A DNA stretch of 42,968 bases from Chelatococcus caeni. Its GTDB lineage: Bacteria; Pseudomonadota; Alphaproteobacteria; Rhizobiales; Beijerinckiaceae. Position numbers and translations under genes: made by a program. The stretch covers positions 1 to 42,968 of the forward strand of contig NZ_JACIEN010000013.1 of NCBI RefSeq assembly GCF_014196925.1. The letters run 5' to 3'. Numbering within the stretch: the stretch's first letter is position 1; every line of letters begins with the position of its first letter. A model generated the notes under the pieces. The model ran no database searches. It was not told where the DNA came from and saw nothing but the letters and a program-made list of their open reading frames with translations. This document shows positions 1 to 42,968 of this stretch, one piece after another.

Positions 1-14
1 AGGCAGGCTTAAGG
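1..14. promoter_or_regulatory. Edge-cut PmrA/QseB-type direct-repeat box upstream of the first L,D-transpeptidase
   Basis: The window opens with AGGCAGGCTTAAGG. The CTTAAGG at 8-14 and the seven bases before it match the complete box at 4993-5009 (CTTAAGGCAGGCTTAAG), so an upstream CTTAAG half-site probably lies just outside the window. It sits about 30 bp before the L,D-transpeptidase start. Only one half is visible; assignment rests on identity with the other copies at 4993, 5902 and 7770. Confidence 0.6.
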
Positions 15-45
15 TGGCCCTGACGTTTGAGCGTTCTGAACCGGA

Positions 46-789
46 ATGATTCGGAAGGCTGAGAGACAATTGAGTAAAACGACACTTTCCAGGCCGCTGG
101 CACGGCGCGCATTTCTGGTCGGCGCCAGCGCCTTTACACTGGCGGGCTGCGTATCGACACGCCAGCCGGTCCCGATGATGGCGCCAGTTGTCAAGGTCGA
201 GCCGGAACCCGCGGTTCCGCTGATGTATACGGCGATGCCGAACGAGCCGTTCCCCATTCCCGAGGTCGACGTCTCCCAGGTCGATCGCCGCTTCTGGCGG
301 ACGGAGGTCGACTATCCGACAGAGGAGGGGCCAGGAACGCTGATCGTCGATACGCCTGGCAAGTACCTCTACCATGTGAAGCCGGAGGGCCGCGCGACGC
401 GTTATGGCATCGGCGTCGGCCGCGAAGGCTTTGCATGGTCGGGGCGCGCGATCGTCGCCTATAAGCGCAAATGGCCGCGTTGGACGCCGCCCGACAGCAT
501 GGTCGCCCGCCAGCCCGAGCTGGAGCCGTACAGCATCGCAAATGGCGGAATGGACCCCGGACTCAACAACCCGCTTGGCTCGCGCGCGCTTTACATTCAT
601 GAAGGCGGGCGCGACACGCTCTATCGGCTGCACGGCACGCCTGAGGCCTTTTCGATCGGCCATGCCGTCTCGTCCGGCTGCATCCGGCTGCTCAATCAGG
701 ATGTCATCCATCTCCATGACGAGGTTCGCGATGGCAGCCCGATCGTCGTCATCCCCGACCCAATGATGTCGTATCTGGCGGTTGGCTAG
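46..789 (+). CDS. L,D-transpeptidase (YkuD/ErfK family), exported
   Basis: A periplasmic L,D-transpeptidase of 247 residues that would make 3-3 peptidoglycan cross-links or attach proteins to peptidoglycan. The N-terminus has an arginine pair (residues about 20-21), a short hydrophobic stretch and LAGC, a combined Tat-like and lipoprotein-type leader. The YkuD domain covers roughly residues 95-238 and ends in the family signature HGT...SSGCIRLLNQD, with the catalytic Cys at residue 212. ATG at 46 is used here; a TTG at 70, preceded by GAGAG, is an equally plausible start. A half-site of the cluster's CTTAAG box lies just upstream, which suggests control by the two-component system at 7.8 kb. 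It closely resembles the second transpeptidase at 1570-2181. Confidence 0.93.
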   Translation: MIRKAERQLSKTTLSRPLARRAFLVGASAFTLAGCVSTRQPVPMMAPVVKVEPEPAVPLMYTAMPNEPFPIPEVDVSQVDRRFWRTEVDYPTEEGPGTLIVDTPGKYLYHVKPEGRATRYGIGVGREGFAWSGRAIVAYKRKWPRWTPPDSMVARQPELEPYSIANGGMDPGLNNPLGSRALYIHEGGRDTLYRLHGTPEAFSIGHAVSSGCIRLLNQDVIHLHDEVRDGSPIVVIPDPMMSYLAVG

Positions 790-843
790 GTGGCGCCCGA
801 TGCGCGATGACGTCACGAGCTACGACATCGCTATGCAATCCGT

Positions 844-1500
844 CTACGCGGCCTTCAATGAGGGGAGCGGCAGGACATCATGTCTTGCCTTTTCGGCAAC
901 GAGATCGATCAGGGCCGATATGCCGGAATGCCCGGCTCCTTCCTCGATCACGCTGTCATGCTCCTGAAGGTATCGGATTTCCCAATGCCCGAATGACCGG
1001 ATCAGCATATCCTTCGTGTAGAGATGATCGGCGTGCGGCGGGCCACCGGTGCCGTAGCGAAGCTGTTCGACGCGATATCCCTGCATGATCAGAATTCCGC
1101 CAGGCTTCAGGCATGTGTGGAAGCCTTCAAACATCGTCTTGCGCAAATCGGGCGGTGCGAACTGCACGAAGATCGCGGCGACGACGTCGTAGGTTTCGGG
1201 TTCCCACTCCCACTTGGCAAGATCGGAATGCACGGTCTGCAAGGTCACGTCGCGTCGGCGGGCGAGGTCCCGCGCCTTTGCAAGCGCGACCGTTGAGGCA
1301 TCGAACGAAACGACGTCGAGCCCGCGCTCGGCGAGCCAGACGCCGTTGCGCCCCTCTCCGTCGGCGACCGCAAGCGCCTTCATTCCAGGTTGCAGCCGGA
1401 AGGCCTGCGAGGCAAGAAAAGCGTTTGGCTCGGTCCCGAAGAGATAGTCCTCACGTTCGAATCTGCTGTCCCAATTGATCTCCATTTTACGAAACCCCAT
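844..1500 (-). CDS. Class I SAM-dependent methyltransferase
   Basis: A cytoplasmic methyltransferase of up to 218 residues. After an N-terminal WDSRFEREDYLFGTEPN segment typical of TehB/UbiE-like enzymes comes the SAM-binding motif I (ALAVADGEGRNGVWLA, about residues 41-56), an acidic motif II residue in VVSFDAS, and the post-core segment LKPGGILIMQGY. The substrate cannot be read from sequence; related proteins include tellurite/thiol methyltransferases, which would suit a thiol-redox cluster, but that is inference. A start at MEINWDSRF (1485) is possible. It is the last gene of the leftward series dsbD-tlpA-small ORF-L,D-transpeptidase-methyltransferase, 69 bp after the preceding gene. Confidence 0.85.
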   Translation of the reverse strand: MGFRKMEINWDSRFEREDYLFGTEPNAFLASQAFRLQPGMKALAVADGEGRNGVWLAERGLDVVSFDASTVALAKARDLARRRDVTLQTVHSDLAKWEWEPETYDVVAAIFVQFAPPDLRKTMFEGFHTCLKPGGILIMQGYRVEQLRYGTGGPPHADHLYTKDMLIRSFGHWEIRYLQEHDSVIEEGAGHSGISALIDLVAEKARHDVLPLPSLKAA

Positions 1501-1569
1501 TGCTTTGAAGGCCTCCGGATCGTTGGAATGGGAGGCGTCCGTTCCAAATGATTGACTATGCCAACGCGG

Positions 1570-2181
1570 CTACAGCACAACGACTTTCGATCCTGCCGGG
1601 ACGCGACGATAGAGGTCGATGACGTCCTGATTCAACATGCGGATGCAGCCGGACGAGACGGCATGGCCGATGGTGTGCGGCTCATTGGTGCCGTGGATGC
1701 GAAACAGCGTGTCCTTACCGTCCTTGTAAAGGTAGAGCGCCCGCGCGCCGAGAGGATTGTTCGGTCCGCCCTCCATCCCGGCGGCCCAGCGCGCATATCG
1801 TTCGGGCTCGCGAGCGATCATGTTGGGTGTCGGCGTCCAGCGCGGCCATTCGCGCTTGAGACCAATATTGGCCGTGCCTGTGAACGCGAGTCCTTCGCGA
1901 CCGACGCCGACCCCGTAACGCATCGCCTTTCCGTTTTCCTGCACCAGATAGATGAAGCGATTTGTCGTATCGACGATGATCGTTCCCGGGGCATGCGGCG
2001 TGCGATAGTCCACCTGTTGTCGCCGGTTCTTCGGATCGACCCTGGAAGCCTCGATCCCAGCGGCGGGTTGTGAGCGATCGCGCGCCTGGGTGACAGATGT
2101 GGATGTCGTCGTGGTGCAACCGGCCACAACGAGGCTGACCAGCAGGGTGAAGAACGCGCCGCTTTTCCTAGACGAAATCAT
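1570..2181 (-). CDS. L,D-transpeptidase (YkuD family), lipoprotein
   Basis: A second L,D-transpeptidase, 203 residues. The leader ends in the lipobox VAGC (about residues 19-22), so it is probably a lipid-anchored periplasmic enzyme. The YkuD domain contains GVGVGREGLAFTG, an RWTPTPNMI segment, HGTNEPHTIGHAVSSGCIRMLNQD with the active-site Cys, and ends in VVVL. It is much shorter at the N-terminus than the copy at 46-789 but shares the catalytic half, so the two look like paralogs. Its ATG is only 6 nt beyond the stop of the 34-codon ORF and lacks a strong Shine-Dalgarno, pointing to translational coupling inside the dsbD-tlpA operon. Cell-wall cross-linking genes beside Dsb genes suggest a joint envelope-stress response. 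Confidence 0.93.
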   Translation of the reverse strand: MISSRKSGAFFTLLVSLVVAGCTTTTSTSVTQARDRSQPAAGIEASRVDPKNRRQQVDYRTPHAPGTIIVDTTNRFIYLVQENGKAMRYGVGVGREGLAFTGTANIGLKREWPRWTPTPNMIAREPERYARWAAGMEGGPNNPLGARALYLYKDGKDTLFRIHGTNEPHTIGHAVSSGCIRMLNQDVIDLYRRVPAGSKVVVL

Positions 2182-2187
2182 TGGTCG

Positions 2188-2292
2188 TTACGCATCGTTG
2201 GCCGCGCCCGGATCGAGGAAGGCGGATGGTTCAACTTTGGGGGTGAAGGGCAGCGGACCGGCCGCGATTTGCATCGGAACCACCGGCGTCAT
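2188..2292 (-). CDS. Candidate 34-residue small protein between tlpA and the L,D-transpeptidase
   Basis: The ATG overlaps the tlpA stop codon in an ATGA arrangement and the TAA lies 6 nt before the transpeptidase start, so the frame fills the gap between two genes almost exactly. The predicted peptide begins MTPVVPMQIAAG, is proline-rich with no cysteine or membrane segment, and ends acidic. I recognise no family. Coding status is inferred only from overlap geometry; it may serve as a translational relay rather than a functional protein. Confidence 0.5.
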   Translation of the reverse strand: MTPVVPMQIAAGPLPFTPKVEPSAFLDPGAANDA

Positions 2293-3092
2293 GTCGGACC
2301 CGTCATTTTCTCGATATTGGCGTTAAGGGCTTCCCGGGAGATTTCGCCCATATGCATGGACGCGAGGGTTCCGTCGGCTCTGAGGAAAAGGGTGATGGGA
2401 AGCCCCATCGTCCCGTAGTGCCGCGGGATCTGCATCGACTGATCGAGCAGTACGCGATCGAGCTTGAGATTCTCGGATGCGAGATAGGAGCGGATCGTGT
2501 CCGAGCCTTCGCCCTGATTGACGAAGAGGAAGGCGACGTCGTCCCTGCTTGCGGCGATCTCGGCAAGCAATGGCATTTCCCTGCGGCAGGGCGGGCACCA
2601 GCTCGCCCAGAGATTGATAACGGCCGGCTTGCCGGCGACGTCGCTAACGGCAAGCGGCGGGCCGTCGATCTGTTGCAGGGCGACGGTCGGCGCAGGCTGG
2701 CCGAGAGTCGCCTGGGTGAGTTGCGTGACGCCGATCCAGACGACAAGGCTGAGGCCAAGCGCGCCTGCGGCTGCCGCACCGGTCTTGAGGGAACGAATGA
2801 AGAAAGCGCTGATGATGGCGACGCCGATCAGACCGGCGACCGGCTCGAAGCCGCCTTGCCAGAATGCGATCACTCGCCACGGCTCTGCGATGAAGCTTTG
2901 CCAATGCAGGCCGACATGCCCGAGCCGCGCCGCGATCAGGCCGCCGATCAACGCCCATGTCGACCAGCGGCCGATCAGCGGGTCGACGCGGCGTGCCAGG
3001 ATCGACGTTGTGATCGTGAAGGCGAAAATGCCGAGAATGGCCGCGAACTGCGCCGCGGCGAAGACGAACGGGCCGATGCTGATGGCGTTCAT
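2289..3092 (-). CDS. TlpA-like thioredoxin with an N-terminal Lgt-like membrane domain
   Basis: A 267-residue membrane-anchored periplasmic disulfide reductase. Residues about 1-140 hold several hydrophobic segments; the stretch containing ARLGHVGLHWQ and FWQGGFEPVAGLIG resembles the core of prolipoprotein diacylglyceryl transferase (Lgt), though it is too short to be a complete Lgt. Residues about 140-265 form a TlpA/ResA thioredoxin fold with NLWASWCPPCRREMP; the redox cysteines are 166 and 169. The start at 3092 overlaps the dsbD stop by ATGA, so it is cotranslated with DsbD, its likely electron donor. A longer upstream frame exists but lies inside dsbD and has no protein-like composition, so it was excluded. 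Confidence 0.9.
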   Translation of the reverse strand: MNAISIGPFVFAAAQFAAILGIFAFTITTSILARRVDPLIGRWSTWALIGGLIAARLGHVGLHWQSFIAEPWRVIAFWQGGFEPVAGLIGVAIISAFFIRSLKTGAAAAGALGLSLVVWIGVTQLTQATLGQPAPTVALQQIDGPPLAVSDVAGKPAVINLWASWCPPCRREMPLLAEIAASRDDVAFLFVNQGEGSDTIRSYLASENLKLDRVLLDQSMQIPRHYGTMGLPITLFLRADGTLASMHMGEISREALNANIEKMTGPT

Positions 3093-4948
3093 TGGACCAG
3101 GCCCGTACGCTCGACCGAGGCCCACAAGGTCGCCTTGGTCACGTCGCCGACGAGGCGGGTTCCCGTTGCCTCCTGTCCCTCGGGACCGACGAAGATCATC
3201 GTCGGTGGACCGACGACCTGAAGGCTCTGCATGATCTGGCGCTGGTCGGGCGTGTTGGCGCTGACGTCGAGCTTGATGAGATTGAAGCGGGCGAGCGTGG
3301 ACTGGACGGCGGGATCGGAAAGAATGCTGCGATCGATGACCGCGCAGGTGATGCACCAGTCGGCCGTGACATAGAGGAGGCTGGGCTTGCCGTTGCCTGC
3401 GGCAAGCCCGGTTCGCAGCTCGGCCGGGGTCGCCGCGTTTCGGAAAGCCAGCGCTTGCGCAGAACCGGCGCCGCCCCTCGTGTTCGCGGTGAGGTTGCTC
3501 AGGGGACGGAAAGGGTCATTGGCCCCGCTGGCGGCGCCGACCGCGAGCACGATGCCGTAGAGGGCTGCGGCGATGCCGGCGGCCTTGGCGGTCCGGCGTC
3601 GCCCTGGTGCGTCGGGCCCGAGCGAATCGAAGGCTCCGAGCCACACCGCAAGACCAATGGCAAAGAGGGCCCAGAGCGCAAGAGCGGCCTCGGCGGGGAT
3701 GAGGCGCGAGACCATCCAGATCGCGGTGGCCACGAACACGAAGCCGAACGCCTGGCGCACCGAGGTCATCCACGCCCCGGCCTTGGGCAAGGCTTTCGGA
3801 CCGAGCGTGCCGAAGGCAATCAGCGGAATGCCCTTGCCGAGGCCGAGCGCGAAGAGCGATGCGGCGCCAAGCGCCACGTCGCCGGTCTGCGCGATATAGA
3901 TCAGCGCACCGGCGAGCGGTGCGGTGACGCACGGTCCGACGATCAGCGCGGAGGTGAAGCCAAGCAGTGCGGCCGAGGCCAGCGACCCGCGATCACCCTG
4001 TCCGATACGGCCGATGGCGTTCACCCAGGCCGATGGCAGCTGCAATTCGAACAGGCCAAACATGGACAGGGCGAGGATGACGAACAGGATCGAGACGGCG
4101 CCGATGGCGAGCGGAGACTGAAGCGCCATCTGCAGGTTCTGGCCCGACCAGGCGGCGACCACGCCGAGGAGCCCGAAGGCGGTCGCCATGGCCAAGACAT
4201 AGGCGAGCGACAGGTTGAACCCCCTGACCGCTGTGACCGAGTCGCCCTGACGCGCGATCGCTCCGGCGAGGATCGGGTACATCGGGAACACGCAAGGGGT
4301 GAAGGCGAGCAGCACGCCGAACATCAGGAAGCTTGCCAGCACCATCGCGACGCCGCCGTCTTTGAGCAGCGAGCCGATCAAGCCGCCATTATCCGCCGCG
4401 ATGGTGACGCCGCTCGCCAGCGCCGGCGCCCCCGAAATGGGAGCTGTCCATTCATGAGCCTGGGTTGCCGGTGCGCGTTGCTGCGGATCGGTCACGGCGA
4501 GCGTCGTGACATCGACATGTCGGACGATCGGCGGGTAGCAGATGCCGTTGTCCTGACATCCCTGATAGTGGACTTCGAGCGGGCCGGATGCCGAGGCTCC
4601 GAGAGGAACCACGGCGGCGACGTGGTCATGGAAGACGGTGGATGGGCCGAATGTCGGATCGTCTTTGCTTTGACCGTTGCCCTGGAGTTCGGGCATCGCG
4701 AGGTCGGACGCGCCCTGCGTGACGCCGAATTTATCATGATAGAGGTAGTAGCCTGACGCGATCGTCCATTGCAGCCGGACGCCCTCGTCGCCTTCGCGCG
4801 TCGCAGAGAGCTGGAACGCCTGATCGACGGGGAGCGGCATCCCTCCCGTGGACGTCACCTGCGCAGATGCCGGCGTGGATATCGCGGCAATCGCAATCAT
4901 CAGCACCGCGACAAGGACGGACCAGATAGTTCTCGAAGGCAACGGCAT
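3089..4948 (-). CDS. dsbD: Thiol:disulfide interchange protein DsbD
   Basis: The inner-membrane hub that carries electrons from cytoplasmic thioredoxin to periplasmic thiol reductases. The 619 residues give a signal peptide ending ASA, an alpha domain with GCQDNGICYPP, a beta membrane domain with the two membrane cysteines in FTPCVFPMYPI and GPCVTAPL, and a C-terminal thioredoxin-like gamma domain with the redox pair CITC at 532-535. All redox cysteines are present and the length is normal. It is the first gene of the leftward operon dsbD-tlpA-small ORF-L,D-transpeptidase-methyltransferase. A direct-repeat box at 4993-5009 lies 45 bp upstream of the start, arguing for control by the two-component system at 7.8 kb. 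Confidence 0.96.
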   Translation of the reverse strand: MPLPSRTIWSVLVAVLMIAIAAISTPASAQVTSTGGMPLPVDQAFQLSATREGDEGVRLQWTIASGYYLYHDKFGVTQGASDLAMPELQGNGQSKDDPTFGPSTVFHDHVAAVVPLGASASGPLEVHYQGCQDNGICYPPIVRHVDVTTLAVTDPQQRAPATQAHEWTAPISGAPALASGVTIAADNGGLIGSLLKDGGVAMVLASFLMFGVLLAFTPCVFPMYPILAGAIARQGDSVTAVRGFNLSLAYVLAMATAFGLLGVVAAWSGQNLQMALQSPLAIGAVSILFVILALSMFGLFELQLPSAWVNAIGRIGQGDRGSLASAALLGFTSALIVGPCVTAPLAGALIYIAQTGDVALGAASLFALGLGKGIPLIAFGTLGPKALPKAGAWMTSVRQAFGFVFVATAIWMVSRLIPAEAALALWALFAIGLAVWLGAFDSLGPDAPGRRRTAKAAGIAAALYGIVLAVGAASGANDPFRPLSNLTANTRGGAGSAQALAFRNAATPAELRTGLAAGNGKPSLLYVTADWCITCAVIDRSILSDPAVQSTLARFNLIKLDVSANTPDQRQIMQSLQVVGPPTMIFVGPEGQEATGTRLVGDVTKATLWASVERTGLVQ

Positions 4949-4992
4949 GCTCCCGCTTCATGTGACACGGGCGGGAGAGGTCTGATCGGCAG

Positions 4993-5009
4993 CTTAAGGC
5001 AGGCTTAAG
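4993..5009. promoter_or_regulatory. CTTAAG-N5-CTTAAG direct repeat upstream of dsbD
   Basis: Two exact CTTAAG hexamers begin at 4993 and 5004, 11 bp apart, with GCAGG between them. This is the geometry known for PmrA/QseB-type OmpR-family regulators, which bind two direct half-sites on one DNA face. It lies between dsbG (ending 5054) and dsbD (starting 4948), so it should serve dsbD. Confidence 0.8.
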
Positions 5010-5053
5010 AGGTGCGCGGTCTGCTGACGCCGCACGACGGCGACCGATACGGC

Positions 5054-5845
5054 CTAAAGCGGCCCGAACACGGTCTCGAGGGCGGTTCCCCGGGGGGCGC
5101 CGGCCTGCACGTTGAGGGAACCGTCGCTGCCTCTGGAAACGAGCCCCGGCGTGCCGCTGAAGCCCAGCCGCCTCATCAACTCGACATTGCTGTTGAGTTT
5201 GGCGTTGGTGTCGGCGGATATGGTCGCAAGAGGGGCGATGCCGCCGCTGGCATGGTTCAGTTCATTCTGAGTGAGCGCGGCCTGCTGATCGGATGCTTCC
5301 AGGATCGCGGCCGCCTTCCCGGCAGAATCGGCGCGGATCACGCCGACCATGATATGACGTAGCTGGATCTTGCCGGCCTCCACCCATGGACGCGCCGAGC
5401 GCCATAGCTGGTTACAGTACGGGCAGTTCGCATCGGTGAACACATAGACGACGCGCTCCGCATTGGGGTTTCCGTCCTGAACCCAGGCCGCGGCCTCGAG
5501 CGCTGCCCAAGCCTCGCGCTCGATCGGTTCGCTCGCCACCCGATTTAACTCGGCGTCAGCGACGGAACTGCCGCGCGCATCGATCAGCGCGCCGATCAGC
5601 GCGTAGTTGGAGTCCGGCATGACATAGATGGCCACCGGCTGCGTGCCCGAGCTCGCGGCGAATGCGCTCAATCCTCCCGGGACATCGAGAGGACCGTGGA
5701 CGGCCAGGCCCCGTTCCTCGAGAGCCTGCAAGACCGCCTCCCCCTCACGGCCAGCATCTGCCGAGGCCGTGCCGCTGTCGTCATTGCAGCCTGCGAGGCT
5801 CGCTGCGAAAGCGGCAGCGAGCAGAAGCTTCTTCAATTCGATCAT
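5054..5845 (-). CDS. dsbG: DsbG/DsbC-type thiol:disulfide interchange lipoprotein
   Basis: A periplasmic disulfide isomerase or sulfenic-acid reductase of 263 residues from the ATG at 5845; in-frame ATGs at 5851 and 5869 are alternatives. The leader IELKKLLLAAAFAASLAGC is a lipobox, so the protein is probably lipid-anchored, whereas classical DsbG is soluble. A DsbC/G dimerisation-like region precedes the thioredoxin fold with YVFTDANCPYCNQLW, redox cysteines 141 and 144, and the cis-proline loop SGTPGLV. DsbD is the known reductant of DsbC/DsbG, and dsbD is the next gene. A variant of the CTTAAG box lies about 57-73 bp upstream (5902-5918). Confidence 0.92.
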   Translation of the reverse strand: MIELKKLLLAAAFAASLAGCNDDSGTASADAGREGEAVLQALEERGLAVHGPLDVPGGLSAFAASSGTQPVAIYVMPDSNYALIGALIDARGSSVADAELNRVASEPIEREAWAALEAAAWVQDGNPNAERVVYVFTDANCPYCNQLWRSARPWVEAGKIQLRHIMVGVIRADSAGKAAAILEASDQQAALTQNELNHASGGIAPLATISADTNAKLNSNVELMRRLGFSGTPGLVSRGSDGSLNVQAGAPRGTALETVFGPL

Positions 5846-5901
5846 GCCCATTGAGACCGTCGCGTGCAAAACTCAGAACGTTGGCGTCCTCTCCCTGCCA
5901 G

Positions 5902-5918
5902 CTTAAGACAGCATTAGG
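5902..5918. promoter_or_regulatory. Degenerate copy of the CTTAAG direct-repeat box upstream of dsbG
   Basis: The sequence CTTAAGACAGCATTAGG keeps one exact CTTAAG at 5902 and an 11-bp-spaced partner ATTAGG from 5913. It is weaker than the dsbD and regulator copies, which would predict lower affinity. It is the nearest candidate promoter element for dsbG. Confidence 0.6.
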
Positions 5919-5952
5919 AGAGACGGCGGCCTCCGCAGGTGGACGCCGTGCG

Positions 5953-6129
5953 GGGTTGGGTGTCGAAAATACATTCAACCATCAGGACCTGCTCGACGAA
6001 TTGGCGAGGATCCCGTCGGCGTGTTCGGTCCTGGCAGCTCCGGGCTTCTCGGCGCAGGCGAGGACCGGATCGATGATGGCGCATGATCTGATCGCCGGAT
6101 CGCCGGCGACGCACCGGACGGCCTCAAGT
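5953..6129 (-). pseudogene. Relic of a BLH/ETHE1-type persulfide dioxygenase domain
   Basis: Directly downstream of the TIGR01244 gene, the minus strand encodes VAGDPAIRSCAIIDPVL...HADGIL in one frame and then FVEQVLMVECIFDTQP in another. Together these match the start of the metallo-hydrolase domain of BLH proteins (compare ADPETKKCAIVDTVYDF...ILEFV...VEWILDTHPHADH in the intact gene at 23288). The frame is broken and everything beyond the DTHP position is gone, including the metal-binding histidines. This suggests the neighbouring 147-residue protein was once the N-terminal half of a fused or adjacent BLH enzyme. Confidence 0.7.
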
Positions 6130-6147
6130 GCGAGGATCGAAGAAACC

Positions 6148-6591
6148 CTACATCGTTGGTTTGGCTGGACCTCGACTCACAGCGATCCGGACTTGGGCGT
6201 GGTCCGGTGCGGTCCCGCTCGCCGTGGCGACGAACTTGTCATTCTTGAATCCCGGAACGTCCGCGTCGCCGGCCAGCACCCACATGTAGAAGGAACGCGC
6301 GCCGGAATGGCAATGCGCCAGGACGGGGCCGTCCGACGCGACGATGGCTTCGGCGAAACGGCGAGCATCGTCCGCCGTCATCAAGGTGCTGGTGACGGGG
6401 ATGAACACGTAGTCGAGACCGGCCGCCTTGGCCGCCGCTTCTTCCACATCGGTTCCCGGCTGTGACGGGTCCTCGCCGTCGGGACGATTGTTGATGACGC
6501 TCCTGAACCCGAGGCGACGCAACTTAGCGAAATCGTCGGGCTGAAGTTGCCCCGCGACGGAAAACTTCTCTGTGACCGGAATGAGCTCCAT
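6148..6591 (-). CDS. TIGR01244 (DUF442) family sulfurtransferase/phosphatase-like protein
   Basis: A 147-residue cytoplasmic protein of the family fused to or found beside BLH persulfide dioxygenases. It starts MELIPVTEKFSVAGQ, has the family block FRSVINNRPDGEDPSQP, and carries the P-loop-like active-site motif HCHSGARS (about residues 93-100), with a Cys positioned as in rhodaneses and tyrosine phosphatases. The likely role is persulfide or sulfur transfer in sulfide detoxification; the exact reaction is not established from sequence. It lies between a decayed dioxygenase domain downstream and a divergent, broken sulfide:quinone oxidoreductase. It may be the last working gene of a decaying locus. 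A paralog in an intact operon is at 22810-23238. Confidence 0.88.
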   Translation of the reverse strand: MELIPVTEKFSVAGQLQPDDFAKLRRLGFRSVINNRPDGEDPSQPGTDVEEAAAKAAGLDYVFIPVTSTLMTADDARRFAEAIVASDGPVLAHCHSGARSFYMWVLAGDADVPGFKNDKFVATASGTAPDHAQVRIAVSRGPAKPTM

Positions 6592-6673
6592 GGGATGCCT
6601 GCTTGACTATTGTCGACATGGATTACACAGTTACATAAAATCAGAAGTAACGATCTGAAAATGGGAAAATTCA

Positions 6674-7047
6674 ATGGAAGCTGCCGTGCATCCGCAGGAG
6701 CCGAAGGCGCTGCAGCTCAAGCACCACATCATCATCGTCGGTGGAGGAGCCGCCGGTATAGCCGTTGCGAGTTCAAGCGACCGAGGCGTGATCTCGACAT
6801 CGCCGTCGCGGAGCCCTCGGAGACGCATTCGTACCAGCCGGGCAGGGATGCGGTCTCGACGGCAAATGCCCAGACGGCTGCAGCCGTGCGGCTTCAGTCT
6901 TCCGTGGTGGCCAACCTCCTGTCCGCCTGCGATGGCAAGTCGTTTCCGAAGGCCTATGACGGCTATGGCTCGTGCCCGCTGACCGTCGCGATCGGCAAGA
7001 TCAAAGGCAGCAGGATCGACAGCAAACATCGCGAGCGGGGGTGGTGA
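6674..7047 (+). pseudogene. Sulfide:quinone oxidoreductase relic, frameshifted with an internal deletion
   Basis: The first frame gives the FAD-binding start HHIIIVGGGAAGIAVASS. After a frame change near 6776 it continues RRDLDIAVAEPSETHSYQPG, the known start of flavin-dependent sulfide:quinone reductases. It then jumps directly to a C-terminal segment, AQTAAAVRLQSSVVANLLSACDGK...YDGYGSCPLTVAIGKI. About 125 residues remain of a usual 400 or more, so most of the middle, including the catalytic cysteines, is deleted. It is divergent from the TIGR01244 gene, an arrangement typical of sulfide-oxidation loci. Confidence 0.82.
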
Positions 7048-7060
7048 GCACGTGTTCGTC

Positions 7061-7699
7061 TCACTGTCCCTCTGCCTGCCGCTTTCGCGCGTCCGCCACA
7101 GCCAGTTTGAAGCCTTGATAGTCCAGGGTCGAAGTCTGGAAGGGCCCAATGAGGTAGGCTGGCGTGCCCGAGAAACCGATGGCATCGGCCTGCGCCATGT
7201 TGCGCTTGATGATGGCGTCGATTTCAGCTGCCTTGGCTGTCATGTCCGCGTCGAGGCGGCGCATGTCGATGCCCGCGGCCTCCAGACCTTCGCGCATTTT
7301 CTCCCTTGGGACGCCGACCCCGGGAATGCCCATCAGCGCGTGGTGCGCAACCTCGTATTTGCCCTGATATTTGGCGGCGAGCGCCATGGTCGCGCCATCG
7401 ATCGAGGTCGGCCGGATCACCGGCCAATCCTTGTAGACGAGGCGGATCTTGCCGTCTTCCTTCACGACGCGAGCAAGGTCGGGCGCGGACTTCTTGCAGT
7501 AGGGGCAGTTGTAGTCGAGGAAGGCCACGATCGTCAGGTCGCCGCGGGGGTCTCCGGAAACCGGGGCCGCGGGGTCATTGAGAATCATTTCCTTCGAAAC
7601 GTCGGCGTGTTGCGCGAGGGCGGAGCGTTGCATGAGAGGCACTGCGAGAGCCGCGCCTCCCATGGCGACCATGGCGCCGCGACGCGTGAGAGCTGGCAT
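7061..7699 (-). CDS. DsbA-family thiol:disulfide oxidoreductase, Tat-exported
   Basis: A periplasmic thioredoxin-fold protein of 212 residues from the ATG at 7699, chosen because AAAGGAG lies just upstream. The leader TRRGAMVAMGGAALAV is a twin-arginine signal. The mature part has FLDYNCPYCKKSAPDL with redox cysteines 65 and 68 and the cis-Pro loop GFSGTPAYLIG, and matches the Com1/DsbA-like group (DSBA, pfam01323) rather than classical DsbA. It shares its upstream region with the divergent response regulator; the CTTAAG box at 7770-7786 could serve both. With DsbD, TlpA and DsbG it completes an oxidising and reducing set in one cluster. Confidence 0.92.
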   Translation of the reverse strand: MPALTRRGAMVAMGGAALAVPLMQRSALAQHADVSKEMILNDPAAPVSGDPRGDLTIVAFLDYNCPYCKKSAPDLARVVKEDGKIRLVYKDWPVIRPTSIDGATMALAAKYQGKYEVAHHALMGIPGVGVPREKMREGLEAAGIDMRRLDADMTAKAAEIDAIIKRNMAQADAIGFSGTPAYLIGPFQTSTLDYQGFKLAVADARKRQAEGQ

Positions 7700-7769
7700 A
7701 CGGAATCTCCTTTCGATCGTGAGAGGGACAGGCGGCATACCGCCTGGAGCCGGGATCCACGCCTGCCAC

Positions 7770-7786
7770 CTTAAGGCTGGCTTAAG
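7770..7786. promoter_or_regulatory. CTTAAG-N5-CTTAAG box between the DsbA-like gene and the response regulator
   Basis: Exact CTTAAG hexamers begin at 7770 and 7781 with GCTGG between (11-bp period). The box lies 71 bp from the DsbA-like start and 49 bp from the response-regulator start, in a divergent intergenic region. It is the best copy for autoregulation by the adjacent two-component system. Confidence 0.82.
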
Positions 7787-7834
7787 GTCGGCACCCGATT
7801 GCGACTGTTCTGACGGAAGCTGAGTAAAGTTGTC

Positions 7835-8500
7835 ATGAGGGTTTTGGTCGTCGAAGATGACGCGGTGCTGCTGAACGGCCTGCAGGTCGGGCTGGGCCTG
7901 GCCGGCTTCACGGTCGACGCAGTCTCCACCTGCGCCGATGCCTCGGCTGCACTAAGAATCTCGGCCTTTGACGCGGTCGTTCTCGACCTGATGCTCCCTG
8001 ACGGCTCGGGGCTCGGCGTACTGGACGAATTGCGAGGGCGGCAGGTTGGAACGCCGGTCCTTCTTCTGACGGCGCGGGACAGCGTGCCCGACCGGATCGC
8101 CGGCCTCGACGCCGGCGCGGACGACTATCTGGGGAAGCCCTTCGATCTGAACGAGGTAGCCGCCCGGCTGAGGGCGCTGACGCGACGCGGCAACGGCGGC
8201 ACGTCCGCCTGCCGCATCTGGCGCGATCTGCGCCTCGATCCCGCGACGATGGCGGTCTCAAAGAGCGGTGAGGCGGTTCGTCTTTCGCGCCGCGAGTTCT
8301 CCATCCTGCATGCGCTGATGGATCGGCCCGGCCAAATCCTGTCGAAGTCGCAGCTCGAGGACCGGCTCTATGGCTGGCAAGAGGATATCGAAAGCAACAC
8401 GATCGAAGTGCACATCCACAATCTGAGGCAGAAGCTCGGCCCGGGCGTCATCGAGACGGTGCGCGGCGTCGGCTACAAGCTGGCGGAGGCGACCGCGTGA
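7835..8500 (+). CDS. OmpR-family response regulator (PmrA/QseB-like)
   Basis: A 221-residue response regulator. The receiver domain has the acidic pair E7-D8-D9, phosphoacceptor Asp51 in VVLDLMLPDGSG, the Thr of LLTARD and Lys in GKPFDLNE. The C-terminal winged helix ends SNTIEVHIHNLRQKLGPGVIETVRGVGYKL, the form seen in PmrA/QseB/TctD regulators. Members of that subfamily bind CTTAAG-type direct repeats spaced 11 bp, which is exactly what is found upstream of this gene, dsbD and (weaker) dsbG. Its stop overlaps the kinase start by GTGA. It is therefore the probable regulator of the whole thiol/cell-wall cluster. Confidence 0.94.
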   Translation: MRVLVVEDDAVLLNGLQVGLGLAGFTVDAVSTCADASAALRISAFDAVVLDLMLPDGSGLGVLDELRGRQVGTPVLLLTARDSVPDRIAGLDAGADDYLGKPFDLNEVAARLRALTRRGNGGTSACRIWRDLRLDPATMAVSKSGEAVRLSRREFSILHALMDRPGQILSKSQLEDRLYGWQEDIESNTIEVHIHNLRQKLGPGVIETVRGVGYKLAEATA

Positions 8501-9903
8501 CGTCGATCCGGAGCCGGCTCTTCCTGATCCTGATGATCACCACCGGCGTGGTGTGGATGTCGGCTATCGCCTGGATCTATCTCAGCACCCGCGCTGAGGT
8601 GGAGCGGGTTCTCGACGCCCGGCTGATCGAGGCGGCGCGCATGGTGAGCTCGCTGATCACCAGCCAGGAGATCGATCCGATGCGCGCAGCGCAGATTCCG
8701 GCCATCGAGCCAACCATGCATGCCTCCTACGATCGCCAGCTTTCGTGTCAGATCTGGGCGCTGGACGGGACCCTGGTCGGCCGTTCGGACGCAGCGCCGG
8801 CGACTCCCCTATCCGATGCCAAGGATGGCTTTTCGGAGACGCTCATCGATGGAGAGACCTGGCGCGTCTATGCCGTGGTCAACGCCGATCTGGGCATGCG
8901 CGTTCTCGTCGGGGACAATATGCGCGTTCGCGACCGGCTGGTCGCCGATGTCATCCGGGGCCTGGCCCTTCCGGCACTGCTGATCCTGCCGATCCTGGCC
9001 GGGCTGATATGGCTGAGCGTCAGGAAAGGCCTCGGGCCTCTCAACAAGATGGCTCATGCGTTGGAGACACGTCCGGCGTCCGATCTGAGCGCGCTGCCGG
9101 ACGTGGACACGCCCTCCGAGATCAAGCCCGTCATCCGCTCGCTCAACGGGCTGTTCGGACGCGTCCATGCGGCCCGCGAGCGCGAGCGCGACTTCACGGC
9201 TTTCGCGGCGCATGAACTGCGCACGCCGGTTGCGGGACTCAAAACCCAGGCGCAGGTCGCGCTGGGTAGCGACGATCCCGACATTCGGCGCAACGCGCTG
9301 CGCCAGATTGTGGTCGGAGTGGACCGGACCTCTCGGCTGATGCGTCAGCTCACCGACCTGACGAATGCCGAGCGGGGCGAAGCCGATGCCGACGGTCGTC
9401 GCGTCAACCTGGGCAAGCTGGTCGGCCAGCTCGTCGACGACATCCGCCAACACTACTCGGACGCGGTGCCGATCGAGATCGACGCCAAGCTGAACGATAT
9501 CTATCTTCAGCTCGACGCGTCGCTGTTCATGCTGGCGGTGCGCAACCTCATGGAAAATGCCGTGCTGCATTCCCGCAACGACGGCGTCGTCCGTTGCGGA
9601 GTGAGGATCGATGGCGACGCCGTCGCGGTGACCATTGAAGACAACGGCCCCGGAATCCCCGAAGACGAGTTGCCCAAGGTTTGCGAAAGGTTCTACCGCG
9701 GCCGCAACAAGACAGCGATGGGAAGCGGTCTCGGGCTCGCGATTGCCGAGCTGGCGGCGAAGCGCCTCGGCGGGAATGTCAGTCTCGGGAACCGTTCCGA
9801 GGGCGGTCTTCGCGCGGAGCTGCAATTCAGCAAAGCCATGCTGTCGCGAGCGCCCCGCGCCGATCCCGATCGCGCCGAGAACAGAGCAATCAGCTGCTCG
9901 TAG
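8497..9903 (+). CDS. Sensor histidine kinase of the QseC/PmrB type
   Basis: A 468-residue membrane kinase starting with GTG at 8497, overlapping the regulator stop. It has a transmembrane segment at about 9-30, a periplasmic sensor of about 120 residues, a second membrane segment around 155-175, a HAMP-like linker, and FAAHELRTPVAGL with the phospho-acceptor His239. The ATPase motifs follow as NLMENAVLHS, DNGPGIPEDE and GSGLGLAIA. The periplasmic domain holds one Cys (LSCQIW), so direct thiol sensing is possible but not shown. It should phosphorylate the regulator encoded just upstream in response to an envelope signal. Confidence 0.94.
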   Translation: MTSIRSRLFLILMITTGVVWMSAIAWIYLSTRAEVERVLDARLIEAARMVSSLITSQEIDPMRAAQIPAIEPTMHASYDRQLSCQIWALDGTLVGRSDAAPATPLSDAKDGFSETLIDGETWRVYAVVNADLGMRVLVGDNMRVRDRLVADVIRGLALPALLILPILAGLIWLSVRKGLGPLNKMAHALETRPASDLSALPDVDTPSEIKPVIRSLNGLFGRVHAARERERDFTAFAAHELRTPVAGLKTQAQVALGSDDPDIRRNALRQIVVGVDRTSRLMRQLTDLTNAERGEADADGRRVNLGKLVGQLVDDIRQHYSDAVPIEIDAKLNDIYLQLDASLFMLAVRNLMENAVLHSRNDGVVRCGVRIDGDAVAVTIEDNGPGIPEDELPKVCERFYRGRNKTAMGSGLGLAIAELAAKRLGGNVSLGNRSEGGLRAELQFSKAMLSRAPRADPDRAENRAISCS

Positions 9904-10065
9904 TAGAAGGTACAGCTTCTGACTACAGCCTACGCCACGGCCCGGACCTGCGGCACCCAGCCCGAGAAGAGGACTGTAAGGGCAAATGGCGCATTGCTTG
10001 TGCGGCCGATTCTAACGACGAAAGGTCAGCTCGCCCGCGTGTAGGAAATGTCCGGAAGGGGCGGA

Positions 10066-10938
10066 ATGTCGAAAGGAAAGCATCCGCGAGAAGCGACGTC
10101 GTCAGATCATTTTGGCAAGGCCAAAGACTTTGACTTCAGGCAAATAAGATATGTCTTGGCCGCCGCAGAGAGCACGAGCATTCGGGGCGCGGCGGATCTT
10201 CTGGGTGTGGAACCGTCTAGTGTCAGCAAAGCTATACGAGATTTCGAGAATCGAACAGGTGTCGGACTGTTCGAGCGTGGCCAGTTTGGCACTCGGCTGA
10301 CCGAAGCAGGCCGGCAGTTCATTGAGCAAGCGGTCCCGGCGATTCGACAGATCTGGCAGGCCATCCAGTGCGCGGAAGCTGCGGGGCGTGTGGAGACCGG
10401 CAGGCTGCGGGTCGGGGTGATCACGACGCTCGCCGGAGGATTTCTGCGGGAGCTCCTATGTAGATACGAGGCTGCGCACGCTGGAGTCCGGCTCGATATT
10501 CGTGATGGCGGGCGTCAGGACCATATTCGCACCATTCGCGCCCATCAGCTCGACGTGGGATTTTTTACGGGCAACGGCGAGGTGAAGGGGTGCAATACGG
10601 TGGAGCTCTGGCGAGAGCGGGTCCATATCGCCCTGCCTCGGTCCCATCCATTGTCCCGGCTCGAGAAGCTCGATTGGTCGCAGTTGGTCGATGAAGTGTT
10701 CATCGTATCCCGATTTGGTCCCGGACCGGAAATCCGTGACTACATCGTGCGGAGAATCTGTGACTACAGCACCTATCCGATGGTTGAATATCACGATGTG
10801 CATCAGGAGACCTTGATGCATATGGTCGCCATGGGCAAAGGAATAACGCCGGTCGTCGAGGCTTGGAGGGGGGTGACCATCCGTGACCTCAGCCTGGTCC
10901 CTCTTACAGAGCGTTCGATCCCTGCCAGCTCTATTTGA
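10066..10938 (+). CDS. LysR-family transcriptional regulator
   Basis: A LysR regulator of about 290 residues; the ATG at 10066 has AAGGGGCGGA directly upstream, while ATG 10048 is a weaker alternative. The helix-turn-helix is FRQIRYVLAAAESTSIRGAADLLGVEPSSVSKAIRDFENRTGVGLFER, followed by a substrate-binding domain with LRVGVITTLAGGFLRELLCRYE. The C-terminus stops at SIPASSI; continuing in frame past the TGA gives PWSHEGQN, which looks like the usual LysR tail (W-S-x-x-x-x-N). A nonsense change may thus have removed the last residues. Its target is unknown; it sits upstream of the acetone carboxylase regulator but need not control that operon. Confidence 0.85.
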   Translation: MSKGKHPREATSSDHFGKAKDFDFRQIRYVLAAAESTSIRGAADLLGVEPSSVSKAIRDFENRTGVGLFERGQFGTRLTEAGRQFIEQAVPAIRQIWQAIQCAEAAGRVETGRLRVGVITTLAGGFLRELLCRYEAAHAGVRLDIRDGGRQDHIRTIRAHQLDVGFFTGNGEVKGCNTVELWRERVHIALPRSHPLSRLEKLDWSQLVDEVFIVSRFGPGPEIRDYIVRRICDYSTYPMVEYHDVHQETLMHMVAMGKGITPVVEAWRGVTIRDLSLVPLTERSIPASSI

Positions 10939-11028
10939 CCATGGTCGCATGAGGGCCAGAATACGCACTTACATCCCGCCCAATGCTACCCTATGATACC
11001 GCCGTCGCCATTTGCTCGGGAGGAACAG

Positions 11029-12855
11029 ATGGTAGCCAGCATTACGAAGCGGGACTGGGAAGAGTACATGGCCATCGGGCGTGTTCCTCTCAGCGTCCGC
11101 GAGCCTGTGCTGCAAAGCTGGCAGCGCAGTGCCAGCAGCGGCATCACCAGTCTCAAGAGCGCGCCGAAGCTCGGCGAAAGCGAACTCGTGGCCCATCGCC
11201 AGGAAGCCCGCCGGTTGCGCCTTGGCGCGCGCGCCGCGCTTCAGAAGGCCGGATATCTTCTGAACCACACCGGCAACATGCTGCTTCTGTGCAGCAATAG
11301 CGGCGTCGTGCTCGATGTCGCCGGCGACGAGGTCACGCAGGCAAGGGGCCGCGAGAATCATCTGCATGTCGGCGGGCGCTGGAGCGAGTCCTCGATTGGC
11401 ACCAATGCCATTGGCACCGCCATCCATCTACGCCGGCCGATACAGGTGAACAGCGTCGAGCACTATTGCGAGGAAATCCACCGCTGGAACTGTGCCGCCA
11501 CGCCGATCACCGATCCCGCCGACGGCAGACTGCTCGGCATTGTCGATATATCCTGGCCGAACGACGTTGAACAGGCGAATGCGGCAGCGCTTTCGGCCAC
11601 GCTGGCGCTGCAGATCGAGGCCGATCTCGGTCGGCACCACGCGATGGAGCGAGAAAAGCTGATGGAGCGGCTGCAAATGCGCCGGCGCCGGCTTGGCTCC
11701 GACCCCGTGCTGGTGCTCGATCGCTCGGCGCGCGAAGTCTTTGCCAGCGAGGATTTCCGCCGTTTGTACGACGGCAACGAAGCGCTCAACTTCCTGCGCG
11801 CCTGCATTCCCAATCTGATGGGGCAAGCGCCGGAGGATATCGCCGAAGCGCTGTCGGGCTCCCTTCCAGGCGCCGATCTGGAAGTCATCGCCGAGGGCGA
11901 GGACGCTATCGGCGTCATGCTTTCGCTGCCGCGCAGGCGACCCGTGCCGGTCAGCCATGGAGCCGAGCTCGACAAGATCGGCCGCATCGGCGCGGTGACA
12001 TTCGAGCTGTGCAGGCAGGCCCGGCGACTCGCCGGAACGCATATCCCGATCCTCATCGAAGGAGAAACCGGAACCGGCAAGACCTTCCTTGCGCAGGCGA
12101 TTCACCGCGCCGCCGCCCGGCCGCCCGGCAGCTTCGAGATGCTCGACTGCTCGACGCTCACCACACGAGCGCTGCGCGAGGATCTTGCACGCGAGACCCG
12201 GCGTTCCGCCATGCTGGAGCAGCTTGCGGAAAGCGGCGGCGCGCTATGCCTCGACCGGCCGGGATCCTTGCCGCCAGAGGCCCAAAAGCTGCTGCTCAGC
12301 CTGCTGGAACAGGTCAGCGCCCGCGCGTGCAACGGCATCAAGCTGTTGTCCCTGTCATCCACGCCACTTTACGACGCCATGCAGGGTGGCAGGTTCCGCG
12401 GGGATCTCTACTATCGGCTGGCCGGCGCACGGCTGATCATACCGCCTTTGCGCATGCGCCGACAGGAAATCATCCCCTCGCTGCGTATGGTGGCCGAGCG
12501 CCACGCACGCACTACGGGCAAGCGCGAACTGCGCTTCACTTCCGGCGCACTCAGCCTGCTGGAGGCCTACCACTGGCCGGGGAATCTGCTTGAGATGTCC
12601 AATCTGGTTGCGATGCTCGATGCGCTGTCGCCGAGCGGCCTGATCGACGAGAAGAACCTGCCGGCCGAAATGCGTCGCCGGTCCGAGCGCAGGGAAGAGC
12701 ATACGCTGCGCGGTTCTGAAAAAGCCGAGATCCTCGAAGCAATCGAGTTTGCGGACGGAAATCTCACCGAAGCCGCGCGCCGGCTGGGTATCGCCCGCTC
12801 CACGCTCTATCTCAAGCTCGACAGCTACGGCATCGCTCGCACGCGCAAGTCCTGA
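11029..12855 (+). CDS. acxR: AcoR/AcxR-like GAF-AAA-Fis regulator lacking the GAFTGA loop
   Basis: A 608-residue regulator of the acetoin/acetone activator family, started at 11029 because GGGAGGA precedes that ATG. It has a GAF-type sensor (about residues 80-190, with WSESSIGTNAIGTA), an AAA+ domain with Walker A EGETGTGKT (about 344-352), and a C-terminal Fis-type helix-turn-helix GNLTEAARRLGIARSTLYLKL. Between DCSTLTTRALREDLA and LEQLAESGGALCLDRPG the segment that normally carries ELFG..GAFTGA is missing, and Walker B reads CLDRP instead of the usual LDE. Family knowledge says GAFTGA contacts sigma-54, so this one may act with sigma-70 or not hydrolyse ATP productively. Its position directly upstream of acxA supports a role in acetone-dependent control. 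Confidence 0.85.
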   Translation: MVASITKRDWEEYMAIGRVPLSVREPVLQSWQRSASSGITSLKSAPKLGESELVAHRQEARRLRLGARAALQKAGYLLNHTGNMLLLCSNSGVVLDVAGDEVTQARGRENHLHVGGRWSESSIGTNAIGTAIHLRRPIQVNSVEHYCEEIHRWNCAATPITDPADGRLLGIVDISWPNDVEQANAAALSATLALQIEADLGRHHAMEREKLMERLQMRRRRLGSDPVLVLDRSAREVFASEDFRRLYDGNEALNFLRACIPNLMGQAPEDIAEALSGSLPGADLEVIAEGEDAIGVMLSLPRRRPVPVSHGAELDKIGRIGAVTFELCRQARRLAGTHIPILIEGETGTGKTFLAQAIHRAAARPPGSFEMLDCSTLTTRALREDLARETRRSAMLEQLAESGGALCLDRPGSLPPEAQKLLLSLLEQVSARACNGIKLLSLSSTPLYDAMQGGRFRGDLYYRLAGARLIIPPLRMRRQEIIPSLRMVAERHARTTGKRELRFTSGALSLLEAYHWPGNLLEMSNLVAMLDALSPSGLIDEKNLPAEMRRRSERREEHTLRGSEKAEILEAIEFADGNLTEAARRLGIARSTLYLKLDSYGIARTRKS

Positions 12856-12884
12856 TCTTCGCGTCCGCAACATGTCCGTCAGGG

Positions 12885-12901
12885 CGTCCGAAAATCGGAC
12901 G
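12885..12901. promoter_or_regulatory. Inverted repeat in the acxA promoter region, candidate operator
   Basis: CGTCCGA-AAA-TCGGACG is a perfect 7-bp inverted repeat about 84 bp before the acxA start, surrounded by extra GTCCG copies (12861-12867, 12874-12878, 12901-12905). The same CGTCCG/CGGACG half-sites recur at 17525-17538. It is a good candidate binding site for the upstream regulator. I could not find a -24/-12 (GG-N10-GC) promoter in this 129-bp gap. Confidence 0.55.
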
Positions 12902-12984
12902 TCCGATGGTGCATTTCTGAATCCACATTTTCCCCTGCGGCCAATCCCGATCTTGCGGGTCTGGCCATGAAGGGAGGAATCAGA

Positions 12985-15138
12985 ATGCAGTTGGACAAAC
13001 AAACCAAACGAACGGTGCAGGTGCTCGGGATCGATGCCGGCGGCACCATGACCGACACGTTCTTCGTCGATTCCAATGGCGAGTTCGTCGTTGGCAAGGC
13101 GCAATCGACACCTGAAAACGAAGCACTCGGGCTGATCGAAAGCTCGCGTGACGGTCTGGGCCAATGGGGTCTCAATCTGCAGGAGGCGCTCTCGACCATC
13201 CAAACCGGCGTCTATTCCGGCACGGCGATGCTCAACCGCGTGGTACAGCGCAAAGGCCTGCGCACCGGCCTCATCGTCAATGCCGGCATGGAGGATTTCC
13301 ATCGCATGGGGCGGGCGATCCAGGCGTATCTGGGCTTCGCCTATGAGGACCGCATCCACCTTAATACCCACTATTACGACGAGCCGCTGGTTCCCCGCCA
13401 CCTCACGCGCGGCGTGATGGAGCGCGTCGATATGTTCGGCAAGGTGGTCATCCCACTGCGCGAGGACACCGCTCGGAAAGCCGCGCGAGACCTGATCGAT
13501 CAGGACGTGGAGGGCATCGTCATCTCGTTGCTGCACAGCTACCGCAACCCTGCCCATGAGCGCCGGGTGCGGGACATCGTGCAGGAGGAAATCGAGAAAT
13601 GGGGCAAGAAGATCCCGGTCTTCGCCTCGACCGACTACTATCCGGTGCGCAAGGAAACCCACCGCACCAACACTACCATCCTCGAGGCTTTCGCGGCCGA
13701 GCCTTCGCGCGAGACGTTGCGCAAGATCGGGAGCGCCTTCAAAGAGAACGGCTCCAAGTTCGACTTCCGCGTCATGGCCACCCACGGCGGTACCATCTCG
13801 TGGAAAGCCAAGGAGCTTGCCCGCACCATCGTCTCCGGTCCGATCGGGGGCGTCATCGGCGCCAAATATCTGGGAGAGGTGCTGGGCTACAAGAACATCG
13901 CCTGCTCCGATATCGGCGGCACCTCCTTCGACGTGGCACTGATCACGCAGGGCGAGCTCACCATCCGCAACGATCCCGACATGGCGCGTCTGGTTCTATC
14001 GCTGCCGCTGGTGGCGATGGACTCTGTTGGCGCAGGCGCCGGCTCCTTCATCCGCCTCGACCCTTACACCAAGGCGATCAAGCTCGGACCGGACAGCGCC
14101 GGGTATCGCGTGGGCGTGTGTTGGGCCGAATCCGGCATTGAAACGGTGACGATTTCCGACTGTCATGTCATTCTCGGCTATCTCAACCCCGACAACTTCC
14201 TCGGCGGACAGGTCAAGCTCGACCGCGAGCGCGCCTGGAACGCGATGAAAGAGCAGATCGCCGATCCGCTCGGCCTGTCGGTCGAAGAAGCGGCCGCCGG
14301 CGTGATCGAACTGCTGGACAGCGATCTGCGCGACTATCTGCGCTCCATGATCTCGGGCAAGGGTTATTCGCCCACCTCCTTCACCTGCTTTTCCTATGGC
14401 GGCGCGGGTCCGGTCCACACCTATGGCTACACCGAAGGTCTGGGCTTTGAGGACGTCATCGTGCCGGCATGGGCGGCGGGCTTCTCGGCCTTCGGCTGCG
14501 CGGCGGCGGATTTTGAATACCGTTACGACAAATCGCTCGACATCAACATCGCCGAGGATGCTTCCGACAAGGCCAAGGCGGCAGAGGCGCGGGTGCTCAA
14601 CGAGGCATGGGCCGAGCTGACGGAGCGCGTGCTGGAGGAGTTCGAACTCAACGGCTACTCGCGTGACCAGGTGCAGCTCCAGCCGGGCTACCGCATGCAG
14701 TATCGCGGCCAGCTCAACGACCTCGAGATCGAAAGCCCGATCAAGAGCGCTTCCACGCCCGATGATTGGGACGCACTGGTTGATGCCTTCAACGACACTT
14801 ATGGCCGCGTCTATGCCGCTTCGGCCCGCTCGCCGGAGCTCGGCTATTCGGTCACCGGCGCGATCATGCGCGGCACCGTGCCGATCCCGCGCCCCAGGAT
14901 CCCGAAGGAACCCGAGGGTGAGTCGACGCCACCCGAGAGCGCAAAGCTCGGAACGCGCAAGTTCTACCGCAAGGGCAAATGGGTCGACGCGCAGATCTAC
15001 CAGATGGAGACGCTGCGGCCCGGCAACCGCATCGCCGGCCCCGCCATCATCGAATCCGACGCCACGACCTTCGTCGTGCCCGGCGGCTTCGAGACCTGGC
15101 TCGACGGCCACCGGCTGTTCCATCTCAAGGAAGTGTAA
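12985..15138 (+). CDS. acxA: Acetone carboxylase beta subunit (HyuA-like)
   Basis: The nucleotide-binding subunit of acetone carboxylase, which converts acetone plus bicarbonate to acetoacetate at the expense of ATP. The 717 residues begin MQLDKQTKR from the ATG at 12985, which has AGGGAGGA upstream; an ATG at 12967 is less likely. The N-terminus shows the hydantoinase-A/actin-like ATPase motif LGIDAGGTMTDTFFVD and a second motif SDIGGTSFDVALI, then SYGGAGPVHTYGY and the acetone-carboxylase-type C-terminus. The length fits the Xanthobacter and Rhodobacter beta subunits. acxB follows after 24 bp with its own GGGAGGAG. Confidence 0.94.
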   Translation: MQLDKQTKRTVQVLGIDAGGTMTDTFFVDSNGEFVVGKAQSTPENEALGLIESSRDGLGQWGLNLQEALSTIQTGVYSGTAMLNRVVQRKGLRTGLIVNAGMEDFHRMGRAIQAYLGFAYEDRIHLNTHYYDEPLVPRHLTRGVMERVDMFGKVVIPLREDTARKAARDLIDQDVEGIVISLLHSYRNPAHERRVRDIVQEEIEKWGKKIPVFASTDYYPVRKETHRTNTTILEAFAAEPSRETLRKIGSAFKENGSKFDFRVMATHGGTISWKAKELARTIVSGPIGGVIGAKYLGEVLGYKNIACSDIGGTSFDVALITQGELTIRNDPDMARLVLSLPLVAMDSVGAGAGSFIRLDPYTKAIKLGPDSAGYRVGVCWAESGIETVTISDCHVILGYLNPDNFLGGQVKLDRERAWNAMKEQIADPLGLSVEEAAAGVIELLDSDLRDYLRSMISGKGYSPTSFTCFSYGGAGPVHTYGYTEGLGFEDVIVPAWAAGFSAFGCAAADFEYRYDKSLDINIAEDASDKAKAAEARVLNEAWAELTERVLEEFELNGYSRDQVQLQPGYRMQYRGQLNDLEIESPIKSASTPDDWDALVDAFNDTYGRVYAASARSPELGYSVTGAIMRGTVPIPRPRIPKEPEGESTPPESAKLGTRKFYRKGKWVDAQIYQMETLRPGNRIAGPAIIESDATTFVVPGGFETWLDGHRLFHLKEV

Positions 15139-15162
15139 CGGCCTGAAGGGAGGAGAACCCAC

Positions 15163-17472
15163 ATGAACATCCAGACCAAGATCCGCGGCATCGTGCGCGG
15201 CGGCCAGACCCTCAAGCAACATCGCGACGAGGTGCTGGCGAAGACCAAGTCCACCGGACATTACGCAGGCCTCAAGGAAAGAGCGCTGCAGAAGTCCAAC
15301 CCGATCCTCTATAACAAGCTGTTCTCACGACTTCGCGCCGGCGTCGTCGATGCCCGCGAGACGGCCAAGAAGATCGCGGCGAGTCCGATCGTGGAGCAGG
15401 AGGGCGAGCTGTGCTTCACCCTCTACAACGCGGCGGGCGATGCAATCCTCACCTCCACCGGCATCATCATCCATGTCGGCACCATGGGCGCGGCGATCAA
15501 ATACATGATCGAGAACGGCTGGGAGGAGAATCCAGGCATCAAGGACCGGGACATCTTCTGCAACAACGACTCGCTCATCGGTAATGTGCACCCCTGCGAC
15601 ATTCATACCATCGTGCCGATCTTCCACGAGGGCGAGCTGATCGGCTGGGTCGGCGGCGTCACCCACGTCATCGACACCGGCGCGGTCGGTCCCGGCTCCA
15701 TGTGCACAGGCCAGGTGCAGCGCTTCGGCGACGGCTATTCTGTGACCTGCCGCAAGATCGGCGAAAACGACACGCTGTTCCGCGACTGGTTGCACGAATC
15801 GCAGCGCATGGTGCGCACCACGCGCTACTGGATGCTGGATGAACGTACCCGTGTCGCGGGCTGTCACATGATCCGCAAGCTGGTCGAGGAGGTGGTTGCC
15901 GACGAGGGCATCGAAGCCTTCTGGAAGTTTGCCTACGAGGCGGTGGAGCATGGCCGTGTCGGCCTGCAGAACCGCATCAAGGCGATGACCATCCCCGGCA
16001 AGTACCGTCAGGTGGGCTTCGTCGACGTGCCCTACGCGCATGAGGACGTGCGCGTGCCGTCCGACTTCGCCAAGGTCGACACGATCATGCACACGCCCTC
16101 CGAGATGACCATCCGTCCGGACGGCACATGGCGTCTCGACTTCGAGGGATCGAGCCGGTGGGGCTGGCACACCTATAACGCCCATGCCGTCTCCTTCACC
16201 TCGGGGATCTGGGTAATGATGACCCAGACACTGATCCCGACCGAGATGATCAATGACGGCGCGGCCTACGGCACCGAGTTCCGGCTGCCCAAAGGCACCT
16301 GGATGAACCCGGACGACCGGCGCGTGGCCTTCGCCTATAGCTGGCACTTCCTCGTTTCGTCGTGGACCTCGCTGTGGCGGGGCCTGAGCCGTGCCTATTT
16401 CGGGCGCGGCTATCTGGAAGAGGTCAATGCCGGCAACGCCAACACCTCGAACTGGCTGCAGGGTGGCGGCTTCAACCAGTATGACGAGATCCATGCCGTC
16501 AACTCGTTCGAATGCGCGGCCAATGGCGTTGGCGCCTCTGCCATCGGCGACGGCATCAGCCACGCCGCCGCGATCTGGAACCCGGAAGGCGACATGGGCG
16601 ACATGGAGATTTGGGAACTGGCCGAGCCACTCATCTATCTCGGCCGCGAGATCAAGGCGTCGTCAGGCGGTGCCGGCAAGTATCGCGGCGGCTGCGGCTT
16701 CCAGTCTCTGCGCATGGTTTGGAACGCCAAGGACTGGACCATGTTCTTCATGGGCAATGGCCACATCAGCTCCGACTGGGGCCTGATGGGCGGTTATCCT
16801 GCTGCCTCCGGCTACCGCTTCGCCGCGCATGATACTGGCCTGAAGAAGATCATCGAGGAGGGTGGAGCCATCCCGCATGGTGGCGATGCCGATCCGGAGA
16901 ACCCGGTCTGGGATGCACTGCTGCCGGAAGCGAAGATCAAACGCGACAAGCAGGCCATTACCACCGAGGAGATGTTCAAGGACTACGACCTCTACCTCAA
17001 CTACATGCGTGGCGGCCCCGGCTTCGGCGACCCGCTCGACCGCGAGCCGCAGAAGGTGGCCGATGACGTCAACGGCGGCTATCTGCTCGAACGCTTCGCC
17101 GACAGCGTCTACGGCGTGGTGCTGGTGAAGTCGGCCGACGGGCTGCTGGGTATGGACGAGGCCCGTACCGAGGCGAGACGCGCCGAAATCCGCAAGGAGC
17201 GTCTGGCCAAAGCCGTGCCCACCAAGGCGTGGATGGCGAAAGAGCGCGAGCGCATCCTGGCCAAGGACGCGGGCGTGCATGTCCAGCAGATGTATGCCGC
17301 CTCTTTCAAGCTGGGGCCGCGCTGGGAGGAAGGATTCCGCGAGTTCTGGGATCTGCCGGTCGACTGGCAGCTTCTGGAGGCCGACCTGCCGATCCCGTCT
17401 TACGGCCGGGAATACTCCATGGACCTGTCCGAACTGCCGGACGTCAAGACTGTCCAGTTCGTCGAGGAATGA
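15163..17472 (+). CDS. acxB: Acetone carboxylase alpha subunit (HyuB-like)
   Basis: The large catalytic subunit, 769 residues, of the hydantoinase-B family. Diagnostic stretches are EGELCFTLYNAAGDAILTSTGIIIHVGTMGAAI, NNDSLIGNVHPCDIHTIVPIFHEGELIGWVGGVTHVIDTGAVGPGSM and SGGAGKYRGGCGFQS. The known enzyme is an alpha2-beta2-gamma2 heterohexamer with manganese at the alpha subunit; the His-rich NVHPCDIH region is in keeping with metal binding. The start has GGGAGGAG seven bases upstream. A structured 158-bp spacer separates it from acxC. Confidence 0.94.
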   Translation: MNIQTKIRGIVRGGQTLKQHRDEVLAKTKSTGHYAGLKERALQKSNPILYNKLFSRLRAGVVDARETAKKIAASPIVEQEGELCFTLYNAAGDAILTSTGIIIHVGTMGAAIKYMIENGWEENPGIKDRDIFCNNDSLIGNVHPCDIHTIVPIFHEGELIGWVGGVTHVIDTGAVGPGSMCTGQVQRFGDGYSVTCRKIGENDTLFRDWLHESQRMVRTTRYWMLDERTRVAGCHMIRKLVEEVVADEGIEAFWKFAYEAVEHGRVGLQNRIKAMTIPGKYRQVGFVDVPYAHEDVRVPSDFAKVDTIMHTPSEMTIRPDGTWRLDFEGSSRWGWHTYNAHAVSFTSGIWVMMTQTLIPTEMINDGAAYGTEFRLPKGTWMNPDDRRVAFAYSWHFLVSSWTSLWRGLSRAYFGRGYLEEVNAGNANTSNWLQGGGFNQYDEIHAVNSFECAANGVGASAIGDGISHAAAIWNPEGDMGDMEIWELAEPLIYLGREIKASSGGAGKYRGGCGFQSLRMVWNAKDWTMFFMGNGHISSDWGLMGGYPAASGYRFAAHDTGLKKIIEEGGAIPHGGDADPENPVWDALLPEAKIKRDKQAITTEEMFKDYDLYLNYMRGGPGFGDPLDREPQKVADDVNGGYLLERFADSVYGVVLVKSADGLLGMDEARTEARRAEIRKERLAKAVPTKAWMAKERERILAKDAGVHVQQMYAASFKLGPRWEEGFREFWDLPVDWQLLEADLPIPSYGREYSMDLSELPDVKTVQFVEE

Positions 17473-17521
17473 TGCGCTGCTGGCGCTCCGCAAGGGGCGC
17501 CCAGCACCCACCTGGAGCGCC

Positions 17522-17541
17522 GTGCGTCCGGCCGGACGCAC
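17522..17541. repeat. Perfect 20-bp palindrome in the acxB-acxC spacer
   Basis: GTGCGTCCGGCCGGACGCAC is a perfect palindrome 50 bp after acxB. The outer sequence GAGCG...CGCTC extends the possible hairpin. It contains the same CGTCCG and CGGACG half-sites as the acxA upstream repeat, so it may be an operator; as RNA it would form a very stable stem. No T-run follows, so it is not a standard terminator. Confidence 0.6.
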
Positions 17542-17565
17542 CAAGGACGCTCTGAGATTTTGATC

Positions 17566-17614
17566 GAGCATCGAAGCAATCCCAAAACCGCACGCACTTT
17601 TCGGTTCGATGCTC
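17566..17614 (+). repeat. Long-loop inverted repeat directly upstream of the acxC ribosome-binding site
   Basis: GAGCATCGAA (17566-17575) pairs perfectly with TTCGATGCTC (17605-17614), enclosing 29 nt that include a smaller CCG/CGG pairing. The stem ends 2 bp before AGGGAGGA and 16 bp before the acxC ATG, so folding could expose or hide the start. It may also stabilise or process the transcript. Confidence 0.5.
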
Positions 17615-17630
17615 CCAGGGAGGAACGGAA

Positions 17631-18140
17631 ATGGCTTACACAAAAGCGAAGATCAAGGACCTCGTCCACGGCAAGATCGACCGCGACACGCTGCACACCA
17701 TGCTCTCCACCCCAAAGGATCGGGAGCGCTTCCAGATGTATCTGGAGATCCTGCAGGAGCAGGTGCCGTGGGACGACAGGATCGTCCTGCCACTCGGCCC
17801 CAAGCTCTACATCGTGCAGCGCCCGAGCGACAAACGCTGGGTCGTCAAGAGCCATGCGGGGCATGAGTTCTGTGACTGGCGTGAGAACTGGAAGCTGCAC
17901 GCGGTGATGCGGGTGCGCGAGACACCGGAAGAGATGGAGGAACTCTATCCGAAGCTGATGGCCCCCACCAGCACCTGGCAGGTCATCCGCGAATATTACT
18001 GCCCGAAATCGGGCGACTTGCTCGACGTCGAGGCGCCGACGCCCTGGTATCCAGTGATCCACGATTTCGAGCCGGACATCGACACTTTCTACCAGGAATG
18101 GCTCGGGCTGGCACTCCCTGAGCGAGTAGAGGCCGTATAG
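17631..18140 (+). CDS. acxC: Acetone carboxylase gamma subunit
   Basis: The small subunit, 169 residues, beginning MAYTKAKIKDLVHGKIDRDTL after a strong AGGGAGGA. It contains IVLPLGPKLYIVQ, HEFCDWRENWKLHA and EYYCPKSGDLLDVEAPTPWYPVIHDFEPD, the regular acetone carboxylase gamma family sequence, at the expected length. Cysteines in CDW and YYCPKSG are placed like a small metal or structural motif. It completes the acxABC set; the gene order beta-alpha-gamma matches Xanthobacter. A strong hairpin follows after 19 bp. Confidence 0.93.
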   Translation: MAYTKAKIKDLVHGKIDRDTLHTMLSTPKDRERFQMYLEILQEQVPWDDRIVLPLGPKLYIVQRPSDKRWVVKSHAGHEFCDWRENWKLHAVMRVRETPEEMEELYPKLMAPTSTWQVIREYYCPKSGDLLDVEAPTPWYPVIHDFEPDIDTFYQEWLGLALPERVEAV

Positions 18141-18159
18141 CAGCCGCCTCATCCACTAC

Positions 18160-18191
18160 AGCGGGCACGGCTTTCACGTGCCGTGCCCGCT
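18160..18191 (+). terminator. Strong hairpin after acxC
   Basis: AGCGGGCACGG (18160-18170) and CCGTGCCCGCT (18181-18191) form a perfect 11-bp GC-rich stem around a 10-nt loop. There is no clear T-run afterwards, so it could be a weak intrinsic terminator or an RNA-stabilising structure between acxC and the CoA-transferase genes. Confidence 0.6.
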
Positions 18192-18383
18192 GCAACAAAT
18201 CTGGCGCGATCATGCCCTCCGGCTGGAGCCATGCCTGCCTTTGCGGGTGCGGTTCTCACAACGGCGCAGCGGGGCGTCCTGAAGGTGGCAATCACGCCGT
18301 AACTGGCAGCATACCTTCCGAACAATTCTATGTGGCGGCTCTTCAAGGGTCCCCTCCCGGTCAAGTTTCGATTGGAACGCTCG

Positions 18384-19100
18384 ATGAGAAAGGTCTTTCA
18401 AAACGCGGTCGAAGCACTCGCGGACATCCTGACCGACGGCATGACGATCATGTCTGGCGGCTTCGGCCTTTGCGGCATTCCCATGACTCTCATCGAGGCG
18501 ATCCGCGCTTCCGGCGTGCGCGACCTCACCGTCGTTTCCAACAATGCCGGCGTCGACGGCTACGGCCTCGGCATCCTGCTGGAGACGCGTCAGATCAGGA
18601 AGATGATCTCCTCTTATGTCGGCGAGAACAAGCTGTTCGCCGAGCAGTATCTTGCAGGCGATCTTGAGCTTGAATTCAATCCGCAAGGCACGCTTGCCGA
18701 GCGCATTCGCGCCGGCGGGGCGGGCATTCCCGCCTTCTTCACCCGCACCGGCGTTGGCACGCTCGTGGCTGAAGGCAAGGAGGTACGCGCCTTCGGCGGG
18801 ATCGACCATGTGATGGAGACCGGCCTGTTCGCGGACCTCGCCATCGTCCATGCGTACAAGGCCGACACCGAAGGCAATCTGGTGTTCCGCAAGACGGCCC
18901 GTAACTTCAATCCGGTGATGGCGACGGCCGCCCGCGTCACCGTGGCGGAGGTCGAGCATCTGGTTGAAGCGGGTGAGATCGATCCCGACCATGTCCATAC
19001 GCCCGGCATTTATGTGCAGCGCATCGTGCAAGTGCCGAACCCTGAAAAGCGCATCGAGCAGCGCACGGTGCGCCCGGTACGCCAGACGGAAGACGCCTGA
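18384..19100 (+). CDS. scoA: 3-oxoacid CoA-transferase subunit A
   Basis: The A subunit (238 residues from ATG 18384) of a succinyl-CoA:3-oxoacid CoA-transferase. It shows [19 protein letters not shown] near the N-terminus, [19 protein letters not shown], and [14 protein letters not shown], all standard for the ScoA/AtoD family. Together with subunit B it would turn acetoacetate, the product of acetone carboxylase, into acetoacetyl-CoA using succinyl-CoA. An upstream in-frame ATG at 18330 adds a basic stretch that does not fit the family. scoB starts 1 nt after the stop. Confidence 0.93.
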
Positions 19101-19101
19101 C

Positions 19102-19746
<645 letters not shown>

Positions 19747-19798
19747 CCAGGCTGTTTGGGGAGCGAGCAACGATGCTCGCGGCGCTCGGCTTAGTCGT

Positions 19799-20287
19799 TA
19801 CGCCGCCGCGCCAAACGATACGTACCTCGGCCCGGTCGCGGGCGCTGCGGTGCCCGGTCGCGAGGTTGTATTGGCCCGCTTGCTGGAGGTTTTGCTGATC
19901 GAGGCCTTGCGATCAACCACGGGACCGGCTTCGGTACCTGGCCTGCTGCGCGGACTTTGCGACGATCGGCTTGCCGTCGCGCCGCGGGAGATGCACGAAC
20001 GCCCGGGCAAGAGTTGGTCAGTCATGAATCTCGCGAAGGCGGCCGCGCTTTCACGCTCGACATTTTTCGACCGGTTCCGGCGCGAAGTCGGCGTTGCGCC
20101 GATGGAATACCTCCTGGGCTGGCGCATGGCCCTGGCGAAGGACCTGCTGAGGCGGGAAAGACTCAGCGTAACCCAAGTGGCCGAACGCGTGGGTTATAGC
20201 TCGGCAAGCACGTTCAGCGTCGCGTTCTCGCGACACGCTGGAACGCCGCCAGCGTACTACGCGATGGTGTTCCACCGCGTGGTGTAG
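19799..20287 (+). pseudogene. AraC-family regulator, truncated at the 5' end and at the IS junction
   Basis: The frame encodes only the C-terminal part of a cupin-type AraC regulator: REVVLARLLEVLLIEALR, HERPGKSWSVMNLAKAAALSRSTFFDRFRREVGVAPMEYLLGWRMALAKDLL and VTQVAERVGYSSASTFSVAFSRHAGTPPAYY, that is both helix-turn-helix motifs. The N-terminal cupin domain of about 130 residues is missing, and upstream in-frame sequence is scoB and spacer. The stop codon TAG lies inside the IS256-type terminal repeat (GTGGTGTAGCTG), so the 3' end is also set by the element. It is probably non-functional. Confidence 0.75.
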
Positions 20288-21617
20288 CTGGCGGCATTGG
20301 TGGCCGCGCTTTCCGGCTTGGCCGGGTTGATCAGCGCGCCACGGCTGGCAGGCTGATGAGGGGATCATCGCTCAACTGGCCGACGCTTTCCAGTGTCATG
20401 TAGCGGGCGCGCTGGACGGCCCACTCGTCGTTCTGTTCGAGCATGATGGCGCCGACGAGGCGAACGATGGCGTCGTCGTTGGGGAAGATGCCGACCACGT
20501 CGGTGCGCCGCTTGATCTCGCCGTTGAGACGCTCGATGGGGTTCGTCGAATGCAGCTTCGCCCGGTGCTCCTTCGGGAAGGTCATGTAGGCGAGCACGTC
20601 GGGCTCGGCGTCATCAAGGATGGCAGCGAGCTTTGGCACCTTCGGCCGGATCTGGTCGGCGACGGCCCGCCACTGGGCGCTGGCGGCCTCCGGTGTCTCC
20701 TGCGCGAAGGCGGTGGCGATGAAGGCGGAGACGACGCGACGACCGCTCTTGCCGGCATGGGCCAGCACGTTCCTCATGAAGTGGACGCGGCAGCGCTGCC
20801 AGGTCGCCGAGAGAACCTTGGTGACGGCGGCCTTGAGGCCTTCATGGGCGTCGGACACGACCAGCTTCACGCCGCGCAGGCCGCGGCGGGTGAGCTTGCG
20901 CAGGAACTCGGTCCAGATCGGCTCGGCCTCTGACGTGCCGACCTCCATGCCCAGCACCTCGCGCCGGCCGTCGCTGTTGACGCCGACCGCGATGATCACC
21001 GCGACCGAGACGATGCGGCCGCCACGGCGCACCTTGAGGTAGGTCGCGTCGATCCACAGATACGGCCAGTCGCCTTCGATCGGCCGTTCGAGGAAGGCCT
21101 TCACCTTGCCGTCGATCTCCTCGCACAGCCGGCTGACCTGGCTCTTCGAGATGCCGCTCATGCCCATGGCCTTGACCAGGTCGTCGACCGAGCGCGTCGA
21201 GATGCCCTGGACATAGGCTTCCTGGATCACCGCCGTCAGCGCCTTCTCGGCCATGCGGCGCGGCTCCAGGAAGCCTGGGAAGTAGGATCCCTTCCTCAGC
21301 TTCGGGATGCGCAGCTCGACGGTGCCGGCCCGCGTCTCCCAGTCCCGGTCGCGATAGCCGTTGCGCTGGGCGGTTCGCAGTGGCGACTTCTCGCCCCAGG
21401 CGGCACCGGTTGCGGCGCCCACCTCCATCTCCATCAGCTTCTCGGCGGCAAAGCCGATCATCTCGCGCAGCAGATCGGCATCCGCGCTCTTCTCCACGAG
21501 CGCACGCAGGTTCATCATGTCGTCGGTCATCGGTGTTCCTTCCAGTGAGGACTTGGCTTCGACAACCAGACCCTACCGGAAAGCGCCGATGACCACCGTG
21601 CTACTCAGCTACACCAC
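20279..21617. mobile_element. IS256-family insertion sequence
   Basis: The element is bounded by GTGGTGTAGCTG at 20279-20290 and its exact complement CAGCTACACCAC at 21606-21617; a further shared block GCGCTTTCCGG occurs inside both ends. Size (about 1.34 kb) and the single transposase fit IS256. The 8-9 bp outside the two ends (CCACCGC side and GTCTAGGG side) do not match, so no target duplication is visible. Confidence 0.88.
20331..21530 (-). CDS. IS256-family (mutator-type) transposase
   Basis: A full-length 399-residue DDE transposase. The N-terminal region includes the Mutator-family MEVGAATGA and [44 protein letters not shown], then the catalytic positions in [14 protein letters not shown] (D), [10 protein letters not shown] (D) and [16 protein letters not shown] (E). 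No frameshift is visible, so the element may be active. It reads toward the truncated AraC gene. Confidence 0.95.
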
Positions 21618-22106
21618 GTCTAGGGACGTCACCTACTACGCGCGCGCAACCTCGTAGTTTTGCGGATCTTCCGTCAATGGAAAGACGGGCCTTCAACATA
21701 TGATCAGCGATTCTACGGTACGGCGATTCCACGTGGTAGGACACGCGAGAGCCTGTCCCCTCGCTCAACCGCCTAGAACCCAGATATCTAAGGAGATTCT
21801 TTGTCAACTTGTGCGGTAATCGGCGGCCAAGCGGAGGCCATGAACATAGGAACTGATCACTACAACGGTGTGCCTTGGCATCGATAGGATCAGTCGTAGA
21901 AGAACCGCAGGCTGCATGCCTCATCGCACTTCCAGTCCGTGGAGTCCGGCTGTAATCTTGTTACCGTCGCGCAATGCCGGCAGCCAACGGTACGGTCGGG
22001 CATTCACGATGGGATAGCTCTCCCGGGCAAAGCCGGTCGTGTACTTCACCGCGCATGCCGATTTTCCTGTTGACCGATACCTTCAAATTATCGTAGGTTC
22101 GCAGCA
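21618..22106. other. 489-bp non-coding or decayed stretch between the IS and the BigR-type gene
   Basis: No convincing gene. The longest minus-strand frame (21601-21924) has a mixed composition and no recognisable motif. The last 50 bp, from TTGACC at 22064 to the regulator start, are AT-richer and probably hold the promoter of the sulfide operon; a TTCAAATTATCG stretch is a possible operator region. The part next to the IS may be remnant DNA from an earlier insertion. Confidence 0.5.
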
Positions 22107-22493
22107 ATGAAAATCGATCTCGAATCCATGCAGACCGCCGCTGACGATGCCAGCGAATTGCTGAAGGCGCTCGCTAACCGGCACCGCCTCCTGATCCTGT
22201 GCCAACTCATCGAGAGCGAAAAATCAGTCGGGCAACTCGCGGAGTTCCTCGGCATTCGTGACTCGACCGTGTCTCAGCACCTGGCTTTGCTCCGCCGTGA
22301 TCGACTGATTGCAGGCCGACGGGACGGCCAGACCATCTGGTATCGGATCGAGAGCGAGCCGGCCCGCAGCGTCCTGAGTGTGCTCTACAAGTCCTTTTGC
22401 GAGCCGCGGGCAGCAAAGGGAACGGCCACGCTCGCCGACGGCCCTTCTGCGGGAAATCGCGCTTCCGGGCGCAGGAAAGTCACGCAGGACTGA
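22107..22493 (+). CDS. bigR: BigR/SqrR-type ArsR-family persulfide-responsive repressor
   Basis: A 128-residue ArsR-family winged helix. The DNA-binding core is LANRHRLLILCQLIESEKSVGQLAEFLGIRDSTVSQHLALLRRDRLIAGRRDGQTIWYRI. Cys32 and Cys98 are 66 residues apart, exactly the spacing of the sulfide-sensing pair in BigR (Cys42/Cys108) and SqrR (Cys41/Cys107), and no ArsR metal-box cysteines are seen. The likely role is repression of the downstream sulfide-detoxification genes, released by reactive sulfur. The tail after residue 102 is basic and unusually long. A paralog follows at 24174. Confidence 0.9.
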   Translation: MKIDLESMQTAADDASELLKALANRHRLLILCQLIESEKSVGQLAEFLGIRDSTVSQHLALLRRDRLIAGRRDGQTIWYRIESEPARSVLSVLYKSFCEPRAAKGTATLADGPSAGNRASGRRKVTQD

Positions 22494-22558
22494 TCGGGAA
22501 TGGAGGCCGAGCCGTTGTTGAACTTCTGCACGCTAATAGTTGCAGTTTTTTGCAATCG

Positions 22559-22572
22559 TTGTTGCGCAACAA
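22559..22572. promoter_or_regulatory. 14-bp palindrome upstream of the DUF2892 gene, candidate operator
   Basis: TTGTTGCGCAACAA is a perfect palindrome 35 bp before the DUF2892 start, next to a TTGCA...TTGCAA repeat (22550-22555 region). Its position between the first BigR-type gene and its presumed targets makes it a candidate site for one of the two ArsR regulators. Its sequence differs from the AT-rich BigR sites I know of. Confidence 0.45.
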
Positions 22573-22606
22573 TCGGTGCGCGACCTTCAAACGAGAGGAA
22601 TGAACC

Positions 22607-22813
22607 ATGACCAAAAATGTCGGAGGCATCGATCGCATCCTCAGGATCATCGTCGGTCTGGCGCTGCTGTCGCTCATCTTTCTGCTTGACGGCAACGCAC
22701 GCTGGTGGGGGCTGATCGGGCTCGTTCCGCTGCTGACGGGCCTGTTCTCGACTTGCCCGCTCTATCCGCTCTTCGGCTTCAACACGTGCCCTCTCAAAGG
22801 GGGGCGGCAATGA
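22607..22813 (+). CDS. DUF2892 (YgaP-like) small membrane protein
   Basis: A 68-residue inner-membrane protein: MTKNVGGIDRILRIIVGLAL, two hydrophobic segments (about 11-29 and 33-50) and the conserved C-terminal FSTCPLYPLFGFNTCPLK with two cysteines. This is the membrane half of the rhodanese YgaP and is common beside sulfur-transfer genes. It may accept or pass sulfur at the membrane; the exact role is unknown. Its TGA overlaps the next ATG (ATGA), so it is cotranslated with the TIGR01244 protein. Confidence 0.9.
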   Translation: MTKNVGGIDRILRIIVGLALLSLIFLLDGNARWWGLIGLVPLLTGLFSTCPLYPLFGFNTCPLKGGRQ

Positions 22814-23238
22814 AGCCTGTCCGCATCAACGACCGGCTGTCGATCTGCGAACAGCTCAGCACCAGCGATGTCAGCGCAGCTGCCGGGTCGGGCTTTCGGG
22901 CCCTGATCAACAATCGGCCGGATGGCGAGGATTTCGGCCAGCCGCGTGCCAGCGAAATTGCCGAGGCCGCCGCGCAGGCCGGACTCTCCAGTACGCATAT
23001 TCCCGTGCGCGCCGCCGAGATCAGCGAAGATGCCGTGCGGGCGTTTCAGCGTGCGCTCGCCGATAGCGGCGGCCAAGTTCTCGCCTTCTGCCGGTCCGGC
23101 ACCCGTTCCTTGACACTCTGGTCCATCGGCGAGGTTCTCGACGGCCGCATGGCGAAAGACGACGTCATCCCCTTCGGGCGGGAACGCGGCTTCGATCTGT
23201 CAGGAGCCGTTGCCTGGCTGGGAGCCCATGGCCACTAG
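22810..23238 (+). CDS. TIGR01244 (DUF442) family sulfurtransferase/phosphatase-like protein
   Basis: A 142-residue protein homologous to the N-terminal domain of BLH. It starts MKPVRINDRLSICEQLS, has FRALINNRPDGEDFGQP and the active-site loop AFCRSGTRS (about residues 94-102) with the nucleophilic Cys in rhodanese/phosphatase position. It is translationally coupled to DUF2892 and lies 49 bp before the persulfide-dioxygenase-like gene. In many rhizobia these two are one fused protein; here they are separate. The paralog at 6148-6591 has HCHSGARS instead. Confidence 0.9.
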   Translation: MKPVRINDRLSICEQLSTSDVSAAAGSGFRALINNRPDGEDFGQPRASEIAEAAAQAGLSSTHIPVRAAEISEDAVRAFQRALADSGGQVLAFCRSGTRSLTLWSIGEVLDGRMAKDDVIPFGRERGFDLSGAVAWLGAHGH

Positions 23239-23287
23239 CACCGCAAATCCATTTTCAGCAGACGAACCTTCAGAAAGGTAGCTCTTT

Positions 23288-24169
23288 ATGGCCCAGAAAC
23301 CGGAAGTGACCGGCTTTTTCGACCGTCGCACGTGGTCGATCCAATATGTCGTCGCCGATCCCGAGACGAAGAAATGCGCGATCGTCGATACCGTCTATGA
23401 CTTCGACGAGAAGTCAGGCCAGACGGCCTCGACGAATGCCGACCGCATCCTCGAATTCGTGCGGGACAACGGTTACGAGGTTGAGTGGATCCTCGACACC
23501 CATCCGCATGCCGATCATTTCTCGGCTGCCGCCTACCTGAAACAGAAGACAGGCGCACAGACCGCCATCGGCGAGAAGGTCATCGAGGTCCAGAAGCTGT
23601 GGAAGGACTTCTACAACTGGCCGGATTTCCCGGCCGACGGCTCCCAGTGGGACCGGCTCTTTGCCGACGGAGACACCTTCCGGGTCGGCAATATCGATGC
23701 CAAGGTGATGTTCTCGCCCGGCCATACGCTCGCCTCGATCACCTATGTCATCGGCGATGCCGCCTTCGTCCATGACACGTTGTTCATGCCCGACAGCGGA
23801 ACGGCGCGCGCCGACTTTCCCGGCGGCAGCGCCAAGGTGCTGTGGAAGTCGATCCAGGACATTCTGGCGCTTCCCGACGAGACCCGCATCTTCACCGGTC
23901 ATGACTATCAGCCCGGCGGCCGGGAACCGCTGTGGGAGTCGACGGTCGCCGAGCAGAAGGCGAAGAACATCCACATGGCCAAGTACAAGACGGAAGAGGA
24001 GTTCGTCGCCGCGCGCGAGGCCCGCGACAGAACTCTGCCCATGCCGAAGCTGATCCTGCATTCGCTGCAGATCAACACCAGGGGTGGCCGTCTGCCCGAA
24101 CCGGAAGCGAACGGCCGGCGCTATCTCAAGATCCCGCTCGATCTGTTGACAGGCGCATCCTGGGACTGA
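23288..24169 (+). CDS. blh: BLH/ETHE1-like metallo-hydrolase, probable persulfide dioxygenase
   Basis: A 293-residue metallo-beta-lactamase-fold protein. Metal ligands are visible in THPHADH (histidines within 72-77), SPGHTLASI, HDTLFMPDSGTARADFPGG and FTGHDYQPGG. The long C-terminal part with PMPKLILHSLQINTRGG is characteristic of the BLH group. Family knowledge assigns these as iron-dependent sulfur dioxygenases that oxidise glutathione persulfide to sulfite. It sits in a BigR-controlled gene set with a transporter pair and a SulP permease, consistent with sulfite and sulfate disposal. A second homolog is at 39748-40650. Confidence 0.92.
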   Translation: MAQKPEVTGFFDRRTWSIQYVVADPETKKCAIVDTVYDFDEKSGQTASTNADRILEFVRDNGYEVEWILDTHPHADHFSAAAYLKQKTGAQTAIGEKVIEVQKLWKDFYNWPDFPADGSQWDRLFADGDTFRVGNIDAKVMFSPGHTLASITYVIGDAAFVHDTLFMPDSGTARADFPGGSAKVLWKSIQDILALPDETRIFTGHDYQPGGREPLWESTVAEQKAKNIHMAKYKTEEEFVAAREARDRTLPMPKLILHSLQINTRGGRLPEPEANGRRYLKIPLDLLTGASWD

Positions 24170-24173
24170 ACCG

Positions 24174-24515
24174 GTGATCGAAAAGCTCTCCTGCGAAGCC
24201 GCCGATCTGAAGGCCAATGTCGATGAGGCATCGGCCTTCCTGAAGAAGCTGTCCAATCCGGACCGCCTGCTGGTCTGTTGCGCTCTCGTGGAGGGCGAGC
24301 GCTCCGTGCGCGAGCTCGAGGATCTGCTTGGCATCCGCCAGCCGGGCCTCTCGCAGCAGCTCGCCGGTCTTCGCGAGGCAGGACTGATCGCCGGCCGCAA
24401 GGAGGGCAAGCATGTCTTCTATCGGCTCGCCGACGCCCGCGTCGCGGCCTTCATCCACACCATGCATCGGTTGTTCTGCCAAACCGGCACGACCAACCCA
24501 CAACCACGAGACTGA
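24174..24515 (+). CDS. Second BigR/SqrR-type ArsR-family repressor
   Basis: A 113-residue ArsR protein with core LSNPDRLLVCCALVEGERSVRELEDLLGIRQPGLSQQLAGLREAGLIAGRKEGKHVFYRL. Cys36 and Cys102 are 66 residues apart as in BigR; adjacent Cys35 and Cys7 are extra. GTG at 24174 is the start given by the frame, 4 nt after the dioxygenase stop. The sequence around VCCALVEGERSVRELE is closer to Xylella/Agrobacterium BigR than the first paralog. The two regulators may bind different operators or respond to different sulfur species. Confidence 0.9.
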   Translation: MIEKLSCEAADLKANVDEASAFLKKLSNPDRLLVCCALVEGERSVRELEDLLGIRQPGLSQQLAGLREAGLIAGRKEGKHVFYRLADARVAAFIHTMHRLFCQTGTTNPQPRD

Positions 24516-24518
24516 TCG

Positions 24519-24950
24519 ATGACCGAGTTCACACCACTCGCCTCCCTTCTCGGGGGCGCTATGATCGGCCTTGCCGCCATCCTCCTTATGGCCTTTCACG
24601 GCCGCATCGCCGGCATGACCGGCATTCTCTCCGGGCTCCTTCCGCCCTTGTCGAACGACTGGGCATGGCGCGCTGCTTTCATCGCAGGGGCGATCGTGGC
24701 TCCCGCCTTGATCATCATCGTAGCCGGGGCTTCGGCCGTGCCGTTCGAAAGCCCGGTTCCTACGCCCTGGCTCATCATCGGCGGTCTCATCGTCGGCATC
24801 GGCGTCCATTTTGCCGGAGGCTGCACGTCGGGCCATGGCGTCTGCGGGCTTGCACGCCTCTCGCCGCGCTCGATCGCCGCCACCCTGATCTTCATGGCTT
24901 CGACGGCGCTCACCGTCTTCGTTGTCCGTCACCTTCTCGGAGGCTTCTGA
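24519..24950 (+). CDS. YeeE/YedE-family membrane protein, first half
   Basis: A 143-residue membrane protein with about four hydrophobic segments and the signature FAGGCTSGHGVCGLARLSPRS, whose cysteines match the thiosulfate-relay cysteines of the TsuA (YeeE) transporter. It begins 3 nt after the repressor stop, and its TGA overlaps the start of the second half (TGATG). Together the two halves equal one full-length YeeE. In sulfide operons the pair probably moves thiosulfate, sulfite or a related sulfur compound; direction is not known. Confidence 0.9.
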   Translation: MTEFTPLASLLGGAMIGLAAILLMAFHGRIAGMTGILSGLLPPLSNDWAWRAAFIAGAIVAPALIIIVAGASAVPFESPVPTPWLIIGGLIVGIGVHFAGGCTSGHGVCGLARLSPRSIAATLIFMASTALTVFVVRHLLGGF

Positions 24951-25393
24951 TGGCCCGAATCCTTTCCGCCCTGATTGCCGGGCTCATTCTCGGCGCCGGC
25001 ATCGCCATTTCCGGCATGATCAATCCCGCCAAGGTGCTCAACTTCTTCGACTTCGCCGGAACCTGGGACCCGTCGCTGGCCTTCGTGATGGGCGGCGCGC
25101 TCGTGGTCACCGCCATGGGCTACAGTTTCATCCTCAAGCGCCCGGCGCCGCTCTTCGACAAGACGTTCCATCTGCCGACGGCACGCAAGCTCGATCTTCC
25201 GCTTGTTGCCGGCTCGGCCGTGTTCGGCATCGGCTGGGGCATCACCGGCTTCTGTCCGGGCGGTGCCGTTCCGGCTCTCGGTCTTGGAGAGATGAGCGCC
25301 GTGATTTTCGTCGGCTCGATGCTCGCGGGCATCGTGCTGGCACGCTTCATCCGTCGTTCGGTTACCACGCGGATGCAATCGCGCATCGCCTGA
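24950..25393 (+). CDS. YeeE/YedE-family membrane protein, second half (DUF6691-like)
   Basis: A 147-residue partner of the preceding gene, starting in a TGATG overlap. It shows SGMINPAKVLNFFDFAG near the N-terminus, several membrane segments and the second cysteine signature GIGWGITGFCPGGAVPALGLG. In single-chain YeeE both signatures occur in one protein, so these two should form a heterodimeric pore. The next gene, a SulP permease, follows after 22 bp. Confidence 0.9.
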   Translation: MARILSALIAGLILGAGIAISGMINPAKVLNFFDFAGTWDPSLAFVMGGALVVTAMGYSFILKRPAPLFDKTFHLPTARKLDLPLVAGSAVFGIGWGITGFCPGGAVPALGLGEMSAVIFVGSMLAGIVLARFIRRSVTTRMQSRIA

Positions 25394-25415
25394 GCAGGGG
25401 AAAGCAACAGGAACA

Positions 25416-27146
25416 ATGCGTCTTCCAGCCATCAGGCTCCAGCGCTACCTCCCGATCCTCGACTGGGCACGGGCCTACGACCGCGCGACACTCACCAGTG
25501 ATGTTGTTGCCGCGATCATCGTGACGATCATGTTGATCCCGCAGTCGTTGGCTTATGCAATGCTCGCCGGCCTGCCGCCCGAAGTCGGCCTCTATGCCTC
25601 GATCCTGCCGCTCGTGGCCTATGCGCTGTTCGGCACCAGCCGCACGCTCGCAGTCGGCCCGGTAGCAGTCGTTTCCCTGATGACGGCCTCTGCCGTTGGC
25701 CAGATCGCCGTACAGGGGACGGCCGACTACCTTACGGCGGCGATCGTGCTGGCGCTGTTGTCGGGCGTCATGCTCGTGCTGATGGGGCTGTTGCGGCTCG
25801 GCTTCCTCGCCAACTTCCTCAGCCATCCGGTGATTTCCGGCTTCATCACCGCCTCCGGCATCCTGATCGCTGCCAGTCAGCTGAAACACATCCTTGGTGT
25901 TGCGGCCGGCGGCGACACGCTCCTCGAGATGATCATCGCGCTTGCCGGGCTGGCCGCTGAGATCAATCCCTACACCGTCGCCGTCGGCGTCGGCGCACTG
26001 GCCTTTCTCTACTTCGCGCGCACCCGCCTCAAACCTCTGCTGATCGGCATCGGCGTCGCGAAGCGCGCAGCCGACCTTGCGACCAAGACGGCGCCGATCC
26101 TTGCCGTAGCCGTCACCATCCTTCTCGCCGTCGCCCTCGACCTCGCCGCGAAGGGCGTGCCGCTTGTCGGTTCGATCCCGCAGGGCCTGCCGGCACTCGG
26201 CTTCCCCCAGGTTTCTTTCGAGCTGATCATGACGCTTGCCGCGCCGGCCTTTCTGATCAGCATCATCGGCTTCGTCGAATCCGTCTCCGTTGCCCAGACG
26301 CTCGCCTCGAAGCGCCGGCAGAGGATCGTCCCGGACCAGGAACTGATCGGGCTCGGCGCGGCCAACATCGCCGCCGGCCTCTCATCCGGCTATCCGGTGA
26401 CCGGCGGCTTCGCCCGCTCCGTCGTCAATTTCGATGCCGGCGCCGAGACCCCTGCGGCCGGCGTCTTCACGGCTGTCGGCATCGCCTTCGCCACACTCTT
26501 CCTCACCCCGCTGCTCACCAGCCTGCCGCAGGCGACGCTGGCCGCAACCATCATCGTCGCGGTGCTGTCGCTCGTCGACTTCAAGGCGATCCGCCATGTC
26601 TTCCACTATTCGAAGGCCGACTTCTCCGCCATGGCCGCGACGATCATCGTCACGCTGCTCTGGGGGGTGGAGCCGGGTGTCGTCGCCGGCGTGGCACTCT
26701 CGCTGTTTCTCCACCTCTACCGCACCAGCAAACCGCATATGGCGATCATCGGCCAGGTGCCGGGCACCGAGCACTTTCGCAACGTCGAGCGACACCAGGT
26801 TCTGACCGATCCGCAGATACTGTCGATCCGCGTCGACGAAAGCCTTTATTTCGCCAACAGCCGCTATCTCGAGGATCGTATTGCCGAACTCGTTGCGCAA
26901 AGGCCGGACGTCCGCCACGTCGTGCTGATGTGTTCCGCCGTCAACGCCATCGACGCCAGCGCGCTGGAAAGCCTGGAGGAGATCAACCACCGACTCAGGG
27001 ACGCCGATGTCACCTTCCATCTGACCGAAGTGAAAGGCCCGGTAATGGACCGGCTGAAGCGGGCCGACTTCCTTGACCACCTGACCGGCAGGGTCTTCCT
27101 CAGCCAGTTCGAGGCCATAAGTGCGATCCGTAGCGCAAATCCGTGA
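25416..27146 (+). CDS. SulP-family anion permease with STAS domain
   Basis: A 576-residue inner-membrane transporter with the usual dozen or so membrane spans: MLIPQSLAYAMLAGLPPEVGLYAS near the N-terminus, SRTLAVGPVAVVSLMTA, and GLSSGYPVTGGFARSVVNFDAGAETPAAGVF in the SLC26 core. The C-terminal STAS domain (about residues 445-560) carries CSAVNAIDASALESLEEI. As last gene of the sulfide cluster it may export sulfate made from sulfite, or import sulfate; SulP proteins can also carry bicarbonate, so substrate is inferred from context. Confidence 0.93.
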   Translation: MRLPAIRLQRYLPILDWARAYDRATLTSDVVAAIIVTIMLIPQSLAYAMLAGLPPEVGLYASILPLVAYALFGTSRTLAVGPVAVVSLMTASAVGQIAVQGTADYLTAAIVLALLSGVMLVLMGLLRLGFLANFLSHPVISGFITASGILIAASQLKHILGVAAGGDTLLEMIIALAGLAAEINPYTVAVGVGALAFLYFARTRLKPLLIGIGVAKRAADLATKTAPILAVAVTILLAVALDLAAKGVPLVGSIPQGLPALGFPQVSFELIMTLAAPAFLISIIGFVESVSVAQTLASKRRQRIVPDQELIGLGAANIAAGLSSGYPVTGGFARSVVNFDAGAETPAAGVFTAVGIAFATLFLTPLLTSLPQATLAATIIVAVLSLVDFKAIRHVFHYSKADFSAMAATIIVTLLWGVEPGVVAGVALSLFLHLYRTSKPHMAIIGQVPGTEHFRNVERHQVLTDPQILSIRVDESLYFANSRYLEDRIAELVAQRPDVRHVVLMCSAVNAIDASALESLEEINHRLRDADVTFHLTEVKGPVMDRLKRADFLDHLTGRVFLSQFEAISAIRSANP

Positions 27147-27410
27147 CCCTCACTCGCTCCGCGGCTTTATCCCGAACCCGGCCGCGCGCTGCGACGGCGA
27201 TGCATTCGACGGACATGCCCAGCGCAGTCACGTGCCGGTGCTGGTTGACGTTATAGCACCCTGGCGCGGCCCGTGCCGCGTGATGGTCTGCGCACGGAAC
27301 CGAGATTGCCCGCCTCTCAGGCGGGATGGCAGCCGCATGGCGCGTCGCCAGTGCGCCGCCGACCCATAGCGGCCAATAGACCACTTATCCAACGGGGGAG
27401 GACTACGACA

Positions 27411-27506
27411 ATGAAAAGACGAGATTTCCTTTTGGCCGGCGGGGCATTTGCTCTTGTCGGTCTTCCAGCACAACGGGCATCCGCCGCACGCCGATGGCGA
27501 GCGTGA
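27411..27506 (+). pseudogene. Tat signal-peptide stub of a lost gene
   Basis: A GGGGGAGGA ribosome site precedes ATG 27411, which opens MKRRDFLLAGGAFALVGLPA, a textbook twin-arginine leader with an ASA cleavage site. After about 25 residues the sequence runs into antisense P-type ATPase DNA (from about 27475) and stops at 27506. The body of the exported protein is gone. It marks a deletion breakpoint; the original protein cannot be identified. Confidence 0.7.
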
Positions 27507-28388
27507 TCGTGATGACGGCGGGCAACCCCTCCGGCACCACGCCGACGGCGAGGGCGACGACCGCAATCAGCGCCTCTTGCCAGACGAAGCCGCGCACCTC
27601 GACCGCGAACCGGAACAAAAGCAGCGCCGCCGCGATGGCGATGAAGGTGAAGCGGCGGCCGAAACGGTTGATCTGCCGCAGCAGCGGCGTGGCCAGCTCC
27701 TCGACGCTGCCGACCAGGGTGCTGATCTTGCCGATCTGTGTGGCGGCGCCGGTGGCGATCACCACCCCGGTGCCCTGTCCGGCCGCCACCATCGCTCCGA
27801 ATAAGCCATGGAGGTGCGGTCGCCCAGCTCCGCGTCGGCCGGCGCGGGCCCTTCGGCCTTGGCGCTGGCGACGGATTCGCCGGTCAGGGCCGCCTCTTCA
27901 AGGAGCAGACCCCGTGCGCGCAGAAGCCGCAGGTCCGCCGGCACGCGGTCGCCGGCCTCCAGCAGCACGACGTCGCCCGGCACGAGCTCGGCGGCGGGCA
28001 CACTCTGGCGCCGCCCGGCCCGCAGGACATGCGCCCGCGGCGAGATCATCTTGCGGATCGCGGCAAGCGCGTCCTCGGCCTTGCCCTCCTGAACGAAGCC
28101 CACGATGGCGTTGATCAGCACCACGGCGACGATGACGCCGGCATCGACGAAGTGTCCGAGGGCCCAGGCCGCGCCCGCGCCCGCGAGCAAGAAATAGATC
28201 AGCGCGCTGTTGAACTGGGCCAGGAAACGAAAGACGGGATGGCGCCCGGTCGGCGGCGGGAGGGCATTCGGCCCATGCTTCCGAAGGCGCTGCGCAGCCT
28301 CCTGCGCCGACAGGCCGGAAGGGTACGAGCCGAGCGCGGAGACCACCTCCTCCGCCGGCAGGGCATGCGATCGCTGCGCCATATCCAT
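27475..28388 (-). pseudogene. P-type cation ATPase, frameshifted and truncated before the phosphorylation site
   Basis: Reading from ATG 28388 (GAAGGAG upstream), the minus strand encodes MAQRSHALPAEEVV, GLSAQEAAQRLRKHGPNALP, LINAIVGFVQEGKAEDAL, LVPGDVVLLEAGDRVPADLR and EEAALTGES, a Ca/Mg-type P-type ATPase. Near 27800 the frame breaks at MAYSE; one base is evidently missing, since the next frame resumes MVAAGQGTGVVIATGAATQIGKIS. It proceeds to VVPEGLPAVITITLAIGVRRM and ends at a chimeric junction. The DKTGTLT phosphorylation loop and everything after it are absent. Confidence 0.88.
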
Positions 28389-28552
28389 CGAAATGCAGTT
28401 TCTCCTTCGCGTGTTCGGCGGCAAGCGCGCGCAGCCTGCCCCTCGTCAGACGCGATCTGCGGCCCGCAACCTTCGAACTCACCCTGGCACGCAGGCGGCG
28501 GTCTCGATATCCGACGATCGCCAGAGCCACGCCGGCCGATGATCCGGTCCGT

Positions 28553-30079
28553 TCACCCGGCCAGGCTTTGCGCGCTGACGGAGGCCGGTTCGGATTGCAT
28601 GCTGCCGCACTCGCGCAGTTTCGCGTGCCAGGAGAGCGCTTCCTCGATGACATGCGGAGTGTGGCCGCCGCGGGCAAGCGCGCGTCGATAATAGTCGGAG
28701 AGTGCGTCGCGATAGGCCGGATGTGCGCAGTTCGCAATGATCAAACGGGCGCGTTCGCGTGGCGCCAGCCCCCGCAGATCTGCAAGACCGATCTCGGTTA
28801 CCACCAGGTCGACATCATGTTCGGTGTGATCGACATGACTCACCATCGGCACCACGCTCGACACGAAACCATCCTTGGCCGTCGACTTGGTGACGAACAC
28901 CGACAGGTAGGCGTTGCGCGCGAAATCGCCGGAGCCGCCAATGCCGTTCATCATATGCGTGCCGCCGACATGGGTCGAATTGATGTTGCCGTAGATGTCG
29001 AACTCCAGCGCGGTGTTGATGCCGATAATGCCGAGCCGGCGCACGACTTCCGGATGATTGCTGATTTCCTGCGGCCGCAGGATCAGCCGCTGCTTGTACC
29101 GGGGCAATTCCGGCAGCACGACCTGGTATTTCGCCGCCGAGAGCGTGATGGACGAGCCGGAGGCGAAATCGAGCTTGCCGGCATCGAACAGATCGAAGGT
29201 CGAATCCTGCAGCACCTCGGAATACATGGTGAGATTGTGGAAGGGCGTGTCGATCAGCCCGTGCAGCACCGCATTCGCAATGGTGCCGATGCCGGCCTGC
29301 AACGGTTGCAGGCGCTCTGTGAGCCGGCCCTTCTTCACCTCGTGCAGGAAGAACTCCGTCAGGTGCCCGGCGATCGCGCGCGTCTCAGCGTCGGGCGGCA
29401 GCACGCTCGAGGAACTGTCGAGCTTCGTCGTGATGACGATGGCCGCGATCTTTCCCGGGTCGACGGGAATGAAGGGCAGTCCGATCCGGCTTTGCGGCGC
29501 GACGATCGGAATCGGCTCGCGGGCAGGCCTGTGCGTGGGGATGTAGATGTCGTGGAGACCTTCGAGCGCGGCGGGCTGGGAGAGGTTGATCTCGACGATG
29601 ACCTTCTCGGCGAGAATGGCGAAGCTCGCCGAGTTGCCGACCGACGTCGTCGGCACGATGCCGCCCTCTTCGGTAATGGCCACAGCTTCGATCACCGCGA
29701 TGTCGACCGGGCCCATCTGGCGGCTGCGCAGCAGCTCGACGGTCTCCGACAGGTGCTGGTCGATAAACATCACCTCGCCGTTGTTGATCGCCTTGCGCAA
29801 TGCAGGGTCCGACTGGAACGGCAGGCGGCGGGCGAGAACATGAGCCTCCGCCAGCGTCTTGTCGAGGTCGTTGCCGAGTGACGCACCGGTGATCAGGGTG
29901 ATCTTCAGCGGCTCGGTTCGCGCGCGCTCGGCGAGCGCCATCGGCACCGCCTTGGCCTCGCCGGCGCGGGTGAAGCCGCTCATGCCGACCGTCATGCCGT
30001 CCTTGATCAGGCGCGCGGCTTCCTCCGCGCTGACCACCAGATCCCGAAGGTCGGAACGGCGTACCCGATCCTGATGCAT
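28553..30079 (-). CDS. Acetyl-CoA hydrolase/CoA-transferase family protein (succinyl-CoA:acetate CoA-transferase-like)
   Basis: A 508-residue single-chain CoA-transferase; ATG 30079 is preceded by GGGGGAAAC and gives the family length, whereas the longer frame adds an unrelated extension. Motifs are VGMSGFTRAGEAKAVP, QAGIGTIANAVLHGL, the catalytic Glu in MYSEVLQDSTFDL, and GGSGDFARNAYLS. Related AarC/Cat1 enzymes move CoA between succinyl-CoA and acetate. It could recycle CoA in the acetone or acetate pathway, but it is separated from the acx operon by 8.8 kb, so that link is inference. Confidence 0.92.
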   Translation of the reverse strand: MHQDRVRRSDLRDLVVSAEEAARLIKDGMTVGMSGFTRAGEAKAVPMALAERARTEPLKITLITGASLGNDLDKTLAEAHVLARRLPFQSDPALRKAINNGEVMFIDQHLSETVELLRSRQMGPVDIAVIEAVAITEEGGIVPTTSVGNSASFAILAEKVIVEINLSQPAALEGLHDIYIPTHRPAREPIPIVAPQSRIGLPFIPVDPGKIAAIVITTKLDSSSSVLPPDAETRAIAGHLTEFFLHEVKKGRLTERLQPLQAGIGTIANAVLHGLIDTPFHNLTMYSEVLQDSTFDLFDAGKLDFASGSSITLSAAKYQVVLPELPRYKQRLILRPQEISNHPEVVRRLGIIGINTALEFDIYGNINSTHVGGTHMMNGIGGSGDFARNAYLSVFVTKSTAKDGFVSSVVPMVSHVDHTEHDVDLVVTEIGLADLRGLAPRERARLIIANCAHPAYRDALSDYYRRALARGGHTPHVIEEALSWHAKLRECGSMQSEPASVSAQSLAG

Positions 30080-30264
30080 GCGTGTTTCCCCCGCTTGTCG
30101 CCGTCGGTCCTGGCCGCCCCAGGCAACAGCTGCTTGTCGTTCTCGCGGGCCAGCCGCACTGGCTGACCCGCTTCGCGCTACCGGCAATGCTTCGATTGCC
30201 TGGCGTCATCATTCCTGCGCGTATCCTCCATCCCAGTGGCAGCGCGCATCCGGGCCTGTCTTTC

Positions 30265-31044
30265 TCACTGGGCCGTATAGCCGCCGTCAATCACAAGTTC
30301 CGAGCCCGTCACGAACTTCGACTCGTCGGATGCGAGGTAGAGGATTCCATAGGCGATGTCGTTCGGCTCGCCTACGTGGCCGATCGGGTGCAGCGCGTCG
30401 AGCGCCTTGCGTCCCTCGTCCGCCTCCCCATCCTCACTTACCAAAGTGTCCACCAGCGGCGTCCAAATGTAGCCCGGGTGGACCGAGTTCACGCGGATAT
30501 TGAGCTTCTCCTTGGCGCAGTAGAGAGCCACAGACTTGGTGTAGAGCCGGACACCGCCCTTCGAGGCATTATAGACGCCGAGCAGCGGATCGCCGACGAG
30601 CCCGAGGATCGAGGAGAGATTGATGATCGAGCCGCCTGGGCGGGGATCATTCCGCTTCATCGCGAGTATCGCGTGCTTCGTCCCCAGATAGACACCGTCG
30701 AGGTTGATGCTCATCAGCTTGCGCCAGTCTTCATAGGTCTGCTCGTCGGGCGGGCAGGATTTGGCGATGCCGGCATTGTTGACGACGATGTCGACGCGAC
30801 CAAAGCGATTGATCGTCGCCTCCACCGCCGCTTCCCACGCGCTTTCATCCGTCACGTCATGGTGAACAAACAAGGCGTCGCCGCCGGCATCGCGGATGCC
30901 CTTGGCCACCTGCTCTCCTTCCGCATCCTTGATGTCGGTGATCGACACCTTCGCCCCCTCGCGCGCCAGCAACTCGACCGTCGCCCTGCCGATACCCTGA
31001 GCCGCACCCGTGACGATGGCGACCTTTCCTTCAACACGTCCCAT
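30265..31044 (-). CDS. Short-chain dehydrogenase/reductase
   Basis: A 259-residue NAD(P)-dependent SDR: TGAAQGIGRATVELLAREGAKV cofactor motif, NNAGI, catalytic Ser in NLSSILG and YNASKGG (Tyr and Lys), ending VIDGGYTAQ. The Asp in ITDIKDAEG favours NAD(H). The GGYTAQ end is shared with secondary-alcohol dehydrogenases such as cyclopentanol dehydrogenase and Lactobacillus RADH, so oxidation of a secondary alcohol is a reasonable guess. Isopropanol to acetone would fit the acetone operon, but no direct evidence links them. Confidence 0.9.
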   Translation of the reverse strand: MGRVEGKVAIVTGAAQGIGRATVELLAREGAKVSITDIKDAEGEQVAKGIRDAGGDALFVHHDVTDESAWEAAVEATINRFGRVDIVVNNAGIAKSCPPDEQTYEDWRKLMSINLDGVYLGTKHAILAMKRNDPRPGGSIINLSSILGLVGDPLLGVYNASKGGVRLYTKSVALYCAKEKLNIRVNSVHPGYIWTPLVDTLVSEDGEADEGRKALDALHPIGHVGEPNDIAYGILYLASDESKFVTGSELVIDGGYTAQ

Positions 31045-31117
31045 GACAATTTCCTTTCCACGATGCCTTTTGAATATTCGCTGTTGCTTGGCAAACCACT
31101 TTGATCCCGGTCAATCG

Positions 31118-31357
31118 CTATCGTACGGGCTCCAGCATGATCTTCTTCAGAATCCTGCGCACGAGCGGCGCGACCACCAGCACGCTCGGGAAGGCGATCA
31201 CCCAGGACGAGAAATAGGCCCGCACCCAGAAGGAGACGAGCTCGGCCGACCAGCCGACCGCGAGCGCCGTGGATATCCCCGAGATGATGAAGGTCTGTAT
31301 CCCGGAGAGCAGCAGCGCGAAGGCCAGATTTTCGTATTTCCTCGGCAGGAACGCCAT
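31118..31357 (-). CDS. DUF2798 family small membrane protein
   Basis: A protein of about 79 residues from ATG 31357 (MAFLPRKYENLAF), the length normal for DUF2798; ATGs at 31369 and 31411 are upstream alternatives. Two membrane segments are evident (LAFALLLSGIQTFIISGISTAL and SSWVIAFPSVLVVAPLVRRIL). Function unknown. It lies convergent-side between the SDR gene and the divergent GbsR-type regulator. Confidence 0.85.
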   Translation of the reverse strand: MAFLPRKYENLAFALLLSGIQTFIISGISTALAVGWSAELVSFWVRAYFSSWVIAFPSVLVVAPLVRRILKKIMLEPVR

Positions 31358-31533
31358 TCCAACAACCATGATGCAGACGGACTTTGCCTCAAAATATACG
31401 ATACTGCGCAAATGCGTAGAAACGAATAATTCGCATCACCGTCATTGAGGGCGTCGATCAGGCGCACTGTCCGCGGTTCACGACGAACAAGTGTATCTTC
31501 GCACTTGCGTAGGTACGTCATCGCGCGTATAGG

Positions 31534-31555
31534 AGTTTCAGAAATTTTTGAAACT
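31534..31555. promoter_or_regulatory. 22-bp palindrome upstream of the GbsR-type regulator, candidate operator
   Basis: AGTTTCA (31534-31540) and TGAAACT (31549-31555) flank an AT-rich centre GAAATTTT; the whole 22 bp is a palindrome with one mismatch. It ends 15 bp before the regulator ATG, a typical autorepression position, and lies in the 213-bp gap facing the divergent DUF2798 gene. Confidence 0.65.
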
Positions 31556-31570
31556 TCAGGATACGCGAGT

Positions 31571-32143
31571 ATGAACCTTCCGCCACTCGTCCAGGCCTTC
31601 GTGCTGCATTTCGGCGAAATGGGCAGCCGCTGGGGCATCAACCGCACCGTCGGCCAGATCTATGCGCTTCTCTATGTCTCGCCCGAACCGCTCTGTGCCG
31701 ACCAGATCGTCGAGGCGCTCGGCATTTCGCGCTCCAACGTGTCGATGAGCCTGCGCGAGTTGCAGGGGTGGGACCTCGTCGTGCTCAAGCACCTGCCCGA
31801 CGATCGACGCGACTTCTTCACCACGCCGGACGACGTCTGGCAGATTCTTCGCACCCTCGCCGAGGAGCGGAAAAAGCGCGAGATCGACCCGACGCTCTCG
31901 GTCCTGCGCGAAATCCTCATGCAGCAGCCGGGCAACGAGAATGAGCGCTTCGCGCAGCAGCGCATGGCCGAGATGCACGGCCTGATCGAGCGTCTGACCA
32001 ATTGGTACGACGATGTCAAGCGGCTAGAAACCGACCGCCTCGCAACGCTTCTGAGCCTCGGTTCCAAAGTGACGAAGCTTCTGGAGACCAAGGACAAGAT
32101 CGTCTCCATCGGCCGCAAGAAGCCGCGCTCCGGGGAGACGTGA
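31571..32143 (+). CDS. GbsR/MarR-family transcriptional regulator
   Basis: A 190-residue winged-helix regulator starting MNLPPLVQAFVLHFGEMGSRWGINRTVGQIYALLY, with HTH LCADQIVEALGISRSNVSMSLRELQGWDLV and the wing LPDDRRDFFTTPDDVW. A C-terminal helical dimerisation part ends in basic residues. ATG 31571 was chosen over upstream ATG 31445 because the earlier stretch spans the palindrome and has no family similarity. The stop overlaps a GTG start of cydD (GTGA), so it is in the same transcript as the cytochrome bd genes and is their probable regulator. Confidence 0.9.
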   Translation: MNLPPLVQAFVLHFGEMGSRWGINRTVGQIYALLYVSPEPLCADQIVEALGISRSNVSMSLRELQGWDLVVLKHLPDDRRDFFTTPDDVWQILRTLAEERKKREIDPTLSVLREILMQQPGNENERFAQQRMAEMHGLIERLTNWYDDVKRLETDRLATLLSLGSKVTKLLETKDKIVSIGRKKPRSGET

Positions 32144-32169
32144 TCGTGATCGGGGCGGGCACCATCAAC

Positions 32170-33927
32170 ATGCGATCGGGTTCGGGAACGCCGCCGGCGG
32201 CGTCCTGCCCCTCCGCCAGTGCCCGCACCGGATCGACGTCTCTTGCTGATGAGGGTCTCTCGGACGACAGACCGAAACGGTCTGCGCGGACGCTTTTGGG
32301 ACCGGCGCTTCAGGTCGCCGCCTCGCTGCTCTGGATACCGCAGGCCGCGCTCATCAGCCTGTCGGTCGGCGACATTGCCGCCGGTGGCGACATCGACGCC
32401 GTGCTCATCAATGCGGGAGGCGTTCTGGCGCTCGGCATCGTCAGGGCCGTGGTCGACGCGCTCGGCGGCCGGGTCGCCTATCGCCAGGCGCGGGCGCTCC
32501 TGTCCCATCATCGTCGCGACGCGCTCGCGACGCTGGCCGCGCGCTCGCCGCTCGATGCCGGGCGCCCGGGATCCGGGCTGGCCGCAAGCACGCTCGGCGA
32601 GCAGGCCGAGGCGATCGTTCCCTATCTTGCGCGTTTCCAGCCGGCGCGCCTGCGGGCGAGCATCGTTCCCCTTGCGATCCTTGGCTGCGTCTTCGTCTGG
32701 TCATGGGTGGCCGCTCTCGTCCTCCTCATCGCCGCGCCGCTGATCCCGATCTTCATGGCGCTCATCGGATGGCGCGCCAAAGCAGCCTCCGAGGCGCAGC
32801 TTGTCGAATTGGGCGGCATGAATGCCTTTCTGCTCGACAGGCTGCGCGGCCTGGCGACGATCCGTTCGCTCGATGCCGTCGATCTGACGGCCAATCGGCT
32901 GAGAACCGACGCCGAGAGCCTGCGCACCCGCACCATGGCGGTGCTGCGCATCGCCTTTCTGTCTTCGGCCGTGCTCGAGCTCTTCGCCGCGCTCGGCGTC
33001 GCCATGGTCGCCGTCTATGTCGGTTTCCATCTTCTCGGCCAGCTTCCCTTCGGCGCATGGGGCAGCAAGCTTTCGCTGAGCGAAGGCCTGTTCATCCTGC
33101 TGCTGGCGCCCGCCTTCTTCGAGCCCTTGCGCGACCTCTCCGCCGTCTGGCATGACCGCGCTGCCGGCGAGGCCGCGCTCGAAGCCCTGCAGCGCCTCGC
33201 CCAGAAAGGCGAACGGCTTCCCGGCGCCGCTGACGGGGCGTCGGCGGACAAGCCATCCTCGCTGGCGCCGCTTTCGGTGCGCGTCGAGAACCTCCGTTTC
33301 CGTCATGCCGGACAGCGCGCGCCGGTCTTCGATGGTTTCGGGCTCACGGTCGCGGCGGGAGAACATGTCGCACTGCTCGGGCCCAGCGGAACGGGAAAAT
33401 CGACACTGCTTGCGCTGCTTGCCGGTCTCTCCCTTCCCGAAAGCGGGCGCATCGTCATCGCTGGAGAGACGCTGACGGACCGCAATGCCTCGCTATTGCG
33501 CCGCCGCATTGCCTGGATCGGCCAGACACCGCATGTCTTCGCCGGCACGCTCGCCGGCAATGTCTCCCTCGGTCGGTCCGACGTCGGCAGGGCAGCCATC
33601 CAGAGCGCGCTGCAAAGCGTCGGTCTCGAAGAGGTTGCGGCCAGGAGAGGGGCCGTTCCGGTCGGCGAGAACGGGGTCGGGCTTTCGGGCGGCGAGGCTT
33701 CCCGCCTGGCGCTCGCGCGCGTGGCCGTGGCCCCGCAGACTGGGCTGGTCCTCGTCGACGAGCCCACCGCCCATCTCGACACCAGGACCGCAGCGGCGAT
33801 CGCCGATGCGTTGATTGCGCTTGCCCGTGGCCGCACGCTGATCGTGGCCACCCATGATCCGGTGCTCGCGGCGCGCATGGACCGGATCGTGCGCCTGGCG
33901 CCTTCGCCGCTGGAGGACGCCGCATGA
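32170..33927 (+). CDS. cydD: Cysteine/glutathione ABC exporter subunit CydD
   Basis: An ABC transporter half (585 residues from ATG 32170; a GTG at 32140 overlapping the regulator stop is an alternative). An N-terminal membrane domain with six predicted spans is followed by a nucleotide-binding domain with Walker A GPSGTGKST (about residue 405), signature GLSGGEASRLALARV and Walker B GLVLVDEPTAHLDT. With CydC it forms the heterodimer that exports cysteine and glutathione and is needed for cytochrome bd assembly. cydC starts in an ATGA overlap. Confidence 0.94.
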   Translation: MRSGSGTPPAASCPSASARTGSTSLADEGLSDDRPKRSARTLLGPALQVAASLLWIPQAALISLSVGDIAAGGDIDAVLINAGGVLALGIVRAVVDALGGRVAYRQARALLSHHRRDALATLAARSPLDAGRPGSGLAASTLGEQAEAIVPYLARFQPARLRASIVPLAILGCVFVWSWVAALVLLIAAPLIPIFMALIGWRAKAASEAQLVELGGMNAFLLDRLRGLATIRSLDAVDLTANRLRTDAESLRTRTMAVLRIAFLSSAVLELFAALGVAMVAVYVGFHLLGQLPFGAWGSKLSLSEGLFILLLAPAFFEPLRDLSAVWHDRAAGEAALEALQRLAQKGERLPGAADGASADKPSSLAPLSVRVENLRFRHAGQRAPVFDGFGLTVAAGEHVALLGPSGTGKSTLLALLAGLSLPESGRIVIAGETLTDRNASLLRRRIAWIGQTPHVFAGTLAGNVSLGRSDVGRAAIQSALQSVGLEEVAARRGAVPVGENGVGLSGGEASRLALARVAVAPQTGLVLVDEPTAHLDTRTAAAIADALIALARGRTLIVATHDPVLAARMDRIVRLAPSPLEDAA

Positions 33928-35615
33928 TCGCTCGTGCACGCCAGTTACTTCCGGTCGCGCGGCTGTTCCTCACCGGCAACCGCCCCATGCTGCTCTCCGG
34001 ACTGTTGCTTTCGGCGGCGACGGCGCTTTCCGGCGTGGCGCTCCTCGGCCTTTCCGGCTGGTTCATCACCGCGACAGCCATCGCGGGTCTGTCCGTTGCG
34101 ACCGCGCTCGCCTTCGACGTGTTTGCGCCGTCCGCGGGCATCCGCTTCCTGGCGCTGGCGCGCACGGCCGCCCGCTACGGCGAGCGGTTGACCACGCATG
34201 ACGCCACGCTCGGCGTTCTCGCCGAACTGCGCGAGCGCCTGTTCCGGGGATGGGCAAGAGCAGGGGTGGCGGGCGAACTCGCCAAGCGTCCCGCCCGTCT
34301 TCTCTTCCGCCTCACGCTCGACATCGACTCGCTCGACTCGCTCTATCTGCGGGTCGCCGTCCCGATCGCCGCCGCGCTCGCCGTGGCGCTGACGAGTGGT
34401 GTCGCCCTGGCGCTGGTGCATCCCGTGCTCGGCGCGGTGACCGCCATCTTTCTGGTTGTCGTCGGGACGGGCATCCCGATCGCAGCGGCGGTGGCTGCGA
34501 GGCGGCCGGCCCGGCGCAGGGCCTATGCCCTGGAGATCCTGCGCTCGCGGGTCATCGACCTCATCGCCGGCCAGACCGAATGGATCATGGCCGGGCAGCT
34601 CGCCGATCGCCAAGGCGAGCTCGGCGCCGTAGACCGCTACCTGTCGGACAGTGACGACGCACTGAACCGCATCGAAACGATGACCAGCATCGCCTTCGGC
34701 GCTGCCGGCGCGCTTCTCCTGTCGGCCGTCCTCGTGGCCATGGGGCTTCTGGCCGGACAAGGCATGTTCGCCGCGCCGGTCGCCGCCCTCGCTCTCCTCA
34801 TAGCCCTGGCCGCGCTCGATCCCTTTGCGGCGCTGCGGCGCGGATCCGTCGAACTCGGCCGCACGCTGCTTGCGGTACGGCGGATCGCACCGCGTCTGGA
34901 GGCGGCGGCGCCGGCACCCGGTATCGCACCGCCGCCACCGGGTATCGCCGCGTGCCTTGCCGATGTCACCGTCAGGCATTCCGGCGCGAGAGCCCCGATC
35001 CTCCATGCGATCTCGCTTTCAATACGGGCTGGCGAGCGTGTCGCCGTGATCGGCCCGAGCGGAGCCGGCAAGTCGACGCTGCTTGCCCTCATCGCGGGCG
35101 AGATCGGCGCCGAGACGGGGCAGGTCGCATGCCGCTCCGCCACGCTCTTCACCCAGCGGACCGAACTGTTCCAGGATTGCCTACGCGACAATCTGCGCCT
35201 TGCCGACCCACAAGCCGACGACCGCCGTCTTTGGGAGGCGCTGGACGCCGCCGGGCTGCGCCGCGATGTCGACGCCATGGCGCACGGTCTGGACACGCGC
35301 CTCGGGGAAGGAGGGTACGGCCTTTCCGGAGGACAGGCGCGCCGGCTCGCACTCGCCCGTCTCCTCCTTCGTGACACGCCGCTCTGGCTGCTCGACGAGC
35401 CGACGGAAGGTCTCGATGGGGCGACGGCGCGCGACGTGCTGGCGCGCATCATGGCGCGCGCCGCAGGCCGCACGATCGTCGTGGCGACGCATATCCGGCG
35501 CGAGGCCGAAAACGCCGACCGACTGGTCATCCTGAACAAGGGAACCATCACCGCCGTCATCGGGCGTGGCGAGCCCGGCTTCGTGGCCGCACTCGCCGCG
35601 CTGCGACCCGACTGA
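33924..35615 (+). CDS. cydC: Cysteine/glutathione ABC exporter subunit CydC
   Basis: A 563-residue ABC half-transporter translated from an ATGA overlap with cydD. Membrane domain residues about 15-300; nucleotide-binding domain with Walker A GPSGAGKSTLL (about residue 376), signature YGLSGGQARRLALARLLL and Walker B PLWLLDEPTEGLD. It pairs with CydD to keep the periplasmic thiol balance required for haem insertion into bd oxidase, a functional tie to the Dsb genes earlier in the window. Confidence 0.94.
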   Translation: MIARARQLLPVARLFLTGNRPMLLSGLLLSAATALSGVALLGLSGWFITATAIAGLSVATALAFDVFAPSAGIRFLALARTAARYGERLTTHDATLGVLAELRERLFRGWARAGVAGELAKRPARLLFRLTLDIDSLDSLYLRVAVPIAAALAVALTSGVALALVHPVLGAVTAIFLVVVGTGIPIAAAVAARRPARRRAYALEILRSRVIDLIAGQTEWIMAGQLADRQGELGAVDRYLSDSDDALNRIETMTSIAFGAAGALLLSAVLVAMGLLAGQGMFAAPVAALALLIALAALDPFAALRRGSVELGRTLLAVRRIAPRLEAAAPAPGIAPPPPGIAACLADVTVRHSGARAPILHAISLSIRAGERVAVIGPSGAGKSTLLALIAGEIGAETGQVACRSATLFTQRTELFQDCLRDNLRLADPQADDRRLWEALDAAGLRRDVDAMAHGLDTRLGEGGYGLSGGQARRLALARLLLRDTPLWLLDEPTEGLDGATARDVLARIMARAAGRTIVVATHIRREAENADRLVILNKGTITAVIGRGEPGFVAALAALRPD

Positions 35616-35695
35616 CGGCGCTCAACCGCAATCAGGCGCTACCTCTGGCGTGACGCCGTAATGACAAGGAGGCCGGACGAAGCCGGACCAAGTCA

Positions 35696-37273
35696 ATGGA
35701 ACTCGATATTGTTGATCTTTCGCGGCTGCAATTCGCCATAACCGCGCTCTACCACTTCCTGTTCGTGCCGCTGACGCTCGGCCTCTCCGTGCTGCTGGCC
35801 ATCATGGAGACGGTCTATGTCATGACCGGCCGGCCGATCTGGCGACAGATGACGAAATTCTGGGGCACGTTGTTCGGCATCAACTTCGTCCTCGGCGTCG
35901 CCACCGGCATCGTCATGGAATTCCAGTTCGGCATGAACTGGAGCTACTACAGCCACTATGTCGGGGACATCTTCGGCGCGCCGCTGGCGATCGAGGGTCT
36001 GATGGCCTTCTTCCTCGAGGCGACCTTCGTCGGCCTGTTCTTCTTCGGCTGGGACAAGCTCTCCAAGGTCGGTCATCTCGTGGCGACCTGGGCGGTGGCG
36101 CTCGGCTCCAACCTTTCGGCGCTGTGGATCCTCGTCGCCAACGGCTGGATGCAGAACCCGGCCGGCTCCGTCTTCAATCCCGAAACAATGCGCATGGAGG
36201 TTAGCGACTTCTATGCCGTGCTGCTCAACCCGGTGGCGCAGGCGAAGTTCGTCCATACGGTCTCGGCAGGCTATGTCACCGCCGCGGTGTTCGTGCTCGG
36301 CGTTTCGGCCTGGTACGCGCTCAAGGGCCGTCATGCGGAACTCGCGAAACGCTCTATGACGGTTGCTGCCTCCTTCGGCCTTGCGGCTGCCCTGTCCGTC
36401 GTCGTGCTCGGTGACGAAAGCGGTTATCTGTCGACCGAGCACCAGAAGATGAAGCTCGCGGCCATCGAGGGCATGTGGGAAACCGAACCGGCTCCCGCCG
36501 CCTTCACGCTCCTCGGCTTGCCCGATCAGCAATCCCGCGAGACCCATTACGCAGTCAAGATTCCCTGGGTCATGGGCCTGATCGGAACGCGCTCTCTCAC
36601 GACCGAAATCCCGGGCATCGAGGAGCTCGTGGTCCATGCCGAAAGCCGCATCCGCCGGGGAATCGCCGCCTTCGACGCGCTCCAGCAGATTCGGGAAGCC
36701 GGAGGCCCGAACGCCGTCGCTGCGGACGTTCGCGCGGCCTTCGAGGACAACGGCCAGCATCTCGGCTACGCCTTGCTGCTCAAGCGGTACGTCGACGATC
36801 CGCGCCAGGCGAGCGACGCGCAGATCGCGCAGGCGGCATGGGATACGGTGCCGCACGTGCCGTCCCTGTTCTGGTCGTTCCGCATCATGGTCGGGCTGGG
36901 CTTCTTCTTCATCGCTTTGATGGCCCTGTTCTTCTATCTCTCGGCAAGACGCAGGCTCGACCGCTATCCCCTGCTGCTGCGTCTCGCGGTCTTTTCCATC
37001 CCGCTGCCGTGGATCGCAGCCGAGCTCGGATGGGTCGTCGCCGAGTTCGGTCGCCAGCCCTGGATCATCGAAGGTGTGCTTCCCACCGCCGCCGCGGTCT
37101 CGAATCTCGGGGCCGCGACGCTGCTCGTCACCATCGCCGGCTTCGTGCTGATCTACACGGTCCTGTTCGTCATCGAGATGGCCCTGATGATCCGGGCGAT
37201 CCGCAAGGGACCCGAGCCCGACGACGAGGCCGAGGCCGAACTCGTTTCCCCGTCCCTTGTCGCCGCGGAGTGA
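35696..37273 (+). CDS. cydA: Cytochrome bd ubiquinol oxidase subunit I
   Basis: A 525-residue integral membrane oxidase subunit that oxidises quinol and reduces oxygen to water. It has [24 protein letters not shown] with a haem-ligand His (21), the quinol-binding loop with [15 protein letters not shown], and [21 protein letters not shown]. The Q-loop is of the short type common outside enterobacteria. Bd oxidases resist sulfide, which would poison haem-copper oxidases, so presence alongside sulfide-detoxification genes makes sense. It starts 80 bp after cydC with AAGGAGG upstream (35668-35674). Confidence 0.96.
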
Positions 37274-37278
37274 ACATC

Positions 37279-38436
37279 ATGATCCTGCATCAATTCATCG
37301 ACTACGAAATGCTCCGCGTCGTCTGGTGGCTGCTGCTCGGCGTGCTCCTGATCGGTTTCGCCGTGATGGACGGCTTCGACCTTGGTACCGCCACGCTGCT
37401 GCCCTTCGTCGCCAGGAGTGATGTGGAGCGGCGCGTCGTCATCAACGCGGTCGGGCCGGTCTGGGAAGGCAACCAGGTCTGGCTGATCCTCGGCGGCGGC
37501 GCCATCTTCGCCGCCTGGCCGCCGCTCTATGCGGTGTCCTTCTCCGGCTTCTACCTGGCCATGTTCGCCATCCTCTTCGCGCTGATCCTGCGCCCGGTCG
37601 GTTTCAAATACCGTTCCAAGCGCGACAGCGCGGCCTGGCGCTCGGCCTGGGACTGGGCCCTCTTCATAGGCGGTTTCGTGCCGGCGCTCGTCATGGGCGT
37701 GGCAGTCGGCAATGTGCTGCAGGGCGTGCCGTTCCGTTTCGGCGACGATCTGCGCATCTATTATGAGGGCACGACGCTGTTCGAACTGCTCAATCCGTTC
37801 GGATTGCTGGCCGGGCTTGTCTCGGTCGCCATGCTCGTCATGCATGGGGCGGCCTGGCTCATCCTGAAAAGCGAGGGTCCCGTCGCCGAGCGCGCGCGAC
37901 GCTGGGGAAGCATCGCCGCCATCGTGACGATCGCCCTGTTCGCGCTCGGCGGCGTCTGGCTCTGGCTCGGCATCGACGGCTATCGGATCGCCAGCGAAGT
38001 CACCACGACCGGTGCGTCCAACCCGCTGCGCAAAACCGTCGAGCAGGCGCCAGGCGTCTGGTTTGAGAACTATGGCGCGCATGCGTGGATGACGATCGCT
38101 CCCGCGCTCGGCTTCCTCGGCGCGGCGGGGGGCTACGCCTTCATGCGCGCGCGCCGGGAAATCCCGGCACTGCTCTCCACCTCGATCTCCATCCTCGGCA
38201 TCATCTCGACGGTGGGATTGTCGATGTTCCCGTTCATCCTTCCGTCCTCCCTCGACCCCCGGTCGAGCCTGACGGTCTGGGATGCCTCCTCGAGCCATCT
38301 CACGCTCTTCATCATGCTGGTCGTGACCGTCGTCTTCGTGCCGATCATCGTCGCCTATACCGCGTGGGTCTATCGCGTCCTGTGGGGCAAGGTGGACGAG
38401 AAGGGCATCCGCGAAGGAAACGGTCACGCCTATTGA
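37279..38436 (+). CDS. cydB: Cytochrome bd ubiquinol oxidase subunit II
   Basis: A 385-residue membrane subunit starting [43 protein letters not shown], the regular CydB N-terminus, with [23 protein letters not shown] and a C-terminal [18 protein letters not shown] 37279 is 5 nt after the cydA stop; a GTG overlapping that stop is also in frame. It pairs with CydA. Confidence 0.95.
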
Positions 38437-38453
38437 CGGAAAGGATAGTTGCA

Positions 38454-38600
38454 ATGTGGTATTTCGCCTGGCTTCTCGGCCTGCCGCTGGCGGCGGCGTT
38501 CGCCGTCCTCAATGCGATGTGGTACGAGCTCATGGACGACACGGCGAAGAAGCCGACGCAGCCGCTGCCCGCGGCCGGACACGCCCGCCCGGACCGGTGA
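38454..38600 (+). CDS. cydX: Cytochrome bd small subunit CydX
   Basis: A 48-residue single-span protein, MWYFAWLLGLPLAAAFAVLNAMWYELM then a polar tail, matching CydX/YbgT which stabilises the haem groups of bd oxidase. It follows cydB by 17 bp with GGAAAGGA as ribosome site. The frame is much shorter than the long overlapping open frames here, but the match is clear. Confidence 0.92.
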   Translation: MWYFAWLLGLPLAAAFAVLNAMWYELMDDTAKKPTQPLPAAGHARPDR

Positions 38601-38608
38601 GCCCCGGG

Positions 38609-38630
38609 ACGTCACCTTTCGGTGGCGTCT
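38609..38630 (+). terminator. Terminator-like hairpin after cydX
   Basis: GACGTCACC (38609-38617) pairs with GGTGGCGTC (38622-38630), with one G-T pair, around a TTTC loop. It is 8 bp past the cydX stop and between two convergent genes; the T-run is weak. Confidence 0.6.
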
Positions 38631-38730
38631 TGGCGTCTTCCAGCGGCGGCAGTCGCTTTGCCATGCCGCAGCGACGATGGTTCAGCGGCGCATGCCAAGG
38701 GCGGATGCCATGCCGCGTGGCGGCCTCGCT

Positions 38731-39684
38731 TCACCCCTGCTGGCCTTTGGCCCAGGTCTGGATGAGCCGTCCCAGGGCACGAAACTCCTCGCCGCGCATC
38801 GATTGCCTGCGCCAGCACAGGCCGATCTCCCGGGCATTGGCCTGGTCCGACAGCGGCCGCGTCACCACCGGGCTGCCTTTGAGAATGCCCGCGGACAGCG
38901 CGCTTTCGGGAAGCAGGGTCGCTCCCATCCCCTCGGCGACCATAGCGACCAGCGTGTGCAGGCTGGTCGCCGAAAAGGTCGTCTGCATCCGTCGGGGAGC
39001 CGCCTCCAGGAACGGCAATGCATGGCTGTGAAGGCACTGATCCTTCTCCAGGAGCAGAAGCGGCTCGCCGTTGAGGTTATCCTCGCTCAGACATTGCGCA
39101 TCGGCGAGCGAATGCTGAGGGCTGCAGGCGAACCAGTAGGGATCCTTGAACAGGGCCATCGTCTCGAAGCCGCCCACGTCATAGGGGAAGGCCATGAGCA
39201 GCAGATCGAGCCGGCCCGCCGCCAGCCGCTCGAGCAGAGCCCCCGTCTTGTCCTCCCGCAGCACCAGCCTCAGCTCCGGATATCGCCCGCTGATGTAGGG
39301 CAGGAGCCTCGGAAGAAGAAACGGCCCGATCGTCGGGATCACCCCGAGGGCGAGCTGACCGGTCAAAGGCAGGGCTGCCCTCGCACCCATCTCGATGAGC
39401 GCCTCGGCCTCCTGGAGAAGATGGCGCGCCCGCTCGGCGATCTGGAGACCGGCCGGTGTGATGAAGACGGTCCGCTTCGTGCGCTCGGCCAGCGTGACGC
39501 CGAGCACGGCTTCGAGTTCCCTGATGCCAACGCTGAGCGTCGACTGGGTCACCCCGCATGCATCCGCCGCCCGTCCGAAATGGCTGTGATCCGCCAGGGC
39601 GACGAGATAGCGCAGCTGCCTCAGATTCGGGAGCGGCTTCACCGGCAATCGTTTCCTTCGATAACTGAAGCCAGAATAATTCAT
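38731..39684 (-). CDS. OxyR-like LysR-family redox regulator with only the peroxidatic cysteine
   Basis: A 317-residue LysR protein. HTH: LPNLRQLRYLVALADHSHFGRAADACGVTQSTLSVGIRELEAVLGVTLAERTKR, a good OxyR match, then a regulatory domain with GVIPTIGPFLLPRLLPY. The redox loop reads LLLLEKDQCLHSHALPF: Cys217 matches E. coli Cys199, but the position of Cys208 (nine residues on) is Leu226. Cys187 and Cys198 lie in other loops. It could sense by forming a mixed disulfide, sulfenate or persulfide rather than an intramolecular disulfide. It is divergent from a persulfide-dioxygenase-like gene, peroxiredoxin and OsmC, its probable targets. ATG 39684 was used; longer upstream frame is antisense to the neighbour. 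Confidence 0.9.
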   Translation of the reverse strand: MNYSGFSYRRKRLPVKPLPNLRQLRYLVALADHSHFGRAADACGVTQSTLSVGIRELEAVLGVTLAERTKRTVFITPAGLQIAERARHLLQEAEALIEMGARAALPLTGQLALGVIPTIGPFLLPRLLPYISGRYPELRLVLREDKTGALLERLAAGRLDLLLMAFPYDVGGFETMALFKDPYWFACSPQHSLADAQCLSEDNLNGEPLLLLEKDQCLHSHALPFLEAAPRRMQTTFSATSLHTLVAMVAEGMGATLLPESALSAGILKGSPVVTRPLSDQANAREIGLCWRRQSMRGEEFRALGRLIQTWAKGQQG

Positions 39685-39747
39685 TTCTACGAACTTACGC
39701 AATATCGTATATGAGGCGCAGAGCAATATTCGAAGGAGGATCATCTG

Positions 39748-40650
39748 ATGGGCCCGAAGCCAGCTTCCTATCCAGTCGATCTCTCGGTCAGTCCAGACGT
39801 AACGCCGTTTTTCGACGAGGCGACCAACACCATCAGCTACGTCGTCAAGGACCCGGCCTCCAAGGCGTGCGCCATTGTCGATTCGGTGATGGACATCGAC
39901 TACGCCGCCGGCCGGATCGCCTACGAGTCCGCCGATGAGATAATCGACTTCGTCACCAGGAATGGATTGACCGTCGAGTGGCTGATCGAGACGCACGTCC
40001 ACGCCGACCATCTTTCGGCCGCGCCCTACATCCAGGCGAAGCTCGGCGGCAAGCTGGGCATCGGCGACCGCATCACCATCGTCCAGGACACCTTCGGCAA
40101 GATCTTCAACGAAGGCACCGAGTTTCAGCGGGACGGCAGCCAGTTCGACCGGCTGTTCCAGGACGGCGACACCTACACGATCGGGACGATGAATGCGTTC
40201 GCCATGCACACGCCCGGCCACACGCCCGCATGCATGACCCATGTCGTCGGCAATGCCGCCTTCGTGGGCGACACCCTGTTCATGCCCGACAGCGGAACGG
40301 CTCGCGCCGATTTCCCGGGTGGGGATGCACACGAACTCTATCGCTCCATCAAGAAGGTGCTCGCCCTTCCTCCTGAGATGCGCCTGTTCATGTGCCACGA
40401 CTATGGTGCCGACGGCCGGCGGGAAATCCGATGGGAAACCACGGTCGGTGAGGAGCGCGCGCACAACAAGCACGCGCGCGACGGCATCAGCGAAGACGAG
40501 TTCGTCGCCATGCGGACGGCCCGCGACGCGACCCTCGCCATGCCCAAGCTCATCATTCCGTCGATCCAGGTGAACATGAAGGCCGGCGAACTGCCTGCGC
40601 CCGATGCCAGCGGCAAGCGCTTCCTCAAGGTTCCCATCGACGCTCTCTGA
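39748..40650 (+). CDS. BLH/ETHE1-like metallo-hydrolase, second copy
   Basis: A 300-residue homolog of the enzyme at 23288. Metal-binding motifs: THVHADH (83-88), TPGHTPACMTH, GDTLFMPDSGTARADFPGG, MCHDYGADGR. The N-terminal start is SPDVTPFFDEATNTISYVVKDPASKACAIVDSVMDID. It is preceded by GAAGGAGGA (39738-39746). It is next to an OxyR-like regulator and a peroxiredoxin, so it may clear persulfides produced under oxidative stress. Because both copies share the same ligands, the difference is probably in regulation. Confidence 0.92.
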   Translation: MGPKPASYPVDLSVSPDVTPFFDEATNTISYVVKDPASKACAIVDSVMDIDYAAGRIAYESADEIIDFVTRNGLTVEWLIETHVHADHLSAAPYIQAKLGGKLGIGDRITIVQDTFGKIFNEGTEFQRDGSQFDRLFQDGDTYTIGTMNAFAMHTPGHTPACMTHVVGNAAFVGDTLFMPDSGTARADFPGGDAHELYRSIKKVLALPPEMRLFMCHDYGADGRREIRWETTVGEERAHNKHARDGISEDEFVAMRTARDATLAMPKLIIPSIQVNMKAGELPAPDASGKRFLKVPIDAL

Positions 40651-40714
40651 CTGCCGGATATCCGCAGCAGAATCACCCCGCACCCCGCTCAACCACAACG
40701 AAAAGGACAACCCT

Positions 40715-41449
40715 ATGAGCTGCTCCGATACCAGACCCCAGCCGACGCCGACGGCCAGCGAGAGCCCGGCGCCAAGCGCCGCCACTTCGTCGTACGCATC
40801 GACCGAGCCAACCGGCTCCGCGGCCATGCCCCGCATCAACGAACCGGCGCCAGCCTTCAAGGCCAACACGACGCATGGCGAGCGCTCGCTTGCGGACTAT
40901 AAAGGGCGCTGGCTCGTGCTGTTCTCCCACCCGGCCGATTTCACGCCTGTGTGCACCACCGAGTTCATCGGCTTCGCCAAGGCTGCCAACGCGTTCAAGG
41001 CGCTCGATTGCGAATTGCTCGGTCTCTCCATCGACAGCATCTTCTCGCATCTAGCCTGGGTCAGGAACATCAAGGAGAAGTTCGAGGTCGATATCCCGTT
41101 CCCGATCATCGAGGATCTGTCGATGACGGTCGCCAGGGCCTACGGCATGATCCATCCGGGCGCCTCCGACACCTCCGCCGTGCGCGCGACCTTCATCATC
41201 GATCCCAATGGCATCCTGAGGGCCATGGTCTACTACCCGATGACCAACGGCCGCAGCGTCGCGGAGATCCTCCGCCTCGTGAAAGCGCTCCGCACCAGCG
41301 ATGCCCATTCCGTCGCCACCCCGGAGGCCTGGCAGCCCGGCGAGAAGGTTCTGGTCGGTGCACCGAAGACCGTCGAGGCCTGCGAGAGCCGCATGAAGGA
41401 CGGCCTCGAGACGACAGACTGGTACTTCTCCATGAAGTCCGTCGCCTGA
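40715..41449 (+). CDS. Peroxiredoxin (AhpC/Prx6-like)
   Basis: A 244-residue peroxiredoxin. Residues 1-37 are a Ser/Pro/Thr-rich extension beginning MSCSDTRPQP, unusual for this family; the normal start would be MPRINEPAPAF at residue 38. The peroxidatic Cys is 80 in SHPADFTPVCTTEFIGF, and the C-terminal arm holds another Cys in VEACESRMKDGLETTDWYF, as in 2-Cys Prx6-type enzymes. It follows the metallo-hydrolase gene by 64 bp and precedes a terminator-like hairpin, so these two are probably one unit under the divergent OxyR-like regulator. Confidence 0.93.
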   Translation: MSCSDTRPQPTPTASESPAPSAATSSYASTEPTGSAAMPRINEPAPAFKANTTHGERSLADYKGRWLVLFSHPADFTPVCTTEFIGFAKAANAFKALDCELLGLSIDSIFSHLAWVRNIKEKFEVDIPFPIIEDLSMTVARAYGMIHPGASDTSAVRATFIIDPNGILRAMVYYPMTNGRSVAEILRLVKALRTSDAHSVATPEAWQPGEKVLVGAPKTVEACESRMKDGLETTDWYFSMKSVA

Positions 41450-41459
41450 CAATCAGCTT

Positions 41460-41486
41460 CGGGACGTTCCCCAAAGGGACGTCCCG
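41460..41486 (+). terminator. Terminator-like hairpin after the peroxiredoxin gene
   Basis: CGGGACGTTCCC and GGGACGTCCCG form an 11-bp stem with one bulged T around a short CAAA loop, 10 bp after the stop. It probably ends the metallo-hydrolase-peroxiredoxin transcript. The next 236 bp to the OsmC gene show no convincing gene. Confidence 0.65.
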
Positions 41487-41722
41487 ACATTGTTGCCTCC
41501 GGCGACAAGAGCGGCCTCGACGGGGCGGAAGCCCGCAAGGACGGATGCGGCCGAAGAAATGGGCCGACGCGCGAGAAGCATCGCGCCGAAGCGAGCATCG
41601 GTCTCTCACCGGGCGAGCTCATCACGAAAAGCAACCTCGGAGGCTGAAGCGCTTGCTTGCCCCGTCAATGGCCGAACGGCGCCGATTCAATTGAGATGTT
41701 CAACGAGCGAGTGTAGCCGCAT

Positions 41723-42160
41723 ATGTCTGTCACAACCGATCGCAATATCGTTCATATAGAGGAGAGTGGTCACGGCCCCTACGGTCAGTTCGTCAGCATC
41801 GGTCACCATGTCCTCGGCGCGGACGAGCCGCAGGCGCTTGGTGGCGAGGACACCGGCCCTGATCCCTTCGAGTTCGTCATGGCCGGTCTTGGCGCCTGCA
41901 CGGCCATGACCATCCGCATGTACGCGAGCAGAAAGAACTGGCCGCTTGAAAACGTCCAGGTATCCGTCCAGCACGTGCGCGCCACGGGCGTCTCTTCAGA
42001 TACCAGGCCGCACGCCATGGAACGACGCATCGTGCTCGTCGGTCCGCTCACCGACGAGCAGCGCGACGCCCTCATCAAAATAGCGCAAAAGTGCCCGGTC
42101 GGTCTCGCCCTCGAGGCCGGGATCGAGGTGCTCACGGTCGAGGCGAGCGGAGTGAGTTGA
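41723..42160 (+). CDS. OsmC-family thiol peroxidase-like protein
   Basis: A 145-residue OsmC/Ohr-fold protein with both family cysteines: Cys59 in FVMAGLGACTAMTIRMYA and Cys124 in IAQKCPVGLAL. These enzymes reduce organic or persulfide-type peroxides using small thiols. It belongs to the general OsmC branch (as in YhfA-like proteins). It follows the peroxiredoxin after a hairpin and a 236-bp gap, so it may be separately transcribed. Confidence 0.93.
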   Translation: MSVTTDRNIVHIEESGHGPYGQFVSIGHHVLGADEPQALGGEDTGPDPFEFVMAGLGACTAMTIRMYASRKNWPLENVQVSVQHVRATGVSSDTRPHAMERRIVLVGPLTDEQRDALIKIAQKCPVGLALEAGIEVLTVEASGVS

Positions 42161-42377
42161 ACGGTCTCTACCAAGGCGAATTCAGGGCTCTTCTCGACCG
42201 CGCCAACCTACCGCTCCATAGTTGCACGATCGGCGTTCGTGTCGAAGACGCCATGGGGTGGGGCAAGCAGCAGCGACGGCCCATTCAGATCGAACACCTT
42301 CGCCATCCCCGCCGCATCCGTGCTGACCCACTCTCAGGCAATCAAGCGTGGCCATTTTCATCTCGGTTCGGCGATGC

Positions 42378-42553
42378 TGGCGCAGCATGTAGCCGGAGAA
42401 CACCCAGCCGCTGACCGCATCGGCACCACGGTAGACGACCGTGTCGACGAAGTTCTTAGTCTTGTATTTGTCGGCTGTCGGCACCGAAATTAAAAGGCAT
42501 CTCGCGACCGGGGCGCACAAGCGCGTATTCTCCGACGTGCGGATAACCATGCC
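42378..42553 (-). pseudogene. Fragment of an ADP/ATP-carrier-like or MFS membrane transporter
   Basis: One minus-strand frame gives GEYALVRPGREMPFN; after a frame break near 42485 the next reads DKYKTKNFVDTVVYRGADAVSGWVFSG. Joined, these match a conserved block (RPARE...KYKAKNFIDTVVYRGGD) of NTP/NDP-exchange or related MFS transporters. Nothing recognisable continues on either side, so only about 55 codons remain. The surrounding 42161-42846 region appears to be decayed sequence. Confidence 0.6.
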
Positions 42554-42846
42554 TATGCCTGCCCCCGATGGTGATAGGTGAGCGCCGAACTCCGCCTACA
42601 GTCGCCATCCGCCCCCGGGACCACCATAGGAACCGTTGTAGTAGATCAGATGGCGGATGCTGTCGGGATAGAGCGAGGCATGGTGGTCGAGTCACTGCGA
42701 CCCCGTCGTCCAGCCACGCCATCATGCCGCCTATCCCCTCGGCATGATTGCGCTGTGTCGACGGTCGCCGGGTTTGGTAGATCTTCTCAGAAGAAGAGCT
42801 GTGATTTGGCAATGTCTCGGCAATGCGGCGCGTCATAGAGCCTCGA

Positions 42847-42968
42847 CTACCGGTCTGCGCGGGTTTGCTTGGCCAGTTCGCGTGCAAAGCTGATCAGGCG
42901 CTGCAGGCTCGGATTGTCATTTGCAGGAGACCAGACGGCGCTGAAAGGAACAATATCCGCCTCTGCGC
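42847..42968 (-). CDS. LysR-family regulator, 3' end (runs off the window)
   Basis: Reading leftward from the right edge, the frame encodes AEADIVPFSAVWSPANDNPSL, then RLISFARELAKQTRADR and a TAG at 42847-42849. This is the usual C-terminal end of LysR regulators (VW-S-P-x-N-x-NP-x-L-x-x-L). The start and DNA-binding domain lie outside the window. Confidence 0.75.
   Translation of the reverse strand, partial: AEADIVPFSAVWSPANDNPSLQRLISFARELAKQTRADR

Follow-up and report, generated by a model that had tools for sequence, protein, structure and literature searches.

An alphaproteobacterial relative of the DsbRS two-component system, its direct-repeat box and the thiol-redox and L,D-transpeptidase genes linked to it

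The substrates of the thiol-redox pair DsbD and DsbG include L,D-transpeptidases. Protection of single cysteines by this pair was reportedly described in Escherichia coli by Depuydt et al. in 2009. According to PMC7089426, DsbG guards single cysteines and is itself kept reduced by DsbD, and PMC12729407 cites L,D-transpeptidases as a target of copper. In Pseudomonas aeruginosa, the two-component system DsbRS is reported to activate dsbDEG in response to copper (Yu et al. 2022, doi 10.1016/j.scib.2021.03.003, as cited in PMC10141476, PMC11195947, PMC13101516 and PMC12802237).

The window analysed here is the whole 42,968-nt stretch of Chelatococcus caeni contig NZ_JACIEN010000013.1. As in DsbRS, a kinase-regulator pair lies near dsbD, tlpA/dsbE and dsbG, and, judged by its sequence, this pair is a relative of DsbRS. 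The initial annotation knew of no described PmrA-type regulon with such gene content; the Dsb part of that content is the DsbRS-dsbDEG of Pseudomonas. The locus is probably a DsbRS system of Alphaproteobacteria whose regulon has been enlarged, and it lies on an island that is shared between families. Its features are:

1..13, +: candidate DsbR box, right part only, cut by the contig edge; precedes L,D-transpeptidase 1
46..789, +: L,D-transpeptidase 1 (YkuD); Cys only at lipobox-like LAGC (35) and catalytic SSGC (212)
844..1500, -: SAM methyltransferase, last in the dsbD-tlpA-ldt2 run
1570..2181, -: L,D-transpeptidase 2 (YkuD); Cys only at lipobox-like VAGC (22) and catalytic SSGC (179)
2289..3095, -: TlpA/ResA-like thioredoxin with Lgt-like membrane part; overlaps dsbD
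3089..4948, -: DsbD, transmembrane thiol reductant hub (NCBIfam DsbD 509.6, cut-off 330)
4993..5009, unstranded: candidate DsbR box, exact, CTTAAG-GCAGG-CTTAAG; dsbD ATG (4948) 44 bases away
5054..5845, -: DsbG, CPYC (NCBIfam equivalog 284.6, cut-off 124)
5902..5918, unstranded: candidate DsbR box, degenerate (2 mismatches); 56 bases from dsbG ATG (5845)
6148..6591, -: sulfur transferase domain (TIGR01244 cut-off passed; also matches the Blh N-terminal part)
7061..7738, -: DsbA-like thioredoxin, CPYC
7770..7786, unstranded: candidate DsbR box, exact, CTTAAG-GCTGG-CTTAAG; separates the DsbA-like gene and the regulator
7835..8500, +: DsbR-like response regulator, PmrA/QseB subfamily, below both NCBIfam cut-offs
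8497..9903, +: DsbS-like sensor kinase (2CSK_N, HAMP, HisKA, HATPase)
8746..8748, +: Cys84 codon, sole sensor-domain cysteine, motif RQLSCQIW

A pattern scan of the window found two exact copies of CTTAAG-N5-CTTAAG (4993-5009 and 7770-7786), and all six CTTAAG of the window fall within four sites, namely these two, the site at 5902 and the one at the contig edge. The repeats of 11-bp period, which had been reported at 4993 and 7770, in degenerate form at 5902 and truncated at the edge, are thus all present. The 7770 box lies 31 bases from the ATG of the DsbA-like gene (7738) and, on its opposite side, 48 from that of the regulator (7835). The degenerate site before dsbG gains support from three relatives (L038, L042 and L044), in which a box with one mismatch stands at the equivalent position. 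At the contig edge, the lone CTTAAG at 8-13 is the right half-site and bases 1-7 (AG-GCAGG) are the remainder of CTTAAG-GCAGG-CTTAAG, which is found whole in a relative with the same island (L122:13028-13044). The missing CTTA (window strand) lies at contig C14:95-98, at the end of a repeated element. The ldt1 box of this genome appears to be split by a repeated element, a point against the regulon proposed below. No clear -10 element was seen by eye in the printed flanks of the boxes.

Within its own genome (5.43 Mb) the box is rare and restricted to this island. Three exact copies were found, against approximately 0.06 expected from the base composition of the window, while the pattern read backwards gave none at spacing 5; when the spacing was freed to 0-30, the genome still held three, every one with spacing 5, and five of the backwards pattern. 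The third exact copy lies on C14, which adjoins the window contig in the relative with the same island. The motif is thus not evenly frequent throughout the genome, the outcome that would have spoken against the regulon first proposed. Allowing up to three mismatches gave seven matches in the window against 2.9 expected, a weak excess that 3 of 100 shuffles also reached, and with up to two mismatches the backwards control gave more matches in the genome (172) than the forward pattern (58), so that mismatch-tolerant matching is uninformative.

Across 150 genomes of the order, the exact box follows the presence of the regulator (identity of at least 63%): it occurred in 10/10 genomes with the regulator and in 11/140 without it (Fisher 3e-10), compared with 1/10 and 31/140 for the backwards pattern. 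By itself, without the regulator, the box means little, because the control is about equally common in the order (32 genomes, against 21 with the exact box). Of 58 loci, 52 had an exact box no more than 300 nt upstream of where the regulator starts (near-copies included; regulators below 57% identity or with incomplete starts were excluded beforehand), and pairs of CTTAAG 0-30 nt apart in regulator loci had a spacing of 5 in 84 cases and of 16 in one (near-copies included). The spacer consensus is SCWGS, giving CTTAAG-SCWGS-CTTAAG as the full box. Counted by eye, this form was found in 8/10 genomes with the regulator and 0/140 without (Fisher tested), the consensus having been derived partly from the genomes on which this count rests; it offers a sharp box for reading DsbR targets across genomes. 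In genome G124 the sole exact box is remote from the regulator (approximately 222 kb) and precedes a DsbA-family gene by about 79 nt. A chance origin of the box was rejected, given the rarity of exact copies, the backwards control and the co-occurrence with the regulator.

In the mechanism that we propose, the kinase (8497-9903) would sense periplasmic thiol-reactive stress, most likely copper at Cys84, and would then cease dephosphorylating the regulator. The regulator would bind CTTAAG-N5-CTTAAG and activate its own operon, the DsbA-like gene, dsbG, the dsbD-tlpA-ldt2 run and ldt1, together with targets on C14 (a thioredoxin, cytochromes and a cbb3-like oxidase). DsbD would pass cytoplasmic electrons to DsbG and TlpA, which would keep the lone catalytic cysteine of the L,D-transpeptidases and other periplasmic thiols reduced, and newly made L,D-transpeptidase would take the place of copper-poisoned enzyme. 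Of the co-control suggested in the initial annotation, a shared box before dsbD, dsbG, the DsbA-like gene, the regulator and an L,D-transpeptidase, tracking the regulator, stands as a property of the sequence, and from it we infer binding and co-regulation.

The same regulator and boxes could instead serve another natural signal in Alphaproteobacteria, that is reactive sulfur (sulfite, polysulfide and thiosulfate chemistry at periplasmic thiols) and not copper; Cys84 would then sense persulfidation or sulfitolysis, and the L,D-transpeptidases would be victims within a sulfur-stress regulon. Relatives of Blh, BigR, YeeE or TauE were found in 26/60 loci (here and below, counts over 60 loci include near-copies and L142, which has dsbD without DsbS), and boxes precede SoxB-like genes (by about 37 nt in L046 and about 24 nt in L144), a DsrE gene and a cytochrome c gene in L123 (by about 49 nt and 49 nt, respectively), and adjoin a TauE gene in L050. 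The C14 cytochromes are SoxA-like, under the cut-off, and the sulfur transferase at 6148 points the same way. Against this, DsbS of P. aeruginosa, the only tested member known to us, reportedly binds and answers copper; relatives of heavy-metal P-ATPases and of cbb3-oxidase occur in 17/60 loci each (15 of them in one Brucella/Ochrobactrum group), and in two Hyphomicrobium records boxes are followed by RND efflux genes. Moreover, the BigR/Blh linkage may be mere clustering, because BigR has its own regulon. We regard reactive sulfur in place of copper as unlikely. That it fits the gene content too was counted against the copper reading.

Both L,D-transpeptidases of the window exceed the YkuD Pfam gathering score (60.2 and 85.0 vs 23.4 bits) and contain SSGCIR, a form of the catalytic SGCxR motif. 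The first has a possible alternative start, TTG at 70, and the second is LdtE-like, yet far under the LdtE cut-off. Among the matches listed, 15 of 18 genomes carried an L,D-transpeptidase at a distance of up to 10 kb, against 0.96 expected; these genomes were picked by regulator or kinase and not by L,D-transpeptidase, with G124 outside the set and examined afterwards. Removal of the near-copies G055 and G465 left 13/16 (P 1e-14, assuming independent genomes and even gene placement). No L,D-transpeptidase was found in 3/18 genomes within the 8-10 kb examined, in 20/60 loci within the stretch examined (several stretches being cut short) or in the Pseudomonas-like loci L182-L184. The gene order varies: in L128 and L185 the L,D-transpeptidase sits between the regulator and dsbD, in some loci it stands behind dsbD-tlpA with overlapping coding regions, and in L188, L191 and L192, as well as in G124 (with a one-mismatch box), the box separates it from the regulator and the stretch examined contains no dsbD. 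In these last four the transpeptidase is the sole recognised target across the box; under the more tentative reading given below, their chief output would thus be wall remodelling instead of disulfide repair.

Such linkage might arise if L,D-transpeptidase genes were hitch-hiking neighbours on a mobile island, without control by the regulator. The island does move, as it shares 99.95% identity over 10.9 kb with a genome from another family, and one 21-kb stretch is common to four records of different genera (50 to 664 differences vs the first); a plasmid megablast of window positions 1-10000 returned short pieces only, from 3 records. Hitch-hiking is nevertheless quite improbable, since divergent loci, with regulators 59-70% identical and varied gene orders, show the linkage again, and 12 of 70 distinct boxes directly face an L,D-transpeptidase gene. 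In a tree of L,D-transpeptidases the box-linked copies cluster (4 label changes vs a shuffled mean of 17.3) and do not form one clade, in a topology with poor support and long branches. This tree had loci for 30/31 matches of two genomes; two sequences, including L,D-transpeptidase 1 of the window, were dropped as short, and the box-linked copies of L065, L069 and L151 were also absent.

The regulator belongs to the PmrA/QseB subfamily, as initially proposed: its closest solved structure is BasR (E 2.7e-50) and the PmrA and QseB models are the closest ones. It scored 227.7 bits against NCBIfam NF007928 (PmrA; cut-off 330) and 208.4 against the QseB model (NF007663; cut-off 345), the kinase scored 265.4 against QseC (NF007664; cut-off 475), and none of these cut-offs was reached. 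A heavy-metal regulator of the CusR/CopR type was rejected (TIGR01387, CusR/CopR/CzcR, 169.5 bits; cut-off 279.2). Cys84 is kept in 50 of 52 aligned kinases and is also present in L166 and L172, which are presumably from Pseudomonas, whereas QseC-type kinases have Phe or Tyr at this position. In the kinase tree, 39 Cys kinases lie on one side of a branch and 18 others opposite (support 100/99); L155 was deliberately omitted as a copy of L124, one row dropped out under the length limit, and a warning applies to L150 and L175, two long branches joined to each other. By this phylogeny the kinase is of one lineage with the presumed Pseudomonas-type DsbS, apart from QseC. Two f87 genomes (L182 and L183) have the same pair in a Pseudomonas-like arrangement (kinase, regulator, dsbD, tlpA, dsbG) and fall inside the same kinase group; their sites are GTTAAT-N5-GTTAAT and CTTAAT-N5-CTTAAT, and L184 has a partial site only. 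That the regulator is a plain orthologue of PmrA/BasR or QseB, with the usual roles in lipid A or quorum-related functions and with the Dsb and wall genes as mere neighbours, is hardly credible and was rejected: the box type matches, but the missed cut-offs and the kinase tree largely refute it, Cys replaces Phe/Tyr, and the boxes face Dsb and wall genes.

Returning to the DsbRS reading, a regulon yielding an enzyme together with its reductants would unite cysteine protection by DsbD/DsbG with copper poisoning of L,D-transpeptidases and would explain why a copper sensor governs Dsb genes. The recurrence of boxes at cell-wall cross-linking genes suggests a single response by which many bacteria both repair these copper-sensitive enzymes and make them anew. 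A prediction is that copper alters 3,3-type cross-linking or lipoprotein anchoring via a known regulator. More tentatively, and with somewhat less than even confidence, alphaproteobacterial DsbRS may protect the cysteine chemistry of the periplasm in general, with a dedicated L,D-transpeptidase as its core effector, made together with its reductants upon copper or reactive sulfur. DsbG cannot be the guard everywhere, because dsbG is missing from most of the alphaproteobacterial stretches examined (DsbG match in only 9/60 loci).

Among known systems, PmrA/BasR and QseB share with this locus the regulator subfamily and a direct-repeat box of 11-bp period, but differ in kinase group, sensor cysteine and target genes. 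We know of no L,D-transpeptidase in Scs (suppressor of copper sensitivity), which has another regulator context. Its likeness lies in genes resembling dsbD, dsbA/G and tlpA that are tied as a set to copper (cf. the abstract of PMC5524982). The E. coli DsbD-DsbG system likewise involves these two proteins and L,D-transpeptidases that have a single catalytic cysteine, whereas here the genes are encoded together under one box; no cluster of this kind is known to us in E. coli. In the literature searched, no description of the L,D-transpeptidase and sulfur-oxidation part was found, and the founding DsbRS study may list some of it. In P. aeruginosa DsbRS, a kinase and an OmpR-type regulator are likewise divergent from dsbD-dsbE(TlpA-like)-dsbG. 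The sensor cysteine there is presumably Cys82, to which Cys84 may correspond, and the DsbR site consensus, TTA-N8-TTAA, is satisfied by CTTAAG-N5-CTTAAG, including the 4993 site in the dsbD promoter. The difference is that boxes here also stand at two L,D-transpeptidases and the DsbA-like gene as well as at cytochromes and a cbb3-like oxidase, and that relatives elsewhere, often without dsbG, have them at SoxB-like, DsrE and TauE genes; it is this breadth of the regulon that looks new, beyond the known DsbRS.

The first 9.9 kb of the window, itself the complete contig C13 of a 5.43-Mb, 19-contig assembly, carry the genes and copies of the box (CTTAAG-N5-CTTAAG, the putative site of the DsbR-like regulator) listed below.

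Gene order and box sites at the left end of the window
Window base 1 end: box cut by the contig edge, before ldt1
46..789, +: ldt1, L,D-transpeptidase, leftmost gene
After ldt1, left to right, all −: methyltransferase, ldt2 (L,D-transpeptidase, 1570..2181), TlpA, DsbD, DsbG, sulfur transferase domain, DsbA-like
4993: exact box, before dsbD
5902: degenerate box, before dsbG
7770: exact box, between the DsbA-like gene and the regulator
7835..8500, +: response regulator
8497..9903, +: sensor kinase, at the right end

All four repeats proposed in the initial annotation were thus recovered, and the six CTTAAG of the whole window all fall within them. The box is not equally frequent genome-wide: three exact copies occur in the whole genome (4993, 7770 and C14:3050, on a second contig), where the base composition of the window predicts ~0.06. 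CTTAAG pairs at spacings of 0–30 other than 5 were absent from this genome, and the pattern read backwards, used as a control, gave five pairs over the same spacings and none at 5. A ccoN-like oxidase gene (275 bits vs a cut-off of 583) begins ~71 nt downstream of the copy at C14:3050. The genome G055, from a different family, carries the island at 99.95% identity across window positions 1–10906, with window base 1 joined directly to C14 base 95; therefore, the three exact sites are all part of a single island. In G055 the ldt1 box is intact, with ldt1 on one side and a thioredoxin-cytochrome run on the other, which brings the total within 10.7 kb to four exact boxes plus one degenerate box. 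Judging by sequence, the sharing with G055 is a recent transfer (or cross-contamination) plus rearrangement.

The remainder of the ldt1 box starts at C14:95 (TAAG there corresponds to CTTA before window base 1), directly after a sequence (C14:1–94, equal to L034:1–94) found five times across the assembly, twice at a contig's first base. A repeated element has likely been inserted within the ldt1 box of this genome and, because it splits the box, ldt1 may have lost box control in this strain, with ldt2, behind dsbD, retaining it. Alternatively, the apparent split may be an assembly artefact. By eye, the C14:1–94 repeat resembles a transposase end.

Several further genes of the window were named by eye: a LysR regulator, a sigma-54-type activator and a hydantoinase/acetone-carboxylase-like gene adjoining the island (10048–15138); and, from translations of 36475–42160, cytochrome bd-like genes, an MBL protein resembling persulfide dioxygenase (39748–40650), a peroxiredoxin-like protein (40604–41449), an OsmC-like protein (41723–42160) and an OxyR-like LysR frame. 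In G055, the window from 40836 onward lies next to the DsbRS end of the island: like 1–10906, the part 40836–42968 matches L122 (G055:C1) at 99.95% identity, and there it is joined to 10906 in the opposite orientation. Elsewhere, records from Bradyrhizobiaceae, Shinella, Tardiphaga and a Rhizobiales MAG (L038–L041) have in common a 21,368-base segment that contains the DsbRS island, with 50, 50 and 664 differences relative to the first record, which points to a mobile element.

An order-wide survey of 150 genomes for the exact box, the backwards control and the regulator found the box in 21 genomes and, by our own count, the control in 32, so the box alone is unremarkable. Ten genomes carried the regulator (E below 1e-79, 63–100% identity; next best match 1.7e-62). 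The exact box was present in 10/10 of these carriers vs 11/140 other genomes (Fisher 3e-10), and the control in 1/10 vs 31/140. In nine carriers a box lies within ~0.9 kb of the regulator; the exception, G124, has its exact box ~222 kb away, ~79 nt before a DsbA-family gene, and a one-mismatch box separates its regulator from an L,D-transpeptidase. In a wider set of 58 loci (near-copies included), 52 have an exact box within 300 nt upstream of the regulator, mostly 32–93 nt from the start codon, and CTTAAG pairs are spaced by 5 in 84 cases and by 16 in one, with no other spacing up to 30. Such an upstream box is absent in L059, L128, L151, L185, L190 and L193; in L128 and L185 a transpeptidase gene stands between the regulator and the exact box, and the box of L190 and L193 deviates by one mismatch. 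Some copies look broken: the kinase of L059 (9345–11336) is in two pieces, without a box, the regulator and kinase of L068 are in pieces, as is dsbD of L066. In Phyllobacterium phragmitis (L047:9861–10001) the kinase immediately follows a box, no regulator match was found in the 12-kb stretch, and three exact boxes precede dsbD, LDT2 and the DsbA-like gene.

The regulator had been assigned to the PmrA/QseB subfamily, and this placement stands in terms of proximity: its closest solved structure is BasR/PmrA and its nearest NCBIfam models are PmrA and QseB, although it scores below both cut-offs. A plain QseC-type identity of the kinase was rejected, as it falls below the cut-off of QseC, its nearest NCBIfam model, and lies on the opposite side of a well-supported branch (100/99) from E. 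coli QseC. In this tree of 57 kinases, that branch separates 39 Cys kinases from 18 Phe/Tyr kinases, E. coli QseC included. The cysteine concerned, Cys84 (motif RQLSCQIW), is the only one of the sensor domain and is kept in 50/52 aligned kinases, the exceptions being L059, which has a gap there, and L150 (Phe), a kinase of Acinetobacter adjoining metal efflux genes. The founding paper on DsbRS, the copper-responsive pair of Pseudomonas aeruginosa, reportedly gives the consensus TTA-N8-TTAA and the sensor residue Cys82. The Cys side also includes G414 and two genomes of family f87, G265 and G170; the gene order at all three loci is kinase, regulator, dsbD, tlpA, dsbG, with cytochromes next in G170. 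Upstream of dsbD, the two f87 genomes have GTTAAT-N5-GTTAAT and CTTAAT-N5-CTTAAT sites, and G414 a partial site only. On this comparative basis, we regard the window's system as related to DsbRS.

The putative regulon extends to L,D-transpeptidases: 15/18 genomes have such a gene no more than 10 kb from the pair (~1/18 expected by chance, with 4–21 such genes per genome); none was found in the 8–10 kb examined around the pair in G099, G392 and G171. Among 60 annotated loci, 40 have one within the available stretch and 20 have none. On named plasmids, mostly with coding overlaps, the annotated runs are dsbD-tlpA-ldt-dsbA (Limimaricola and Neorhizobium), dsbD-tlpA-ldt (Paracoccus and Roseovarius) and dsbD-dsbA-ldt (Bosea); in A. 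tumefaciens pAt3 the run is cut within tlpA by the start of the record, and in Methylosinus neither a dsbD-tlpA/dsbA-type run nor ldt lies beside the pair. The 70 distinct exact boxes face the regulator (46), dsbD (33), a DsbA-like gene (14) or an L,D-transpeptidase (12), where a single box may face two genes; on the side of the box opposite the regulator, a transpeptidase gene is all that could be recognised in L188, L191 and L192. This count left four boxes unassigned. SoxB-like genes, which score 315 and 319 bits and so fall short of the SoxB cut-off (550), follow two of them at ~24 and ~37 nt; the third is followed by a DsrE gene at ~49 nt, and the fourth by a reading frame without a Pfam match. 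Blh, BigR, YeeE or TauE relatives occur in 26/60 loci. In Hyphomicrobium, AcrB/CusA-like RND efflux genes lie ~80 nt downstream of exact boxes (L048:4722 and L049:4700) and may form an efflux branch of the regulon.

By analogy with DsbS of P. aeruginosa, for which excerpts report copper-induced loss of phosphatase activity (PMC10141476) and autophosphorylation upon copper binding (PMC11195947), copper at the sensor cysteine would stop dephosphorylation of the regulator, which would then activate target genes via the box. DsbD would supply DsbG and TlpA with electrons; according to PMC7089426, DsbG protects single cysteines and is itself maintained in reduced form by DsbD. Besides a lipobox-like cysteine, ldt1 and ldt2 of the window have the catalytic Cys only, and L,D-transpeptidases are cited as copper targets in an excerpt of PMC12729407 (citing Peters et al. 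2018); for these reasons, a copper response supplying both a transpeptidase and its reductant would make sense. Given the sulfur genes at the boxes and loci, reactive sulfur may be a signal, alone or together with copper. In loci without dsbG, TlpA or the DsbA-like protein would, as a guess, serve as reductant.

The kinase-regulator-dsbD-tlpA-dsbG layout of G265, G170 and G414 matches that reported for dsbRS-dsbDEG of Pseudomonas (PMC13101516). The regulon had been thought undescribed; its Dsb core is thus known, and what may stand of that claim is the transpeptidase content, since none of the literature matches listed, which cover subscription journals thinly, assigns L,D-transpeptidases to the DsbRS regulon. 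The known Pseudomonas DsbRS system appears to be narrower, the L,D-transpeptidase genes and the boxes before SoxB-like and DsrE genes being features of the loci described here.
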